From Burkholderiales bacterium (lineage in GTDB: Bacteria; Pseudomonadota; Gammaproteobacteria; Burkholderiales; Burkholderiaceae_C), in NCBI GenBank assembly GCA_003241965.1, contig QBMB01000001.1, positions 24,498 to 88,497 on the forward strand: a stretch of DNA of 64,000 bases, in the 5' to 3' direction. The notes beneath the pieces were generated by a model. That model did not search any database and was not told the DNA's origin. It saw nothing but the letters and a program-made list of their open reading frames with translations. The first letter of the stretch is position 1; every line of letters starts with the position of its first letter. Below are positions 1 to 64,000 of this stretch, piece after piece. Both the position numbers and the translations under genes were made by a program.

Positions 1-759
1 CAGATCGAGAAAACCGATCCGAACGCGCGCCGCCAGCTCGCCGCCAGGGTCATGCGCATCGACTTTCTGGCCAGCGACGTGGCGCGCCTCAAGCTGCGTT
101 TTCCGGCGGGCGAGAAGGTGAAGTTCAAGGCCGGCCAGTACCTGCAGGTGCTGCTGCCCGACGGCCAGCGCCGCAGCTTCTCCATGGCCAACCCGCCGCA
201 CCAGAACGATGGCGCCGAGCTGCATATCCGCATGCTGGAAGGCGGCGCGTTCTCGCATTGGCTCGCGCACGACCTCAAGGTGGGTGACCACCTCCGGGTC
301 GAACTGCCGCATGGCGACTTTCACCTGCGCGAGGGCAGCACCGCGCCCATCGTGATGCTCGCCAGCGGCACCGGCTTCGCACCCATCAAGTCGATGGTCG
401 AGGACGGCCTGCGCCGGGGCCAGGCACGCGAGATCGCACTCTACTGGGGCGCGCGCACCGAGAAGGACCTGTACCTGCTCGACCTGGCGCGCGGCTGGGG
501 AGAGCAGGCCGGCCTGCGCTTCGTGCCCGTGCTCTCCGAACCCGAGGCCGGCTGGAGCGGTCGCACCGGCTTCGTGCACCAGGCCGTGCTGCAAGACCAC
601 GACAGTCTTGCCGGCCACCAGGTCTACGCCTGCGGCGCGCCTGCCATGGTGAGCGCGGCGCGCAGCGATTTCGTCGAAACCCGCGGCCTGCCGCCCGATG
701 CGTTCTTCTGCGACGCGTTCGTGGTGGCCCAGCCCCGCACCTCCGCGCTGACCGACTGA
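1..759 (+). CDS. NAD(P)H-dependent flavin/ferredoxin reductase (FNR-type, CDP-6-deoxyglucoseen reductase-like), 5' truncated by window edge
   Basis: Frame is open from base 1 (QIEKTDPNARRQLAARV-MRIDFL...), so the ATG at 52 is probably internal; RRSFSMANPP FAD motif, LASGTGFAPIKSM and YACGAPAM NAD-binding motifs. Confidence 0.8.
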   Translation, partial: QIEKTDPNARRQLAARVMRIDFLASDVARLKLRFPAGEKVKFKAGQYLQVLLPDGQRRSFSMANPPHQNDGAELHIRMLEGGAFSHWLAHDLKVGDHLRVELPHGDFHLREGSTAPIVMLASGTGFAPIKSMVEDGLRRGQAREIALYWGARTEKDLYLLDLARGWGEQAGLRFVPVLSEPEAGWSGRTGFVHQAVLQDHDSLAGHQVYACGAPAMVSAARSDFVETRGLPPDAFFCDAFVVAQPRTSALTD

Positions 760-784
760 AGCACACCCGAAGAAGAGCCATTCC

Positions 785-2005
785 ATGACCCATCCCAACC
801 CCTACGACAACGTTCCCACCAGCGACTTCGACCCGTACGCCACCGAGGTGCTGGCCAACCCCTATCCCCACTACGAGCAGCTGCGCGAACTCGGCCCCTG
901 GGCCTGGCTGGAGCGCTACGGCGTGCTTGCGGTCGCACGCCACGACGAAGTGCAGCGCATCCTGTCTCAGCCCGACATCTTCTGTTCCAGCGCGGGCGTG
1001 GGCCTTGCCAACTTCCACACCGAGACGCCCTGGCGCAAGCCCAGCATCATTCTCGAAGCAGACCCGCCCCACCACAGCCGCACCCGCAAGGTGGTGGCGC
1101 GCGTGCTCTCGCCCGCATCGATCGGACGCCTGCGCGCCACTTTCGAGGACGTGGCCGCGCGCATGGTCGACGAGCTCGTGGAACGCGGCTCGTTCGACGC
1201 CGCCAAAGAACTGTGCGAGGCCTTTCCCATCAAGGCCTTCGGCGACGCGGTGGGCCTGCCCGCCGAGGGGCGCGAGCACCTGCTGCCCTACGGTGACATG
1301 GTGTTCAATGGCTTCGGCCCGATCAACGAGCGTTTCCAAGACCGAATGAACAGCTCGGGCGAAGCGGTGAACTGGATCGCCAAGGTCTGCCAGCGCGACG
1401 CGCTCACGCCCGACGGCCTGGGCGCCCAGCTGTTCGCCGCCGCCGACGCGGGCGAGATAGGCCACGACGAGGCCGGCATGCTGGTTCGCACCCTGCTCTC
1501 CGCCGGGCTGGACACCACCGTGTTCACCCTGTGCAACGCCTTCACCAGCTTCGCGCGCAACCCCGGTCAATGGGCCCTGCTGCGCGACGACCCCTCGCTG
1601 GCGCGCCAGGCACTCGAAGAGGTACTGCGCTACGACAGCACCTTCCACTCTTTCTACCGCACCAGCACCCAGGACGTGGAACTCGGCGGCATCACCGTGA
1701 AGCAGGGCCAGAAGATCGTGGTGTTCATCGCCTCGGCCAACCGCGACCCGCGCCGCTGGCCCGAAGCCGACCGCTTCGACATCACCCGCCGCGCCACCGG
1801 CCACATGGCCTTCGGCACGGGCATTCATGGCTGCGCCGGCCAGATGATGGCGCGCCTCGAAGGCGAGATCGTGCTCACCGCACTGGCCCGCCGCGTGGCC
1901 TCGATCCGCCTCGACGGCGAACCGGTCCAGCACTTCAACAACACGGTGCGCGGGCTCAAGAGCATGCCCGTGACGGTCGAGCCGCTGCTGGCCGCCGTGC
2001 ACTGA
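785..2005 (+). CDS. Cytochrome P450, CYP199-like (para-substituted benzoate oxidation/O-demethylation type)
   Basis: I-helix AGLDTT, ExxR (EEVLRY), heme-Cys region HMAFGTGIHGCAGQMMARLE; FCSSAGVGL, ILEADPPHHSRTRKVV and GREHLLPY resemble CYP199A proteins from memory. Confidence 0.85.
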   Translation: MTHPNPYDNVPTSDFDPYATEVLANPYPHYEQLRELGPWAWLERYGVLAVARHDEVQRILSQPDIFCSSAGVGLANFHTETPWRKPSIILEADPPHHSRTRKVVARVLSPASIGRLRATFEDVAARMVDELVERGSFDAAKELCEAFPIKAFGDAVGLPAEGREHLLPYGDMVFNGFGPINERFQDRMNSSGEAVNWIAKVCQRDALTPDGLGAQLFAAADAGEIGHDEAGMLVRTLLSAGLDTTVFTLCNAFTSFARNPGQWALLRDDPSLARQALEEVLRYDSTFHSFYRTSTQDVELGGITVKQGQKIVVFIASANRDPRRWPEADRFDITRRATGHMAFGTGIHGCAGQMMARLEGEIVLTALARRVASIRLDGEPVQHFNNTVRGLKSMPVTVEPLLAAVH

Positions 2006-2043
2006 CATCCCGCCCCATTCGAACTAGAAGAGAGAAACCCACG

Positions 2044-2367
2044 ATGCCCCAGATCGTCTACGTACAACCCGACGGCTCCCGAGAAGCCGTGCCCGCCAGT
2101 CCCGGCGCTACCGTCATGATGACCGCTGTCGGCCACGGCATTCCCGGCATCGTCGCCGAGTGCGGCGGCTCCGCCATGTGCGCCACCTGCCACGTGTACG
2201 TGGACCCGGCCTCGATCGGCTTCCTGCCGCCCATCAGCGACGTCGAGGACGAAATGCTGGCCAGCGCCGCGGGCGAGCGCCGCGAACACAGCCGCTTGGG
2301 CTGCCAGCTCGCGCTGGCGCCCGGCGTGGACCAGCTGATCGTGCACATCCCGGAGCGGCAGGTCTGA
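2044..2367 (+). CDS. 2Fe-2S ferredoxin (putidaredoxin type)
   Basis: ATG at 2044 inside ORF 1531-2367; CGGSAMCATCHVYV and RLGCQL cluster motifs; directly follows the P450. Confidence 0.9.
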   Translation: MPQIVYVQPDGSREAVPASPGATVMMTAVGHGIPGIVAECGGSAMCATCHVYVDPASIGFLPPISDVEDEMLASAAGERREHSRLGCQLALAPGVDQLIVHIPERQV

Positions 2368-3542
2368 TGGCCCACGGCACCGTCATCGTCGGCACCGGGC
2401 AGGGCGGCTTCCAGCTCGCGGCCTCGCTGCGCGATTCGGGTTATGCCGATCCCATCACCCTGGTCGGCGACGAGCCCGGCCTGCCTTACCAGCGCCCCCC
2501 GCTGTCCAAGGCCTTCCTTCAAGGCAAGGTGGACGACACCGGCCTGCTGCTGCGCCCGCCCCCGTTCTACCAGCGCATCGATGCCCGCGTGCTCGGCGGC
2601 ACGCGCGTGGCGCGCATCGACCGCGCGGCGCGTGGCGTGCACCTCTCCAGCGGCCAGACCCTGCCCTACGACCACCTGGTGCTGGCCACCGGCGCGACCG
2701 CGCGCACCCTGTGCGTGCCCGGAGCGGGGTTGTCCGGCGTGCACGTGCTGCGCGGTCTGGAGGACGCGCGGCGCATCCGAGAGCAACTGGCCCGCGCGCG
2801 CTCGGTGGCCGTGGTCGGCGCCGGCTTCATTGGCTTGGAACTCGCGGCCGTGGCGCGCGGCCAGGGCCTGCCGATGCACGTGATCGAGGCCACGGCACGG
2901 CCCCTGCTGCGCGCCCTCTCCGAGCCCATGGCGCGACACCTGCAAGCCTTCCACGAAGCCCAGGGCACGCAATTCCACCTGAACACGCAGCTCGACGCCA
3001 TCGAAGGCGAGGACGGCCGCGCCACCGGCCTGCGCCTGCACGGCGGTGGCCGCATCGTCGCCGACCTCATCGTGATCGCGGTAGGCGTCACGCCCAACGA
3101 CCAGCTGGCGCGCGACGCCGGGCTGGCGGTGGGCAATGGCATCGAGGTCGACGAGCTGCTGCTCACCAGCGACGCCGCCATCTCCGCGCTCGGCGACTGC
3201 GCGAACTTTCCGTTCGCGGCCGATGGCGGCTCCCGCGTGCGCATCGAGTCGGTACAGAACGCCGTTGACCAGGCGCGCTGCATCGCCGCGCGCCTGTGCG
3301 GTCAACCCCTGCCGTACGCCAAGGTGCCCTGGTTCTGGAGCGAGCAAGGCCCTTGCCGGCTGCAGATGGCCGGCCTGGCCGCGCCGGGCGACCGCAGCGA
3401 CATCGAGGGCGATCCGGCCAGCGGCCGCTTTTCGGTGCTGCGCTACCGCGGCGATCAACTCAGCGCCGTCGAATCCCTCAACGACCCTGCCGCCCACATG
3501 CGCGCGCGCACGGCCCTCGCGCCGGTGCTAGCACCGACCTGA
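2367..3542 (+). CDS. Ferredoxin--NAD(+) reductase (putidaredoxin-reductase type)
   Basis: ATG at 2367 overlaps the ferredoxin stop (TGATG); GTGQGGFQLA, VVGAGFIGLELAA, ALGDCANF motifs. Confidence 0.9.
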   Translation: MAHGTVIVGTGQGGFQLAASLRDSGYADPITLVGDEPGLPYQRPPLSKAFLQGKVDDTGLLLRPPPFYQRIDARVLGGTRVARIDRAARGVHLSSGQTLPYDHLVLATGATARTLCVPGAGLSGVHVLRGLEDARRIREQLARARSVAVVGAGFIGLELAAVARGQGLPMHVIEATARPLLRALSEPMARHLQAFHEAQGTQFHLNTQLDAIEGEDGRATGLRLHGGGRIVADLIVIAVGVTPNDQLARDAGLAVGNGIEVDELLLTSDAAISALGDCANFPFAADGGSRVRIESVQNAVDQARCIAARLCGQPLPYAKVPWFWSEQGPCRLQMAGLAAPGDRSDIEGDPASGRFSVLRYRGDQLSAVESLNDPAAHMRARTALAPVLAPT

Positions 3543-3594
3543 GCTCCCTCAGTCCCATTCGACATCCACACCTTCCCACAGAAAGAGACAACAC

Positions 3595-4350
3595 ATGACA
3601 GCAGCATCCCGGGTCATCGCGGTCACTGGCGGCGCCAGCGGCATCGGTTTCGCCTTCTCCGAAGCCCTCGCGCGCGCGGGCCACCAGGTCGTCATCGCCG
3701 ACCTGCGCGGTGCCGTCGAAGCGGCCGAACGCCTCAGTGCCCAGGGCCTGAAGGCCATCGGCACGCAGACCGATGTGGTCAAGCCCGCCGACGTGGCGGG
3801 CATGGTCGAACAGGCCGTGAAGGCGTTCGGCCGGCTCGACGTGCTGGTGAACAACGCCGGCCTGTTCACCACGCTCACGCTCAAACCGTTCGACCAGATC
3901 AGCGACGCCGAGTGGATGCGGGTGATGGAGGTCAACACCCTGGGGCCTTTCGTGTGCGCCAAAGCGGTCGTGCCCGAAATGCGCAAGAACGGGTTCGGCC
4001 GCATCGTGAACATCGCGTCCACCACGCCGATCAAGGGCACGCCCAACATGCTGCACTACGTGGCCAGCAAGGGCGCGGTGATCGCGTTCACGCGCTCGCT
4101 AGCCCGCGAACTCGGCAAGGACGACATCACCGTCAACGCCATTGCCCCGGGCTTCACGCTGAGCGACGGTGTGCTCGACAACGACCTGCACAGCAAGATG
4201 GGCGACGTGGTGCGCAAGACCAGCCGCTCGCTGCAGCGCGACCAGGTGCCTGAAGACCTGGTGGGCGCCCTGCTCTTCCTAGCCAGCGACGGCGCGGGCT
4301 TCATCACCGGCCAGACCATCGCCGTCGACGGTGGCTCGGTATTCATCTGA
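3595..4350 (+). CDS. SDR family oxidoreductase
   Basis: TGGASGIG, NNAG, YVASK, IAPG motifs. Confidence 0.9.
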   Translation: MTAASRVIAVTGGASGIGFAFSEALARAGHQVVIADLRGAVEAAERLSAQGLKAIGTQTDVVKPADVAGMVEQAVKAFGRLDVLVNNAGLFTTLTLKPFDQISDAEWMRVMEVNTLGPFVCAKAVVPEMRKNGFGRIVNIASTTPIKGTPNMLHYVASKGAVIAFTRSLARELGKDDITVNAIAPGFTLSDGVLDNDLHSKMGDVVRKTSRSLQRDQVPEDLVGALLFLASDGAGFITGQTIAVDGGSVFI

Positions 4351-4364
4351 TCGGTTGACTCACC

Positions 4365-5813
4365 ATGACCGACACCGCATACGGCAAGCCTTTCCTCTAC
4401 ATCGATGGCGAATTCATCGAAGGCGGCGACCGCCAACACCAGGACATCATCAACCCCGCCAACGGCGAGGTGATCGGCTCGTTGCCGCACGCGCGCCGCG
4501 ACGACCTTGACCGCGCACTGAACGCGGCGCAACGCGCCTTCGAGAGCTGGCGCAAGAGTTCGCCGCTCGAGCGCTCGAAGGTGCTGCGCCGCGTGGCCGA
4601 GCTCACGCGCGAACGCGCACCGCAGGTCGCCCGCCAGATCACTCTCGACCAGGGCAAGCCGCTGAGCGAGGCGCTGCTGGAGGTGACCACCTGTGCCGAA
4701 CACGCAGAGTGGCACGCCGAAGAATGCCGCCGCATCTATGGCCGCGTGATCCCCGCACGCCTGCCCCACGTGCGCCAGCTGGTGCTGCGCGAGCCCGTGG
4801 GCGTGTGCGTGGCCTTCACGCCCTGGAACTTTCCGTTTAACCAGGCCATCCGCAAGATGGTGGCGGCGATCGGCGCGGGTTGCACGCTTGTGCTGAAGGG
4901 GCCAGAGGATTCGCCGGGCGCGGTGATCGCGCTCGCGCGCATGTTCCACGACGCGGGTCTGCCCCCGGGCGTGCTCAACGTGGTGTGGGGTGTGCCGGCC
5001 GAGGTGTCGGACCACCTGATCCGCTCGCCGATCTCGCGCAAGGTATCGTTCACCGGCTCGGTGCCGGTGGGCAAGCAGCTGGCGTCGCTCGCCGGCCTGC
5101 ACATGAAGCGCATCAGCATGGAGCTGGGCGGGCACTCGCCGGTGGTGGTGTTCGACGACGCCGACGTGGACGACGCGGCCCATCTGCTGGCGCGTTTCAA
5201 GGCGCGCAACGCGGGGCAGCTGTGCATTGCACCCAGCCGCTTCTTCGTGCAGGAGAAGGTGTACGACCGCTTTCTCGACACCTTCACGAAAGCCTACGGT
5301 GGCTTGAAGGTGGGCGACGGCATGGACAAGGACACGCAGATGGGCCCCCTGGCGCACCTGCGCAGGGTCGATGCCATGGAAGGCTTGGTGGCCGATGCGC
5401 TGGAGCGTGGCGCGAAGCTGGCCAGCGGCGGCACGCGGCTCGCTGGCCCTGGCTACTTCTACCCGCCCACCATCCTCACCGACATTCCCGACGACGCGCG
5501 CCTGATGGTCGAAGAACCCTTCGGTCCGGTCGCGCCGATCACGCGCTTCAAGGACACCGACGAGGTATTGAAGCGCGCCAACGCCCTGCCCTTCGGCCTC
5601 ACCGGTTTCGTTTTCACCGGCTCCATCAAGACCTCGGAGCGCATGGTCAACGGCCTCGAGGTGGGCATGGTCAACGTGAACCATTTCGGCATCACGCTGG
5701 CCGAGACGCCGTTCGGTGGCGTGAAGGACAGCGGCATCGGCAGCGAAGGCGGCAGCGAAACCTTCGACGGCTACCTCGTCACTAAATTCGTTTCGCAGGC
5801 AAGCCCTGCTTGA
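4365..5813 (+). CDS. NAD-dependent aldehyde dehydrogenase (succinate-semialdehyde dehydrogenase-like)
   Basis: FTPWNFPFNQ, MELGGHSPVVV, GQLCIAPSR, EEPFGPVAP motifs. Confidence 0.9.
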   Translation: MTDTAYGKPFLYIDGEFIEGGDRQHQDIINPANGEVIGSLPHARRDDLDRALNAAQRAFESWRKSSPLERSKVLRRVAELTRERAPQVARQITLDQGKPLSEALLEVTTCAEHAEWHAEECRRIYGRVIPARLPHVRQLVLREPVGVCVAFTPWNFPFNQAIRKMVAAIGAGCTLVLKGPEDSPGAVIALARMFHDAGLPPGVLNVVWGVPAEVSDHLIRSPISRKVSFTGSVPVGKQLASLAGLHMKRISMELGGHSPVVVFDDADVDDAAHLLARFKARNAGQLCIAPSRFFVQEKVYDRFLDTFTKAYGGLKVGDGMDKDTQMGPLAHLRRVDAMEGLVADALERGAKLASGGTRLAGPGYFYPPTILTDIPDDARLMVEEPFGPVAPITRFKDTDEVLKRANALPFGLTGFVFTGSIKTSERMVNGLEVGMVNVNHFGITLAETPFGGVKDSGIGSEGGSETFDGYLVTKFVSQASPA

Positions 5814-5888
5814 TCACCAGTACTACAAGAAGCCAGCACCGCCCAGGGGGCCGGACCCGCCTTTCCCTTCAATCCAGGAGACAACCTC

Positions 5889-6941
5889 ATGATGCAACGC
5901 AGAACCCTCATCAAATCGGCGGCGGCAGCCGCTTCCCTTGGAGCCCCCACCCTTGGCGTCTTCGCCCAGCAAGTGGTAACCCTGAAGTTCCATACCTTCA
6001 TGGCGCCGACCTCGAATGTCTATCTCAATGCACACAAGGCATGGATGTCGAAAGTGGAGAACGACTCGGGCGGACGTATCCGCTTCGAGGGCTTTCCTGC
6101 CATGCAGCTGGGGGGCTCACCAAGTCAACTTTTCGACCAGGCACGGGATGGTGTTGTCGATATCGTATGGACTTTGGCTGGACTTACCCCCGGTCGATTC
6201 CCTCGGACCGAAGTGTTCGAACTGCCGTTCATGACCATGGACGGCATCGGAGCGTCGCGTGCCGCCTGGGAGTACCTCGAAACCCACGCCAGCGATGAGT
6301 TCAAGGACGTCCAACCACTCGCTTTTCATACCCATGGTCCAGGAGTGCTGCACTCGAAAAGCAAGGCCATCAACAGCGCTTCCGACCTGCGCGGCCTGAA
6401 GATGCGAGGGCCGACCCGCCAAGCGACTAAGTTGCTCGCAGCAGCAGGAGCATCCGCGGTAGGCATGCCGCTGCCACAGATTCCAGACGCGCTGTCCAAA
6501 GGCGTCATTGACGGCGCAGCCTTGCCCTGGGAAGTGATTCCTTCGGTCAAGGTGCATGAGCTTGTTCAGCACCACAGCGAGTTCGCGCCCGGCAAGCCAG
6601 CTCTTTACAACACGGCGTTTGTGATGGTGATGAACAAAAGAAAATATACATCGTTGCCTCCGGATATCAAAAAGGTGATCGACGACAACTCGGGCCTGGA
6701 AACCTCGGCTTGGTTCGGCAAGGTGCAACAAGATCATGACCCCATCAGCCGCAAGATGGCGACCGATCGAGGCAACAAGGTACACGTGTTCAGCGAATCG
6801 GAAACCAGCGAGTTTGTCAAACTGACTGGCACCATCGCCAGCGAATGGGTCCAGGAGATGGACAAGCGCGGGCAGGACGGTGCCAAGCTCTTGGCTGGCG
6901 CAAAGGCGCTCATTGCCAAACATAAACCAAAGGCTGCATGA
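5889..6941 (+). CDS. TRAP transporter DctP-type substrate-binding protein
   Basis: Signal-like N-terminus [70 protein letters not shown]. Confidence 0.87.
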
Positions 6942-7888
6942 GCGGCCTTGCGCGCCTGGCCATCTCGATCGGCGATCCGAACGGCATCGGACCGGAGATC
7001 ACGCTAAAGGCACTTGCCACTCTGACAGAGTCTGAGCGCGACCGTATTACGCTGTTCGGCCCGAATTCGGTGCTGCGCCGCTGCGCCGAGCAATTGAACC
7101 TTAGCGGGATGCTAGATGGTGTTCGTTGCAACGAGGTAGGCGCCCTCGATCCGGCTGCAGCTGTACCTGGTCGCATCGACGCGGCCGCTGGCGCCTCGTC
7201 GGTGGCCAGCGCCACGGCGGCCATTCAGGCTGCGCAGGCTGGCGAGTTCGACGCCGTGATCGCCTGTCCTCACCACGAGACAGCGATCACGCAGGCAGGT
7301 ATAGCGTTCAGCGGGTACCCCTCTCTTGTGGCGCGTGTGTGCGGCCAATCTGCCGACTCCGTTTTCTTGATGCTGGTGGGGGCGGGCTTACGCATCGTGC
7401 ACGTCACGCTCCACGAGAGCGTTCAAACAGCACTTGATCGTCTGAGCACCGACCTGATCGTGCGCGCCACTCAGGCAGGCATCGTCGCGTGTCAGCGGCT
7501 GGGCGTGGAAACGCCTCGCATCGGCATGTTCGGTATCAATCCACACGCATCCGAAGGTGAGCTTTTCGGACCGGAGGACGCTCGCTTGATGGTGCCTGCG
7601 GTGGCGCAGCTGCGCTCAGCAGGCCACCATGTCAGTGGGCCCACAGGTGCAGACACGCTGTTGGCAAACAGGCAGCACGATCTCTATGTGGCCGTCTTCC
7701 ACGACCAGGGTCACATTCCAATCAAGTTGCTGGCGCCCCACGCCGCAAGTGCCCTCAGCGTGGGAGGCAACGTCGTGCTGTCCAGTGTCGGGCATGGAAG
7801 TGCCATGGACATCGCCGGCAAGGGAATTGCCAGTCCCGAGGCCTTGCTTCGCACGATTTACCTGCTGAACTCCACGCTGAGCGAGTGA
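6938..7888 (+). CDS. PdxA-family dehydrogenase, TphB-like (aromatic cis-dihydrodiol dicarboxylate dehydrogenase or 4-hydroxythreonine-4-phosphate dehydrogenase)
   Basis: [51 protein letters not shown] overlap with the DctP gene. Confidence 0.8.
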
Positions 7889-7933
7889 CTTCTTAAATTT
7901 GACAGTCTCCTCCTATGGTCAACCCAAACTGCG

Positions 7934-8266
7934 CTAACAAAGTCGTTCGAATTCCGACTGTTCGGGTGCGATCGCGATTCGTGAGGCGGACTGCTTCAGA
8001 CGGTAGCTCTTGCCTTCGAACCCCAGCGTCGAGCAGCGGTGTATCAGTCGATCAAGGATGGTGGTGGCCATGGTGACGTCAGCCAGGTACTTGCTCAGGT
8101 CCTGCACCAAAAGATTTGAGGTGATGACGATGGCGCGGCGCAGGTTGTAGCGCTGGTGAACGATGGCATAGAGGAGTTCGTCGCTGATGTCGGCGATGCG
8201 CCGGGCCAGAGACTGGTCATCTAGCACGAGCAGGTCCGAGGACTCCACACATCCCACGGCCTGCAC
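7934..8266 (-). pseudogene. Truncated IS21-family istB-like ATPase remnant
   Basis: DLLVLDDQSL...YAIVHQRYNLRRAIVITSN...TILDRLIHRCSTLGFEGKSYRLK resembles the IstB C-terminal half; no Walker A and no istA nearby. Confidence 0.7.
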
Positions 8267-8546
8267 GCTGGTGCTTGGCTGTGGCGCACATGAGGACTCG
8301 GTCCTTGCGGTTCTCGTCGTGATCTTGTGGATTTGGCGATAGCGCCGGATGTTTCGTGCCGACCCAGCCTAACAACATCGAAGGTCATTTTGGTAACCGC
8401 TCACGACGCCCCCAGTGTTTACCCTGATTTCGTGGAGTGAACATAACCGTAGAATGAACAACATAATCACCAGACGGACAATCCGGATTGCGAACTGGAT
8501 CAAGTCTCACTTCCTAGGTACTCACGCCTTCTCCTCAATTCACCAA

Positions 8547-9599
8547 ATGATCAACCGCAGAACCATCGTTCAGTTGGCAGTAGGGATGGCCTTGGGCGCT
8601 CCCTCGCTGACAGGCTTTGCTCAGCAGTCGATCACCTTGCGATTTCACACTTTCATGTCTCCCATGTCCAACGTATGGGTCAGCATGAACAAGGTATGGA
8701 TGGAAAAGGTGCAACGGGAATCAGATGGGCGCATCCGGTTTGAGGCGTACCCCGCGATGCAGCTTGATGGCGCGCCTGTGCAGCCATACGACCAGGCACG
8801 GGATGGCGTGGCTGACATCGTTTGGACACTGACCGGCTATTCACCTGGAGGCTTTCCTTGCAGCGAGGTGTTTGTCCTGCCGTTCATGACGACCAACGCC
8901 GAGGCTACTTCCAAGGCTTTCTGGGAGTTCATCAAGACAAAAGCGTCCAACGAACACAAGGAAGTGCATCCCATTGCAGTGCAGGTTCATAGGCCGGGGA
9001 TGCTCCACACCCGCGACCGCCTCTTTGAGGCTCCGTACGACTTGCGCGGCCTGAAAATGCGCGGTCCAACCAGACAAACTACGAAGATGCTGGGATACCT
9101 CGGCGCCAATGCTGTGGGCATGCCGCTGCCCAAGATTCCCGACGCACTGCAAAAGGGGCCTCTCGACGGTTGCGTGATCCCTTGGGATGTCGTTCCCTCC
9201 GTAAAGGTGCACGAATTAACGAAGTTTCACAGTCAGTTCGATCCAGGCAGTGGCGCGCTCTACACCACGACATTCGTGACGGCAACAAACAAACGGAAGT
9301 ACGAGTCCCTGCCGCCAGATGTCCGGAAGGTGCTGGACCCCAACTCGGGCATAACCGCTTCTGCGTCCTTGGGGCGCGCCCACCAATGTGGCGACGACCC
9401 TGCCCGCAAGTTGGTGGAGGCACGCGGCAACGTGACCCATAACTTCGGGCAGGTCGAAGCCCAAGAGTTCAGGCGCGCAGCAAGCCAGGTAGAGGTCGAA
9501 TGGGTCAAGGACATGGAGAGCCGCGGCTTCGATGGTCGCGATCTTTTGTCAACAGCCCGGGCCTTGATCGAAAAGCACACAAAAACTACCAAGACATAA
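8547..9599 (+). CDS. TRAP transporter DctP-type substrate-binding protein, paralog of 5889-6941
   Basis: ATG at 8547 (MINRRTIVQLAVGMALGAPSLTGFAQ) within ORF 8415-9599; [36 protein letters not shown]. Confidence 0.85.
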   Translation: MINRRTIVQLAVGMALGAPSLTGFAQQSITLRFHTFMSPMSNVWVSMNKVWMEKVQRESDGRIRFEAYPAMQLDGAPVQPYDQARDGVADIVWTLTGYSPGGFPCSEVFVLPFMTTNAEATSKAFWEFIKTKASNEHKEVHPIAVQVHRPGMLHTRDRLFEAPYDLRGLKMRGPTRQTTKMLGYLGANAVGMPLPKIPDALQKGPLDGCVIPWDVVPSVKVHELTKFHSQFDPGSGALYTTTFVTATNKRKYESLPPDVRKVLDPNSGITASASLGRAHQCGDDPARKLVEARGNVTHNFGQVEAQEFRRAASQVEVEWVKDMESRGFDGRDLLSTARALIEKHTKTTKT

Positions 9600-9608
9600 A
9601 GACACTCC

Positions 9609-10391
9609 ATGAATCAACTGCCCAAAGAAAACACCCCACGGCTGGCCAACCGGGTTGCGATCGTGACCGGCGCGGCGCAAGGTATCGGAGAGACATACGC
9701 TCGTGCATTGGCTCAAGAAGGTGCCTCCGTGGTCTGTGCCGATGTGCTGGACGCCACCGGGGTGGTCAACCAGATCATTGAGAAGGGTGGCCGGGCGGTG
9801 TTTGTCCACACAGACGTGACGTCCCGCGAATCGGTGGAGAAGATGGTTGGGTCCGCACTTCAGGCGTTCGGCCGCATTGACGTGCTGGTCAACAACGCCG
9901 CAATTTTCGGCAACCTTGCCCTCAAGCCGTTCGAGCAGATCGAGTCGACCGAGTGGGACAAGGTGATGTCCGTCAACGTGCGCGGCTCCTTCGAGTGCGC
10001 CAGAGCGGTCAGCCCCGTGATGCGTCAGCAGCGCTACGGCAAGATCATCAACATCGCCTCCGGCACGGTTTTCAAGGGCACGCCGCTCTTCCTGCACTAC
10101 GTCACCTCCAAGGGCGCCGTGGTGGCGATGGCGCGCTGTCTGGCGCGTGAATTGGGTAACGACAATATCTGCGTCAATACACTGGCGCCGGGCCTGACCC
10201 TGAGCGCCAATGTCAGCGCAAATCCCGACTGGCAAGGCTCAATCGCTTCAGGCATCGTTTCGTCCCGCTGCATCAAGCGTGATCAGGTACCCGACGACCT
10301 GACCGGCACCTTGATCTACCTCGCCAGCGCCGACAGTGACTTTGTCACCGGTCAGGTGATTGTGGTTGATGGCGGATCGGTCACACATTGA
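9609..10391 (+). CDS. SDR family oxidoreductase, paralog of 3595-4350
   Basis: TGAAQGIGE, NNAAIF, YVTSKGAVVAMARCLARELG; TGQVIVVDGG. Confidence 0.9.
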   Translation: MNQLPKENTPRLANRVAIVTGAAQGIGETYARALAQEGASVVCADVLDATGVVNQIIEKGGRAVFVHTDVTSRESVEKMVGSALQAFGRIDVLVNNAAIFGNLALKPFEQIESTEWDKVMSVNVRGSFECARAVSPVMRQQRYGKIINIASGTVFKGTPLFLHYVTSKGAVVAMARCLARELGNDNICVNTLAPGLTLSANVSANPDWQGSIASGIVSSRCIKRDQVPDDLTGTLIYLASADSDFVTGQVIVVDGGSVTH

Positions 10392-10399
10392 GCACTCCT

Positions 10400-11866
10400 A
10401 TGCACGCCACAGCAGAACTCTTGATCGATGGCCGGTGGATGCCCGCCAGCCAGGGCCTCGAAGTGCCCAGCCTGGACCCGGCCAACGGCAGCCAGATCGG
10501 TTGCTTCAGCGCTGCCACCCGGGCAGACGCAGAGGCGGCCATTTCGGCTGCACGCAGAGCCTTTGAAAAGCCCACGTGGGCCCAGTCGCCGCGGCTGCGG
10601 CAGAACGTGATGAACGAATGGGCAAGCCGGCTAGAGCACAAGGCTGAAGCACTGGCCCAACTGCTAACGCAAGAGAATGGCAAGGTGATCGCGCAATCGC
10701 GGGGTGAGCTGATGGGAGCCATCTCGGAGATCCGTTACTACGCGGGTCTGGCCCGGCACATACCAGGCCACGTGCTCGAGGTGGAACCCGGCGTATTTTC
10801 CACGATGCTGAAAGAGCCGGCCGGCGTCGCCGGCATCATCGTCCCTTGGAACGCTCCCGTGATCCTGCTTATCCGGTCGATCACCCCCGCGTTGGCCGCT
10901 GGCTGTACTTGCGTGGTCAAGCCTGCACCGCAGTCCGCACTCATCACCGCTGCGGTGATCAGGGAACTGGCCGACGTGACTGGACTGCCGCCCGGTGTGG
11001 TGAACCTGGTGAGTGAGCAAGGCCACGACGTGGCGCAGTTGCTCACCTCCTCGCCAGAGGTGGATGTGGTCAGCTTCACGGGCTCCAACCTGACGGGGCA
11101 GCGCATCATGGCCGCCGCTGCTCCCACTATGAAGAAACTGTCGCTCGAACTGGGTGGCAAGTCATGCTGCCTGGTTTTTGAAGATGCCGATATCGACCAC
11201 ATCGCGCCTCAACTGGCTGCCGCTGCGACGGTCATCTCTGGTCAGCAATGCACGGCGGCGCGCCGGGTGTTGGTTCACGCGTCACGCTATGAGGCGATGA
11301 AAAAAGCGCTGGCCAATGCACTGGCGGCAATCAAAGTGGCGCCCGGAAATACCCCGGGCGCCCAGATGGGTCCCTTGATCGATCTCTCTACCACTGAGTT
11401 GGTGCAACGTCGCATCGAGCAGGCGATGGACGACGCAGACGAAGTGATCCTGCGCGGTCAGCGTCTCGGCGGAAACCTGCGGCTTGGCGGGTTTGTCTCG
11501 CCCACCTTGGTCGCGCACCGGGATGCCAGTGCATCTTTTGTCCAAGAGGAGATTTTCGGCCCCTTGGTCGTGCTGGAAAAGTTTGAAACCGAAACCGAAG
11601 CGGTGGCGCGGGCCAATCACACCGAGTTCGGGTTGTCCGCGAGTGTCTGGACCGAGCAGGGCGCGCGCGCCTGGCGTATCGCTCGAGCGCTGCGCAACGG
11701 CACCGTTTGGATCAACGACCACAACAAGCTGTGCGCTGAAGCGGAGACCGGCGGCTATCGCCGCAGTGGCTTGGGCCGTCTCCACGGCTTTGACGCGTTG
11801 ATCGATTTCACCGAGATCAAACACATCTATCAGAACGTAGGTGTGCTTGAGCCACCCAAGGGCTGA
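10400..11866 (+). CDS. Aldehyde dehydrogenase family protein
   Basis: IIVPWNAPVIL, LELGGKSCCLVFEDAD, GQQCTAARRV, EEIFGPLVV; start ATG 10400 (alternative TTG 10388). Confidence 0.9.
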   Translation: MHATAELLIDGRWMPASQGLEVPSLDPANGSQIGCFSAATRADAEAAISAARRAFEKPTWAQSPRLRQNVMNEWASRLEHKAEALAQLLTQENGKVIAQSRGELMGAISEIRYYAGLARHIPGHVLEVEPGVFSTMLKEPAGVAGIIVPWNAPVILLIRSITPALAAGCTCVVKPAPQSALITAAVIRELADVTGLPPGVVNLVSEQGHDVAQLLTSSPEVDVVSFTGSNLTGQRIMAAAAPTMKKLSLELGGKSCCLVFEDADIDHIAPQLAAAATVISGQQCTAARRVLVHASRYEAMKKALANALAAIKVAPGNTPGAQMGPLIDLSTTELVQRRIEQAMDDADEVILRGQRLGGNLRLGGFVSPTLVAHRDASASFVQEEIFGPLVVLEKFETETEAVARANHTEFGLSASVWTEQGARAWRIARALRNGTVWINDHNKLCAEAETGGYRRSGLGRLHGFDALIDFTEIKHIYQNVGVLEPPKG

Positions 11867-11914
11867 CCCCACAAGCCTGCCCGAATCCTTAGAACTTATA
11901 GGAGAGAACGAATC

Positions 11915-12949
11915 ATGTTTCCCAAAAACACGTGGTATGTAGGCGCTACGCCCAGCGAACTCGATGGAAAGCCCCTTGGCCGCAAGATTTGCGGCGAGTC
12001 CATCGTGTTTTTCCGTGGCCCCGACAACAAGGTGGCCGCTGTCGAAGACTTTTGCCCCCACCGCGGTGCTCCGTTGTCGCTGGGCAAGGTTGAAAACGGC
12101 AAACTGGTTTGTGGCTACCACGGTCTGGAAATGGGTTGCGATGGCAAGACGGTTGCCATGCCATGCCAACGCGTGGGCGGCTTCCCCGCCGTGCGGACGT
12201 ATCCCGTAGTGGAGCGCTACGGGTTCATCTGGGTCTGGCCTGGCGATGCGCAAGAGGCCGACCCCTCCAAGATCCACCATCTGGCCTGGGCCGATGACCC
12301 CGAGTGGGCCTACAGCGGTGGGCTGTACCACGTCAAATGCGATTACCGGCTCATGATCGACAACCTCATGGACCTGACTCACGAGACTTACTTGCACCCG
12401 AACTCAATTGGTCAAAAGGAAATCGATGAGTCGCCGCCCAAGACGCGGATGGATGGAGACTGCGCCATCACCGAGCGTTACATGGAAGGCATCATGGCGC
12501 CGCCATTCTGGCGTGCGGGCTTGCGCGGAAACAACCTGGCCGACGATGTTCCAGTGGACCGGTGGCAAATCTGCCGCTTCTATCCGCCAAGCCATGTGCT
12601 GATCGATGTGGGTGTGGCGCACGCGGGCAAGGGCGGCTTCAATGCAGACCCCAAGGTCAAAGCCTCCAGCACAGTCATCGACTTCATCACACCTGAAACC
12701 GAGTCCTCGACCTGGTACTTTTGGGGCATGGCCAGGAACTTCAATGCGCAGGACCAGGCGTTGAGCGAGCAGATCCGCACCAGCCTGAGCAAGGTTTTCT
12801 CCGAGGACCTCCAGATGCTGGAGATGCAGCAGCAGAACCTGGAGCGCAACGCCGGGCGCAAGCTACTGAGCCTGAACATCGATGGCGGTGGCGTGCAAGC
12901 CCGCCGCATCATCGATCGGTTGCTGGTTGCGGAAAAATCCGCTGCCTGA
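11915..12949 (+). CDS. Rieske [2Fe-2S] aromatic oxygenase alpha subunit, vanillate O-demethylase (VanA)-like
   Basis: CPHRGAPLSLGKVENGKLVCGYHG Rieske motif; DNLMDLTHETYLH mononuclear iron region; MFPKNTWYVGA N-terminus. Confidence 0.87.
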   Translation: MFPKNTWYVGATPSELDGKPLGRKICGESIVFFRGPDNKVAAVEDFCPHRGAPLSLGKVENGKLVCGYHGLEMGCDGKTVAMPCQRVGGFPAVRTYPVVERYGFIWVWPGDAQEADPSKIHHLAWADDPEWAYSGGLYHVKCDYRLMIDNLMDLTHETYLHPNSIGQKEIDESPPKTRMDGDCAITERYMEGIMAPPFWRAGLRGNNLADDVPVDRWQICRFYPPSHVLIDVGVAHAGKGGFNADPKVKASSTVIDFITPETESSTWYFWGMARNFNAQDQALSEQIRTSLSKVFSEDLQMLEMQQQNLERNAGRKLLSLNIDGGGVQARRIIDRLLVAEKSAA

Positions 12950-12983
12950 TGTTTTCCCGATCCCACCACAACAGGAGACACAG

Positions 12984-14171
12984 ATGAACTCACGGCGCTT
13001 TGTTTTGACACGAGGAGCCGCGCTGATCGGCGCGGCCTCCAGCGGCATTTTGTTGCCCCGGTGGGCGCAGGCGCAAACCAGCAATCTGCGGGTTGGCCTG
13101 ATGCTGCCGTTCACAGGTACCTTTGCCCAGCCCGGTATCGCCGTCGAAAACGGCTTCCGGCTGGCGCTGGCGCAAAACGGCGGCAAGCTCGGTGGCCGCG
13201 AGGTGGAGTTCTTCAAGGTCGATGACGAATCCAATCCGGCCAAGGGCATCGAGAACGCGACCCGCCTGGTAATGCGTGACAAGGTCGACGTGCTGGTGGG
13301 TTCGGTGCACTCGGGCGTGCAGATGGGCATTCACAAGGTCGCACGCGATACAGGAGTTCTCAACATCATTCCCAATGCCGGCGTGCACGTGGCCACCCGG
13401 GCCCAGTGTGCGCCCAATGTGTTTCGAACCAGCTTCACCAACGCCCAGCCTACCCTGGCTTTGGGCAAGGCCATGGTCGACCGAGGCCACAAGAAGGCGG
13501 TGTGGATCACCTGGAACTACGCCGCAGGCGACGAGGCCTTTGAGGGTTTCGAAAAGAGCTACACCGAAGCCGGTGGCACCATCATCAAGAAGCTCGGCCT
13601 GCCCTTTCCCAACGTGGAGTTTCAGTCGCTGTTGACCGAGATTGCGTCTTACAAGCCCGACGCCGTGGCTTGCTTCTTCGCCGGTGGCGGTGCAGCCAAG
13701 TTCCTGCGCGACTACGCTGCGGCCGGCCTGAACAAGACGATCCCACTGTACGGCTCGGGCTTCCTGACCGAGGGCGTGCTCGATGCAGCAGGCGAAGCTG
13801 CCGAGGGCGTTCTCACCACGCTGCACTACAGCGACTCGCTGGATATCCCGCGCAACAAGCAGTTCCGCCTCGACTATGTAAAGGCGTTCAAGGCGCAGCC
13901 CGATGTGTATGCCGTTCAGGGATACGACGCGGGCTTGCTGCTCGTCAAGGGTGCCAACGCAGTCAAAGGCGACTTGTCGAACAAACCGGCACTGTACGCA
14001 GCGCTGGAAGGCGCCACCATCGACAGTCCGCGCGGGAAATGGACCATGAGCAAGGCCCACAACCCGATCCAGGACATCTACCTGCGCCAGGTGGTCAACA
14101 AGGACAACAAGGTGATCGGCATTGCTCAGAAGGCTGTGGCCGATCCCGCCACGGGTTGCCGCATGGGTTGA
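12984..14171 (+). CDS. ABC transporter substrate-binding protein (LivK-like)
   Basis: Signal-like MNSRRFVLTRGAALIGAASSG; LRVGLMLPFTGTFAQPG, VDVLVGSVHSGVQMG; next to Liv permease/ATPase genes. Confidence 0.88.
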   Translation: MNSRRFVLTRGAALIGAASSGILLPRWAQAQTSNLRVGLMLPFTGTFAQPGIAVENGFRLALAQNGGKLGGREVEFFKVDDESNPAKGIENATRLVMRDKVDVLVGSVHSGVQMGIHKVARDTGVLNIIPNAGVHVATRAQCAPNVFRTSFTNAQPTLALGKAMVDRGHKKAVWITWNYAAGDEAFEGFEKSYTEAGGTIIKKLGLPFPNVEFQSLLTEIASYKPDAVACFFAGGGAAKFLRDYAAAGLNKTIPLYGSGFLTEGVLDAAGEAAEGVLTTLHYSDSLDIPRNKQFRLDYVKAFKAQPDVYAVQGYDAGLLLVKGANAVKGDLSNKPALYAALEGATIDSPRGKWTMSKAHNPIQDIYLRQVVNKDNKVIGIAQKAVADPATGCRMG

Positions 14172-14258
14172 GTCTTTCGCGCCCCGGTTGTCCTCCAGCG
14201 GCGGAGTTCGTCCAAAAGATGTTCCGCCGCTTTTCTTCGTCCTTTTGTTCCTTAACTC

Positions 14259-15122
14259 ATGGATTTCGCCAACTTCCTCATCCAGTTGCTCAACAGCCTG
14301 CAGTACGGCCTGTTGCTGTTCATGCTGGCCGCGGGCCTCACGCTGATCTTCGGGATCATGGGTGTGGTCAACCTGGCGCACGGCAGCTTCTACATGCTGG
14401 GCGCCTATCTCGCGTGGTTCCTGGTTGGCCAGTTCGACAGCCTGGTGCTGGCCATCGTGGTGGGCACGGTGATCGCCGTGGCGCTGGGCTGGGTGCTGGA
14501 GTGGACCCTGTTCCGGCACTTCTACCATCGCGACCACCTCGACCAGGTGCTGCTGACCTTTGGCCTGATCTACATCTTTGAAGAGGTGCGCTCCATCCTC
14601 TGGGGCGACGACGTGCACGCGGTGCAGGTGCCCGAGGTGCTGAACTGGTCGATCCCGCTGACCGAGAACCTCTCCTACCCGGTCTACCGGCTGGTGATGT
14701 CGGGCGTGTGCATCGCGCTGGCGCTCGGTCTGTACCTGCTCATTTCCAAGACCCGCCTGGGCATGAAGATCCGCGCCGGTGCGTTCAACCGCGAGATGAC
14801 CGAATCGCTGGGCATCAACATCCGCCTGATCCACGGCGTGGTATTCGCGCTGGGCGTGGCGCTGGCCGCCATCGCCGGCATGATCGCCTCGCCCATCGCG
14901 AGCGTTTACCCCGGCATGGGCAGTTCGGTGCTGATCATGTGTTTTGTGGTGGTGGTGATCGGCGGCATCGGTTCGGTGCGCGGCGCCTTGGTGGCTGCTT
15001 TGCTGGTGGGCCTGGTCGACACCTTCGGCAAGGTGCTGGTGCCGCAGATCGCGGGCATGGCGGTCTACATGCTGATGGCCGGCGTGCTCCTTTACAAGCC
15101 TGAAGGGCTCTTCAAACAATGA
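14259..15122 (+). CDS. livH: Branched-chain amino-acid-type ABC permease (LivH)
   Basis: LNSLQYGLLLFMLAAGLTLIFGIMGVVNLAHGSFYMLGAY; multi-TM. Confidence 0.9.
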   Translation: MDFANFLIQLLNSLQYGLLLFMLAAGLTLIFGIMGVVNLAHGSFYMLGAYLAWFLVGQFDSLVLAIVVGTVIAVALGWVLEWTLFRHFYHRDHLDQVLLTFGLIYIFEEVRSILWGDDVHAVQVPEVLNWSIPLTENLSYPVYRLVMSGVCIALALGLYLLISKTRLGMKIRAGAFNREMTESLGINIRLIHGVVFALGVALAAIAGMIASPIASVYPGMGSSVLIMCFVVVVIGGIGSVRGALVAALLVGLVDTFGKVLVPQIAGMAVYMLMAGVLLYKPEGLFKQ

Positions 15123-16111
15123 GCTCACCCAAAGCCCAACTCGAGAAGCTGCCGCGCAGCATCCAGGCCATCCTGGTGCTGGGCGCCATCGCGCTGGCCG
15201 CATTCCCGCTGATCCCGTTGACCGGCGGCGACTTCTACCTGCAGATGCTCTCGCAGATGATGATCCTGGCGATCTTCGCCATGAGCCTTGACCTCTTGCA
15301 GGGCGTGAGCGGTTTGGTGTCGCTCGGCCATGCGGCCTACTTTGGTCTCGCGGGTTATGCGCTGGCCTTCCTCACCCCGGCCGACACCCCCATCAGCCTG
15401 TGGTGGGCCCTGCCCGTCTCGGCGCTGGGCGCGGGACTGGCCGCGCTCATCATCGGCTTCTTCGTGGTGCGCACCCATGGCATCTACTTCATCATGGTCA
15501 CCATGGCGTTCGCGCAGATGGTGTTTTTCCTGTTCTTCGACAACAAGGCGCTCGGCGGCTCGGACGGTGTGTACGTGAACTTCCGGCCCGACGCCTCGGT
15601 GTTCGGCTGGACCGGCATCGACCTCGAGAACAAGACCACCTTCTATTACTTCACGCTGCTGCTGCTGGTGCTGGTCTATGCCTTCCTGCGCCGGCTGTTG
15701 TTCTCGCCGTTTGGCCGCGTGCTCGCCGGCATCCGCGTGAACGAACACCGCATGCGCGCGGTGGGCTATGGCACCTTCGGCTACAAACTCGCGGCCTTCA
15801 CACTGGCCGGTGCGCTGGCCGGTGTGGCGGGCTTTCTGTGGGCGGCGCAAACCGGCTATGTGAACCCGGAGCTGATGGGGTTTCACATGAGCGCACACGC
15901 GATCATGATGGTCATCCTCGGCGGCATGGGCAACTTCGCCGGGGCCATCGTGGGCGCCTTCGCGTTTGAATACGTGATGCACTTCTTCAAGGACCTCACC
16001 AAACACTGGCAGCTGCTCATGGGCAGTTTCATCGTGCTGGTGGTGGTGTTCGCGCCGCGCGGTTTGCTGGGTTTGGTGGAGCGCTTCACCAGGAAGAAGG
16101 GCATGCCATGA
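15119..16111 (+). CDS. livM: Branched-chain amino-acid-type ABC permease (LivM)
   Basis: LLQGVSGLVSLGHAAYFGLAGYA; ILGGMGNFAGAIVGA; 4-nt overlap with livH. Confidence 0.9.
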   Translation: MSSPKAQLEKLPRSIQAILVLGAIALAAFPLIPLTGGDFYLQMLSQMMILAIFAMSLDLLQGVSGLVSLGHAAYFGLAGYALAFLTPADTPISLWWALPVSALGAGLAALIIGFFVVRTHGIYFIMVTMAFAQMVFFLFFDNKALGGSDGVYVNFRPDASVFGWTGIDLENKTTFYYFTLLLLVLVYAFLRRLLFSPFGRVLAGIRVNEHRMRAVGYGTFGYKLAAFTLAGALAGVAGFLWAAQTGYVNPELMGFHMSAHAIMMVILGGMGNFAGAIVGAFAFEYVMHFFKDLTKHWQLLMGSFIVLVVVFAPRGLLGLVERFTRKKGMP

Positions 16112-16869
16112 GCGAACTCCTGCTCTCCGCCCGCAACCTCACCAAGCGCTTCGGCGGCCTCGCCGCCGTCAACGACGTGTCGGTCGATTTGCACCGCGGT
16201 CGTATCCACGCGGTGATCGGCCCCAACGGCGCCGGCAAGTCCACGTTGACCAACCTGCTCTCGGGCGACCTGCCGCCCACCTCAGGCCGCATCACGCTCA
16301 ACGGGGTCGAGACCGCCGGCAAGACCCCTGAAAAGATCTCCCGCCTGGGCCTGGGCCGCAGCTACCAGAAGACCAACATCTTCCTGCCCTTCACCGTGTG
16401 GGACAACGTGCGCCTGGCCGCGCAATCGCGCGAACGGCACGCGCCGTGGAACGTGCTGCGCTGGGTGTCATCGGCCAGCGCCATGGGTGCCGTGAACCAG
16501 CGCTGCGAACGTGCCCTGGAACTCGCCGGCCTCACGGCCCGTACCAACGTGGTGGCCGGCACCACCAGCCACGGCGAGCAGCGCCAACTGGAGATCGCCA
16601 TGACCCTGGCCACCGAACCCACCGTCTTGCTGCTCGACGAACCGCTGGCCGGCATGGGCCAGGCCGAGGCCGAAAGCATGGTGGCGCTGCTGCTGCGGTT
16701 GAAAAAGGACCACGCCATCATGCTGGTGGAGCACGACATGGACGCCGTGTTCACCCTGGCCGACCAGCTCACCGTGATGGTGAACGGCCAGGTGATCGCC
16801 AGCGGGACGCCGGCCGACGTGCGCGGCGATGCCGGCGTGCAGGCAGCCTACCTGGGTGAGGAGCATTGA
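16108..16869 (+). CDS. livG: ABC transporter ATP-binding protein (LivG)
   Basis: GPNGAGKST Walker A, TSHGEQRQLEIAMTL signature, VLLLDEPLAGM Walker B. Confidence 0.92.
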   Translation: MSELLLSARNLTKRFGGLAAVNDVSVDLHRGRIHAVIGPNGAGKSTLTNLLSGDLPPTSGRITLNGVETAGKTPEKISRLGLGRSYQKTNIFLPFTVWDNVRLAAQSRERHAPWNVLRWVSSASAMGAVNQRCERALELAGLTARTNVVAGTTSHGEQRQLEIAMTLATEPTVLLLDEPLAGMGQAEAESMVALLLRLKKDHAIMLVEHDMDAVFTLADQLTVMVNGQVIASGTPADVRGDAGVQAAYLGEEH

Positions 16870-17591
16870 TGAGCGCATTGACGAACGCCTTGGTTGAGGC
16901 CAAGGGTCTCAACACCCACTACGGCGCCAGCCACATCCTGCGCGGCATTGACTTCACCGTCGGCCAGGGCCAGACCATTGGCTTGATGGGCCGCAACGGC
17001 ATGGGCAAGTCCACGCTGCTCAAATCCATCATGGGCATCGTCAAGCCCAGTAGCGGCCAGGTGCATGTGAAAGGCCGCGACATGACCGGCGCACCCACGT
17101 TCGAGATCGCCCGCATGGGCCTGGCCTACGTGCCCGAGGGCCGTGGCATCTTCGGCAACCTGAGCGTGAGGGAAAACCTGGTGATGTCGGCGCGTGCCGG
17201 CACCAAGGGACAGCGCGACTGGACCTACGAGCGCGTGCTGGAAACGTTCCCGCGCCTGGCCGAGCGCCTGAACCACGGCGGGCAGCAGCTCAGCGGCGGC
17301 GAGCAGCAGATGCTCACCATCGGCCGTGCGCTCATGACCAACCCCGACCTGCTGATCCTCGATGAAGCCACCGAAGGCCTGGCGCCCCTGATCGCGCGCG
17401 AGATCTGGCGCATCTGCGGTCTGATCCGCGAAAGCGGCATCAGCAGCATCATCGTGGACAAAAACTGGAAACACGTCAGCCAGATCACCGACCGCAACGC
17501 GATCCTGGTCAAGGGCGAGGTGGTGTTTGAAGGCAGTTCCGAAGAGCTCCTGTCGAAGCCCGAACTGCTGGAGCAGCACTTGGGTGTATGA
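16869..17591 (+). CDS. livF: ABC transporter ATP-binding protein (LivF)
   Basis: GRNGMGKSTLLKSIMG Walker A, QQLSGGEQQMLTIGRAL, LLILDEATEGL; ATG overlaps livG stop. Confidence 0.92.
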   Translation: MSALTNALVEAKGLNTHYGASHILRGIDFTVGQGQTIGLMGRNGMGKSTLLKSIMGIVKPSSGQVHVKGRDMTGAPTFEIARMGLAYVPEGRGIFGNLSVRENLVMSARAGTKGQRDWTYERVLETFPRLAERLNHGGQQLSGGEQQMLTIGRALMTNPDLLILDEATEGLAPLIAREIWRICGLIRESGISSIIVDKNWKHVSQITDRNAILVKGEVVFEGSSEELLSKPELLEQHLGV

Positions 17592-17627
17592 GAATCAGTG
17601 TCGCCCCGGCCGACCCCTTGAAGCTAG

Positions 17628-18389
17628 CTAGCGCTGCCCAAGTGCTTGCGAGAGTTTCCGTGCTTCTTCCTTGAGGAGCGTAACAAATACGCTGACACGC
17701 GCTTGGTCCACGCGCACACCAGGACCGAAAACGGCCAAAGACCCCATGACTTTGTCGTTCCCCAGAAAAAACGGCACAGCAACCGCCACCGCGCCCTGGA
17801 TCAATTCGTCCCGGCTTATCGCATACCCCTGTTCCCGGATCTGCTGCAGCCTGTCGAGATAGGCCAATACATTGACGGTTTCTCTGCTCTTGTTCAGATA
17901 GCTTTCGGGTGTGGGAACATGGGCAAGGATGGCACGCCCGCTAGCGCCCAACGTCACGTCTTCCCGATAGCCCAAGCCGCGTTTGAAACTGAGCGGCTGT
18001 GCGCTGGGCAATTCGGCCACACAGATTCGACTGTTGCCCTGGTGAACAAGCAAGGCAACAGTCTCGCCCGTCTGGTCCCACAAGCGGCGCAGCATCGGTT
18101 GCGCCAGGGTCGCTATGTCAAGACTGGAGCTCCACACGTGTGCAAGGTGCGCCACCGAGGGACCTAATTCGAAGCGCTGAGGATCACCGGACGACACGAT
18201 GAACCCGCTGTGTTCCAGCGTGCGCAACAGCCTGTACAGGGTTGGACGGCTCAGGTCCACCCGCTTGAGCAGCTCACCCGCTGTCAGTTGGTGGTCGGTT
18301 GCCGTGAACGCCATGAGGATTTCCAGCGCTCTGTCCACGGCCCGGACACTCTCGCCCGGTTTTTCAGTTGGTCCCATAACTCCACCCAA
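17628..18389 (-). CDS. IclR family transcriptional regulator
   Basis: RAVDRALEILMAF, LSRPTLYRLLRTLEHSGFI HTH; effector domain LGASGRAILAH. Confidence 0.9.
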   Translation of the reverse strand: MGGVMGPTEKPGESVRAVDRALEILMAFTATDHQLTAGELLKRVDLSRPTLYRLLRTLEHSGFIVSSGDPQRFELGPSVAHLAHVWSSSLDIATLAQPMLRRLWDQTGETVALLVHQGNSRICVAELPSAQPLSFKRGLGYREDVTLGASGRAILAHVPTPESYLNKSRETVNVLAYLDRLQQIREQGYAISRDELIQGAVAVAVPFFLGNDKVMGSLAVFGPGVRVDQARVSVFVTLLKEEARKLSQALGQR

Positions 18390-18420
18390 GGTTGCACTTC
18401 TATCATGGTACCCGCCAACC

Positions 18421-18437
18421 AGTCCACTTGATGGACT
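18421..18437. promoter_or_regulatory. Candidate regulator operator: inverted repeat AGTCCA-N5-TGGACT
   Basis: Perfect 6-bp inverted repeat in the IclR/Rieske intergenic region; TGGACT recurs at 18478-18483 and TGGACA at 18498-18503. Confidence 0.5.
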
Positions 18438-18450
18438 GACTATTCAAAAC

Positions 18451-18478
18451 TTGACAGAGCTCAATCGGTCCGTAAAAT
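18451..18478 (+). promoter_or_regulatory. Candidate sigma70 promoter TTGACA-N16-TAAAAT
   Basis: TTGACA 18451-18456 and TAAAAT 18473-18478 upstream of the Rieske gene. Confidence 0.55.
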
Positions 18479-18529
18479 GGACTGTAATGTCATGCAGTGG
18501 ACATGCCGATCAATTTTGGAGACCTGTCT

Positions 18530-19804
18530 ATGAACAAGGAAATGTCTGAAGCGCTCACCCGCGTCGGTCCCGGCACGCGCATGGGCAACCTGATGCGCCG
18601 CTACTGGGTGCCGGCACTGGCATCGAGCGAAATCCCCGAAGCCGACGGGCCGCAGGTGCGCGTGCAACTGCTGGGCGAGAAGCTGCTCGCCTTTCGCAAT
18701 AGCGATGGCAAGGCTTGCCTGATCGGCGAATTCTGCTCGCACCGAGGCGTGTCGCTGTACTTCGGCCGCAACGAGCACAACGGCATCCGCTGCGCCTACC
18801 ACGGCGTGAAGTTCGACGGCATGGGGCAATGTGTGGACGTGCCGTCCGCGCCTCAGGCTTGCGCGCGCATGCACATAAAGGGCTACCCTTGCGTGGAGCG
18901 CGGTGGCATCGTGTGGACCTACATGGGCCCGGCCGATCAGCAGCCCGCACCGCCCGAGCTGGAGTGGTGCACGCTGCCGCCCGAACATGTGTATGTCTCC
19001 AAGCGCCTGCAGTACAGCAACTGGCTGCAGGCCATGGAAGGCGGCATCGACACCGCACACGTCTCTTACGTGCACCGCTACGAGGTGGATACCGACCCGA
19101 TGCACCAGGGAGTGAAGGCGCTGGACTACATCAAGGCCGACGGCAACGTGAAGTTCGAGATCGAGCAGACGCCCTTCGGCCTGAGTCTGTTCGGCCGCCG
19201 CAACGGCGAACCCGATTCGTATTACTGGCGCATCACGCAGTGGCTGTTCCCCTGGTTCACGCTGATCGCGCCGTTTGGCGAGCATGCGCTGGGCGGGCAT
19301 GTGTGGGTGCCGATCGACGACCATAGCTGCTGGGCTTGGAGCATCAACTGGCAGCCTGCCCATCCCCTCACCGACGAAGAACGCACCGCGATGGAAGAAG
19401 GTAAGGGCATTCATGTCGAATACGAAGCGCCCGGCAGCTTCATCCCCAAGCAAAACCGCGACAACGACTACTGCATGGACCGCGTGGCGCAACGCGAAGA
19501 CCGCTCTTACAGCGGCGTGTTCGGCTTCTCCGCGCAGGACTATTCGCTGCAGGAAAGCATGGGCACGATCCAGAATCACGAGGCCGAAAAGCTACTGCCC
19601 ACTGACAAGGCTATCGTGATGGCGCGCCGCATGTTGCATGAGGCCGCGCTCGGCTTGGCAGATGGCCAGACCCCGCCCGCGCTGGACCCAAGCGCACAGC
19701 ACGTGCGCCCCGCCGGAGTGCTGCTGCCCAAGGAACAGGACCCCGTTGCGTGGGCACGCGAGCAGCTCGCCGACGCGACGAAAAAACCGGTCTTCAGCCT
19801 TTGA
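18530..19804 (+). CDS. Rieske [2Fe-2S] oxygenase alpha subunit, phthalate 4,5-dioxygenase-like
   Basis: CSHRGVSLYFGRNEHNGIRCAYHGVKFD; EGGIDTAHVSYVH; ATG 18530 preferred over 18497. Confidence 0.85.
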   Translation: MNKEMSEALTRVGPGTRMGNLMRRYWVPALASSEIPEADGPQVRVQLLGEKLLAFRNSDGKACLIGEFCSHRGVSLYFGRNEHNGIRCAYHGVKFDGMGQCVDVPSAPQACARMHIKGYPCVERGGIVWTYMGPADQQPAPPELEWCTLPPEHVYVSKRLQYSNWLQAMEGGIDTAHVSYVHRYEVDTDPMHQGVKALDYIKADGNVKFEIEQTPFGLSLFGRRNGEPDSYYWRITQWLFPWFTLIAPFGEHALGGHVWVPIDDHSCWAWSINWQPAHPLTDEERTAMEEGKGIHVEYEAPGSFIPKQNRDNDYCMDRVAQREDRSYSGVFGFSAQDYSLQESMGTIQNHEAEKLLPTDKAIVMARRMLHEAALGLADGQTPPALDPSAQHVRPAGVLLPKEQDPVAWAREQLADATKKPVFSL

Positions 19805-19850
19805 GCGACTTCACTTTTCCACCCCACGACAGACAGCACCGGAGACACCT

Positions 19851-20831
19851 ATGAAAACCCACCTGAAACTCGCGGCGGCTGTCGCGCTCGGGGCCTGCGC
19901 GGCCACTGCCGCCTGGGCGCAAGGCGCGTCCGACTGGAAGCCCAGCAAGCCGGTGCGCATCATCGTGCCCATCGTCGGCAGCACCAACGACGTGCTCGCT
20001 CGCCTGATCGGGCCGAAGCTGCAGGAGGCGCTCGGCCAGCCATTTGTGGTCGAGAACAAACCTGGTGCGGGGGGCAACATCGGTGCATACGAGGTGAGCC
20101 GCGCCGCGCCGGACGGCCACACCCTGCTGATCGGCTACAACGGGCCGCTGGCGATCAACGTCACCCTGTTCGACAAGATGCCGTACGACCCTACCAAGGA
20201 TTTCGCGCCCATCACGCTGGCGGTGAAGTCGCCGCAATACCTGGTGGTGAACCCGGCCACCGGCATCACCGATGTGAAGGACTTCATCGCCAAGGCCAGG
20301 GCCAACCCGACCAAGTATGCCTACGGCTCGGTGGCCATGGGCAGCGCCTCGCACCTCACCATGGAAATGATGAAGTCGGGGGCGAACTTCCGCATGACGC
20401 ACATTCCCTACCGCGGCGCCGGGCCAGCCGTGGCCGATCTGATCGCGGGCAACATCCAGGCCGGCTTCTTCGTGCCCGGCAACGTGCAGGGCTTCGTGAA
20501 GGAGGGGCGTCTCAAGCTGCTGGCCTCCACCGGCCCGAAACGTTTTCCGAGTACACCGGACATCCCGACTCTCAGCGAGTCGGGGCTGAAGGACTTCGAG
20601 GCCACCTCGTGGATCGGTCTGCTCGCGCCGGCCGGCACGCCGCCGGCCATCATCAACCGCTACCACGAGGAGATGGTGCGCATTCTCAACTCGCCCGACA
20701 TCCAGAAGCGCCTGCACGAGATGGAGTTCGAAATCGTCGCGAGCTCGCCCAAGCAGTTCAGCGACTGGATCGGCACCGAGATCGTGCGCTGGGGCAAGGT
20801 CATCAAGGACACCGGCGCCAAGGCGGAGTGA
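19851..20831 (+). CDS. Bug/TctC-family tripartite tricarboxylate transporter substrate-binding protein
   Basis: ATG 19851; signal-like MKTHLKLAAAVALGACAATAAWAQ; PVRIIVPIVGSTNDVLARLIGPKLQEALGQPFVVENKPGAGGNIG. Confidence 0.9.
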   Translation: MKTHLKLAAAVALGACAATAAWAQGASDWKPSKPVRIIVPIVGSTNDVLARLIGPKLQEALGQPFVVENKPGAGGNIGAYEVSRAAPDGHTLLIGYNGPLAINVTLFDKMPYDPTKDFAPITLAVKSPQYLVVNPATGITDVKDFIAKARANPTKYAYGSVAMGSASHLTMEMMKSGANFRMTHIPYRGAGPAVADLIAGNIQAGFFVPGNVQGFVKEGRLKLLASTGPKRFPSTPDIPTLSESGLKDFEATSWIGLLAPAGTPPAIINRYHEEMVRILNSPDIQKRLHEMEFEIVASSPKQFSDWIGTEIVRWGKVIKDTGAKAE

Positions 20832-20837
20832 GCCGAC

Positions 20838-21617
20838 ATGAGCGCACCCCGACTCGCTGAGAAGACCGCGCTGATCACGGGCGGCGGTGCCGGCATTGGC
20901 GCCGCGGCGGCCACGCTGTTCTGTCGCGAAGGCGCGGCCGTGCTGCTGGTGGATGCCGACGCCCAGGCGCTGGAGCGCACCCGCCAAGCCATCGTGCAGG
21001 CCCTGCCCGGCGCGCGCGTGCTGTGCGTGGCGGCCAACGTGGCCGACGAGGTCGCCGCGCGCGCCGCCGTGCAGCAATGCAACGCGCAGCTCGGTGGCCT
21101 GGACATCCTGGTAAACAACGCCGCCATGCGCAACTACTCGGCCGCCGCCGACGCCACGCCCGCCGAGTGGCAGGCCATGGTGGGCGTGAACCTGGTGGGC
21201 ATGTCCAACTACTGCGCCGCGGCCTTGCCGGCGCTGCGGCAATCGGGCGCGGGCAGCATCGTCAACGTCTCGTCGTGTTACGCGGTCACCGGCCGCAAGG
21301 GCATGGCGCTGTACGACGCGACCAAGGCCGCGCAACTGGCCTACACGCGCAGCCTCGCGTTTGAGGAGTCGTCGCACGGCGTGCGCGCCAACGCGGTGTG
21401 CCCCGGTTCCACGCTGACGGATTTTCACGTCGGCCGCGCGCAGGGCTCGGGCAAGAGCGTCGAGCAGCTCAGGACCGAGCGCAAGGATACTTCGCTGATC
21501 GGGCGCTGGGCCTCGCCGGAAGAGATTGCCTGGCCCATCGTGTGGCTAGCGTCCAGCGAGGCCTCCTTCATCACCGGGACCACGCTGATGGTCGACGGTG
21601 GCTTGCACATCATGTAG
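20838..21617 (+). CDS. SDR family oxidoreductase
   Basis: TGGGAGIGAAAA, NNAAMRN, YDATKAAQLAYTRSLA, TGTTLMVDGGLHIM. Confidence 0.9.
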   Translation: MSAPRLAEKTALITGGGAGIGAAAATLFCREGAAVLLVDADAQALERTRQAIVQALPGARVLCVAANVADEVAARAAVQQCNAQLGGLDILVNNAAMRNYSAAADATPAEWQAMVGVNLVGMSNYCAAALPALRQSGAGSIVNVSSCYAVTGRKGMALYDATKAAQLAYTRSLAFEESSHGVRANAVCPGSTLTDFHVGRAQGSGKSVEQLRTERKDTSLIGRWASPEEIAWPIVWLASSEASFITGTTLMVDGGLHIM

Positions 21618-21620
21618 CTA

Positions 21621-21639
21621 TTGGGGACATGTTCCCCAA
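21621..21639. repeat. Inverted repeat TTGGGGA-catgt-TCCCCAA (hairpin or operator)
   Basis: Perfect 7-bp arms, 5-nt loop, between SDR stop (21617) and reductase start (21662). Confidence 0.55.
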
Positions 21640-21661
21640 GGTTCTTGTCTAGAACTCCGCA

Positions 21662-22633
21662 ATGTCAACATCCAAGCTTTCTGCACTTGTCTACAACATG
21701 AGGCTTGAAGCCCCCGGCGTTGTTAGTGTCGAATTTAGGCCAGCCACACCAGACACTGTCTTCCCACCTCATGCCGCTGGCTCACATATCGACCTTCATC
21801 TGGGAAACGGCTTGGTTCGCAGCTACTCGCTGATGAACCCGATCACCGATAAGCAACGCTACGTGGTGGGCGTTCTCAAGGATCGTCAGAGCCGTGGGGG
21901 GTCGAAGTATGTCCACGAGAAGGTTCGCGTGGGCGATGTTCTGGACATCTCGGTGCCTCGCAACAATTTTCCGCTGGAAGAACGTGCTCAGCACTCCGTG
22001 CTGGTTGCAGGTGGCATCGGCATCACACCTATGCTGTGCATGCTCAATCGACTGGCTTCGCTGGGTCGATCTGCCGAGCTGCTCTATTTCGCTCGTTCCC
22101 GCCGGGATGCTGCGTTCTTGCAAGTGCTGGAATCGATGGAGTCAGGCCAGCTCAAAGTGCGGTACCACTTCGATGACGAAGTCGGTGCGTCTCCCGACCT
22201 GCCAACACTGCTGGCAGCGTATCCGGCCGATACCCATTTCTATGGCTGCGGCCCCGGCCCCATGCTGGACGCGTTCCAGAAGGCTTGCGACGGTCTGGGA
22301 TACACCCACGTGCATCTGGAACGGTTCGCCGCCGTGGAACCTGTGGGGACGCCGCCCTTCAACGCCAATGGCTGCACCGTAGAACTGCGCCGGAGTCAGA
22401 GGATCATTCAAGTGCCGGCTGGTTCGACCATTCTCGACGCCATGATGGATGCGGGCATCATTCCTAGCTACAGCTGCAAGGAGGGGATCTGCGGTGCCTG
22501 CGAAACCAAAGTTCTGGCTGGCGAGGTGGATCACCGGGACAGCATCCTGACACAGCAAGAGCGAGCAGCCAACAAGTCGATGATGATCTGTGTGTCGGGT
22601 TGTCGTTCCAATTTGTTGGTACTGGATCTCTAA
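21662..22633 (+). CDS. VanB/phthalate dioxygenase reductase-type oxidoreductase (FMN, NAD(P), C-terminal 2Fe-2S)
   Basis: HIDLHLGNGLVRSYSLMNP, GGIGITPMLCM, YGCGPGPMLDAF, C-terminal CKEGICGACETKVLAGEVDHRDSILT. Confidence 0.9.
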   Translation: MSTSKLSALVYNMRLEAPGVVSVEFRPATPDTVFPPHAAGSHIDLHLGNGLVRSYSLMNPITDKQRYVVGVLKDRQSRGGSKYVHEKVRVGDVLDISVPRNNFPLEERAQHSVLVAGGIGITPMLCMLNRLASLGRSAELLYFARSRRDAAFLQVLESMESGQLKVRYHFDDEVGASPDLPTLLAAYPADTHFYGCGPGPMLDAFQKACDGLGYTHVHLERFAAVEPVGTPPFNANGCTVELRRSQRIIQVPAGSTILDAMMDAGIIPSYSCKEGICGACETKVLAGEVDHRDSILTQQERAANKSMMICVSGCRSNLLVLDL

Positions 22634-23135
22634 GACCGGTGTTGTTTGGATAGGTTGCGCGCTTGGCCGGTTTGAACACACCGCCGAGCAGGTCACGAAA
22701 TCGGGTCAACTCCAACTCCAACTCCAACTCCAACTCCAACTCCAACTCCAACTCCAAGGTGCCAGTTGTAGTGGTGATTCCAATGGTCCGACGCAGCAGT
22801 GTGCTCGCTGGAGTTCTGGTAAGCGAAGCCATAGACCCATTCGCTCAGATCCGACTGGATGAAGCGCTCGACCTTGCCGCTGGTTTGGGACCGCCACGAG
22901 CTGGTAATCGGTCACAAATACCCAAATCTTGGCAGGCCTGTGCGAAGTCTCTTAAGCGGAAGGCCGCTCCGTTGTCGATGAGCGGGAGCTAGATGCGCAC
23001 ACCCAGACTGGCGTAGTAGGCGTGGGCGTTGCACGAGAACTGCACCGCGTTGAGCGCCTTCTGGTCGGGGTGGATGTCGATGAACGCGATACGGGCAGGG
23101 TCATCAATGGTCAAAAAAGCATCTTCCAGCCCGCT
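22630..23135 (-). pseudogene. IS481-like transposase remnant (frameshifts and in-frame stops)
   Basis: Conceptual minus-strand translation: LTIDDPARIAFIDIHPDQKALNAVQFSCNAHAYYASLGVRI*LPLIDNGAAFRLRDFAQACQDLGI / RSQTSGKVERFIQSDLSEWVYGFAYQNSSEHTAASDHWNHHYNWHL...DPIS*; DDE-type landmarks, at least two stops and one frameshift. Confidence 0.75.
22707..22757. repeat. Tandem hexanucleotide repeat (CAACTC)8 plus CAA
   Basis: Eight perfect consecutive CAACTC units counted in sequence plus a 3-nt partial unit (51 bp). Confidence 0.97.
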
Positions 23136-23221
23136 TCATCAACGCTATCCTTGCATTTGCCCATCCACGGAATTGGGGCCCAACGCGCTGACCAGTCGAG
23201 TCGCGTTTGATGCCGGAAGCC

Positions 23222-24469
23222 TCATTCTGACACCTCCGCATCGGCGAGGAGTGGAACCGCTGCGCCACCAACCAGCAAGGACGCCAGCGCAACTGCATCA
23301 AAGCCGCATTCGCGCAGCACCGATTCGGTGTGCTCCCCCAATCGCGGCGCGGGCGCCAGCTTGCTGACGTCGTAACCCACCCAGCGCGCTGGCGCGCCAA
23401 AGGTACGCATCGCTCCTTCGCTCGGGTGCTCGACCTGACGGAAGAAGCCCACCGCCGCCAAGTGTGGGTCATCCAACAGTGATTCGACGGTGTTCAGAGG
23501 CACCGCCGGCACGTCGATGTCTTCGAACAGCTCCAACCAGTGCGCGGTGCTTTGCACGCATAGCGTCTGGCCCAGAAAGCCGTACACCTCGTCAATGTGG
23601 CGGGTGCGGCTGGCCAAGTCGGCGAAGCGCGGATCGACCCGCAAATCGTCGCGCTCGATGGCATGCAGAAAACGCTGCCAGTGGCCGTCGTTGTATACCA
23701 GCGCGCAGATGTAGCCGTCGCTGGTTTCGTATGGCCGGCGCCCGGGCGACAACAGCCGCACGTAGCCAGCGTCACCACTGGGCGGCTCGAAGGTGCGCCC
23801 ATATAGGTGGTCCGAAAGCACCACGCTGGCCATGGTTTCGAACATCGGCACATCGATGCGGCAGCCGCGTCCGTTGCGCTCGCGCCCGTACAGCGCCATG
23901 GCCACGCTGTGCGCTGCATGCAGGCCGACCATGCGGTCGGCAATCGTCAGCGGCACGTAGCGCGGCTCGCTCGCCCCGCTTTGCTGCTGTAAGGCGGCGA
24001 TGCCGACCGCGCCCTGGATCAGGTCGTCATAGGCCGGGCGGCCGGCGTAGGGACCGTCCTCGCCGTAACCGTACACGCCGCACCAGATGATGCGTGGATT
24101 GATCATCGAGATGCTCTCGTAGTCCAGCCCGAGCCGGGCGATGGAGGCCGGGCGGAGGTTGTGCACGAAGACATCGGCGCCTTCGATCAGGCGCCGCATC
24201 GCAGCCGCGCCCTCCGGCGATTTGAGGTCAAGCGCCACGCTGCGCTTGTTGCGGTTCAGGTGCAGGAACAGCGGACCCATGCCGGGATGGCGTCCGGGGC
24301 CGATCCAGCGTGTCGAGTCGCCCTCAGGGGATTCAATCTTGATCACGTCCGCGCCATGGTCGCCAAAGATCTGGGTGGCGTAGGGCCCCATCAGCACCGC
24401 GCTGAGGTCGATCACCCGCACGCCCTCGAGTGGCCCGGCGGGTGCTGCCTGCTTGTGTTGGCTTGTCAT
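23222..24469 (-). CDS. CaiB/BaiF family III CoA transferase
   Basis: GPLEGVRVIDLSAVLMGPYATQIFGDHGADVIKIESPEGDSTR; LNRNKRSVALDLKSPEG; start MTSQHKQ at 24469. Confidence 0.9.
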   Translation of the reverse strand: MTSQHKQAAPAGPLEGVRVIDLSAVLMGPYATQIFGDHGADVIKIESPEGDSTRWIGPGRHPGMGPLFLHLNRNKRSVALDLKSPEGAAAMRRLIEGADVFVHNLRPASIARLGLDYESISMINPRIIWCGVYGYGEDGPYAGRPAYDDLIQGAVGIAALQQQSGASEPRYVPLTIADRMVGLHAAHSVAMALYGRERNGRGCRIDVPMFETMASVVLSDHLYGRTFEPPSGDAGYVRLLSPGRRPYETSDGYICALVYNDGHWQRFLHAIERDDLRVDPRFADLASRTRHIDEVYGFLGQTLCVQSTAHWLELFEDIDVPAVPLNTVESLLDDPHLAAVGFFRQVEHPSEGAMRTFGAPARWVGYDVSKLAPAPRLGEHTESVLRECGFDAVALASLLVGGAAVPLLADAEVSE

Positions 24470-24533
24470 CTGTGTCTCCTCTGATTTCTCGATGCCAGGC
24501 TGCCTCAGCGCCGAGTGCTGAGGAAAAACCGGA

Positions 24534-24562
24534 TTGACGGCCGTCCATCCTAACGATATTCT
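24534..24562 (+). promoter_or_regulatory. Candidate sigma70 promoter TTGACG-N17-TATTCT for the IclR gene
   Basis: TTGACG 24534-24539, TATTCT 24557-24562. Confidence 0.45.
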
Positions 24563-24594
24563 GATTACCAAACAAATGTTCCCATATCAGAACA
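24559..24594. promoter_or_regulatory. Candidate operator: TTCTGAT...ATCAGAA and nested TGTTC-N8-GAACA
   Basis: Perfect inverted repeats 24559-24565/24586-24592 and 24577-24581/24590-24594 between divergent CoA transferase and IclR genes. Confidence 0.5.
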
Positions 24595-24612
24595 CAAGGA
24601 GGCTTCGATTCT

Positions 24613-25488
24613 ATGAACATGCCCACGGCCAGCTTGCGCGAATGCACAGGCATCAATACCCGCGCGGAGGCTTCTCCCATGGCCGTGACCCGCGTGCTGC
24701 GGCTGCTGCGGATACTGGCCGACCGCCCTGCTGGCTTGGCCCTGACCCCGTTGTGCTTGGCGTTGAATGCACCAAAAACCAGCGTACTCTCGCTGTTGCG
24801 CGGCCTCACGGCGCATGGCTACCTGCAGCGCAGCAATGACCTGTATGAACTGGGCCCCGAGGCGTTCTCACTAGGGGCATCTCTGGTGTCGGCCCGCTCG
24901 CTCGACGTTGTGGCCCTGCCCTTCCTGCGGGAGGCAGTGGCGCGATCCGGCGAGACCGCCCTGATCGCCAGAATCGACCGCACCGCAGATCGGCTCGTCT
25001 ACAACCCGATCTTCGAGAGCACCCGGACGATTCGATACGCCGTGCCAGTCGGCACGACACGGCCGCTGTTTGCCTCGTCCGCCGGGCGCGTGCTGCTCGC
25101 GTTCCAGGAAGAGGCATGGCGGCGTGACTACCTGCGCCGGGCCGATCTGCGGGCCATGACCGAGCACTCGGTCACCGACCCGGCGCAACTGGCGCGGATC
25201 ATCGAGGAAGCCCGGGTGAGAGGGGTGGCGGTCACATTCGGAGAAGTGACACCTGACGTTGCCGGCTTTTCGGCCCCGATCTTCGAACCTGACGGGCGCG
25301 TGAACGCAGCGCTGATCATCGCCGCGCCGATCGAGCGCGGTCGCGCCGTCGCCGATGCGCTGCAGCACCTGGTGATGGAACTCGCCGCAAGCATCTCGGG
25401 GGCACTCGGCTACCGTGCGGGACCGGAATCGCGTGAGGTGGCAACGAATCAAGCCAGACCAATGCCCCAGACCCGCCGCTCGCGGTAA
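24613..25488 (+). CDS. IclR family transcriptional regulator
   Basis: TRVLRLLRILADRPAGLALTPLCLALNAPKTSVLSLLRGLTAHGYL HTH; FASSAGRVLLAF effector domain. Confidence 0.88.
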   Translation: MNMPTASLRECTGINTRAEASPMAVTRVLRLLRILADRPAGLALTPLCLALNAPKTSVLSLLRGLTAHGYLQRSNDLYELGPEAFSLGASLVSARSLDVVALPFLREAVARSGETALIARIDRTADRLVYNPIFESTRTIRYAVPVGTTRPLFASSAGRVLLAFQEEAWRRDYLRRADLRAMTEHSVTDPAQLARIIEEARVRGVAVTFGEVTPDVAGFSAPIFEPDGRVNAALIIAAPIERGRAVADALQHLVMELAASISGALGYRAGPESREVATNQARPMPQTRRSR

Positions 25489-25518
25489 CAGGCACAAACT
25501 TCAAAAGGAGACACCCCC

Positions 25519-26280
25519 ATGAACAATGAACTGCTTTACGAAGTGAACGACGGCATTGCCGTCATCACCATCAACCGGCCCGAGCGCCGCAATGCGCTGA
25601 ATCGCGCCGTGCGCGAAGGCTTTTTTGAGGTCTGGCGCCGCTTCGAAGCTGACGGGCAGGCGCAGGTGGCCATCCTCACCGGCGCCGGTGACAATTTCTG
25701 CGCCGGCATGGACCTGGTGGAAGCCGCAGACACTCAACTGCGCATCCCGCCAGCGGGCTTCATCGCCGTGCTCGGCGACAACATCGAGGTCACCAAGCCC
25801 GTCATCGCTGCCGTGCAGGGCTATGCCTATGCAGGCGGTTGGCTGCTCTCGCAGATGTGCGACCTGTGCGTGGCCGACCAAACCGCCAAATTCGCCATCA
25901 CGGAGGCCAAGGTCGGGCGCGGCATGCCGTGGGCCTCGCCGGTCATCCACATGCTGCCGCAGCGCATTCTGATGGAAGTCGCGATGACCGGCGACCCGCT
26001 GACAGCGCAGCGCGCCTACGAACTCGGCTACATCAACCGCCTGATGCCCAAGGGGCAAGCATTGCAAGGGGCCAAAGAGCTGGCGACCCGGCTCATGGCC
26101 AATGCGCCACTGACGGTGCGCGCGGCCAAAGAAATGGTGCGCCTGTCCACCGAGATGGGCCGCACCGCCGCGCTGCGCGCCTCCAACCGAGCGTTTGATG
26201 CCGTCTACCTCAGTGAAGATGCCCTGGAAGGCCCGCAATCTTTCCGGGAAAAGCGCAAACCGGTCTGGAAGGGGCACTGA
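25519..26280 (+). CDS. Enoyl-CoA hydratase/isomerase family protein
   Basis: ITINRPERRNALNRAV, ILTGAGDNFCAGMDL, AAVQGYAYAGGWLLSQMCDL. Confidence 0.9.
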   Translation: MNNELLYEVNDGIAVITINRPERRNALNRAVREGFFEVWRRFEADGQAQVAILTGAGDNFCAGMDLVEAADTQLRIPPAGFIAVLGDNIEVTKPVIAAVQGYAYAGGWLLSQMCDLCVADQTAKFAITEAKVGRGMPWASPVIHMLPQRILMEVAMTGDPLTAQRAYELGYINRLMPKGQALQGAKELATRLMANAPLTVRAAKEMVRLSTEMGRTAALRASNRAFDAVYLSEDALEGPQSFREKRKPVWKGH

Positions 26281-26281
26281 A

Positions 26282-27694
26282 ATGAGCATGACCACAACCA
26301 GAAAACCCGCACCGTCGTCCGCTATCCAAATCGCTGACATCACGCGGGAACTGGCCGCGCGCTGCGCTGACCTGTGCTACACCGATCTCCCGGAGGACGT
26401 GCGCCTGCGGGTCCGGCAATGCCTGCTCGACTGGATCGGGGTGACGCTGGCTGGCGCGTGCGAGCCACTGGTTCACATGCTGGCCGAAGAAGCCCGTGAA
26501 CAGGGTGGGCATGCCCAGGCCACCGTCGTCGGGCACGCCATGACGACCTCCAGCCGGCAGGCGGCATTGATCAATGGCTCGGCCTCGCACGCACTCGACT
26601 ATGACGACGTCAACATGGCCTGCACCGGCCACCCCTCGGTGGTCCTGATCCCGGCCTTGCTCGCCCTGGCCGAATCGCGCGGCGCCAGCGGACGCGACTT
26701 CATGACGGCCTTCGCCGCCGGCTACGAAACCATGTGCCAGTTGGGGTTGGTGTGCGGCGACGCACAGTATTCCAACGGCTTCCACACCACAGCCACGCTA
26801 GGCACGCTCGGTGCGGCCGCCGCCTGCGCACGCTTGCTGCAACTCGATGCCGACGACACCGCGACCGCGCTGGGCATCGCCAGCACCATGGCGGCTGGGC
26901 TGAAATCGATGTTCGGCACCATGTGCAAACCCTTGCATGCCGGGCGGGCCAGTGCCGACGGCCTGCAGGCGGCCCAGTTGGCCGCACGCGGCTTCACCAG
27001 CCGTGCCGATGCGATTGAATGTCCGCAAGGCCTCATCGCCACGCACGGTGGTACCGCGTCGTTGGGAGCTGCGGTGGCCACGCCGAACGGCGGCTGGCAT
27101 CTGCGCCACAACCTGTTCAAGTTCCACGCCGCCTGTTATGGCACACATGCCGCCATTGAGGCCGCGAGCCACTTGCGCCTGCAACACGCACTGCGGGTTG
27201 ATGACGTGTGCCGCGTGACGGTGCGTGCCAGTTCCGCCTGCGAGGGTGTATGCAACATCGCGGAGCCGCGCACCGGGCTGGAGGCCAAGTTCAGTCTCCG
27301 TCACACGGTAGCGATGGCGCTGGCCGGGGTCGACACCGCCGGATTGGACGCGTTCAGTGACGAAGCCGTATACGCGCCCGAGGTGGTGGCGCTGCGTGAT
27401 CGGGTGCAGGTTTTGCTCGCACCTCAATGCCCGGACCTCACCCTCAGCGAGGTGGTGATCGAGACTCAGAGCGGCACAGTGCTGCGCCAACGCTACGACA
27501 GTGGGCGCCCAGCCAGCGACCTGCTGGAGCAGCAGCAGCGCCTGGAGGAAAAGTTTCGCCTGCTGGTCAAGTCTGTGCTCATACCTGACGAGTGCGACGA
27601 GCTGATAGACCTGGTGGCACGGCTCGACGAACTGACCGACCTCTCGCCGCTGGCAGGCATGCTGGCTCGCCAAGCGTGCGCTGATCGACACTAA
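26282..27694 (+). CDS. MmgE/PrpD family protein
   Basis: VRQCLLDWIGVTLAGA, LINGSASHALDYDDVNMACTGHPSVVLIPALLALAE; ATG 26282. Confidence 0.88.
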   Translation: MSMTTTRKPAPSSAIQIADITRELAARCADLCYTDLPEDVRLRVRQCLLDWIGVTLAGACEPLVHMLAEEAREQGGHAQATVVGHAMTTSSRQAALINGSASHALDYDDVNMACTGHPSVVLIPALLALAESRGASGRDFMTAFAAGYETMCQLGLVCGDAQYSNGFHTTATLGTLGAAAACARLLQLDADDTATALGIASTMAAGLKSMFGTMCKPLHAGRASADGLQAAQLAARGFTSRADAIECPQGLIATHGGTASLGAAVATPNGGWHLRHNLFKFHAACYGTHAAIEAASHLRLQHALRVDDVCRVTVRASSACEGVCNIAEPRTGLEAKFSLRHTVAMALAGVDTAGLDAFSDEAVYAPEVVALRDRVQVLLAPQCPDLTLSEVVIETQSGTVLRQRYDSGRPASDLLEQQQRLEEKFRLLVKSVLIPDECDELIDLVARLDELTDLSPLAGMLARQACADRH

Positions 27695-27753
27695 CAGCGT
27701 TTATTGGTGCGGGCAGGCTGGCGTGCGGAAAAAAAAGAGACGTGCAATACCCC

Positions 27754-28581
27754 TCATTGGTCGGCGTTTTTGCTCTCCGCGGAAGGGCTGCGCCCAATGC
27801 GGCAAAACAAGCGCTGCAACATGCTCCTGGTCTCCCCACGGGCCAGCTGCTGCGGATGGTGACCAACTCCAGGCAGCGCCGTCACTTCAAGCGGCATCAG
27901 ACCGTGGCGAAACAATGCAATCGCGCTGGGCCGCCAGCCATATTCATCGTCATTGCCGAACAACACGGAGACCGGACAACGCACTGCGGCAAGCTCGACG
28001 CTCATGTCCCATTGAAGTGCCTGCGGGCTGGCCCAGGGCTCGTACCAGCCCCAGAACATGGTGTCGGTGTTGTCGCCATGGTGGCGACGAAGTTTTTCGC
28101 GCAAGCCGTCTTGCTCAAACGCGCGCCGCGCGACGGCCATGGCGTCCACCATGAACTGATCCACAGCCATGGTTGGCGAGCAGGCAAAAACGCCGCATAC
28201 CAGCTCAGGATGCGCCGCCGCAGCCAGCACCGACATGGCTCCTCCATCACTGTGGCCGAACATCAACGCCTTGTGGATTCCAAAGTGGCGCAACACCTCG
28301 CCAAGCACCGGCCCAGCCTCTTCACGCCGGTAGCTGGGCTCGCGCCCACCCACCAGACTCTCGGATCGCCCATAACCATACCGGTCATAGGCCAGCACCG
28401 GCCAGCCGCTGGCTTCGGCCAACACCTGAGGCAGGTCTTTCCAGGTGGTGATGCAGTCCAGACCGCCATGCATCATCACGATGGTCGGCTGCCCGTTGCC
28501 CACATCACCCCAGGTGGTGGCGGCCAGCCGATGGCCTCCCGCAAACAGTTCGTGTTCCTTCATTTCGTTCTTTTTCATCAT
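27754..28581 (-). CDS. Alpha/beta hydrolase
   Basis: IVMMHGGLDCITTWKDL, LMFGHSDGGAMSVL nucleophile elbow; start MMKKNEMKEHELF at 28581 (alternative 28563). Confidence 0.85.
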   Translation of the reverse strand: MMKKNEMKEHELFAGGHRLAATTWGDVGNGQPTIVMMHGGLDCITTWKDLPQVLAEASGWPVLAYDRYGYGRSESLVGGREPSYRREEAGPVLGEVLRHFGIHKALMFGHSDGGAMSVLAAAAHPELVCGVFACSPTMAVDQFMVDAMAVARRAFEQDGLREKLRRHHGDNTDTMFWGWYEPWASPQALQWDMSVELAAVRCPVSVLFGNDDEYGWRPSAIALFRHGLMPLEVTALPGVGHHPQQLARGETRSMLQRLFCRIGRSPSAESKNADQ

Positions 28582-28625
28582 GTCAATCTGCCTCCGGGTT
28601 GGGCATTGCAGAGGATCCACACAGC

Positions 28626-29858
28626 CTACAGGTCGGCCTGTCCAGTCAGCAGTTGGCGCGCGACGGTGCGGCGCTGGATTTCGCCCGTACCGTCGGGTAT
28701 ACGCATCACGCGGGCGAAGCGGTAGCCCTCTTCCAGGCGCAGTTCGTTGGTCAGGCCCATGCCGCCGTGGATCTGGATGCTGCGGTCCATCACGCGCCCC
28801 AGCATCTCGGTCGAAAATGCCTTGACCATACTGACCTGTGCGTTGGCTGAGCGGCCGCTGTCCAGGCGCCAGGCACAGTTCTGAATCATGGTCTTGGCAG
28901 CGTAGATGTCCATCGCGCTGTCGGCCAGCATGAGCTGGATGGCCTGGTGCTCGGCAATGGGCACGCCAAAGGTTTTTCGCACCTTGGCGTAGTCCACCGC
29001 CTGGTCCAGCGCCCAGCGGGCCAAGCCCAGGCAGGATGCAGCCATGCCCATGCGCCCGGCGTTGACGCCGTCCATGGCCACCGCCAAGCCGTGCCCGACG
29101 TCGCCGAGCCGGTGGTCGTCGCGCACACGCACGCCGTCGAGCACGATGACGCCGGTGTCGCCGCCTAGGTGACCCATGGTGTTGATGATGCGCGGCACTG
29201 AAAAACCTGACGCGCGCGTGTCGACGAAGAAACCGGTGACACCACCCTTGTGGCGCGCTGCGGCTTCGGGGTCGGTCAGCGCGAACACCATGGCGTAATC
29301 GGCGTAGGGCGAGTTGGTTATCCACTGCTTGGTGCCGGTGAGCACCCATTCGTCACCGTCGCGCACGGCGCGGGTTTGCATGCCGAATACATCGGAGCCC
29401 GCATCGGGCTCGCTCAGACCAAAACACAGGGTCTTGTCGCCGCTGGCGATGTCGTCGCGATACTGCGCGAAGATGTCCGGCTTCAGATGCCGCAGCACAG
29501 GCGACAGACCGTTGGTGAAGGGCGAGGGCAGCACCACCGTCTGCACCAGCGGCTGGGCCGGACCCACGCAGTGGTTGAGGCTCTCCTGCACATGGGCCAT
29601 GACCTGCGCGCCCTGCCCGCCACCACCCAGTTTTTCGTCGCCGAACAAGGTGTAGAAGCCCAGTTCCGCGGAGCGCTTGCGCACCTGCTGGCGCAGCGCC
29701 AGCGCCTCGGGCACATAACGGCCGCTGGCGTCGAACAAAGTGCGTTCGCTGCCCAGCAGATCGTGGTGGCGCTGCTGCAGTGGCAGCACTTCGCGCTCCA
29801 CGAAGCGCAGCACTGCCTCGGCAATCGCCACGGTATCGGGATCGATGGTGAAGTCCAT
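28626..29858 (-). CDS. Acyl-CoA dehydrogenase family protein
   Basis: CFGLSEPDAGSDVFGMQTRA, WVLTGTKQWITNS, QIHGGMGLTNE, RIPDGTGEIQRRTVARQLL. Confidence 0.9.
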   Translation of the reverse strand: MDFTIDPDTVAIAEAVLRFVEREVLPLQQRHHDLLGSERTLFDASGRYVPEALALRQQVRKRSAELGFYTLFGDEKLGGGGQGAQVMAHVQESLNHCVGPAQPLVQTVVLPSPFTNGLSPVLRHLKPDIFAQYRDDIASGDKTLCFGLSEPDAGSDVFGMQTRAVRDGDEWVLTGTKQWITNSPYADYAMVFALTDPEAAARHKGGVTGFFVDTRASGFSVPRIINTMGHLGGDTGVIVLDGVRVRDDHRLGDVGHGLAVAMDGVNAGRMGMAASCLGLARWALDQAVDYAKVRKTFGVPIAEHQAIQLMLADSAMDIYAAKTMIQNCAWRLDSGRSANAQVSMVKAFSTEMLGRVMDRSIQIHGGMGLTNELRLEEGYRFARVMRIPDGTGEIQRRTVARQLLTGQADL

Positions 29859-29874
29859 ATGGGAAACCTCGGCG

Positions 29875-30276
29875 CTACAACAGCCGGAACTTCGGCAGCG
29901 TGACCTCGTCGGTCACGTCGTCGTACTGCACCGTCACACGCTGGCCGATGCGCACCGCCTCCACATCGTCGGTGACGATGTTGGTCATCATGCGCGCGCC
30001 CTCGTCGAGGTCGATCACCGCCACCACGTAGGGGGTGTCGGCCTTGAAGGCCGGACCGGCCGGCCGGCGCGCGATGGTGTAGCTGTAAATGGTGCCGGTG
30101 CCGCGCGCATCGACCCATTCGACGGCGTCGGAATGGCAGTGCGGGCACAGGACGCGCGGATAGAAATGGTGCTTGCCACAGTCATGGCAGCGCTTGAGTG
30201 TCAGGCGATGTTGTTTCAGGGCGTCCCAATAGGAGCGGCTCTCGCCATCGATGACGGGCAGGGGTTTGTCGTACAT
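29875..30276 (-). CDS. DUF35 / Zn-ribbon OB-fold protein (thiolase-associated)
   Basis: CHDCGKHHFYPRVLCPHCHSD rubredoxin-like ribbon; start MYDKPLPV at 30276. Confidence 0.88.
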   Translation of the reverse strand: MYDKPLPVIDGESRSYWDALKQHRLTLKRCHDCGKHHFYPRVLCPHCHSDAVEWVDARGTGTIYSYTIARRPAGPAFKADTPYVVAVIDLDEGARMMTNIVTDDVEAVRIGQRVTVQYDDVTDEVTLPKFRLL

Positions 30277-30281
30277 GGTGT

Positions 30282-31451
30282 TCACCGGGTGGAGAGAATG
30301 CAAGTGGCACCGCTGGAGAGCGTGCCGCCGGTGCCGTGGACCAGCGCGGTCACGGCGTCCTGGATCTGGCGCGGGCCGCATTCACCGCGCAACTGGCGCA
30401 CCGCCTCGATCAGCAGGAAGATGCCGTACATGCCGGGGTGTGCGTAAGACAGACCGCCGCCGTTGGTGTTAAGCGGGAATACACCGCCCGGCGCGGTGCG
30501 CTGGTTGGCGACAAAGGCTCCACCCTCGCCACGCTTGCAAAAGCCCAGCGCTTCGAGCGTCAGCAGCACGGTGATGGTGAACGAGTCATAGACCTCAACC
30601 ACGTCAATGGCGTCATGCCGGATGCCCGCCATGGCAAAGGCGTCCCGACCGGCCACTTCGGCGGCCGTCAGGCGCGCTAGGTCGGGCATGGCGGCGATGG
30701 TCCAGTGGGTGTGTGATTCGCCGTAACCGCGCACGAACACCGGCTTGCGACCGAGCGCCTTGGCGTGCTCGGCGGTGGTCATGACCAACGCGCCACCACC
30801 GTCGGTGACCAGACAGATATCGAGCAGGTGCAGCGGGTCGGAGATCATCGTGCTCTGGAGCACATCCTCGATCGACAGCGGCTCGCGCATGGTGGCCGCC
30901 GGATTGAGCGCCGCCCACTTGCGCGTGGCCACCGCGATCTCGGCCAGGTTCTCGGAGGTGGTGCCATATTCGTGCATGTGGCGCTTGGCCGCCATCGCAT
31001 AGCCGCCCACCGGCGTGGGCATGCCCCAAGGCGTCTCGTACTGCATGGTCAGCACCGCCGGGCGCCCGGCGAGGTTGCGGCTCATCTCGCTCTTCTGCAG
31101 GCTACCGTAAGTGATCAGCGCCACCTCGCAGCGGCCAGCCTCGATGGCGGTGGCGGCATGCGCCACATGCGCCTCGAAGGCCGAGCCGCCGATGTTGGTG
31201 CCGTCGACGAAGCGCGGCGTAATCCCCAGGTACTCCGACAGCGTCACGGTCGGCAACTGGCCCGGACCGGGCACCCCCCACATGCCGGCGGTCAGCAACC
31301 CATCGACTTCGTGCATGGCGATGCCGGCGTCCTTCAAGGCGTCGCGGGCGACCAGCGCCTGGGCCTGCAGGACCGACATGGGCGCAAGGACCTTGCCGTC
31401 CTTCAGTGGCAGGTCGGCAACGCCGACGATCACAGCTTCTCGTTTTGTCAT
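30282..31451 (-). CDS. SCP2/lipid-transfer thiolase-like protein (non-canonical active site)
   Basis: VVEVYDSFTITVLLTLEALGFCKRGEGGAFV, NTNGGGLSYAHPGMYGIFLLIEA; next to DUF35. Confidence 0.87.
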   Translation of the reverse strand: MTKREAVIVGVADLPLKDGKVLAPMSVLQAQALVARDALKDAGIAMHEVDGLLTAGMWGVPGPGQLPTVTLSEYLGITPRFVDGTNIGGSAFEAHVAHAATAIEAGRCEVALITYGSLQKSEMSRNLAGRPAVLTMQYETPWGMPTPVGGYAMAAKRHMHEYGTTSENLAEIAVATRKWAALNPAATMREPLSIEDVLQSTMISDPLHLLDICLVTDGGGALVMTTAEHAKALGRKPVFVRGYGESHTHWTIAAMPDLARLTAAEVAGRDAFAMAGIRHDAIDVVEVYDSFTITVLLTLEALGFCKRGEGGAFVANQRTAPGGVFPLNTNGGGLSYAHPGMYGIFLLIEAVRQLRGECGPRQIQDAVTALVHGTGGTLSSGATCILSTR

Positions 31452-31573
31452 AGTTGGAAGTTTCCTAGTGTTGAATATCCCGGTCCACCCGGTCTGTACT
31501 GTTGATCCGGCCCTTTGACGTCGCGAGTCGTAGACGGGCTGCCACAGGCAAACGACTCACGAAAGTTCAAAAT

Positions 31574-32056
31574 TCATGGAGCCGGAGCAGCAGGCAAAAA
31601 AGTAATGGTTTCAGTGAAGTCGGCAATGGTCTCGCCACGCTGATTGATCACCAAATGTTGCAACTCCATCAGGGTGTAGCCGCGCGAGGTCGTGGGGAGC
31701 AACCGGGCCTCCCCTTCGACATGAATGGTGTCGCCCGGAAACAGCGCACCGCGCAGGCGCGCCTGTACGCCGGTCATACCGCCGAACGGGCCGACTTCGT
31801 GGCCTTTGAGCGTGCCCTTGATGATGCCCGCCACGTAAGTCGCCAGCAGCCCCATGCCTAGCGAGATGACCATCGGGCCGGGCGCAAAGCGGCTGCGATG
31901 CGATCCGGTCATGTTCTCCCGGATGTACTCCATGTCGATGAAAAATGGTTCATGCAAGCCGACCACATTGACGAAGGTGACGATGTCGGTTTCGCTGATG
32001 GTGCGCCGGTGCGTCTTGAAATGATGCGACTTGGCACTGTCGGTCAGCTTGGTCAT
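31574..32056 (-). CDS. MaoC-like hot-dog dehydratase
   Basis: TISETDIVTFVNVVGLHEPFFID; GALFPGDTIHVEGEA; ~160 aa. Confidence 0.8.
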   Translation of the reverse strand: MTKLTDSAKSHHFKTHRRTISETDIVTFVNVVGLHEPFFIDMEYIRENMTGSHRSRFAPGPMVISLGMGLLATYVAGIIKGTLKGHEVGPFGGMTGVQARLRGALFPGDTIHVEGEARLLPTTSRGYTLMELQHLVINQRGETIADFTETITFLPAAPAP

Positions 32057-32186
32057 TTTGAAGTCCGGTGATGGATGGGGGGTGGTGATGGATGAAAGTG
32101 GTCCTCTGCGGGCAATCCCTCGATCGGCCTGTCCCGCTGTTTTGACAAAGTCGGGTTTTTATGTATCCAGCGCCGGAGAACAGCGG

Positions 32187-32996
32187 ATGAACCCAGCACC
32201 CTTGACTGGCGGTCCACTTCAGGGCCAGATCGCCCTCGTCACCGGTGCCACGGCCTTCATCGGTCGTGCCATAGCGCTGGAGTTGGCGCGGCGCGGCGCG
32301 CACGTGGTCGTCAACGGCCGCAATCCCGAAGCCGGGCAGGCGGTGATCAACGAGATCGCTGCGAACGGCTACAGCGCCACGTTTGAACAAGCCGACCTGA
32401 CCAATAGCGATGCGGTTCATGCCATGGTGGATCGAGTTGCCGAGCGCCACGGTCGCCTTGACATCCTGGTGGCCAGCGGCGCAGATGCCAGTGCCGACTT
32501 GCCGTTCTTTCGCCTTTTCAAGGAAATGCGCGACGGCGGCTTCGACAACTACATCCGCGCCCACTGGCTCACCCGCGTGTATGCGATCCAGGCGGCCGCC
32601 CGCGTCATGGCACTGCACGGTCGCGGCAAGATCGTCGCGGTGGGTACCGCCGCGGGCCGCGTGGCCACGGTCGGCGAATCTTTCATTGGCGGTGCCACAG
32701 GCGGCATGATGCAAATGTGCCGCGTGCTGGCACGTGAACAGGGGCGCGACGGCATTCGCGTCAACGCGGTGGCGATGAGCTACATCTGGGATGCCGAGCC
32801 GCGCTGGGGTCCGGGCTCGCCAGCGCTCGAAGACGGCCATGGTGCGGGCATGATCGAGAACCCGCGCAAGCGCATGCTGTTTCCAGTGCATTGCCAGAAC
32901 ATCGCCAACTCGGCGGCGTTCTTGGCCGGACCGGAGTCCGATGCCATCACCGGCCAGACGCTCAGCGTCAACGGCGGTTTGAGCACACCGGGCTGA
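32187..32996 (+). CDS. SDR family protein with non-canonical active site
   Basis: Rossmann VTGATAFIGRAIALELARRGAHVVVNGRN; C-terminal ITGQTLSVNGG; YxxxK position reads FIGGA. Confidence 0.85.
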   Translation: MNPAPLTGGPLQGQIALVTGATAFIGRAIALELARRGAHVVVNGRNPEAGQAVINEIAANGYSATFEQADLTNSDAVHAMVDRVAERHGRLDILVASGADASADLPFFRLFKEMRDGGFDNYIRAHWLTRVYAIQAAARVMALHGRGKIVAVGTAAGRVATVGESFIGGATGGMMQMCRVLAREQGRDGIRVNAVAMSYIWDAEPRWGPGSPALEDGHGAGMIENPRKRMLFPVHCQNIANSAAFLAGPESDAITGQTLSVNGGLSTPG

Positions 32997-33004
32997 CATG
33001 GCCA

Positions 33005-34519
33005 TCAGGCGCCACCGTGCGCGGCCTTGACGGCCGCGCGGTCAATGCTATCGGCACCGCCCAAGGGGAGTGCCGATACAAACACCACGTGCTTGGGTTT
33101 TTTGTAGCGTGCGATGCGACCGCCCACAAACTCGATCAACTCCTCGGCACTCAGCGTGCACCCCGCCTTCAGCACGCAGACAGCCTTGACCGCCTCGCCC
33201 CACTGAACGTCCGGCACACCGAGGACCACCACCTGCGCCAGCGCCGGGTGCTCCATAATGACCCGCTCGACTTCAGCCGGATAAACGTTCTCGCCCCCCG
33301 GCTTGATCAACTCCTTGGCCGGTGAACGCCCGCTGTACCAGAGGTAGCCCTCGGCATCGACGCGCCCCATGTCGCCCGTGTGGTGCCAGCCGTTGCGCAG
33401 CGTGAAGGCGTTGTCTGCTTCACAGCGCCAGTAGCCCTGGAACACCATCGGCCCCCGCACCACAATTTCGCCGGTGGCGCCTGTGGGCAACGGGCGGTCC
33501 AGTTCGTCCACCACCGCGACCATGTTCAGCGCGGTGGGACGCCCGGCGCTGCCGGGGCGCTCGTCAAATGGCGCCAGGCTGACCGAGCCCGAGGTCTCGG
33601 TCTGGCCGTAGGCACTCCAGAAGGTCGCCTGGGGACAGGTGGTGCGCAAGCGCGCGATGGTCTCGGGCACATCGATCCCCGACACCACGCGCAACCTGGC
33701 CAGTGAAGAGCCTTGGGCGGCTGCGGCGTCCAGCAGGGCACCCAGCATCGGTGGAAAGGTGCCGATCAGGCTGCCCCCGTCCTCGTCGATATGTTTGACC
33801 AGACTGGGCGGATCGAAACGTGTCAACAGCAGCGTCGCCCCGCCCGCCTGCTGCGTGGCCAGCATGAAGCCGATGGCGGCCACGTGAAACAGCGGCAAAA
33901 CGCCCAGATTGACGTCCGTCGGCGTCAGGTGCCAGGCCAGTTGCGTCTGCAGGCTGGCGGCAATCAGGCCGCGGTGCGAGAGCAGCGCGCCGCGCGGCCG
34001 ACCGCCCACGGCGGCGGTGTGGATGATGAGCAAACCGCTGTCGTCGGCCAGACCGGGCAGATCCGCCGCCTGCGTATCGCACTCCCGATACAGCTCACTG
34101 ACGGGTTGCCATGGCGCTGGCGCGGCGCCCAGCGTGTAGCGCAGCGTGTCGTCCAAACCGCGCTGCGGCAGCAGGGCCTGGAATTCATCGGCCACGATCA
34201 GCACCCGCGGTGCCACGTCCTCGATGACATAGGCGACCTCCTCGGCCGACAGCCGCCAGTTGATCGGCACCACGATCGCGCCCAACTGGGCTGCGGCGCC
34301 GAACAGATCGACGTATTCCAGGCAGTTGGGGGCCAGTATCGCCAGCCGGTCACCCTGGCCCACGCCTGCGTCCGCCAGACCGGCTGCCAGGCGCGCTGTG
34401 CGCCCGGCGTACTGGGCGTGCGTGATCCGCTGATTGCCGAACACCAGAGCGGTGTTCGATCCGTACAACCGCGCGTTGCGGTTGATGAGATCGTGCAGCG
34501 TAAAAGATCGCAAACTCAT
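33005..34519 (-). CDS. AMP-dependent acyl-CoA synthetase/ligase family protein (divergent motifs)
   Basis: GQTETSGSVSL, YLWYSGRSPAKELIKPGGENVYPAEVERVI; divergent A3 and A10 motifs. Confidence 0.88.
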   Translation of the reverse strand: MSLRSFTLHDLINRNARLYGSNTALVFGNQRITHAQYAGRTARLAAGLADAGVGQGDRLAILAPNCLEYVDLFGAAAQLGAIVVPINWRLSAEEVAYVIEDVAPRVLIVADEFQALLPQRGLDDTLRYTLGAAPAPWQPVSELYRECDTQAADLPGLADDSGLLIIHTAAVGGRPRGALLSHRGLIAASLQTQLAWHLTPTDVNLGVLPLFHVAAIGFMLATQQAGGATLLLTRFDPPSLVKHIDEDGGSLIGTFPPMLGALLDAAAAQGSSLARLRVVSGIDVPETIARLRTTCPQATFWSAYGQTETSGSVSLAPFDERPGSAGRPTALNMVAVVDELDRPLPTGATGEIVVRGPMVFQGYWRCEADNAFTLRNGWHHTGDMGRVDAEGYLWYSGRSPAKELIKPGGENVYPAEVERVIMEHPALAQVVVLGVPDVQWGEAVKAVCVLKAGCTLSAEELIEFVGGRIARYKKPKHVVFVSALPLGGADSIDRAAVKAAHGGA

Positions 34520-34533
34520 TTCAGGCTCCTGGT

Positions 34534-35400
34534 TCAGATTTCACCCGACGGGGACTGTGTCGACGGCATCACTTCGTGCAGAAACGCCGCCACGCTGGCG
34601 GCGAAGGCGTCGTTGGCATCACCAGCGATCATGTGACCAGCACCCTTCAGATCGATAAAACGCGCCCGCGGCAGGGTTTGCACCAGGGCGCGCGCATCTT
34701 CTTCGCTGATGACGTCGCTGCGCTGGCCGCGCAGCAGCAAAGTGGGCGCCTGCAGGCCGCGCAAAGCGCGCTCGTAGCCGTCCGCATCGCGCCGGTGGTT
34801 GTGGTTGGCCTCGCTCATCAGTTGCGGGTCCCAATGCCAATTCCAGAGACCTTGCGCATTCATGCGCAGGTTTTTCTTCAGCCCCTCAACCGGTCCTTCC
34901 ATGGGTCGGCCCCGGTAGGCGGCGATATGCTGGGCGGCCTCTTCAAGTGACGCAAAACCATCGGGCCGAGCCCGCATGAAGCGCACGATGCGCTCGACAC
35001 CGACTTCTTCCATGCGCGGCGCAATGTCCACCAGCACCAGCGCGTTGATCGGCGGCGCATCGGCGCGGCCCACGGTGGCCATGCTGATGAGGCCACCCAG
35101 CGAGGCACCGACCACCGCCAGCGGTGTGCCCAGTTCGCGCCAGATGCAGCACATGGTGTCGGCCAGCGTCTCGATGCGGTAATCGCCATCCTTGGCCCAG
35201 GCGCTGTCGCCGTGGCCCGGCAAGTCCAGCGCCACGGTGTACCAACCCGCATCGCCCAGCACCTTTGCCGCCTTGCCCCATGCATGGCGGGTTTGCCCGC
35301 CACCGTGCAGCAGCAACACCGTGGGCGCGCCGACTGGGCCATAGACGTCGGCCACCAGAGAGCCACCGGCAAAGCCGGGAAATTCCCGGCGCGTCGTCAT
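34534..35400 (-). CDS. Alpha/beta hydrolase
   Basis: VLLLHGGGQTRHAWGKAAKVL, DLPGHGDS, VGASLGGLISMA; start MTTRREF at 35400. Confidence 0.88.
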   Translation of the reverse strand: MTTRREFPGFAGGSLVADVYGPVGAPTVLLLHGGGQTRHAWGKAAKVLGDAGWYTVALDLPGHGDSAWAKDGDYRIETLADTMCCIWRELGTPLAVVGASLGGLISMATVGRADAPPINALVLVDIAPRMEEVGVERIVRFMRARPDGFASLEEAAQHIAAYRGRPMEGPVEGLKKNLRMNAQGLWNWHWDPQLMSEANHNHRRDADGYERALRGLQAPTLLLRGQRSDVISEEDARALVQTLPRARFIDLKGAGHMIAGDANDAFAASVAAFLHEVMPSTQSPSGEI

Positions 35401-36104
35401 GATGACGGCCCCACTTCCTGGGCGAAGTCGGCCCCGCTGTCCGCGGTCTGTCCCCAGTCGGCGAAGGTTTTGTAATGTGCGCGCCAAGAGGCCAGCAGTT
35501 CATCGCGCGGCAAGTCGGCGTAAGTGCCGTGGTCGTGCACATACTCCATGTGCCTGCGGCCGCTGACATCGAATTCATGAAAGACCGAATCGGCGCGGCC
35601 ATCGAATTCCAGTGGATGGATACCGGCCTTCTCGCACAAGGAGCGGTTGAAGGCGGGCGTGGCCTTGAGCCACTGCCCGTCAACCCACAGCTCGGTGTAA
35701 CCGTGAAAGACGAACAGATCGGTGCCCATCATGTCTTGCAGGCGCTTGCTGCTCAGGTGGTTGCGAACGTCGGCATAGCCCAGCCGTGCCGGCACGCCCA
35801 GGACGCGGGCTGCCGCTGCCAGCAGCGCCGCCTTGGGCACGCAAAAGCCACGCCCGGCCTCGATCACGCGACTGCCCTTCAAACCCTCGACCGTGGTGTC
35901 AAAGCAGTAGGGGTCGTAGAGAAACTCGTCACGCACGGCGTAATAGAGCTTGACTGCGATCTCGCGCGGCGCCATGGCAGGGTCGGCCACCCGGTGCGCG
36001 AACGCGATCACCGCCGAGTGATCGCTGTCCACGTAGCGGCCGGGCGCGAGATAAGCCGACGGATCGTTCGAAGGGGTGATTGGGGTTTGCATAGTCACTT
36101 CCAT
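35397..36104 (-). CDS. Transglutaminase-like (papain-fold) domain protein
   Basis: GRGFCVPKAALLAAAARVLGVPARLGYADVRNHL, FVFHGYTELWVDGQWLKATPAFN. Confidence 0.82.
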   Translation of the reverse strand: MEVTMQTPITPSNDPSAYLAPGRYVDSDHSAVIAFAHRVADPAMAPREIAVKLYYAVRDEFLYDPYCFDTTVEGLKGSRVIEAGRGFCVPKAALLAAAARVLGVPARLGYADVRNHLSSKRLQDMMGTDLFVFHGYTELWVDGQWLKATPAFNRSLCEKAGIHPLEFDGRADSVFHEFDVSGRRHMEYVHDHGTYADLPRDELLASWRAHYKTFADWGQTADSGADFAQEVGPSS

Positions 36105-36105
36105 G

Positions 36106-36996
36106 TCATTGATCCTTGACGCTCAGGCACTTTGGCGGTTCGGCCAGCGCAAAGCCATTGAAGGGTTTGGATCGATCATGAGCCTGCAATTTCCAGGTCG
36201 GTCGGGCATTGGGCACGCCACCATCGACCCGAATGCAAGAACCCGTGATGAAAGCCGCCGCCTCGCACAGCAAAAACACAATCGCCGCCGAAATCTCGGC
36301 CTCGGTGCCATAACGTTGCAGCGGCACCTTGGTCTTCAGGCTGCGCAGTTCGGCCTGCATCTCGGGGCTGTAGGTATCAAAGCCGCTGCTGGCAATCCAG
36401 CCCGGTGCCACGGCGTTGACACGCACGCCGGCGCAGGCCCATTCGCAAGCCGCCGTCTCGGTGAACGACAGCATGCCGGCACGCGCCGCACCGCTGTGCG
36501 CCATGGTCGGCATGCCGCCCCAGATGTCGGCGATGATGTTGACAATGGCGCCGCCATGGAACTCCATGGACTGGTTGAAGGCTTCGCGCGCCACCAGGAA
36601 GCCGCCGGTGAGGTTGCTGCGCACCACCGCATCCCAGCCCTTCAGGCTGATGTCCTTGACCGGCTGCGGGTACTGGCCACCCGCGTTGTTGACGAGACCA
36701 TCGATCTTGCCGTGCTGTGCGATCACGTCGGCGATCATGGCCTTGACGCCCGCCTCGTCGCGAATGTCGCAAGCGTGGATACTGGCCCGGCCGCCGGCCT
36801 GCGTGATTTCAGCTTGCACAGCTTCCAGCTTCTCGACGCGGCGACCGACAAGCGCGACGCTGGCCCCTAGGTTGGCCAGTTCGTGCGCGGTGCAGCGGCC
36901 AATGCCACTGCCACCACCGGTGACGATAACGGTTTGACCAACAAACAGGCCAGGGCGGAACACGGAACGGTAGGTAGATTGAGACATGATGGACAT
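36106..36996 (-). CDS. SDR family enoyl-CoA reductase, PECR-like
   Basis: VTGGGSGIGRC; HSGAARAGMLSFTETAACEWACAGVRVNAVAPGWI resembles peroxisomal trans-2-enoyl-CoA reductase. Confidence 0.82.
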   Translation of the reverse strand: MSIMSQSTYRSVFRPGLFVGQTVIVTGGGSGIGRCTAHELANLGASVALVGRRVEKLEAVQAEITQAGGRASIHACDIRDEAGVKAMIADVIAQHGKIDGLVNNAGGQYPQPVKDISLKGWDAVVRSNLTGGFLVAREAFNQSMEFHGGAIVNIIADIWGGMPTMAHSGAARAGMLSFTETAACEWACAGVRVNAVAPGWIASSGFDTYSPEMQAELRSLKTKVPLQRYGTEAEISAAIVFLLCEAAAFITGSCIRVDGGVPNARPTWKLQAHDRSKPFNGFALAEPPKCLSVKDQ

Positions 36997-37011
36997 TTCC
37001 TTTCTGCACCC

Positions 37012-37446
37012 TCAGGCTCGCAGCATGAAATTGCCGTGGCCAAGGGCGATGGGCTTATCGGGGCTGGATTGCCATGCCTGGATGCGCAGGTTCGCCACAC
37101 GCTGGCCCAGCTTGACCATCACGACGTTGGCATAGGTGTCCTGCGGACGGCCCGAGCGCAGGTAATCAATGTTGAAATCGATGGTCTTGGGCAAGTCCCG
37201 GCTGTCCATGTGCCACAGCAGGTAGAACAATCCGGCGCATTCCAGAAACCCTCCGGTGGCACCGCCATGCAGAGCCGGCAGCATGGGGTTGCCTATCAGT
37301 TTTTCCTGGAAAGGCAAGACGCAGGTGAACTCCTCGCCCTTGACATCAATGCGCAGGTCCAGAAAACGCGCAAAGGGCACCGCCTGGATCACTTCGCTCC
37401 AGTCACCCTGGGCGCGCGCATGGTCAATTTGTTCGGTCCATTTCAT
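37012..37446 (-). CDS. PaaI-type hot-dog thioesterase
   Basis: MLPALHGGATGGFLECAG; TIDFNIDYLRSGRPQDTYA; ATG at 37446. Confidence 0.82.
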   Translation of the reverse strand: MKWTEQIDHARAQGDWSEVIQAVPFARFLDLRIDVKGEEFTCVLPFQEKLIGNPMLPALHGGATGGFLECAGLFYLLWHMDSRDLPKTIDFNIDYLRSGRPQDTYANVVMVKLGQRVANLRIQAWQSSPDKPIALGHGNFMLRA

Positions 37447-37919
37447 CGTGGCACATCCTCGTTGCGCAATACCGGTCGCCCGGAAGTAAACATGTAAATG
37501 CCGACTGCGGTGGCTATTGGGTCGTCCAACGTGTCGTGGTAAGCGGCGCCACGGACGAACGCCAGTTCTGCAGTCAACTTGTAGCAAACGGCTCCCCCCA
37601 GAATCGCCCGCCCGGGCGTCGCGGGCTTGAGGTAGTCGATGCGCAAGTCCAGCGTGGCCATCGGCCGTATCTCCGGCAGCTTGACGAAAATCGCGAATCC
37701 GAGCGCGGCGTCGAGCAGCGCAGTGATGACTCCGCCATGCAAAACCCTGGTCTGCGGATCGCCCACCAGTGCTTCCTGGTACTCGACTTTGAGCACGCAC
37801 CAGTCGGTGTGCACCGCGTGCGGCAGGAAGCCCAGTTCGCGGTTATACGGCGACACATGGGCGAACTTTTGCCATCGCTTGGCGATTTCTTCTTCTTTGA
37901 TGATGTGTGTTTCTGTCAT
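37443..37919 (-). CDS. PaaI-type hot-dog thioesterase
   Basis: TRVLHGGVITALLDAALGFAIF; TLDLRIDYLKPATPGRAI. Confidence 0.85.
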   Translation of the reverse strand: MTETHIIKEEEIAKRWQKFAHVSPYNRELGFLPHAVHTDWCVLKVEYQEALVGDPQTRVLHGGVITALLDAALGFAIFVKLPEIRPMATLDLRIDYLKPATPGRAILGGAVCYKLTAELAFVRGAAYHDTLDDPIATAVGIYMFTSGRPVLRNEDVPR

Positions 37920-38983
37920 CTCGACATGTCTCCAGACAAGGTGAGGGTGGGCTCTTCGCTGGCCGCCGTCACCGGATACCAGCGGGTCGCGGCTGGCGTT
38001 TCTTCATGGCGCACATGGCCGGCACGCTGCAGCCACAGCAGGTGCGCCAGGGTTTCGCCCATGGCCAGGTAAGCATGCAGCGGGTCGCTCTGCGCGCCAT
38101 AAACGGCGTAGCCGAGTTCGGTGGCATTCATGCCCCCCTCGCCCAGACGCGCCAAGAACTTGCGCAGTGCCCTCTGGTGGTGCGCCACCAGTCCATGCGC
38201 GCGCTCGACCCCGGCGTGGTAGACGCCGTGGTGGGCTGGCAAGACGTACTCGATGTCCAGTCCCGCAATGGTGCGCAGGCTATCCAGGTAACGTGGCAGC
38301 GGATCGGTTTCGCCATAGGGCCAGACACCAATGTTGGGTGTGATGCGCTCGAGCAACTGGTCGCCCGTGAGCAGCAATTTCAGCTTGGGCTCGTACAAGC
38401 AGATTTGGGCAATGCTGTGTCCACCAAGCACCAGCACGTCGAAAGCATGATCGCCGATGTGCAAGGTCTGGCCGGCTTCGAGCGGCTCGACGCGAGTCGG
38501 CACGGCACAGGCCATATTGCTTTGCAACACCCCGCCCACCACCTGATGCGCATCTTCCGGCGCCACCCCATGGCGGCACATGAAGTCGATACAGTAAGCG
38601 CGGTCATCGATGCTGACCACGTGCGTCTGCCGCGCCACCGCCACCTCCTCCTCGCGCATCAGGATCGGAGCCCCGGTGCGCTCGTGCAGCCACACCGCCA
38701 GCCCGAGGTGGTCGGGGTGGTGGTGCGAGACGATGATGCGCGTCAAGCCAGCCGCCAGCGGGCCTTCCAATGCGCGCAGCCACAAGGCCCGCGCCGCCTC
38801 GCAATCGGCACCCGTGTCGAATAGGCACCAACCCTCGCTGTCGCGAATCAGGTAGATGTTGACGTGGTCGATGCCATAGTCCACCGGCAGCGTGAACATC
38901 AGGATGCCGGGCAGGACCTCCTTCAGAGGCAGCTCGACCAACCCGTCAATGACTGAAGTAGCTCGAGAGGTGCTCATGTTCAC
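37916..38983 (-). CDS. MBL-fold metallo-hydrolase
   Basis: LFDTGAD, IVSHHHPDHLGLAVWL (HxHxDH-type), VLGGHSIAQICLY, LLTGDQLL. Confidence 0.87.
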   Translation of the reverse strand: MNMSTSRATSVIDGLVELPLKEVLPGILMFTLPVDYGIDHVNIYLIRDSEGWCLFDTGADCEAARALWLRALEGPLAAGLTRIIVSHHHPDHLGLAVWLHERTGAPILMREEEVAVARQTHVVSIDDRAYCIDFMCRHGVAPEDAHQVVGGVLQSNMACAVPTRVEPLEAGQTLHIGDHAFDVLVLGGHSIAQICLYEPKLKLLLTGDQLLERITPNIGVWPYGETDPLPRYLDSLRTIAGLDIEYVLPAHHGVYHAGVERAHGLVAHHQRALRKFLARLGEGGMNATELGYAVYGAQSDPLHAYLAMGETLAHLLWLQRAGHVRHEETPAATRWYPVTAASEEPTLTLSGDMSR

Positions 38984-40121
38984 AACCGTTTCGCCACTTC
39001 TTCGAGCATGACCTCGGTGGCACCGCCACCGATAGCTTGGACGCGTGCGTCGCGCACCATACGCTCGATCGCGGCCTCGCGCATGTAGCCGAAGCCGCCG
39101 TGGAACTGCTGGCAGTCATAGACCACATCGTTGACCAGCTCGCCGCACAGCGCCTTGACCATCGACACCTCCTTGACGCAGTCGCGCCCCTGCGCGTCCA
39201 GCCAGGCCGCGTGGTAAACCAACTGGCGGGCCGCCGCCACCTGCGCTGCCCGCATGGCCATGCGCTGGCGAATCGCCTGCTTGTCCCACAGCGTGGCGCC
39301 GAAGGCCTTGCGCTCGCGCACATAGGCCAGCGTCAGCTCGATCGCGCGTGCGGCCTCGCCCATCACCTGCGCACCTAGCACCATGCGCTCGTTCTGGAAG
39401 TTGCGCATGATCTGGTAGAAGCCCTTGTTCTCTTCGCCCAGCAGGTTGGCGGACGGCACGCGGCAGTCCTCGAACACCAGCTCGGCGGTGTCGCTGCACA
39501 GCCAGCCGCTCTTGTTGAGCGCACGCCCGACCCGAAAACCCGGGGTGCCCTTCTCGACGATGAAGATCGAGATACCGCGCGAACCCTTGGCGCTCGGATC
39601 GGTCTTGGCGGCGACAAAGTACACGTCGCCATGCACGCCGTTGGTGATGAACATCTTGCTTCCGTTGATGACCCAGTGCTCACCGTCGCGCACCGCGCGT
39701 GTGCGGATGCCGGCCACGTCGGAGCCGGCATCGGGCTCGGTGACCGCCACAGCGCAGATCTTCTCGCCACCGATGATGGGCGGCAGGTAGCGTGCGAGCT
39801 GCTCTGGCGTGCCAAAGTTGGCCAGGTGCGGCGAGGCCATGTCGGTGTGCACCATCACCGTCACGGCGAAGCCGCCGTAAGTGGAACGGCCGAGTTCTTC
39901 GGCCAGGATGGCGCTGTACACGGTGTCGAGTTTCGAGCCGCCGTACTTTTCGTCGTAGCGTATGCCCAGATAGCCCAGTTCGCCCATCTTGCGCAGCAGC
40001 GCGCGCGGCACCATGCCCTGATCTTCCCAGAGCGCGGCGTGCGGCACTACTTCCTGCTCGACAAAGCGGCGCAGGTTGTCCCGGAACTGCCGGTGTTGCT
40101 CGTCAAAATAAATCGGCTCGT

Positions 40122-40125
<4 letters not shown>
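38980..40125 (-). CDS. Acyl-CoA dehydrogenase family protein
   Basis: CAVAVTEPDAGSDVAGIRTRA, WVINGSKMFITNG, QQFHGGFGYMRE, IGGGATEVMLEEVAKRL. Confidence 0.9.
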
Positions 40126-42146
<2,021 letters not shown>

Positions 42147-42171
42147 CAGTCGCACGCCTTCATGCCAACAC

Positions 42172-42969
42172 TCAGACCTGCCGCCACACCGGCAGCCGCT
42201 TGCCAAAAAAGGCTGCAATGCCGTCGCGCCCTTCTTCGGTTTCCCAGGCGTCGGCCAGCTTGTCAGCGGTGTAGATCATGTTGGTGGGCAGATCGTGCGC
42301 CTGCACATAGGCCACCAGCTTCTTGGTGGCCGCCACCGCGCCGGGCGCGCACTGCAGCAGGTCGGCGAGTTCGCGTTCAATGGCCGCGTCGAGCTGATCG
42401 GCCGCCACCACTTCTGAGAGCAGGCCCAGGCGCTGCGCCTCTGCCGCGCTCATGCGGCGCGCCGTCAGAAAGGTGCGCCGGGCGTTGGCTTCACCCATGC
42501 GCGCCACAACGTAGGGCGCGATGTTGGCCGGCAGCAGGCCCAGGCGCACCTCGGTCAGCGAGTAGATGCCGGTATCGACCGCGATCGTGATGTCACAGAC
42601 AGAGATCATGCCGACGCCGCCGCCATACGCGGGGCCATTGATGCGGCCAATGACGGGCATAGGCAGCTCGTTCAGGGCGCGCAGCATGAGCGCCAGATCG
42701 CCGCTTTCGCCCACGCGCTCGGTCCGGCTCTTTTTCATGTTGTCCTGCATCCAGCCCAGGTCACCACCGGCGCAAAAGGTCTTGCCGGTGCCGGTGAGCA
42801 CCACCGCGCGCACGCCCGGCGCTACGGCCAGCCAATCGACGGCACGGCGCAACTCGCTGATCAGGGTGGCGTTGAGCGCGTTATGAGTGTCGGGGCGGTT
42901 GAGCGTGAGGCGGGCCACGCCGCGCGCGTCGACGACCAGTTGCAGGGTCTCGTAGGTGGGGGTGTTCAT
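42172..42969 (-). CDS. Enoyl-CoA hydratase family protein (methylglutaconyl-CoA hydratase-like by context)
   Basis: LTLNRPDTHNALNATLI, VLTGTGKTFCAGGDLGWM, GRINGPAYGGGVGMISVCD; start 42969. Confidence 0.88.
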   Translation of the reverse strand: MNTPTYETLQLVVDARGVARLTLNRPDTHNALNATLISELRRAVDWLAVAPGVRAVVLTGTGKTFCAGGDLGWMQDNMKKSRTERVGESGDLALMLRALNELPMPVIGRINGPAYGGGVGMISVCDITIAVDTGIYSLTEVRLGLLPANIAPYVVARMGEANARRTFLTARRMSAAEAQRLGLLSEVVAADQLDAAIERELADLLQCAPGAVAATKKLVAYVQAHDLPTNMIYTADKLADAWETEEGRDGIAAFFGKRLPVWRQV

Positions 42970-42979
42970 AGAGGTTCTC

Positions 42980-44575
42980 TTACATGCGGTAAACAGGGGT
43001 TGCCGTACTCGGCAACGCACGGCGCGCCGCCAGCGCCAGCGCCAGGCCCAGCACGTCGCGCGAGGCCGAGGGTTCGATCAGACCGTCGTCCCACAGCCGG
43101 GAGGTGGCGTAATAGGGATCGCTCTGGCGCGCGTACTGCTCGCGTACCTTGCGTTCGATATCCAGCAGCCGCGCCTCATCAGCCGGGCCGCGCAGGTTAG
43201 AGCGCGCCAGCTCGACCATCACGTTGCTGGCAATGTCGGCGCTCATCGTGGCAACTCTGGCACTGGGCCAGGCGAACAGGAATTCGGGCTCAAAGCCGCG
43301 GCCGCACATGCCGTAGTTGCCGGCGCCATAAGAGCCGCCAACCACCAACGTGAGCTTGGGCACGCGCGCGCAAGCCATGGCATACACCATCTTGGCGCTG
43401 TGCTTGGCAATACCGCCACGCTCGGCCTCGGTGCCAACCATGAAGCCGGGGATGTTCTGCAAAAACAGCAGCGGTACTCCGCGCTGGTTGGCCAGTTCGA
43501 TGAAATGCGCGCCCTTCAGGGCCGACTCGGACAGCAGCGCGCCGTTGTTGGCGAGGATGGCGACCGGCTGGCCGTGGATCGCGCCAAAGCCGGTCACCAG
43601 CGTATCTCCCCACAACGGTTTGAACTCGTGGAAAGCGCTGCCGTCGAGCAGCCGCGCAATGATTTCGCGCGCGTCGTAGGGCTGTTTGGGGTCGACCGGT
43701 ACGAGGCCATCGAGCTCAACCGGGTCGTAACGTGGTGCGCTGGGCGGCAGCGGCGGCACCATGGGCGGCTCGGGCGGCAGGCTGGCGACGATCTGACGCA
43801 GCATGGCCAGCGCCTGATGCTCGTCCTCGGCCAGGTGGTCGCTGACACCGGAGACACGGCTGTGCATCTCCGCGCCGCCCAGGGTTTCGCCGTCTACCAC
43901 TTCGTTGATCGCGATCTTGACGATGGACGGGCCACCCAGATGAATGCGTGCGTTACCGCGCACCATCACCACTTCGTCCGACAGCGCGGGAATGTAGGCG
44001 CCGCCCGCGGTGCAACCGCCGAACACGGCCGAGAGCTGCGGCAGGCCAGCCTGCGACATGCGGCACTGGCGGTGGAAGCTGTTGCCGAAGTGGTCCTTGT
44101 CGGGAAACACGCGGTCCTGCTCCGGCAAAAAGGCGCCGCCGCAATCCACCAGGTACAGGCAAGGCAGGCGCAGGCGCTGGGCAATCTCCTGCGCCCGTAT
44201 GTGTTTTTTAACGGTTTCATGGAAGAACGAGCCGCCCTTGACGGTGGCATCGTTGGCAATGAACATGCAGGGCCGCCCGGCCACCATCCCGACGCCGGTG
44301 ACGATGCCCGCACCCGGCACCTCGTTGCCATACTGATCCCAGGCCGCCAGCGGCGAGAGTTCCAGGAAGGCGCTACCGTCATCGACGATGAAGTCGATGC
44401 GCTCGCGCACCAGCAGCTTGCCGCGCTCGCGGTGGCGCTGGATGTGCGCGTCGCGCCCGCCGGTGGCCACCTCGGCCAGGCGTGCGCGCAGAAGAGCGAT
44501 CTGGCCCGCGTGGTGTGCAAGGTTGTCGCGGAAGCTCGGACCTTGCACATCGACCAGCGTTTGAATCACGGACAT
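42980..44575 (-). CDS. Acyl-CoA carboxylase beta (carboxyltransferase) subunit, MCC/GCC-like
   Basis: FIANDATVKGGSFFHETVKKHIRAQEIA; LGGAEMHSRVSGVSDHLAEDE; GGSYGAGNYGMCGRGFEPEFLFAWP. Confidence 0.9.
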   Translation of the reverse strand: MSVIQTLVDVQGPSFRDNLAHHAGQIALLRARLAEVATGGRDAHIQRHRERGKLLVRERIDFIVDDGSAFLELSPLAAWDQYGNEVPGAGIVTGVGMVAGRPCMFIANDATVKGGSFFHETVKKHIRAQEIAQRLRLPCLYLVDCGGAFLPEQDRVFPDKDHFGNSFHRQCRMSQAGLPQLSAVFGGCTAGGAYIPALSDEVVMVRGNARIHLGGPSIVKIAINEVVDGETLGGAEMHSRVSGVSDHLAEDEHQALAMLRQIVASLPPEPPMVPPLPPSAPRYDPVELDGLVPVDPKQPYDAREIIARLLDGSAFHEFKPLWGDTLVTGFGAIHGQPVAILANNGALLSESALKGAHFIELANQRGVPLLFLQNIPGFMVGTEAERGGIAKHSAKMVYAMACARVPKLTLVVGGSYGAGNYGMCGRGFEPEFLFAWPSARVATMSADIASNVMVELARSNLRGPADEARLLDIERKVREQYARQSDPYYATSRLWDDGLIEPSASRDVLGLALALAARRALPSTATPVYRM

Positions 44576-44599
44576 CCTGTTTCGTCCTTTGAAGCGCGG

Positions 44600-45190
44600 T
44601 CAGACCGCGGCGTAGCCACCATCGACCACCAACTCGGCACCCATGACGGTGGACGACTCATCGGAGGCCCCGGAACAGCACCACCGCCGACACTTCCTGA
44701 TGCTGCACCGCCCGCCCAATTGGAGTGGTGCCGAGCAGCGATTTGTGATCGGCCGGATCGCTCAACAAGTCCTTGGTCATCGGCGTCTCGATGGCGCCAA
44801 GGTGAACCGAATTGACACGAATATTGAAAGGGGCGAGATAGGGCGCGCTGGCCATACTGAACAGCCGTACCTCGCCCTTGGAAGCCCCATAGGCACAGGG
44901 TGCGCCTAACGGCCGTAGATAGACAGGATGTTGATGATCGAGCCACCACCTGCCTACTTCATCGTCGGCACCCCCGTCCGCGTGCCGAAAAAGGGGTAGC
45001 GCACGTTGACGTTGAACATGCGGTCCCACTCCGCCGCGCTGGCGAACGCCCGCCGCGACGGTTTCGCCAATCCCGGCGTTCATGTCCGCGACAGGCAGCT
45101 CGCAGTGGACCTGGCCCATGCCCATCGCACTGCCCGTCACAAGAATGACCTTGTCCTGTACTCGACCAATGACCTTCTCCTTGTCATGTG
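44600..45190 (-). pseudogene. Degraded SDR gene (internal deletion and frameshifts)
   Basis: N-terminal VQDKVILVTGSAMGMG, then off-frame SAAEWDRMFNVNVR, SIINILSIYGR*, YGASKGEVRLFSMA, off-frame SDESSTVMGAELVVDGGYAAV*. Confidence 0.8.
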
Positions 45191-45192
45191 AT

Positions 45193-46182
45193 TCAGCGCA
45201 CCGCCCCACAAATCTCTTGCATTCGCTGGCCGGCGCGAAATCCCTTGAGCGAGCCGCTGTGCATCACATGGCCCGACAGGGTGCGGCCGATGACGCGTTC
45301 GGCCAGAAGGGACGCCTCGATCAGCGCCTCTAAATCGATGCCGGTCTCGATGCCCAGTTCCTGGCACATGAACACCATGTCTTCGGTGCAGATATTGCCG
45401 GCCGCGCCACCGTGCGTGTGACCCGCGAACGGACAGCCGCCCAGACCGGCGACCGAACTGTCGAACAGCCGCACGCCCATTTGCAAGGCGGCATAAACGT
45501 TGGCACCGCCGACGCCGCGCGTGTCGTGCAGGTGCAGGCCGATCTGAGCCTCCGGCAGGATCGCGCGCACCGCGCCGACGCGGCGCTTGATCTCCTCGGG
45601 ATTTGCCCAGCCCATGGTGTCGGCCAAGTAGACCGCCGGCAGCGGCACACGCCGGTCGGCGCAGGCATCGACCAGCCAGCGGACCTGATCGGTGAGGACC
45701 GACAGCGGCACGGCGCCACCGAGATTGCAGCCAAAGGCCGTGATCACGTAGGCCTTTTCCACCGGAATGCCCAGGGCGATGTAGCGGTCCAGCCAGCCGA
45801 GCTGGCGTTCACGCATCTCGGCCACGCTGCAATTGTTGTTGCGCTGCGAAAACGGCTCGGTTGTGTAGAACATCAGCTTGCCGTCCAGATCCACCTGTTC
45901 ACAGGCGCGCGCCCGCTCGAAGCCGTTGTCGTTGAGCCAAAGCGCCGTGTAGCGGGTACCAGGGCGCTTGATGATGGCGGCGAACAATTCGGACGTGTCG
46001 GCCATCTGCGGCACCGCGCGCGCACTGACAAAGGACGCAACCTGGATCTGCCTCAGACCCGAGAGGCTCAAGGCATCAATCAGCGCGGCGCGGTCCGCCA
46101 GCGGATAGGTTTTTGGCTCCATCTGGAAGCCCTCGCGCGGTCCCTCCTCATGGAACTCGACGGAGGTAGGCAAGTTGCTCAT
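45193..46182 (-). CDS. Hydroxymethylglutaryl-CoA lyase-like protein
   Basis: VEFHEEGPREGFQME, IQVASFVSARAVPQMADTSEL, LHLHDTRGVGGANVYAALQMG, VAGLGGCPFA. Confidence 0.88.
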   Translation of the reverse strand: MSNLPTSVEFHEEGPREGFQMEPKTYPLADRAALIDALSLSGLRQIQVASFVSARAVPQMADTSELFAAIIKRPGTRYTALWLNDNGFERARACEQVDLDGKLMFYTTEPFSQRNNNCSVAEMRERQLGWLDRYIALGIPVEKAYVITAFGCNLGGAVPLSVLTDQVRWLVDACADRRVPLPAVYLADTMGWANPEEIKRRVGAVRAILPEAQIGLHLHDTRGVGGANVYAALQMGVRLFDSSVAGLGGCPFAGHTHGGAAGNICTEDMVFMCQELGIETGIDLEALIEASLLAERVIGRTLSGHVMHSGSLKGFRAGQRMQEICGAVR

Positions 46183-46200
46183 CGCTTGTACCTCCTTCGA

Positions 46201-48198
46201 TCAAGCCGGGCTGACTTCGGCCAGCACTTGGTGGCGCTCAACCATGTCGCCGACCCGGCAGCGCAGGCTGCTCAGGCTGCCTTCGAATGGCGCCATGACG
46301 TGCAGCTCCATCTTCATCGATTCGAGCACGATCACGGTCTGGCCGATGGAAACCTTCTCACCGACCGCCGACTTGACCGCCACCACCTTGCCCATCATTG
46401 GCGCGCCCAATTGACCGCTGGCGGCAGCGTCACCGGCGCCCCCCCCCAGATAGGGTCGTGCCGTGAACAAGCTGCTGCCCAACGCGCTGGCGAGCTCGGC
46501 CTGCCACGCGTCGCCCCGGATCGTCAGTTCCAGCGCCCGCCCACCACATTGCAGCAGGAAGCGTCCGCCCGCGAGCGGCTGCAGCGTAGCGCGCACCTTT
46601 TGCTCGCCAATGACCAGCGCACTGCTGCCCTGGTCATCGCGCATCGAAAACCGCACGGGCCATTCCGCCGCGCCCGCCTTCAACACAAGGACCGGCTGGG
46701 GTGCGGCCTGAATCGGCCCACTGCTCAGGCGCCAGCCCGTGAAACCGTCCCAGAGGGTCCAGCAGCCCAGCGCGGACGACTCGGCACGCCGTTGCGCCAG
46801 CCAGTGCAGCGCGGCAGCAGCCAGATGCTCAAGAGGCGGCGCGGCGGGAGCCACCACGCCGCGCTGCGCGTGGCGCTCGTCGATCAGGCGGGTGTGAAAT
46901 GTGGCATCGCGGGTCTCCGGCCATTCCAGCAGTTCATGCAGAAATTCCAGGTTGGTGACCAGGCCGATCACCGTGCTTTCGCGCAATCCGGCCACCAGCG
47001 CCCGGCGCGCCGACTCGCGGTCGGGCCCGTGCGCGATGAGCTTGGCGATCATCGAGTCGTAGTGCGGCGAGATTTCGTCGCCACTGTCTACCCCGGACTC
47101 GACGCGCACGCCCGCGCGCGAAAAATCGACCACCTGCAACCGCCCGGTAGCCGGCAAAAATCCCGCAGCGGCGTCTTCAGCGCACAGCCTGGCCTCGAAG
47201 GCGTGACCGGTGCACCGCACGTCGGCTTGCGCCAGCGGCAGGCTGTCCGTGTCGGCAATGCGCAGTTGCAGTTCGACCAGATCGAGGCCGGTGACTTCTT
47301 CGGTCACCGGGTGTTCGACCTGCAAGCGAGGATTGACCTCCAGGAAATAATATTCTTCACCCGTGACGACAAACTCAACCGTGCCCAGGCCGCGGTAATT
47401 CACGCCAGAGGCCAGCTTGACCGCATCGGCCAGGATAGCTTCACGCAGACGCGGGCTCAGACCGCTTGACGGCGCTTCTTCGATCACTTTTTGATGGCGT
47501 CGCTGCAAGGTGCACTCGCGCTCGAACAGGTGAATGGCGTGGCCCTGGCCGTCACCGGCCACCTGCACCTCCAGGTGGCGCACATGCGGCAGGTAGCGCT
47601 CGACGATCAGTTCGCCGTTGCCGAAGGCTTTTTCGGCCTCACGCATGGCACTCTCGATGCGCGACTCCAGCCCCTCCAGCGTCTCGACCACCGCCATGCC
47701 ACGGCCACCGCCACCAGCCACGGCCTTGAGCAGCACGGGCAGCTTCATACCGCGCACCAGATTCAACACCTCGGCTGGGTCGGTCATGCCGCTTTCGCTG
47801 CCGGGAATGACCGGCACGCCGAGACGGGCTGCCTCGCGCTTGGCACTGGCTTTGCCGCCGACGCGCTCGATGGTGTCGGCCCGGGGTCCAATGAAGGTCA
47901 AGCCAGCCGCATCCAGTGCGCGCACAAAGGCCGGATTTTCCGAGACAAAACCGTAGCCCGGATGAACGGCGTCCGCGCCCACACGCCGGGCCGCCGCGAT
48001 GATGGCATCGATGTTCAGATAACTCTCGCTGGGCGCTGCACCCCCGAGTTCGACCGATTCACCGATCTCACGCACATGGCGGGCAAACCGGTCGGCACTG
48101 GAGTGCACGGTGGCCACTTCCAGGCCGAGCTTGCGGCAGGTGCGGGCAATGCGGCAGGCGATCTCGCCGCGGTTGGCAATGAGGACTTTCTTAAGCAT
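46201..48198 (-). CDS. Acyl-CoA carboxylase alpha subunit (biotin carboxylase plus BCCP), second copy
   Basis: MLKKVLIANRGEIACRIARTCRKLG; KAVAGGGGRGMAVV; biotinyl site ESMKM; ORF start 48204 or ATG 48198. Confidence 0.92.
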   Translation of the reverse strand: MLKKVLIANRGEIACRIARTCRKLGLEVATVHSSADRFARHVREIGESVELGGAAPSESYLNIDAIIAAARRVGADAVHPGYGFVSENPAFVRALDAAGLTFIGPRADTIERVGGKASAKREAARLGVPVIPGSESGMTDPAEVLNLVRGMKLPVLLKAVAGGGGRGMAVVETLEGLESRIESAMREAEKAFGNGELIVERYLPHVRHLEVQVAGDGQGHAIHLFERECTLQRRHQKVIEEAPSSGLSPRLREAILADAVKLASGVNYRGLGTVEFVVTGEEYYFLEVNPRLQVEHPVTEEVTGLDLVELQLRIADTDSLPLAQADVRCTGHAFEARLCAEDAAAGFLPATGRLQVVDFSRAGVRVESGVDSGDEISPHYDSMIAKLIAHGPDRESARRALVAGLRESTVIGLVTNLEFLHELLEWPETRDATFHTRLIDERHAQRGVVAPAAPPLEHLAAAALHWLAQRRAESSALGCWTLWDGFTGWRLSSGPIQAAPQPVLVLKAGAAEWPVRFSMRDDQGSSALVIGEQKVRATLQPLAGGRFLLQCGGRALELTIRGDAWQAELASALGSSLFTARPYLGGGAGDAAASGQLGAPMMGKVVAVKSAVGEKVSIGQTVIVLESMKMELHVMAPFEGSLSSLRCRVGDMVERHQVLAEVSPA

Positions 48199-48264
48199 GC
48201 CCAACTCCTGCGGCGAAGTGGGTCATCAAGACGGTGTGGATGCGTTGCATGGCTGGCGTCCTGG

Positions 48265-49872
48265 TTAAAAACGGAAGACACCGAACGGCGTCGGTTTGGC
48301 GGCAGTCCGGGATGCGAGGTCGAGCAGCAGTCCCATGGCGTCGCGTGTTTCCACCGGATCGATGATGCCGTCCACCCACAAATTCGAGGAGAAGTTCGCA
48401 GCAGGCTGGAAGTCTTCGTAAATCTTGCGTACCGGCGCCTTGAACGCCTCTTCTTCCTCGGGCGTCCACTCTTTTCCCTCGGTCTTGTTGATCTGTCTGC
48501 GCACCAGTGCCATCACCGTGGCGGCCTGATCCGGACCCATGATGGCCGCGCGGCCGGTCGGCCAAGCAAACATCGCGGTCGGGTTGAACGGGCGGCCACA
48601 CATCGCCAGGTAACCTGCACCGTAAGAGGCGCCCATGATGATGGTGTACTTGGGCACGTTGGCCGAGGCCATCGCCGTGATCATCTTGGCCCCGGCTTTG
48701 GCAATGCCAGCCTGCTCGGCGGCGCGCCCGACCATGAAGCCGGTCACGTCGGCCATGAACAGCAGCGGGATGTCTCGCTGGCAGCACAGATCGATGAAGT
48801 GCGCCGCCTTCATCGCGCTTTCCGGGAACAGCACGCCCTGGTTGGCCAGGATGCCAACCTCGTGGCCATGAATGCGAGCAAAGCCGGTCAGCAGGGTGTC
48901 GCCGTACATCGGCTTGAATTCCTGGAACCGGCTGTCATCGACGAAACGCGCCAGAATCTCGCGCGTGTCGGTCGGGATTTTGGTGTCGCGGCTGATGATG
49001 CCGTAAATCTCGCGCGGATCGAAGCGCGGAGGCACCGACGGCTGACGCGTCCAGCGTGGCTTGGGCTGCTCACCCAGGTCCCGTACGATTTCACGCGTGA
49101 TGGCCAGCGCGTGGCGGTCATCTTCGGCAATATGATCAGTGACACCGCTGACGCTGCAGTGCATCTTGGCGCCGCCCAGCGACTCTGCATCCACCGTCTC
49201 GCCGGTGGCGGCAAAGGTCAACTCGGGGCCACCGAGGTACATATAGCCTTGTTCCTTGACAATCACCGCCTCGTCGCACAGCGCCGGGATGTAGGCGCCA
49301 CCCGCCGTGCAAGGCCCCATCACCACGGCAATCTGCTGGATACCCTCGGCCGACATGCGTACCTGGTTGTTGAAAATGCTGCCGAACTGCCCCACATCGG
49401 GAAAGATGTTGGCCATCTCAGGCAGGAAGGCGCCACCGCTGTCCACCAGCGTGATGCAGGGCAAGCGGTGTGCCCAGGCAATTTGCTGCGCCCGCACATG
49501 CTTCTTGCAGGTCATGCCGTAGTAGGTGCCACCCTTCACGGTGGCGTCGTTGGCAATGATCATGCACGGACGGCCCTGCACCAGACCGATGCCGGTGATG
49601 ATGCTGGCACCCGGCGGCACGCCGTCGTACATGCCCTCGCCGGCAAGCATGCCGACCTCTAGGAAAGGCGAACCTGGATCGAGCAGCACTTCGACGCGAT
49701 GGCGCGGCAGGATCTTGTTGCGCGCCAGGTGTTTTTCCCGCGCTTTCGGGGGGCCTCCGGCCAGCGCCAGTTGGCGACGGCTTTGCAGGTCCGCAATCAC
49801 GGCCTGGTAGGCTTTTTGGTTGAGCCGAAATTCGTCGTCGGAAGTCGATATGCGGGAGGAAAGGATGGTCAT
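48265..49872 (-). CDS. Acyl-CoA carboxylase beta (carboxyltransferase) subunit, second copy
   Basis: IIANDATVKGGTYYGMTCKKHVRAQQIA; VDSGGAFLPEMANIFPD; GASYGAGYLAMCGRPFNPTAMFAWP. Confidence 0.92.
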   Translation of the reverse strand: MTILSSRISTSDDEFRLNQKAYQAVIADLQSRRQLALAGGPPKAREKHLARNKILPRHRVEVLLDPGSPFLEVGMLAGEGMYDGVPPGASIITGIGLVQGRPCMIIANDATVKGGTYYGMTCKKHVRAQQIAWAHRLPCITLVDSGGAFLPEMANIFPDVGQFGSIFNNQVRMSAEGIQQIAVVMGPCTAGGAYIPALCDEAVIVKEQGYMYLGGPELTFAATGETVDAESLGGAKMHCSVSGVTDHIAEDDRHALAITREIVRDLGEQPKPRWTRQPSVPPRFDPREIYGIISRDTKIPTDTREILARFVDDSRFQEFKPMYGDTLLTGFARIHGHEVGILANQGVLFPESAMKAAHFIDLCCQRDIPLLFMADVTGFMVGRAAEQAGIAKAGAKMITAMASANVPKYTIIMGASYGAGYLAMCGRPFNPTAMFAWPTGRAAIMGPDQAATVMALVRRQINKTEGKEWTPEEEEAFKAPVRKIYEDFQPAANFSSNLWVDGIIDPVETRDAMGLLLDLASRTAAKPTPFGVFRF

Positions 49873-49912
49873 ATGTGATTGCGCCTATTCGCGAGACAAA
49901 GCATTCAGCCGC

Positions 49913-50701
49913 TCAGGCCTTGAACACCGGTGTACGGCGTGCCTCGAAGGCCGCCAGACCTTCGCTGACGTCGTCATCGAGCAGAGCCGCGCTGGCCAGG
50001 TCTTCCTCAAGCTGGAGACCGACCTCCGACGAACCCTCCATGCCTTGCCGTGCCAAACGTTTCATGGTGGCCATGCCGATGCGGCTGCGCGTGGCGATCT
50101 TGCTGCAATACGCCAGCGCCGCTTCACCCAACTGCTCAGGCTCGACCACATAGTTCACCAGCCCCCACTGCTCGGCGGTGGCGGCATCGATCCAGCGCGC
50201 CGAAAAGAACAGGTCCAGGCCACGGCGCAGACCCGCAATGCGTGGCATGCGCTGGCTGCCGCCCCACCCGGGAATCAGGCCGAACTGGGCATGCTGGTCG
50301 CCAAAGCGCGCGTCCTTGGCCGCAAAGATGATGTCGCAGGCCAGCATCAGTTCGCTGCCACCGGCCAGGGTCAGACCCTGGCAGGCCGCCACCACCGGCA
50401 AATCGCTGCGTTCCAGGCGCTTGAGCACGCTGTGACCATAGCTGATGAAGTGCTTGAGCCTGGCTGGATCGCCACGCAGCGACTTCACCTCATCCAGATC
50501 GGCGCCGGTGCAGAAGTGCTTGCCTTGCGCCCGGATCAGAATGGCGCGCACACCGGAGTCGGATTTCTCGAATCCGTCGATGGCGGCCTCGATGGCCGCA
50601 TGAACGGACATCGACAGGCAATTGAATTTTTCGGGGCGGGCTAACTCGATAATTCCAACGGCGCCGGCACGGCTGATCTCCACTGGGGATGTCTGAATCA
50701 T
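49913..50701 (-). CDS. Enoyl-CoA hydratase family protein
   Basis: IELARPEKFNCLSMSV, ILIRAQGKHFCTGADLDEV, ACQGLTLAGGSELMLACD; start MIQTSPVE at 50701. Confidence 0.88.
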   Translation of the reverse strand: MIQTSPVEISRAGAVGIIELARPEKFNCLSMSVHAAIEAAIDGFEKSDSGVRAILIRAQGKHFCTGADLDEVKSLRGDPARLKHFISYGHSVLKRLERSDLPVVAACQGLTLAGGSELMLACDIIFAAKDARFGDQHAQFGLIPGWGGSQRMPRIAGLRRGLDLFFSARWIDAATAEQWGLVNYVVEPEQLGEAALAYCSKIATRSRIGMATMKRLARQGMEGSSEVGLQLEEDLASAALLDDDVSEGLAAFEARRTPVFKA

Positions 50702-51864
50702 TTCTTGCTCTCCTTGGCGTACTGCACGGCGGCGCGTCCCACGCGCTCGCGGGCAACGATCAGCTTCATGATTTGCGCCGTTCCGTCGCCGATTTCCAGG
50801 CCCATCACGTCGCGCAGGCGCTGCTGGTGAGGCAGGTCCATCGACCAGCCATAGTGCCCAAAGGTCAGCAGGCACTGGTGAATCGCGTCAAAAGCGGTCT
50901 TGGGGCCCATCCACTTGACCATGGCCGCTTCCGCGGTGTGCGGCTGACCGGCATCGCGCAGGGCCAGGCCGTGGTAGCAGAGCTGGCGGCAAGCGGCGAT
51001 CAGGGTCTCGAACTCGACAAGGGGAAAGCTCACGCCCTGGTACTGCGCCAGCGGCGCGCCAAAGGTCTGGCGTTCCTTCACGTATTCCCAGGCTTCGTCG
51101 ATCGAGGCCTGCGCGGCGGCCACGCACTGCAGCGCGATCAGGATGCGGCTGAAGTCAAAGCCCTGCATCACCTGCGTGAAGCCTTTGCCCTCCTCGCCCA
51201 GCCGGTTCTCGACCGGCACCCGCACATCGTCGAAAAACACCGAACCACGGCCGATGATCTTGCTACCAACATCGTTGAAGCGCGTGCGTTGCACGCCGGG
51301 CTGATTCAGATCGACCAGGAAGGCGCTGATGCCTCGTGCGACATCCTCGGGCTTTCCGGTGCGTGCGAACAACACCATGGCATCGGCCTGGTCGGCAAAA
51401 GTGATGGAGGTTTTCTCGCCGGAAAGCACGTACTCGTCGCCCACGCGACGCGCCTTGAGTTGCAGATTGGCGGCATCCGAGCCGCCCCGTGGTTCGGTCA
51501 GACCCAGCGCGACGATGGCCTCGCCCGCCACGATCCGGCTGTTCCAGGTGCGCGCCAGCTCGGGGGACGCATTGGCATGGATGATGGCGCCCATCAGCGA
51601 ACTGAGCAGCTGCATGTAGCTGACGTTGAAGTCACCATAGGCAATTTCCTCGGTGATCATGCCGGCCGTGACGCCACTGAGGCCCAAGCCGCCATATTCC
51701 TCGGGCAGATCAACACCGATCAGACCGAGCGAACCCATTTCCTTGAACAAGGCCCGGTCGATGCCAGGTTGCGATTCGCGCTTCTGGTAATCGGGCCTGA
51801 GCTTCTCTCGTGCAAAGCGGCGCGCCACGTCACGCAGCGCAATCTGGTCATCGTCGAACATCAT
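50698..51864 (-). CDS. Acyl-CoA dehydrogenase family protein
   Basis: GLTEPRGGSDAANLQLKARR, YVLSGEKTSITFA, LGEEGKGFTQVMQGFDFSRILIAL, EIGDGTAQIMKLIVARE. Confidence 0.9.
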   Translation of the reverse strand: MMFDDDQIALRDVARRFAREKLRPDYQKRESQPGIDRALFKEMGSLGLIGVDLPEEYGGLGLSGVTAGMITEEIAYGDFNVSYMQLLSSLMGAIIHANASPELARTWNSRIVAGEAIVALGLTEPRGGSDAANLQLKARRVGDEYVLSGEKTSITFADQADAMVLFARTGKPEDVARGISAFLVDLNQPGVQRTRFNDVGSKIIGRGSVFFDDVRVPVENRLGEEGKGFTQVMQGFDFSRILIALQCVAAAQASIDEAWEYVKERQTFGAPLAQYQGVSFPLVEFETLIAACRQLCYHGLALRDAGQPHTAEAAMVKWMGPKTAFDAIHQCLLTFGHYGWSMDLPHQQRLRDVMGLEIGDGTAQIMKLIVARERVGRAAVQYAKESKK

Positions 51865-51971
51865 GGGTAAATCTCCTGACTGACTGTTGTCGAAATCGCC
51901 GCCTGCATCACACCGTCAATCCGGACGAAGAATTTGAGGTGCTCGCCAATTGCATGGCTGGTCGTTGTCGC

Positions 51972-51981
51972 ATGATATCAT
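51972..51981. promoter_or_regulatory. Perfect palindrome ATGATATCAT in divergent intergenic region (candidate operator)
   Basis: 10-bp perfect palindrome 40 bp upstream of the ATG at 52021. Confidence 0.3.
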
Positions 51982-52020
51982 CGAACAGGTGTTAGTTAGA
52001 TTTTTAAAGAGGCGTTCCCC

Positions 52021-54075
52021 ATGTCCACCGAAGCCACTGTTTTCTTTCCGACGCTACTCTCCGTCCTGAAGGTAGGCGCGCACACCCTTCGCAACCGAAC
52101 GCTGATGGGATCGATGCACACACGTCTGGAGTCGCTGGACCGGTCGATCGACCGGCTGTCCCTGTTCTATGCCGAGCGCGCACGCGGCGGCGCGGGCCTG
52201 ATTGTCACGGGCGGCTATGCCCCCTGCCAGGATGGCCTGCTGGATGAAACGGGTCCCCTGCTTATCACGACGGCACAAGCCGATGTGCTCAGACCGATCC
52301 CTCAGGCGGTGCACGCCGAGGGCGGCAAGATCATTCTGCAAATCCTGCACACAGGGCGCTACGCAAAAGTCGCCAGGCCAGTGGGCGCTTCTGACATCCC
52401 CTCCCCGATCAACTCCCGCGCGCCTCGCGCCTTGAGCACGGCCGAAGTCTGGCAAACGGTGGAAGACTATGTACGCTGTGCCGAACTGGCGCAACGCGCC
52501 GGCTTCGACGGCGTCGAGATCATGGGCTCGGAGGGCTACCTGCTCAACCAGTTCACCGTCACGCGCACGAACAACCGCAGCGACGAATTTGGCGGCAGCA
52601 TGGAAAATCGTCATCGCCTGCCGGTGGAGATCGTGCGGCGCACGCGCGAACGCCTGGGGTCGCAGTTTCTGCTCATGTATCGGGTTTCGGCGCTCGATCT
52701 GGTCGAGGGCGGTGCCCCGGCTGACGACATCATCCAGCTCGCCCAGGCGGTGCAGGCCGCAGGCGCTGACATCCTCAATACAGGCATCGGCTGGCACGAA
52801 GCGCGCATCCCGACCATTGCCTACGTGGTGCCGCGCGCGGCGTGGCGCTTTGCGGCGGCCCGCATCAAACAAGCAGTGACGATTCCTGTCATCGTCTCCA
52901 ACCGGATCAACACGCCCGATCTGGCCGAAGAAATCCTGGCCAGCGGTGACGCCGATATGGTGTCGATGGCGCGCCCCTTCCTGGCCGATGCCGACTTCGT
53001 ACGCAAGGCGGCGCAGGGCCGCGCCGATGAGATCAACACCTGCATCGCCTGCAACCAAGCCTGTCTCGACTACATCTTCGCCGACCGCCCCGCCACCTGT
53101 CTGGTCAATCCACGCGCCGGGCGCGAGCTGGAGTTCTCGCTGATGCCGTCACGGGCCATGCAGCGCAAGGTGGCGGTGATCGGTGCCGGCGCGGCCGGAC
53201 TGGCCTGCGCGCTGACTGCGGCGGAACGCGGTCATGCGGTCACCCTGTTCGAGGCTGGACCCGAGATTGGCGGCCAGTTAAACCTGGCCCGGGCCGTGCC
53301 GGGCAAGCAGGAGTTCAACGAACTGTTGCGCTATTTCAGGCAAGGCGTGGCTCGGCATGGCGTGACGCTCAGGCTCAACAGCCGGGCGGATGCCCCATCT
53401 CTAGCTGCCGGTCACTACGACCGCATCGTGATAGCCACCGGCGTGCGCCCGCGCCTGCCGCAGCTCCTGGGCATGGCTCACCCGAAAGTGATGAGCTATG
53501 CCGATCTGCTGTCGGGTCGGGTGCAGGCAGGCCGCCGGGTCGCGGTGATCGGCGCCGGTGGCATCGGTTTCGATGTAGCCACCTTCCTGCTGCATGACGA
53601 GCATGAGGGTAATGCTGCCAACGCGCCTCAGGCGCTTGAGCAGTTTTACGCTGAATGGGGCGTCGATACCTCGCCCGCAGCTGCGGGTGGCCTCAAACCG
53701 GCACAGCCAATCAGCGCGCCACGCGAAGTCACCCTGTTGCAGAGAAAACCTGAAAAGCCTGGACGCAGTCTGGGTATGTCCACTGGCTGGGCACTCAAGG
53801 CCGAGCTGGCGCGGCGCGGCCTGCGCACGCTGCCAGGATGCGTCTATGAACACATCGATGACGCCGGGCTGCACCTGCGCGTCAACGGTGTACCGCAGAC
53901 GCTGAACGTGGACACCATCGTGATTTGCGCCGGCCAGGACAGCGAGAACGCGCTGGTCGCCGAATTGCGCGCGCTCGGCCTGGCGCCCGATGTCATCGGC
54001 GGCGCCGAGCTGGCCGCCGAACTCGACGCCTTGCGCGCCATTGACCAAGGCACACGCCTCGGTCTGGCGATTTGA
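52021..54075 (+). CDS. NADH:flavin oxidoreductase / 2,4-dienoyl-CoA reductase-like (OYE barrel, 4Fe-4S, FAD/NAD domain)
   Basis: GGYAPCQDG, GFDGVEIMGSEGYLLNQF, CIACNQACLD...CLVNPRAGRE, VAVIGAGAAGLACALTA. Confidence 0.9.
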   Translation: MSTEATVFFPTLLSVLKVGAHTLRNRTLMGSMHTRLESLDRSIDRLSLFYAERARGGAGLIVTGGYAPCQDGLLDETGPLLITTAQADVLRPIPQAVHAEGGKIILQILHTGRYAKVARPVGASDIPSPINSRAPRALSTAEVWQTVEDYVRCAELAQRAGFDGVEIMGSEGYLLNQFTVTRTNNRSDEFGGSMENRHRLPVEIVRRTRERLGSQFLLMYRVSALDLVEGGAPADDIIQLAQAVQAAGADILNTGIGWHEARIPTIAYVVPRAAWRFAAARIKQAVTIPVIVSNRINTPDLAEEILASGDADMVSMARPFLADADFVRKAAQGRADEINTCIACNQACLDYIFADRPATCLVNPRAGRELEFSLMPSRAMQRKVAVIGAGAAGLACALTAAERGHAVTLFEAGPEIGGQLNLARAVPGKQEFNELLRYFRQGVARHGVTLRLNSRADAPSLAAGHYDRIVIATGVRPRLPQLLGMAHPKVMSYADLLSGRVQAGRRVAVIGAGGIGFDVATFLLHDEHEGNAANAPQALEQFYAEWGVDTSPAAAGGLKPAQPISAPREVTLLQRKPEKPGRSLGMSTGWALKAELARRGLRTLPGCVYEHIDDAGLHLRVNGVPQTLNVDTIVICAGQDSENALVAELRALGLAPDVIGGAELAAELDALRAIDQGTRLGLAI

Positions 54076-54093
54076 GTCCACTGGAACACCACC

Positions 54094-55260
54094 ATGGATT
54101 TCGCCCACAACCAGGAACATGAAGCGATACGCGAAGCAATCGGCAAAATCTGCGCTCGCTTTGACGACAGCTACTGGCTCGAACGGGACCGGCTGGGCGG
54201 CTTTCCGCATGAGCTGCACCGCGCTCTAGCCGACGGCGGCTGGCTCGGCGTTTGTCTGCCACAGGAATATGGCGGCGTCGGACTGGGCATCAGTGAAGCG
54301 ACCGTGATGATGCAGACCATCTCACAGTCGGGTGCGGGGCTGTCTGGCGCATCGGCGGTGCACATGAACATTTTCGGCTTGCAGCCCGTGGCGGTGTTTG
54401 GCAACGAGGAGCAGAAACGCCGCATGCTGCCTCCGCTGATCCAGGGCAAGGAGAAGGCCTGCTTCGCCGTCACCGAGCCCAACACCGGCCTGAACACCAC
54501 CCGTCTGAAAACCCGCGCCGAACGGGCAGGCGACCACTATGTGCTGTCTGGCCAGAAGGTCTGGATATCGACCGCCCAGGTGGCAGAGAAGATGCTCATT
54601 CTGGCGCGCACCACTCCGATCGAGGACTGCAAGAAACCGACCTTCGGCCTGAGCCTGTTCTACACCGACCTCGACCGCAGTTTTGTCGAGGTGCGCGAAA
54701 TCGAAAAGATGGGACGCAAATCGGTCGACTCGAACGAACTCTTCATCGACGGCTTGCGCGTGCCGGTAGGAGACCGCATCGGCGAAGAAGGCCGCGGCTT
54801 TGAGTACATCCTGCATGGCATGAACCCGGAGCGGGTGCTGATCGCGGGCGAGGCCGTCGGCCTGGGTCGGGCGGCGCTGCAGGTAGCCGTCAAGTACGCC
54901 CGCGAGCGCGTGGTCTTTGACCGGCCCATCGGGCAGAACCAGTCTATCCAGCATCCGCTGGCGCAATCATGGATGGAGCTTGAGGCCGCTGAAATGATGG
55001 CGATGCGCGCGGCCTGGAAATACGACAACAGCCTGCCCTGCGGCGCCGACGCAAATGCTGCCAAGTACATGGCGGCCGAGGCTGGTTTCAACGCCTGCCA
55101 GCGCGCCATGGCCACGCTGGGCGGCTATGGCTATGCCAAGGAATACCACGTCGAGCGTTATCTGCGCGAAATGATGATTCCGCGCATCGCGCCGATCAGC
55201 CCGCAACTCATCCTGTGCTTCATCGCTGAGAAGGTGCTGGGCCTGCCTAAATCCTATTGA
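54094..55260 (+). CDS. Acyl-CoA dehydrogenase family protein
   Basis: CFAVTEPNTGLNTTRLKTRAE, YVLSGQKVWISTA, GGYGYAKEYHVERYLRE. Confidence 0.9.
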   Translation: MDFAHNQEHEAIREAIGKICARFDDSYWLERDRLGGFPHELHRALADGGWLGVCLPQEYGGVGLGISEATVMMQTISQSGAGLSGASAVHMNIFGLQPVAVFGNEEQKRRMLPPLIQGKEKACFAVTEPNTGLNTTRLKTRAERAGDHYVLSGQKVWISTAQVAEKMLILARTTPIEDCKKPTFGLSLFYTDLDRSFVEVREIEKMGRKSVDSNELFIDGLRVPVGDRIGEEGRGFEYILHGMNPERVLIAGEAVGLGRAALQVAVKYARERVVFDRPIGQNQSIQHPLAQSWMELEAAEMMAMRAAWKYDNSLPCGADANAAKYMAAEAGFNACQRAMATLGGYGYAKEYHVERYLREMMIPRIAPISPQLILCFIAEKVLGLPKSY

Positions 55261-55341
55261 CATTCACGAGCTCGCGACCGATTTTCTTCCCGCTGAGGCC
55301 AGCAATACCCAATTTTTACCCAGGCCAGCACCCACCCCATC

Positions 55342-56508
55342 ATGACTACCACCCACGACAGCGAACGCGCTGAACAACTGACCATGCTGCGCGAAAGCGC
55401 GCTAAGTTTCGTCACCAAAGAATCACCACTCAACCGTGCCCGCGCCCTGCGCCAACAGGTGCCGGGCTACGACCGCCGCTTCTGGAGCGCCCTGGCCGAG
55501 CAGGGCTGGACCGGGCTGCTGGTGCCCGAACAATTGGGCGGCTACGCCCAGGGTTTCGCTGAGATGGCCGAGGTGGCGGCCGCCCTGGCTTCTCAGGTCG
55601 CGCCCGAACCGGTGGTGCCGGTGCTGGTGTTTGCCGGCCGGCTGCTGTCCCATGTGGGTGCCACCGAGCTATCGATGCGTCTCTTGACCGAACTCGCCGA
55701 GGGTCGCACGCTACCCGCCGTGGCCTGGCAGGAAGATGTAACCGGCGCGAAAGACCAGCCCGGTCTGGCCGCGACCCGGCTGGAGCGCCAGGGCGACTCC
55801 CTGCTGATACATGGCTACAAGCGCCATGTGCGCCCCGGTGCCGGGGCCGACGGCTACATCGTCAGCGCCACCAACCCACAAGGTCTGGTCCTGGTGTGGG
55901 TGCCGGCAGATGCATCCGGCCTTACCCTGTCGAGCCAGCCGCTGGCCGACGGCAGCTATGCAGCACAGCTCAACTTGAACAGCGTTCGCCTGCCCGCCAG
56001 CCACCTGCTGGCCGAAGGGGCCGCCGCCGCGGCCGCGCTGACCCGCGCCTACGACGAAACCCTGGTACTGGCCAGCGTTGAACTGCTGGCCCTTGTGCGC
56101 AGCATGCTGACCATGACACAAGACTACCTGCGAACGCGGATCCAGTTCGGCAAGCCGATAGGCAGCTTCCAGTCACTGCAGCACCGCACTGTGGACCTGT
56201 TGATTCAGCAGGAACTGACTGCCAGCGTGGTGACGCAGGCTCTGGCCCTGCTAGATGACCCGGCCGCCGACGCCAGCGCGCGCTCTGCCCTGGCAAGCCG
56301 CGTCAAGTCGCGCGCGTCGGATGCGGGGCTGCAGGTGGCGCGGGAGGCGGTGCAACTGCACGGCGCCATCGGCGTCACCGACGAATACGACCTGGGCCTG
56401 TATCTGCAGCGTGCTCTGGTGTTGGCCGCCTGGCTGGGCAATGGCAACCAGCAGCGCCGCCGCTACGCCAACCTCACCCAAAACGCCACCGCGCAGGAGC
56501 ACGCATGA
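55342..56508 (+). CDS. Acyl-CoA dehydrogenase-like subunit (probable partner of the next gene)
   Basis: LAEQGWTGLLVPEQLGGYAQGFAEM, TRIQFGKPIGSFQSLQHRTVDLLI, LHGAIGVTDEYDLGLYLQRA. Confidence 0.87.
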   Translation: MTTTHDSERAEQLTMLRESALSFVTKESPLNRARALRQQVPGYDRRFWSALAEQGWTGLLVPEQLGGYAQGFAEMAEVAAALASQVAPEPVVPVLVFAGRLLSHVGATELSMRLLTELAEGRTLPAVAWQEDVTGAKDQPGLAATRLERQGDSLLIHGYKRHVRPGAGADGYIVSATNPQGLVLVWVPADASGLTLSSQPLADGSYAAQLNLNSVRLPASHLLAEGAAAAAALTRAYDETLVLASVELLALVRSMLTMTQDYLRTRIQFGKPIGSFQSLQHRTVDLLIQQELTASVVTQALALLDDPAADASARSALASRVKSRASDAGLQVAREAVQLHGAIGVTDEYDLGLYLQRALVLAAWLGNGNQQRRRYANLTQNATAQEHA

Positions 56509-57674
56509 ACACCACCGCCTCCACTTCCACTGACTGGAATGCGTTCGACAACGCCAGCTTTCGCGCCACACTGCGCGAATTCTTTGAAGAACATTTCCCC
56601 AGCGAATGGCGCTACCCGCAACGGCGCCTGCGCTGGTCCGAAATCGGCCCTTGGTACCTGAGGCTTTCAGAAAAAGGCTGGGTCGCGCCGAGTTGGCCCA
56701 CGCAGTACGGCGGCATGGGACTCTCACCCGAGAAACTCATCATCTTCATTGAAGAGCAGGAGCGCTGGGGCGTGGCGCGCGCGCCCGACATGGGCATCAC
56801 CATGGTCGGCCCGCTGCTGATCAACCATGGCAACGACGCCCAGCGCGCCTACTACCTGCCCAAGATCATTTCCGGTGAGCACATCTGGTGCCAGGGTTAC
56901 TCGGAACCCAATTCGGGCTCCGACCTGGCCAGTCTGCGCACCGAGGCGGTGGTCGATGGCAACGATTTTATCGTCAACGGGCAAAAGACCTGGACCACGC
57001 TGGCACAGGACGCCACCCACTTTTTCCTGCTGGTGCGCACCGACAAATCGGCCAAGAAGCAGGAAGGCATCAGCTTTTTGCTGGTCGACATGAACACGCC
57101 GGGCATCACGGTGCGCCCCATCCGCAACATCGCGGGCAGCGAAGACTTCTGCGAGGTCTTCCTGGAAAACGTGCGCGTGCCGCGCACCAGCATCGTCGGC
57201 GAGCTTAACAAGGGCTGGACCATCGCCAAGGCGCTGCTCGGATTCGAGCGCATCTTCCTGGGCAGCCCCAAACAAAGCCAGTACGCGCTGGCGCGCGTGC
57301 AGGAAGCCGCGCAGCGCCTCGGCCTGTTCGAAGACACCGGCTTCGTGGACCGCTACACCAAGCTGGCGCTGGACGTGTCCGACCTGGGCGCGCTCTATGG
57401 CCGTTTCATCGATCAAGTCAAGCGCGGCGAAACCCTGGGACCCGATGTCTCGATGCTCAAGCTGTTCGCCACCGAAACCTATTCGCGGCTGGCCGACCTG
57501 CTGGTCGATGTCATGGGATCGAGTGGCGGCACGCCCGGCTCCACAGCCCTGCCCGGTGGCAAAACCGATGCGTTGACCACCTTCTACAATGCGCGCCCGG
57601 CCACCATCTACGGCGGCAGCAACGAAGTGCAACGCAACATCCTGGCTTCCAGCGTGCTGAAGTTGCCGTCATGA
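56505..57674 (+). CDS. Acyl-CoA dehydrogenase family protein
   Basis: WCQGYSEPNSGSDLASLRTEA, FIVNGQKTWTTLA, ATIYGGSNEVQRNILA. Confidence 0.9.
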   Translation: MNTTASTSTDWNAFDNASFRATLREFFEEHFPSEWRYPQRRLRWSEIGPWYLRLSEKGWVAPSWPTQYGGMGLSPEKLIIFIEEQERWGVARAPDMGITMVGPLLINHGNDAQRAYYLPKIISGEHIWCQGYSEPNSGSDLASLRTEAVVDGNDFIVNGQKTWTTLAQDATHFFLLVRTDKSAKKQEGISFLLVDMNTPGITVRPIRNIAGSEDFCEVFLENVRVPRTSIVGELNKGWTIAKALLGFERIFLGSPKQSQYALARVQEAAQRLGLFEDTGFVDRYTKLALDVSDLGALYGRFIDQVKRGETLGPDVSMLKLFATETYSRLADLLVDVMGSSGGTPGSTALPGGKTDALTTFYNARPATIYGGSNEVQRNILASSVLKLPS

Positions 57675-58078
57675 GCGCATCGGGCTATCCGGCATTTGAC
57701 GGCTGCGGCCCGGACGCGCTGTTCGCGCAAGGGTTGGCGCAAGGTCGCTTTAAAATCCAATGTTGCAGCGCCTGCGGTCAGCATGTGTTTTATCCGCGCG
57801 CGCTGTGCACCCATTGCGGCTCGGCCCAGCTCGACTGGATTGAACCCAGCGGGGTCGGCTGCGTCTATTCCAGCACCACGGTGCGCCGCAAGCCGCAAGC
57901 CGGTGGCGACTACAACGTGGCGCTGGTGGACCTAGCCGAAGGGCCGCGGCTGATGTCGCGCATCGATGGCATTGCACCCGACCAGGTGCGCATCGGCATG
58001 CGGGTGCAGGCGCGCGTGATCGACGATCCTGCCAAGGGCAAGTTGCTGGTCTTCATCCCCGAGGGCGCCACACCATGA
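57671..58078 (+). CDS. DUF35 / Zn-ribbon OB-fold protein (thiolase-associated)
   Basis: CCSACGQHVFYPRALCTHCGSAQ ribbon; GVGCVYSSTTVRR; 4-nt overlap with the preceding gene. Confidence 0.88.
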   Translation: MSASGYPAFDGCGPDALFAQGLAQGRFKIQCCSACGQHVFYPRALCTHCGSAQLDWIEPSGVGCVYSSTTVRRKPQAGGDYNVALVDLAEGPRLMSRIDGIAPDQVRIGMRVQARVIDDPAKGKLLVFIPEGATP

Positions 58079-58139
58079 GCGCCGCGTCGGGCCGTTCCCA
58101 AGCAAGCTCGCACCGCAGTGCGCAGCACGAAGGTCCTCC

Positions 58140-59297
58140 ATGAGCACCATCTCTCCCCTGCGCGGCGCGGCCGCCATCGTGGGTGCCAGCCTGGGCGGCG
58201 TGCCCATGGCCCCCGGTCGCAGCGCGCTCGAAATTCTGGGCGAAGCGGTGCACGGCGCGCTGGCCGATGCAGGCTTGAAGCTGTCCGATGTCGATGGCCT
58301 GTTCACCGGCTCGTCCTATCACTTCCTTGCAGGTTTATCGGTGGCCGAATATCTGGGTATCCATCCCAAGTTCTGCGAAGCCACGATGGTCGGCGGCTCG
58401 TCTTATGTGGGCCACCTGCTCACTGCGGCCATGGCGCTGCACACCGGCCAGTGCGACGTGGCGCTCATTTGCTACGGCAGCAACCAGGGCTCGGGCTTCG
58501 GCAAGCTCAAGTCGATGGCCGAAACGCCCTTGTACGAGGCGCCATACGAGCCACGCTACCCGATCTCCAGCTACGCCCTGGCCGCAGCGCGCCACATGCA
58601 CCAATACGGCACCACGCGCGAGGACCTGGCGCACATCGCGGTGGCAGCGCGCCAGTGGGCACAACTCAATCCGCTGGCCCACACGCGAGATCCACTCAGC
58701 ATCGGACAGGTGCTGGCTTCGCGGCTGGTGAGCGATCCGCTGTCGGTGCTCGATTGCTGCCTGGTCACCGACGGCGGCGGCGCCCTGGTGCTGGTGCGCA
58801 GCGAGCGGGCACGCGACTTTCCCAAACCGCCGGTCTATGTCCTAGGCACGGCTGCGGCCACCTGGCACCGCCAGATCGGCTCCATGCCCGACCTGACTGT
58901 CACCGCAGCCGCCGAGTCCGGGCCGCGCGCCTTTGCCATGGCCGGTCTGGCACCGAAGGACGTGGACGTGCTGGGGTTGTACGACGCCTTCACCATCAAC
59001 ACGCTGCTGTTCCTCGAAGACCTGGGCTTTTGCGCCAAGGGAGAAGGTGGCGCTTTCGTGCGCAACGGGCGCATCGCACCGGGGGGCGATTTGCCGGTCA
59101 ATACCAATGGCGGCGGTCTGTCGTGCTGTCACCCTGGCATGTACGGCATGTTCCTGCTGATCGAGGCCGTGCAGCAACTGCGCGCCGAGGCCGGCGACCG
59201 CCAGGTACCGGGCGCAGAGATCGCCCTGTGTCACGGCAACGGCGGCGTTCTCTCCAGCCAGGTGACGGCCCTGCTGGGCACGGCCGCCACCGTCTGA
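58140..59297 (+). CDS. SCP2/lipid-transfer thiolase-like protein (non-canonical active site)
   Basis: GLYDAFTINTLLFLEDLGFCAKGEGGAFV, NTNGGGLSCCHPGMYGMFLLIEA; paralog of 30282-31451. Confidence 0.87.
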   Translation: MSTISPLRGAAAIVGASLGGVPMAPGRSALEILGEAVHGALADAGLKLSDVDGLFTGSSYHFLAGLSVAEYLGIHPKFCEATMVGGSSYVGHLLTAAMALHTGQCDVALICYGSNQGSGFGKLKSMAETPLYEAPYEPRYPISSYALAAARHMHQYGTTREDLAHIAVAARQWAQLNPLAHTRDPLSIGQVLASRLVSDPLSVLDCCLVTDGGGALVLVRSERARDFPKPPVYVLGTAAATWHRQIGSMPDLTVTAAAESGPRAFAMAGLAPKDVDVLGLYDAFTINTLLFLEDLGFCAKGEGGAFVRNGRIAPGGDLPVNTNGGGLSCCHPGMYGMFLLIEAVQQLRAEAGDRQVPGAEIALCHGNGGVLSSQVTALLGTAATV

Positions 59298-59327
59298 TTT
59301 TTCAAATCAACAACCAGGAGTCATTTC

Positions 59328-60248
59328 ATGAGCAAGGGCAACATGCTGCAAGACAAAGTCGCCGTGGTCACCGGCGCGGGCCGGGGCATCGGCCGCGACA
59401 TCGCACTGATGATGGCGGCGCAAGGCGCCAAGGTGGTGGTCAACGACATCGGCGCCTCGGTCGGCGGCGAAGGCAATGACGCCAGCCACGGCCAGCAGGT
59501 GGTCAACGAGATCAAGGCCGCTGGCGGCCAGGCCGTTCTCAGCACCGACAGCGTCTCGACCTGGCCCACGGCCAACCGCATCATCGAATGCGCGGCCGAC
59601 ACCTTCGGGCGCATCGACATCGTCGTCAACAACGCCGGCATCCTGCGCGACCGCCTGTTCTTCAACATGTCGCCCGAGGAGTGGAGCGCCGTCATCGACG
59701 TGCACCTCAACGGCAGCTTCTTCACTTCGCGCGCCGCCGCCCCGCACTTCAAGACGCAGAAGTCGGGTGCCTATGTGCACATGACTTCCACGTCCGGCCT
59801 GATCGGCAACCTGGGCCAGGCCAACTACGCCGCTGCCAAGCTGGGCATCGTGGCCATGTCGCGCCACATCGCCGGCGACATGCAACGCTACAACGTGCGT
59901 TCCAACTGCATCTCGCCGTTCGCCTGGAGCCGCATGATCGGCGCCATCCCCACCGACACACCCGAGCAGCAGGCACGCGTGGAAAAACTAAAAAAACTCG
60001 GTACCGAGCAGATTGCGCCCATGGCCACCTTCCTGGCCAGCGATGCCGCAGCCGACGTCACGGCCCAGATCTTCGCCGTGCGCGGCAACGAGATTTTCCT
60101 CATGAGCCAGTCGCGCCCGATCCGCGGCATGCACACCGCCGAGGGCTGGACACCCGAGACCATCGCCGAGCGCGTGTTGCCCGCCATGAAGCAGAACTTC
60201 TATCCGCTGGAGAGCTCGAACATCGTGTTCTCCTGGGATCCCGTCTGA
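59328..60248 (+). CDS. SDR, MFE-2/HSD17B4-type 3-hydroxyacyl-CoA dehydrogenase-like
   Basis: VVTGAGRGIGRDIALMMAAQGAKVVVNDIGASVGGEG, NNAGILRDRLFFNM, QANYAAAKLGIVAMSR. Confidence 0.88.
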   Translation: MSKGNMLQDKVAVVTGAGRGIGRDIALMMAAQGAKVVVNDIGASVGGEGNDASHGQQVVNEIKAAGGQAVLSTDSVSTWPTANRIIECAADTFGRIDIVVNNAGILRDRLFFNMSPEEWSAVIDVHLNGSFFTSRAAAPHFKTQKSGAYVHMTSTSGLIGNLGQANYAAAKLGIVAMSRHIAGDMQRYNVRSNCISPFAWSRMIGAIPTDTPEQQARVEKLKKLGTEQIAPMATFLASDAAADVTAQIFAVRGNEIFLMSQSRPIRGMHTAEGWTPETIAERVLPAMKQNFYPLESSNIVFSWDPV

Positions 60249-60259
60249 CGTCATCTGCC

Positions 60260-61117
60260 ATGGCGATCAACTACGAGAAACTGATGGCATGGCCGTTCGA
60301 GGACGTTCGCCATCGCTACACCCAGCGCGACACCATGCTCTACGCACTGGGCGTGGGCCTGGGCACCGACCCGACCAACGAGACCGAGCTGCGCTTTGTC
60401 TATGAAAAGAACCTGCTGGCGCTGCCCACGCTGCCGGTGGTGCTGGGCTATCCCGGCATGTGGCTCAAGGACCCGGCCACCGGCGTTGACTGGGTGCGGC
60501 TGGTGCATGGCGAACAGGGCTTGCGCCTGCACCGGCCGGTGCCGCCCGAGGGTGAAGTGATCGGGCGCACGCGGGTGAGCCAGATCATCGACAAGGGGCC
60601 GGACAAGGGGGCTCTGATCTACACCGAGCGCACGGTGACGGACGCCACCAGCGGCGAACTGCTGGCCACGCTGACCTCGACCACCTTCTGCCGCGCCGAC
60701 GGTGGCTTTGGCGGCCCGGCCGGGCCGGTCAAAACCGTGCATGAGCTGCCCACGCGCGCGCCTGATCACAGCGACGATTTCGCCACCCAGCCGCGTGCCG
60801 CGCTGATCTACCGCCTCTCGGGCGACTACAACCCGCTGCACGCCGAACCCGCGGTGGCAAGCGCCGCTGGTTTCAAGCAGCCCATCCTGCACGGCCTGGC
60901 CACCTACGGCATCGCCGGCTGGGCACTCACCCAGCGCGTCTGCGGCGGCGACCCGAGCGCCCTGCAGTCGCTGGATGTGCGTTTTTCGTCACCCGTTTAC
61001 CCCGGCGAAACGATACGCACCGAGCTCTGGGTGGATGGCAAGGTCGTTTCCTTTCGCGCCCGCGCCGTCGAACGCGACATCGTCGTGCTGAACAACGGAC
61101 GCGCCGAGCTGCGCTGA
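60260..61117 (+). CDS. MaoC-family 2-enoyl-CoA hydratase 2-like
   Basis: ATG 60260; RLSGDYNPLHAEPAVASAAGFKQPILHGLATYGIA hydratase-2 motif. Confidence 0.88.
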   Translation: MAINYEKLMAWPFEDVRHRYTQRDTMLYALGVGLGTDPTNETELRFVYEKNLLALPTLPVVLGYPGMWLKDPATGVDWVRLVHGEQGLRLHRPVPPEGEVIGRTRVSQIIDKGPDKGALIYTERTVTDATSGELLATLTSTTFCRADGGFGGPAGPVKTVHELPTRAPDHSDDFATQPRAALIYRLSGDYNPLHAEPAVASAAGFKQPILHGLATYGIAGWALTQRVCGGDPSALQSLDVRFSSPVYPGETIRTELWVDGKVVSFRARAVERDIVVLNNGRAELR

Positions 61118-61168
61118 CCGTCCTTTGCCTTTCATTTTCGTTTTCAATTTTTTTCAAGGAGCCTCAAC

Positions 61169-61972
61169 ATGAACTACGCTGACTTTCAATTCCTCAAGTT
61201 CGACCACAAGCCCAACGGCGTGCTGGTCATCACCATCAACCGCCCCGAGGTCATGAATGCCACCAATGGCCGGCTGCACTGGGAGCTGACCAAGATCTGG
61301 GGCGTGGTCACTGACGATGCCAAGACCAAGGTGGCGGTCATCACCGGCGCGGGCGACCAGGCCTTCTCGGCCGGCGGCGACCTGGAATGGGTGGCCGGCA
61401 TGGTCGGCAACCCGAAGGAAATCGCCAACACCATGACCGAGGCTTCGGACGTGGTCTACAACATGATGGCCTGCGACAAGCCCATCATCTCGGCCATCAA
61501 CGGCGTGGCCGTCGGTGCCGGTCTGGCAGTCGCCTTCCTGGCCGACATCAGCATCATGGCCGAGGAGGCCAAGATTACCGACGGCCATGTCAAGATCGGC
61601 GTCGCCGCCGGCGACCACGCAGCCATTCTGTGGCCGCTGCTGTGCGGCATGGCCAAGGCCAAGTACTACCTGATGACGGCCGAGTTCGTGAACGGCAAGG
61701 AAGCCGAGCGCATCGGTCTGGTCAGCCTGTGCGTGCCGCGCGCCGAGCTGATGGACAAGGCCATGGCCGTGGCCAACAAACTGGCCAATGGCAGCCAGCA
61801 GGCGATCCGCTTCACCAAGCGCTCGCTCAACGGCTGGATGAACGTGGCGCGCCCGATCTTCGAGAGCTCGCTGGCGATGGAAATGCTGTGCTTCCTGGGC
61901 GAAGACGCCAAGGAGGGCGTGGCCTCGGTGCGCGAGAAGCGCGCGCCCAAGTTCCCCTCGGCCCAGGTCTGA
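61169..61972 (+). CDS. Enoyl-CoA hydratase family protein
   Basis: [55 protein letters not shown]. Confidence 0.9.
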
Positions 61973-62038
61973 TTGAGTTCGCTCCTTCTCCCGCTGGGGG
62001 AAGGAGCCAAAACGCCCCACCACACAGGAGAACACCCC

Positions 62039-63205
62039 ATGGATTTCGCACTGACCCAAGAACAACGGATGATCTACGAGTACGGCGACCGTATCTCGAA
62101 GCAGTTCGACCACAATTACTGGCGCGGCTACGCCGACAAGAACGAGCGCCCCACCGAGCTGTACCAGCAGATCACCAACGACGGTTTTCTCGGCATCATG
62201 GTGCCCGAGGCCTATGGCGGTGCCGGCCAGGGCATGACCGAGATGCTGCTGTTCATGGAGGGACTGGCCAACAACGGCATTCCGCTGCTGAACCTGGTGG
62301 TCGGCCCGACCATGACCATGGGTCTGCTGGCCAAGCACGCCAGCGAGGACATGAAGCGCCGCTTTCTGCCGGGCGGCTGCTCCGGCGACATCAAGTTCTG
62401 CTTCGCCATCACCGAACCGAACGCCGGCTCCAACTCGATCGAGATCACCAGCATCGCCAAGTCCGATGGCCAGGGCGGCTTCAAGCTCAACGGCCAGAAG
62501 GTCTACATCACCGACGCCAACTGCGCCGACTACGCCATGGTCGTGACCCGCACCACAGCGCGCGCTGACGTGAAGAAAAAGACCGACGGCTTCACCATCT
62601 TCATGGTCGACATGAAAAAAAAAGGCATCAGCAAGACACTGATTCCGATTGCCTTCCCGGTGCCAGAAACGCAGTGGCAGCTGTTCTTTGACAACGTGGA
62701 GCTCACCGAGGCCGATGTGCTGGGCGAAGTCGGCAAAGGCTTCAACATCCTGTTCGACACGCTCAACCCCGAGCGCATCATCCTGTCGGGCTTGTGTACC
62801 GGCGTCGGACGCTTTGCCTTGAAGAAGGCCGTGGCCTATGCCAACGACCGCAAGGTGTTCAACAACACCCCCATCGGCGCCTACCAGGGCGTGCAGCACC
62901 CGCTGGCGATTGCCCGCTGCGAGATCGAGATGGCCTCACTGATGGCGCTAAAGGCCGCCTGGGCCTTCGACCAGGGCCTGCCTGCCGGGGAGTTTTCCAA
63001 CATCGCCAAGTACGCGGGTGCCGAAGCCGGCATCCACGCCGTTGACGCGGCGATCCAGACCCATGGCGGCAACGGTTTCACCAAGGAATACGGCATTTAC
63101 GACCTGTACGGTCTGGTGCGGTTGCTGCGCACGGCCCCGTTGAACCGCGAGCTGGTGTTGAACTACATCGCGGAGCATGTGATGGGCCTGCCGCGCTCCT
63201 ATTGA
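62039..63205 (+). CDS. Acyl-CoA dehydrogenase family protein
   Basis: ATG 62039; CFAITEPNAGSNSIEITSIA, KLNGQKVYITDA, TLNPERIILSGLCTGVG, QTHGGNGFTKEYGIYDLYGLVRLL. Confidence 0.9.
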   Translation: MDFALTQEQRMIYEYGDRISKQFDHNYWRGYADKNERPTELYQQITNDGFLGIMVPEAYGGAGQGMTEMLLFMEGLANNGIPLLNLVVGPTMTMGLLAKHASEDMKRRFLPGGCSGDIKFCFAITEPNAGSNSIEITSIAKSDGQGGFKLNGQKVYITDANCADYAMVVTRTTARADVKKKTDGFTIFMVDMKKKGISKTLIPIAFPVPETQWQLFFDNVELTEADVLGEVGKGFNILFDTLNPERIILSGLCTGVGRFALKKAVAYANDRKVFNNTPIGAYQGVQHPLAIARCEIEMASLMALKAAWAFDQGLPAGEFSNIAKYAGAEAGIHAVDAAIQTHGGNGFTKEYGIYDLYGLVRLLRTAPLNRELVLNYIAEHVMGLPRSY

Positions 63206-63214
63206 CAGGCCACC

Positions 63215-64000
63215 ATGGGTAACAACGCTCCCCTGCCCGCCTTTGGTGCCCTGGCCGGCCTGAAGGTGATTGACCTCTCACGCGTGCTCGGTGGCCCGTA
63301 CTGCGGACAGATTTTGGCCGACCACGGCGCGCAGGTCATCAAGGTCGAGCCGCCCGCTGGCGACGAGACCCGCGCCTGGGGCCCACCCTTTGCCGACGAC
63401 GGCACGGCGGCCTACTACAACGGCCTGAACCGCAACAAGCGCGACATCGTGATCGACCTGTCCAAGCCCGAAGGGCGCGAGATTGTGCTCAAGTTGCTGG
63501 CAGACGCTGACGTGCTGATCGAGAACTTCAAGATCGGCACGCTGGAGCGCTGGGGCATCGGCTATGAACAGACGCTGCGCGAGCGCTTCCCGCGCCTGAT
63601 CCACTGCCGGGTCAGCGGCTTCGGCGCCGATGGGCCGCTCGGCGGCGCGCCTGGCTACGACGCGGTGGCACAGGCACTGGGCGGCCTGATGAGCGTCAAC
63701 GGCACGCCGGACACCGGCCCGCTGCGGGTCGGTGTCCCGGTGGTCGACATCACCACCGGCCTGTCGGCCGTGATAGGCGTGCTACTGGCGGTGATCGAGC
63801 GGCAGCGCTCCGGGCGCGGGCAGTTCGTCGAGGCCACGCTGTACGACACCGCCGTGTCGCTGCTGCATCCGCAAAGTGCAAACTGGTTGCAGTCGGGCCA
63901 GACACCCAGGCTCAGCGGCAATGCGCACTCCAACATCGTGCCCTACGACAAGTTTCCGACCCGGACCTGCGAGGTCTTCCTGGGCATCGGCAACAACGGG
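63215..64000 (+). CDS. CaiB/BaiF family III CoA transferase, 3' truncated by window edge
   Basis: ATG 63215; GLKVIDLSRVLGGPYCGQILADHGAQVIKVEPPAGDETRAWGPPF; GLNRNKRDIVIDLSKPEGREIVLKLL; open to window end. Confidence 0.9.
   Translation, partial: MGNNAPLPAFGALAGLKVIDLSRVLGGPYCGQILADHGAQVIKVEPPAGDETRAWGPPFADDGTAAYYNGLNRNKRDIVIDLSKPEGREIVLKLLADADVLIENFKIGTLERWGIGYEQTLRERFPRLIHCRVSGFGADGPLGGAPGYDAVAQALGGLMSVNGTPDTGPLRVGVPVVDITTGLSAVIGVLLAVIERQRSGRGQFVEATLYDTAVSLLHPQSANWLQSGQTPRLSGNAHSNIVPYDKFPTRTCEVFLGIGNNG

Follow-up and report, generated by a model that had tools for sequence, protein, structure and literature searches.

A cysteine-less thiolase-fold protein and its DUF35 partner as a candidate retro-aldolase in a clade apart from Ltp2 and Sal

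Does a thiolase-like protein that lacks the thiolase cysteines still cleave 3-ketoacyl-CoA by thiolysis, as its database name implies, or does it cut beta-hydroxyacyl-CoA by retro-aldol chemistry together with the DUF35 protein encoded beside it? The question is raised by two ORFs of 389 amino acids (P0001) and 133 amino acids (P0002) in a window of 64,000 nucleotides from a Burkholderiales bacterium. The start of P0002 lies five bases past the stop of P0001.

30282..31451, minus strand: P0001, thiolase-fold, cysteine-less putative retro-aldolase, with Tyr288 (YDSF), His338 (HPGMYG), and Asn86 and Gly88-Gly89 at the former nucleophile loop
29875..30276, minus strand: P0002, putative DUF35 partner subunit, with a zinc ribbon (C30-x2-C33-x10-C44-x2-C47) and an OB fold

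Pfam assigns Thiolase_C_1 to P0001 (E 8e-63), and zf-ChsH2 (E 3e-15) and OB_ChsH2_C (E 3e-24) to P0002. Relatives of P0001 in Polaromonas (93-96% identity) and in Roseobacteraceae (75%) retain the gene pair, and Hydrogenophaga sp. IBVHS1 (L028) encodes an identical protein. P0001 and P0002 are a real gene pair and more than a chance arrangement; the original prediction of a DUF35/thiolase-like pair, made from the letters of the sequence, is borne out by both ORFs, their domains, and this retention. NCBIfam PRK06158 names P0001 'acetyl-CoA acetyltransferase' with a score above the cut-off. This label is probably wrong for the pair.

In an alignment with solved relatives, the column of the thiolase nucleophile cysteine is occupied by Asn86 of P0001. 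The cysteine-free string quoted for this region in the original prediction, DGTNIGGSAFEAHVA, matches residues 83-97 exactly, and the prediction named a conserved cysteine at the aligned nucleophile position as evidence that would speak against it. Cysteine was found at this position in no family member, either among 104 pattern-selected sequences or among 34 from a whole-genome search. Where SCP2-type thiolases have HDCF, P0001 has YDSF (Tyr288-Asp289-Ser290-Phe291), and the HPxG-type thiolase histidine is retained as His338 in HPGMYG. All 104 pattern-selected sequences share Tyr288, Asp289, Phe291, and His338, and the column of residue 290 contains Ser or Ala, rarely His. Because the pattern by which this set was partly picked includes the His338 motif, the residue check was repeated on the 34 members found without pattern selection, all of which have Tyr288 and His338. 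The second string that had been quoted, VHGTGGTLSS, is likewise exact (residues 371-380), and the CxGGG cysteine is indeed absent there. This absence, however, cannot serve as a sign of an aldolase as had been proposed, because L008, a cysteine-bearing SCP2-type thiolase of the same genome (NNNCSTGS, HDCF, HPLGATG), also lacks the CxGGG cysteine. The second cysteine of the SCP2-type class sits in HDCF; thus, judged from the alignment, the informative positions are the N-terminal cysteine (Asn86 here) and the HDCF cysteine (Ser290 here).

The top solved relatives of P0001 by sequence are the uncharacterised 4u4e, then CtSal (E 1.3e-58) and TcLtp2 (E 2.8e-44). A confident single-chain model predicted for P0001 (pLDDT 89.6, pTM 0.92) matches 9myr and 6ok1, among folds of known function, at TM 0.86-0.89. 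P0002 finds its best solved matches in the DUF35 chains of the CtSal and TcLtp2 complexes (E 6.6e-27 and 1e-25); DUF35 chains from thiolase complexes trail by at least ten orders of magnitude (E 3e-14 for that of the archaeal acetoacetyl-CoA thiolase and 5e-5 for BbsA). Taken separately, the two subunits lead to the same pair of complexes, CtSal/Shy and TcLtp2/ChsH2, both of them steroid side-chain aldolases with a bound DUF35 protein. The resemblance to the Ltp2/ChsH2-DUF35 architecture that had been suggested therefore holds for the fold and for the best functional relatives of both subunits, which include TcLtp2/ChsH2; it does not hold for the clade, which is P0001's own, or for the place of Tyr344, which is taken by His338.

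The known systems differ from the P0001 locus in several ways. TcLtp2-ChsH2(DUF35), a steroid C3 side-chain aldolase (6ok1; Aggett 2019, as cited in PMC12502768), has in common with it the thiolase fold, the absent nucleophile cysteine, a DUF35 protein with a C4 zinc ribbon, the tyrosine of a YDxF motif, and an adjoining acyl-CoA dehydrogenase and MaoC hydratase. At approximately 32% identity by structure alignment, Tyr294 of TcLtp2 (YDHF, the base) is aligned with Tyr288 of P0001 (YDSF), but the acid Tyr344 corresponds to His338, the two proteins belong to separate clades, and DUF35 and MaoC are unfused at the P0001 locus. CtSal-Shy(DUF35), a bile acid C5 side-chain aldolase (9myr; PMC12329534), shares the thiolase fold, Tyr302 (Tyr288 in P0001), the DUF35 partner, and a MaoC hydratase. 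Of its YDCY motif (Tyr302, Cys304) P0001 keeps the tyrosine, whereas Cys304 is replaced by Ser290 and Gln352 by His338; the zinc site is C3H1 in Shy but C4 (C-x2-C-x10-C-x2-C) in P0002, and DUF35 is a separate protein here. IpfD and IpfE of ibuprofen degraders (pIBU218; PMC9195938) also combine a cysteine-less thiolase-fold protein (YDAF) with a DUF35 partner. IpfD is required for ibuprofen use and ibuprofen-CoA cleavage, and retro-aldol cleavage of a dihydrodiol-CoA has been proposed (PMC9195938). It is 36% identical to P0001, has a tyrosine (GFYLQG) where P0001 has His338, a feature shared with Ltp2, and lies on the same side of the tree as Ltp2; in its pathway the hydroxyl group stems from a dioxygenase instead of a dehydrogenase and a hydratase (PMC9195938). 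Since IpfD has YDAF and no Sal cysteine, a thiolase-fold enzyme without this cysteine is probably capable of retro-aldol chemistry. The four zinc-ribbon cysteines are lost in IpfE (L109:13228-13626, minus strand). DitF of resin-acid degraders was considered as well; the papers searched give its name and knock-out effect.

Within the clade of P0001, the sole structure is 4u4e, a structural-genomics entry for a putative thiolase of Sphaerobacter thermophilus (E 8e-125), which has YDSF and HPGMYG and lacks the cysteine. The literature searched yielded no function for 4u4e, no report of PRK06158 or 4U4E as a thiolase, and no biochemistry on any member of the clade. DUF35 is no proof of aldolase activity, because it also partners true, cysteine-bearing thiolases of the same fold, namely BbsAB (benzoylsuccinyl-CoA thiolase; HDAF-type motif in BbsB) and the archaeal acetoacetyl-CoA thiolase. 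The DUF35 chains of these thiolases are far less closely related to P0002 than those of the two aldolases. In Comamonas testosteroni, gene disruption has shown a set of dehydrogenase, MaoC hydratase, thiolase-fold aldolase, and DUF35 protein, with DUF35 being indispensable for aldolase activity (PMC12502768).

Which residues might then catalyse the reaction? TcLtp2 relies on Tyr294 and Tyr344 for catalysis, and CtSal on Tyr302 and Cys304, with Gln352 at the place of Tyr344 (PMC12329534). Replacement of Cys304 by Ser or Ala inactivates CtSal (PMC12329534), and as the P0001 family has Ser or Ala at this place, P0001 is not just another Sal and its catalytic acid must differ from that of CtSal. 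With His338 and Ser290 at the places of Tyr344 and Cys304, P0001 is neither an Ltp2 nor a Sal. The invariance of Tyr288 and His338 in the members examined leads us to propose that the family uses a Tyr288/His338 pair instead of Tyr/Tyr (Ltp2) or Tyr/Cys (Sal). Since His338 is also the thiolase histidine, however, its conservation may be ancestral, by descent from thiolases.

In an unrooted tree of 54 rows, alongside which a wider tree was also built, the cysteine-bearing thiolases lie on one side, and CtSal, Ltp2, IpfD, and the P0001 family on the other (support 100/99). The P0001 family forms its own group with the same support, and Ltp2, LTP_pIBU218, and L006 constitute a separate clade. L005, a long-branched cysteine-less paralogue, falls on the thiolase side. 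At least 590 loci are related to the P0001/P0002 pair, and PRK06158 and its relatives occur in Pseudomonadota, Bacillota, Chloroflexota, and Actinomycetota. The family is widespread and forms a clade distinct from both Ltp2 and Sal; as probable aldolases, its members would belong to the thiolase-fold/DUF35 kind that is already known. A plasmid of the haloarchaeon Halostagnicola larsenii XH-48 carries a relative at 50% identity (NZ_CP007057.1:307117-308244), and so the family extends to archaea. A scan of viral contigs found one partial locus, L013 (IMGVR_UViG_3300033181_000085), with a family member and DUF35 close to the contig end, which probably is bacterial flanking or plasmid DNA.

Of 100 family loci examined, 98 have a DUF35 gene no more than 1.5 kb away, and the pairwise distances of P0001- and P0002-type proteins correlate with an r of 0.77, part of which is due to shared species history. 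A plain C4 pattern is missing from 26 of the 104 DUF35 neighbours. Eight thiolase-like proteins were found in the own genome, six without the cysteine and two with it (L007, L008), along with exactly six DUF35 genes; all six cysteine-less paralogues adjoin a DUF35 gene and neither cysteine-bearing thiolase does. Four of these paralogues with DUF35 neighbours are encoded elsewhere: L003, L005, and L006 on contig C133 and L004 on contig C89. L004 has YDCF, as in TbSLP and near Sal's YDCY, and a histidine at the 338 place; L006 is Ltp2-like in appearance; and L003 has YDSF with HPANRGG. The wording of the original prediction, which called the pair a minus-strand copy, had implied a plus-strand one, and such a pair, approximately 50% identical, was located in the window within a second gene cluster:

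55342..57674, plus strand: two tandem acyl-CoA dehydrogenase genes, which may encode an alpha2beta2 pair, preceding the second DUF35 and aldolase genes
57671..58078, plus strand: DUF35 partner of the second copy (Pfam domains)
58140..59297, plus strand: second thiolase-fold putative aldolase (YDAF, HPGMYG)
59328..61117, plus strand: SDR (59328-60248) and MFE-2-type MaoC hydratase (60251-61117), after the second aldolase

P0001 and P0002 themselves stand in an operon in the order CoA ligase, MaoC hydratase, aldolase, DUF35, acyl-CoA dehydrogenase:

28626..29858, minus strand: acyl-CoA dehydrogenase, immediately downstream of DUF35
31574..32056, minus strand: MaoC-type (FAS1_DH_region) hydratase, proposed source of beta-hydroxyacyl-CoA, with an 83% identical ORF upstream in Polaromonas (L009)
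33005..34519, minus strand: AMP-forming acyl-CoA ligase of the same operon
34534..37919, minus strand: rest of the operon upstream, coding for an alpha/beta hydrolase, a transglutaminase-like protein, an SDR, and two hotdog (4HBT) thioesterases, in an order that matches plasmid 2 of Polaromonas JS666

The same operon is found on plasmid 2 of Polaromonas JS666 (L009), and in Pseudosulfitobacter and relatives the genes for MaoC, acyl-CoA dehydrogenase, aldolase, and DUF35 are consecutive. A transglutaminase-like protein (PF01841; 35397-36104, minus strand) is part of this CoA-ester catabolic operon, with no obvious task there, and is present on the Polaromonas plasmid, too. No FadB-type 3-hydroxyacyl-CoA dehydrogenase is encoded in the P0001 operon. 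Among 60 well-flanked family loci, a MaoC hydratase is near 20, a FadB-type dehydrogenase near five, and both together near none; FadB-type dehydrogenases are nearby in nine of 99 family loci, where all counts cover family loci only and the FadB-type query was the dehydrogenase domain alone. At seven loci (L021, L024, L082, L084, L086, L098, L102) a FadB-type dehydrogenase lies within 1 kb and a MaoC hydratase was not found; these may have another chemistry or substrate. Both clusters of the window contain SDRs (36106-36996 and 59328-60248), which could make 3-ketoacyl-CoA. A further SDR ORF of 321 amino acids (32031-32996, plus strand), on the opposite strand within the operon region, was excluded from the mechanism proposed below.

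The tree, the absent cysteines, the DUF35 pairing, and an operon that encodes ligase, dehydrogenase, and MaoC hydratase while lacking a FadB-type dehydrogenase make it the best reading, and in our estimate a likely one, that a P0001/P0002 complex cleaves a beta-hydroxyacyl-CoA by a retro-aldol reaction. The preference for retro-aldol chemistry over thiolysis in the original prediction thereby gains support from phylogeny, partner protein, missing cysteines, and neighbourhood, from which we infer complex formation, reaction, residue roles, and substrate alike. P0001 and P0002 would form a thiolase-fold aldolase complex like Ltp2-ChsH2(DUF35) and Sal-Shy(DUF35), with P0002 completing the substrate cleft. 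The CoA ligase (33005-34519) would first convert an acid into its CoA ester, in which the acyl-CoA dehydrogenase (28626-29858) would introduce a double bond; addition of water by the MaoC protein (31574-32056) would then give a 3-hydroxyacyl-CoA. The beta-carbon of this intermediate is probably fully substituted, which would make oxidation to the 3-ketone impossible. P0001 would then cut the bond between C-alpha and C-beta. In this step Tyr288 would deprotonate the beta-hydroxyl group and a ketone or aldehyde would be released, while the Gly88-Gly89 and Gly373-Gly376 loops would hold the acyl-CoA enolate through their backbone amides. His338, which occupies the position of Ltp2 Tyr344 and of the thiolase histidine, would donate a proton to yield acetyl- or propionyl-CoA.

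Other readings have to be weighed against this one. That P0001 is an ordinary 3-ketoacyl-CoA thiolase, as labelled, would agree with the thiolase fold, the kept HPxG-type histidine, and the PRK06158 score, but we regard it as highly improbable: the nucleophile cysteine is absent in every member, HDCF has become YD[S/A]F, the tree sets P0001 apart from the cysteine-bearing thiolases (100/99), and the genome has separate enzymes of that type in L007 and L008. The loss of both thiolase cysteines might also indicate a catalytically dead protein that persists as a CoA-binding or scaffold subunit. This is very unlikely, as members from several phyla all retain Tyr288, Asp289, Phe291, His338, and the glycine loops, and the positions of Tyr288 and His338 are catalytic in TcLtp2, that of Tyr288 also in CtSal. 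Aldol reactions are reversible, the only point for a synthetic role in which an acyl-CoA is added to a ketone or aldehyde; the catabolic neighbours (ligase, acyl-CoA dehydrogenase, leucine/isovalerate-type carboxylases, HMG-CoA lyase) leave little room for it, and we consider it scarcely credible.

Somewhat more weight, though still that of an unlikely case, is due to other C-C or C-O chemistry on CoA thioesters, such as decarboxylation, retro-Claisen hydrolysis of 3-ketoacyl-CoA, or PhlABC-like acyl transfer. The SDRs near both copies and the FadB-type enzymes near nine family loci could supply 3-ketoacyl-CoA; in the clade around P0001, however, the neighbour is more often a MaoC hydratase. 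Acyltransferases of the PhlC type depend on a cysteine, which counts against PhlABC-like transfer, and PDB 9skm uses a PhlC-type C88S variant as an inactive control. TbSLP, a cysteine-poor relative, slowly decarboxylates malonyl-CoA, but CtSal does not (PMC12329534).

If P0001 and its kin are aldolases, hydration and retro-aldol cleavage would replace hydration, oxidation, and thiolysis, and many pathways for branched or alicyclic acids could be redrawn; the pair is probably misnamed in hundreds of genomes. A Tyr/His pair, if true, would be a further reuse of the thiolase active site, comparable with Ltp2 (Tyr/Tyr) and Sal (Tyr/Cys), and such enzymes would be of use for aldol biocatalysis on CoA esters. 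The broader proposal, that the PRK06158 family and its relatives are aldolases of non-steroid substrates, hidden by their annotation, which use a third kind of active site (Tyr/His) to shorten beta-branched acyl-CoAs by acetyl or propionyl units and thus bypass blocked beta-oxidation, is a serious possibility that we hold tentatively.

The substrate of P0001 is probably not a steroid. A steroid was considered and rejected, as no HsaD-type hydrolase near the family cut-off was found in the own genome (best score 101.8 bits versus a cut-off of 400) and the operon is joined instead to leucine/isovalerate-type carboxylases and HMG-CoA lyase; a steroid substrate, which the original prediction's comparison with a steroid side-chain aldolase might suggest, is thus unlikely. 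The joined genes lie upstream in the same direction (38980-50875, minus strand) and code for two biotin-dependent acyl-CoA carboxylases, an HMG-CoA lyase, two enoyl-CoA hydratases, and an acyl-CoA dehydrogenase:

40122-44575 and 46201-49872, minus strand: complete biotin-dependent acyl-CoA carboxylase gene pairs
45193-46182, minus strand: HMG-CoA lyase

This set resembles what we take to be a module for the breakdown of leucine/isovalerate or acyclic terpenes. From this context we would guess that the substrate is most likely a beta-methyl-branched or an alicyclic acid. Between the carboxylase genes, a short SDR-like ORF (44658-45209, minus strand) has a frame-disturbed look between its start and the YGASK motif and possibly is a decayed gene. 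The left third of the window contains ferredoxin reductase-like and cytochrome P450-like ORFs and two Rieske-type oxygenase-like genes; those at 52-2005, 11915-12949, and 18497-19804, all on the plus strand, are separate oxidative catabolic modules.
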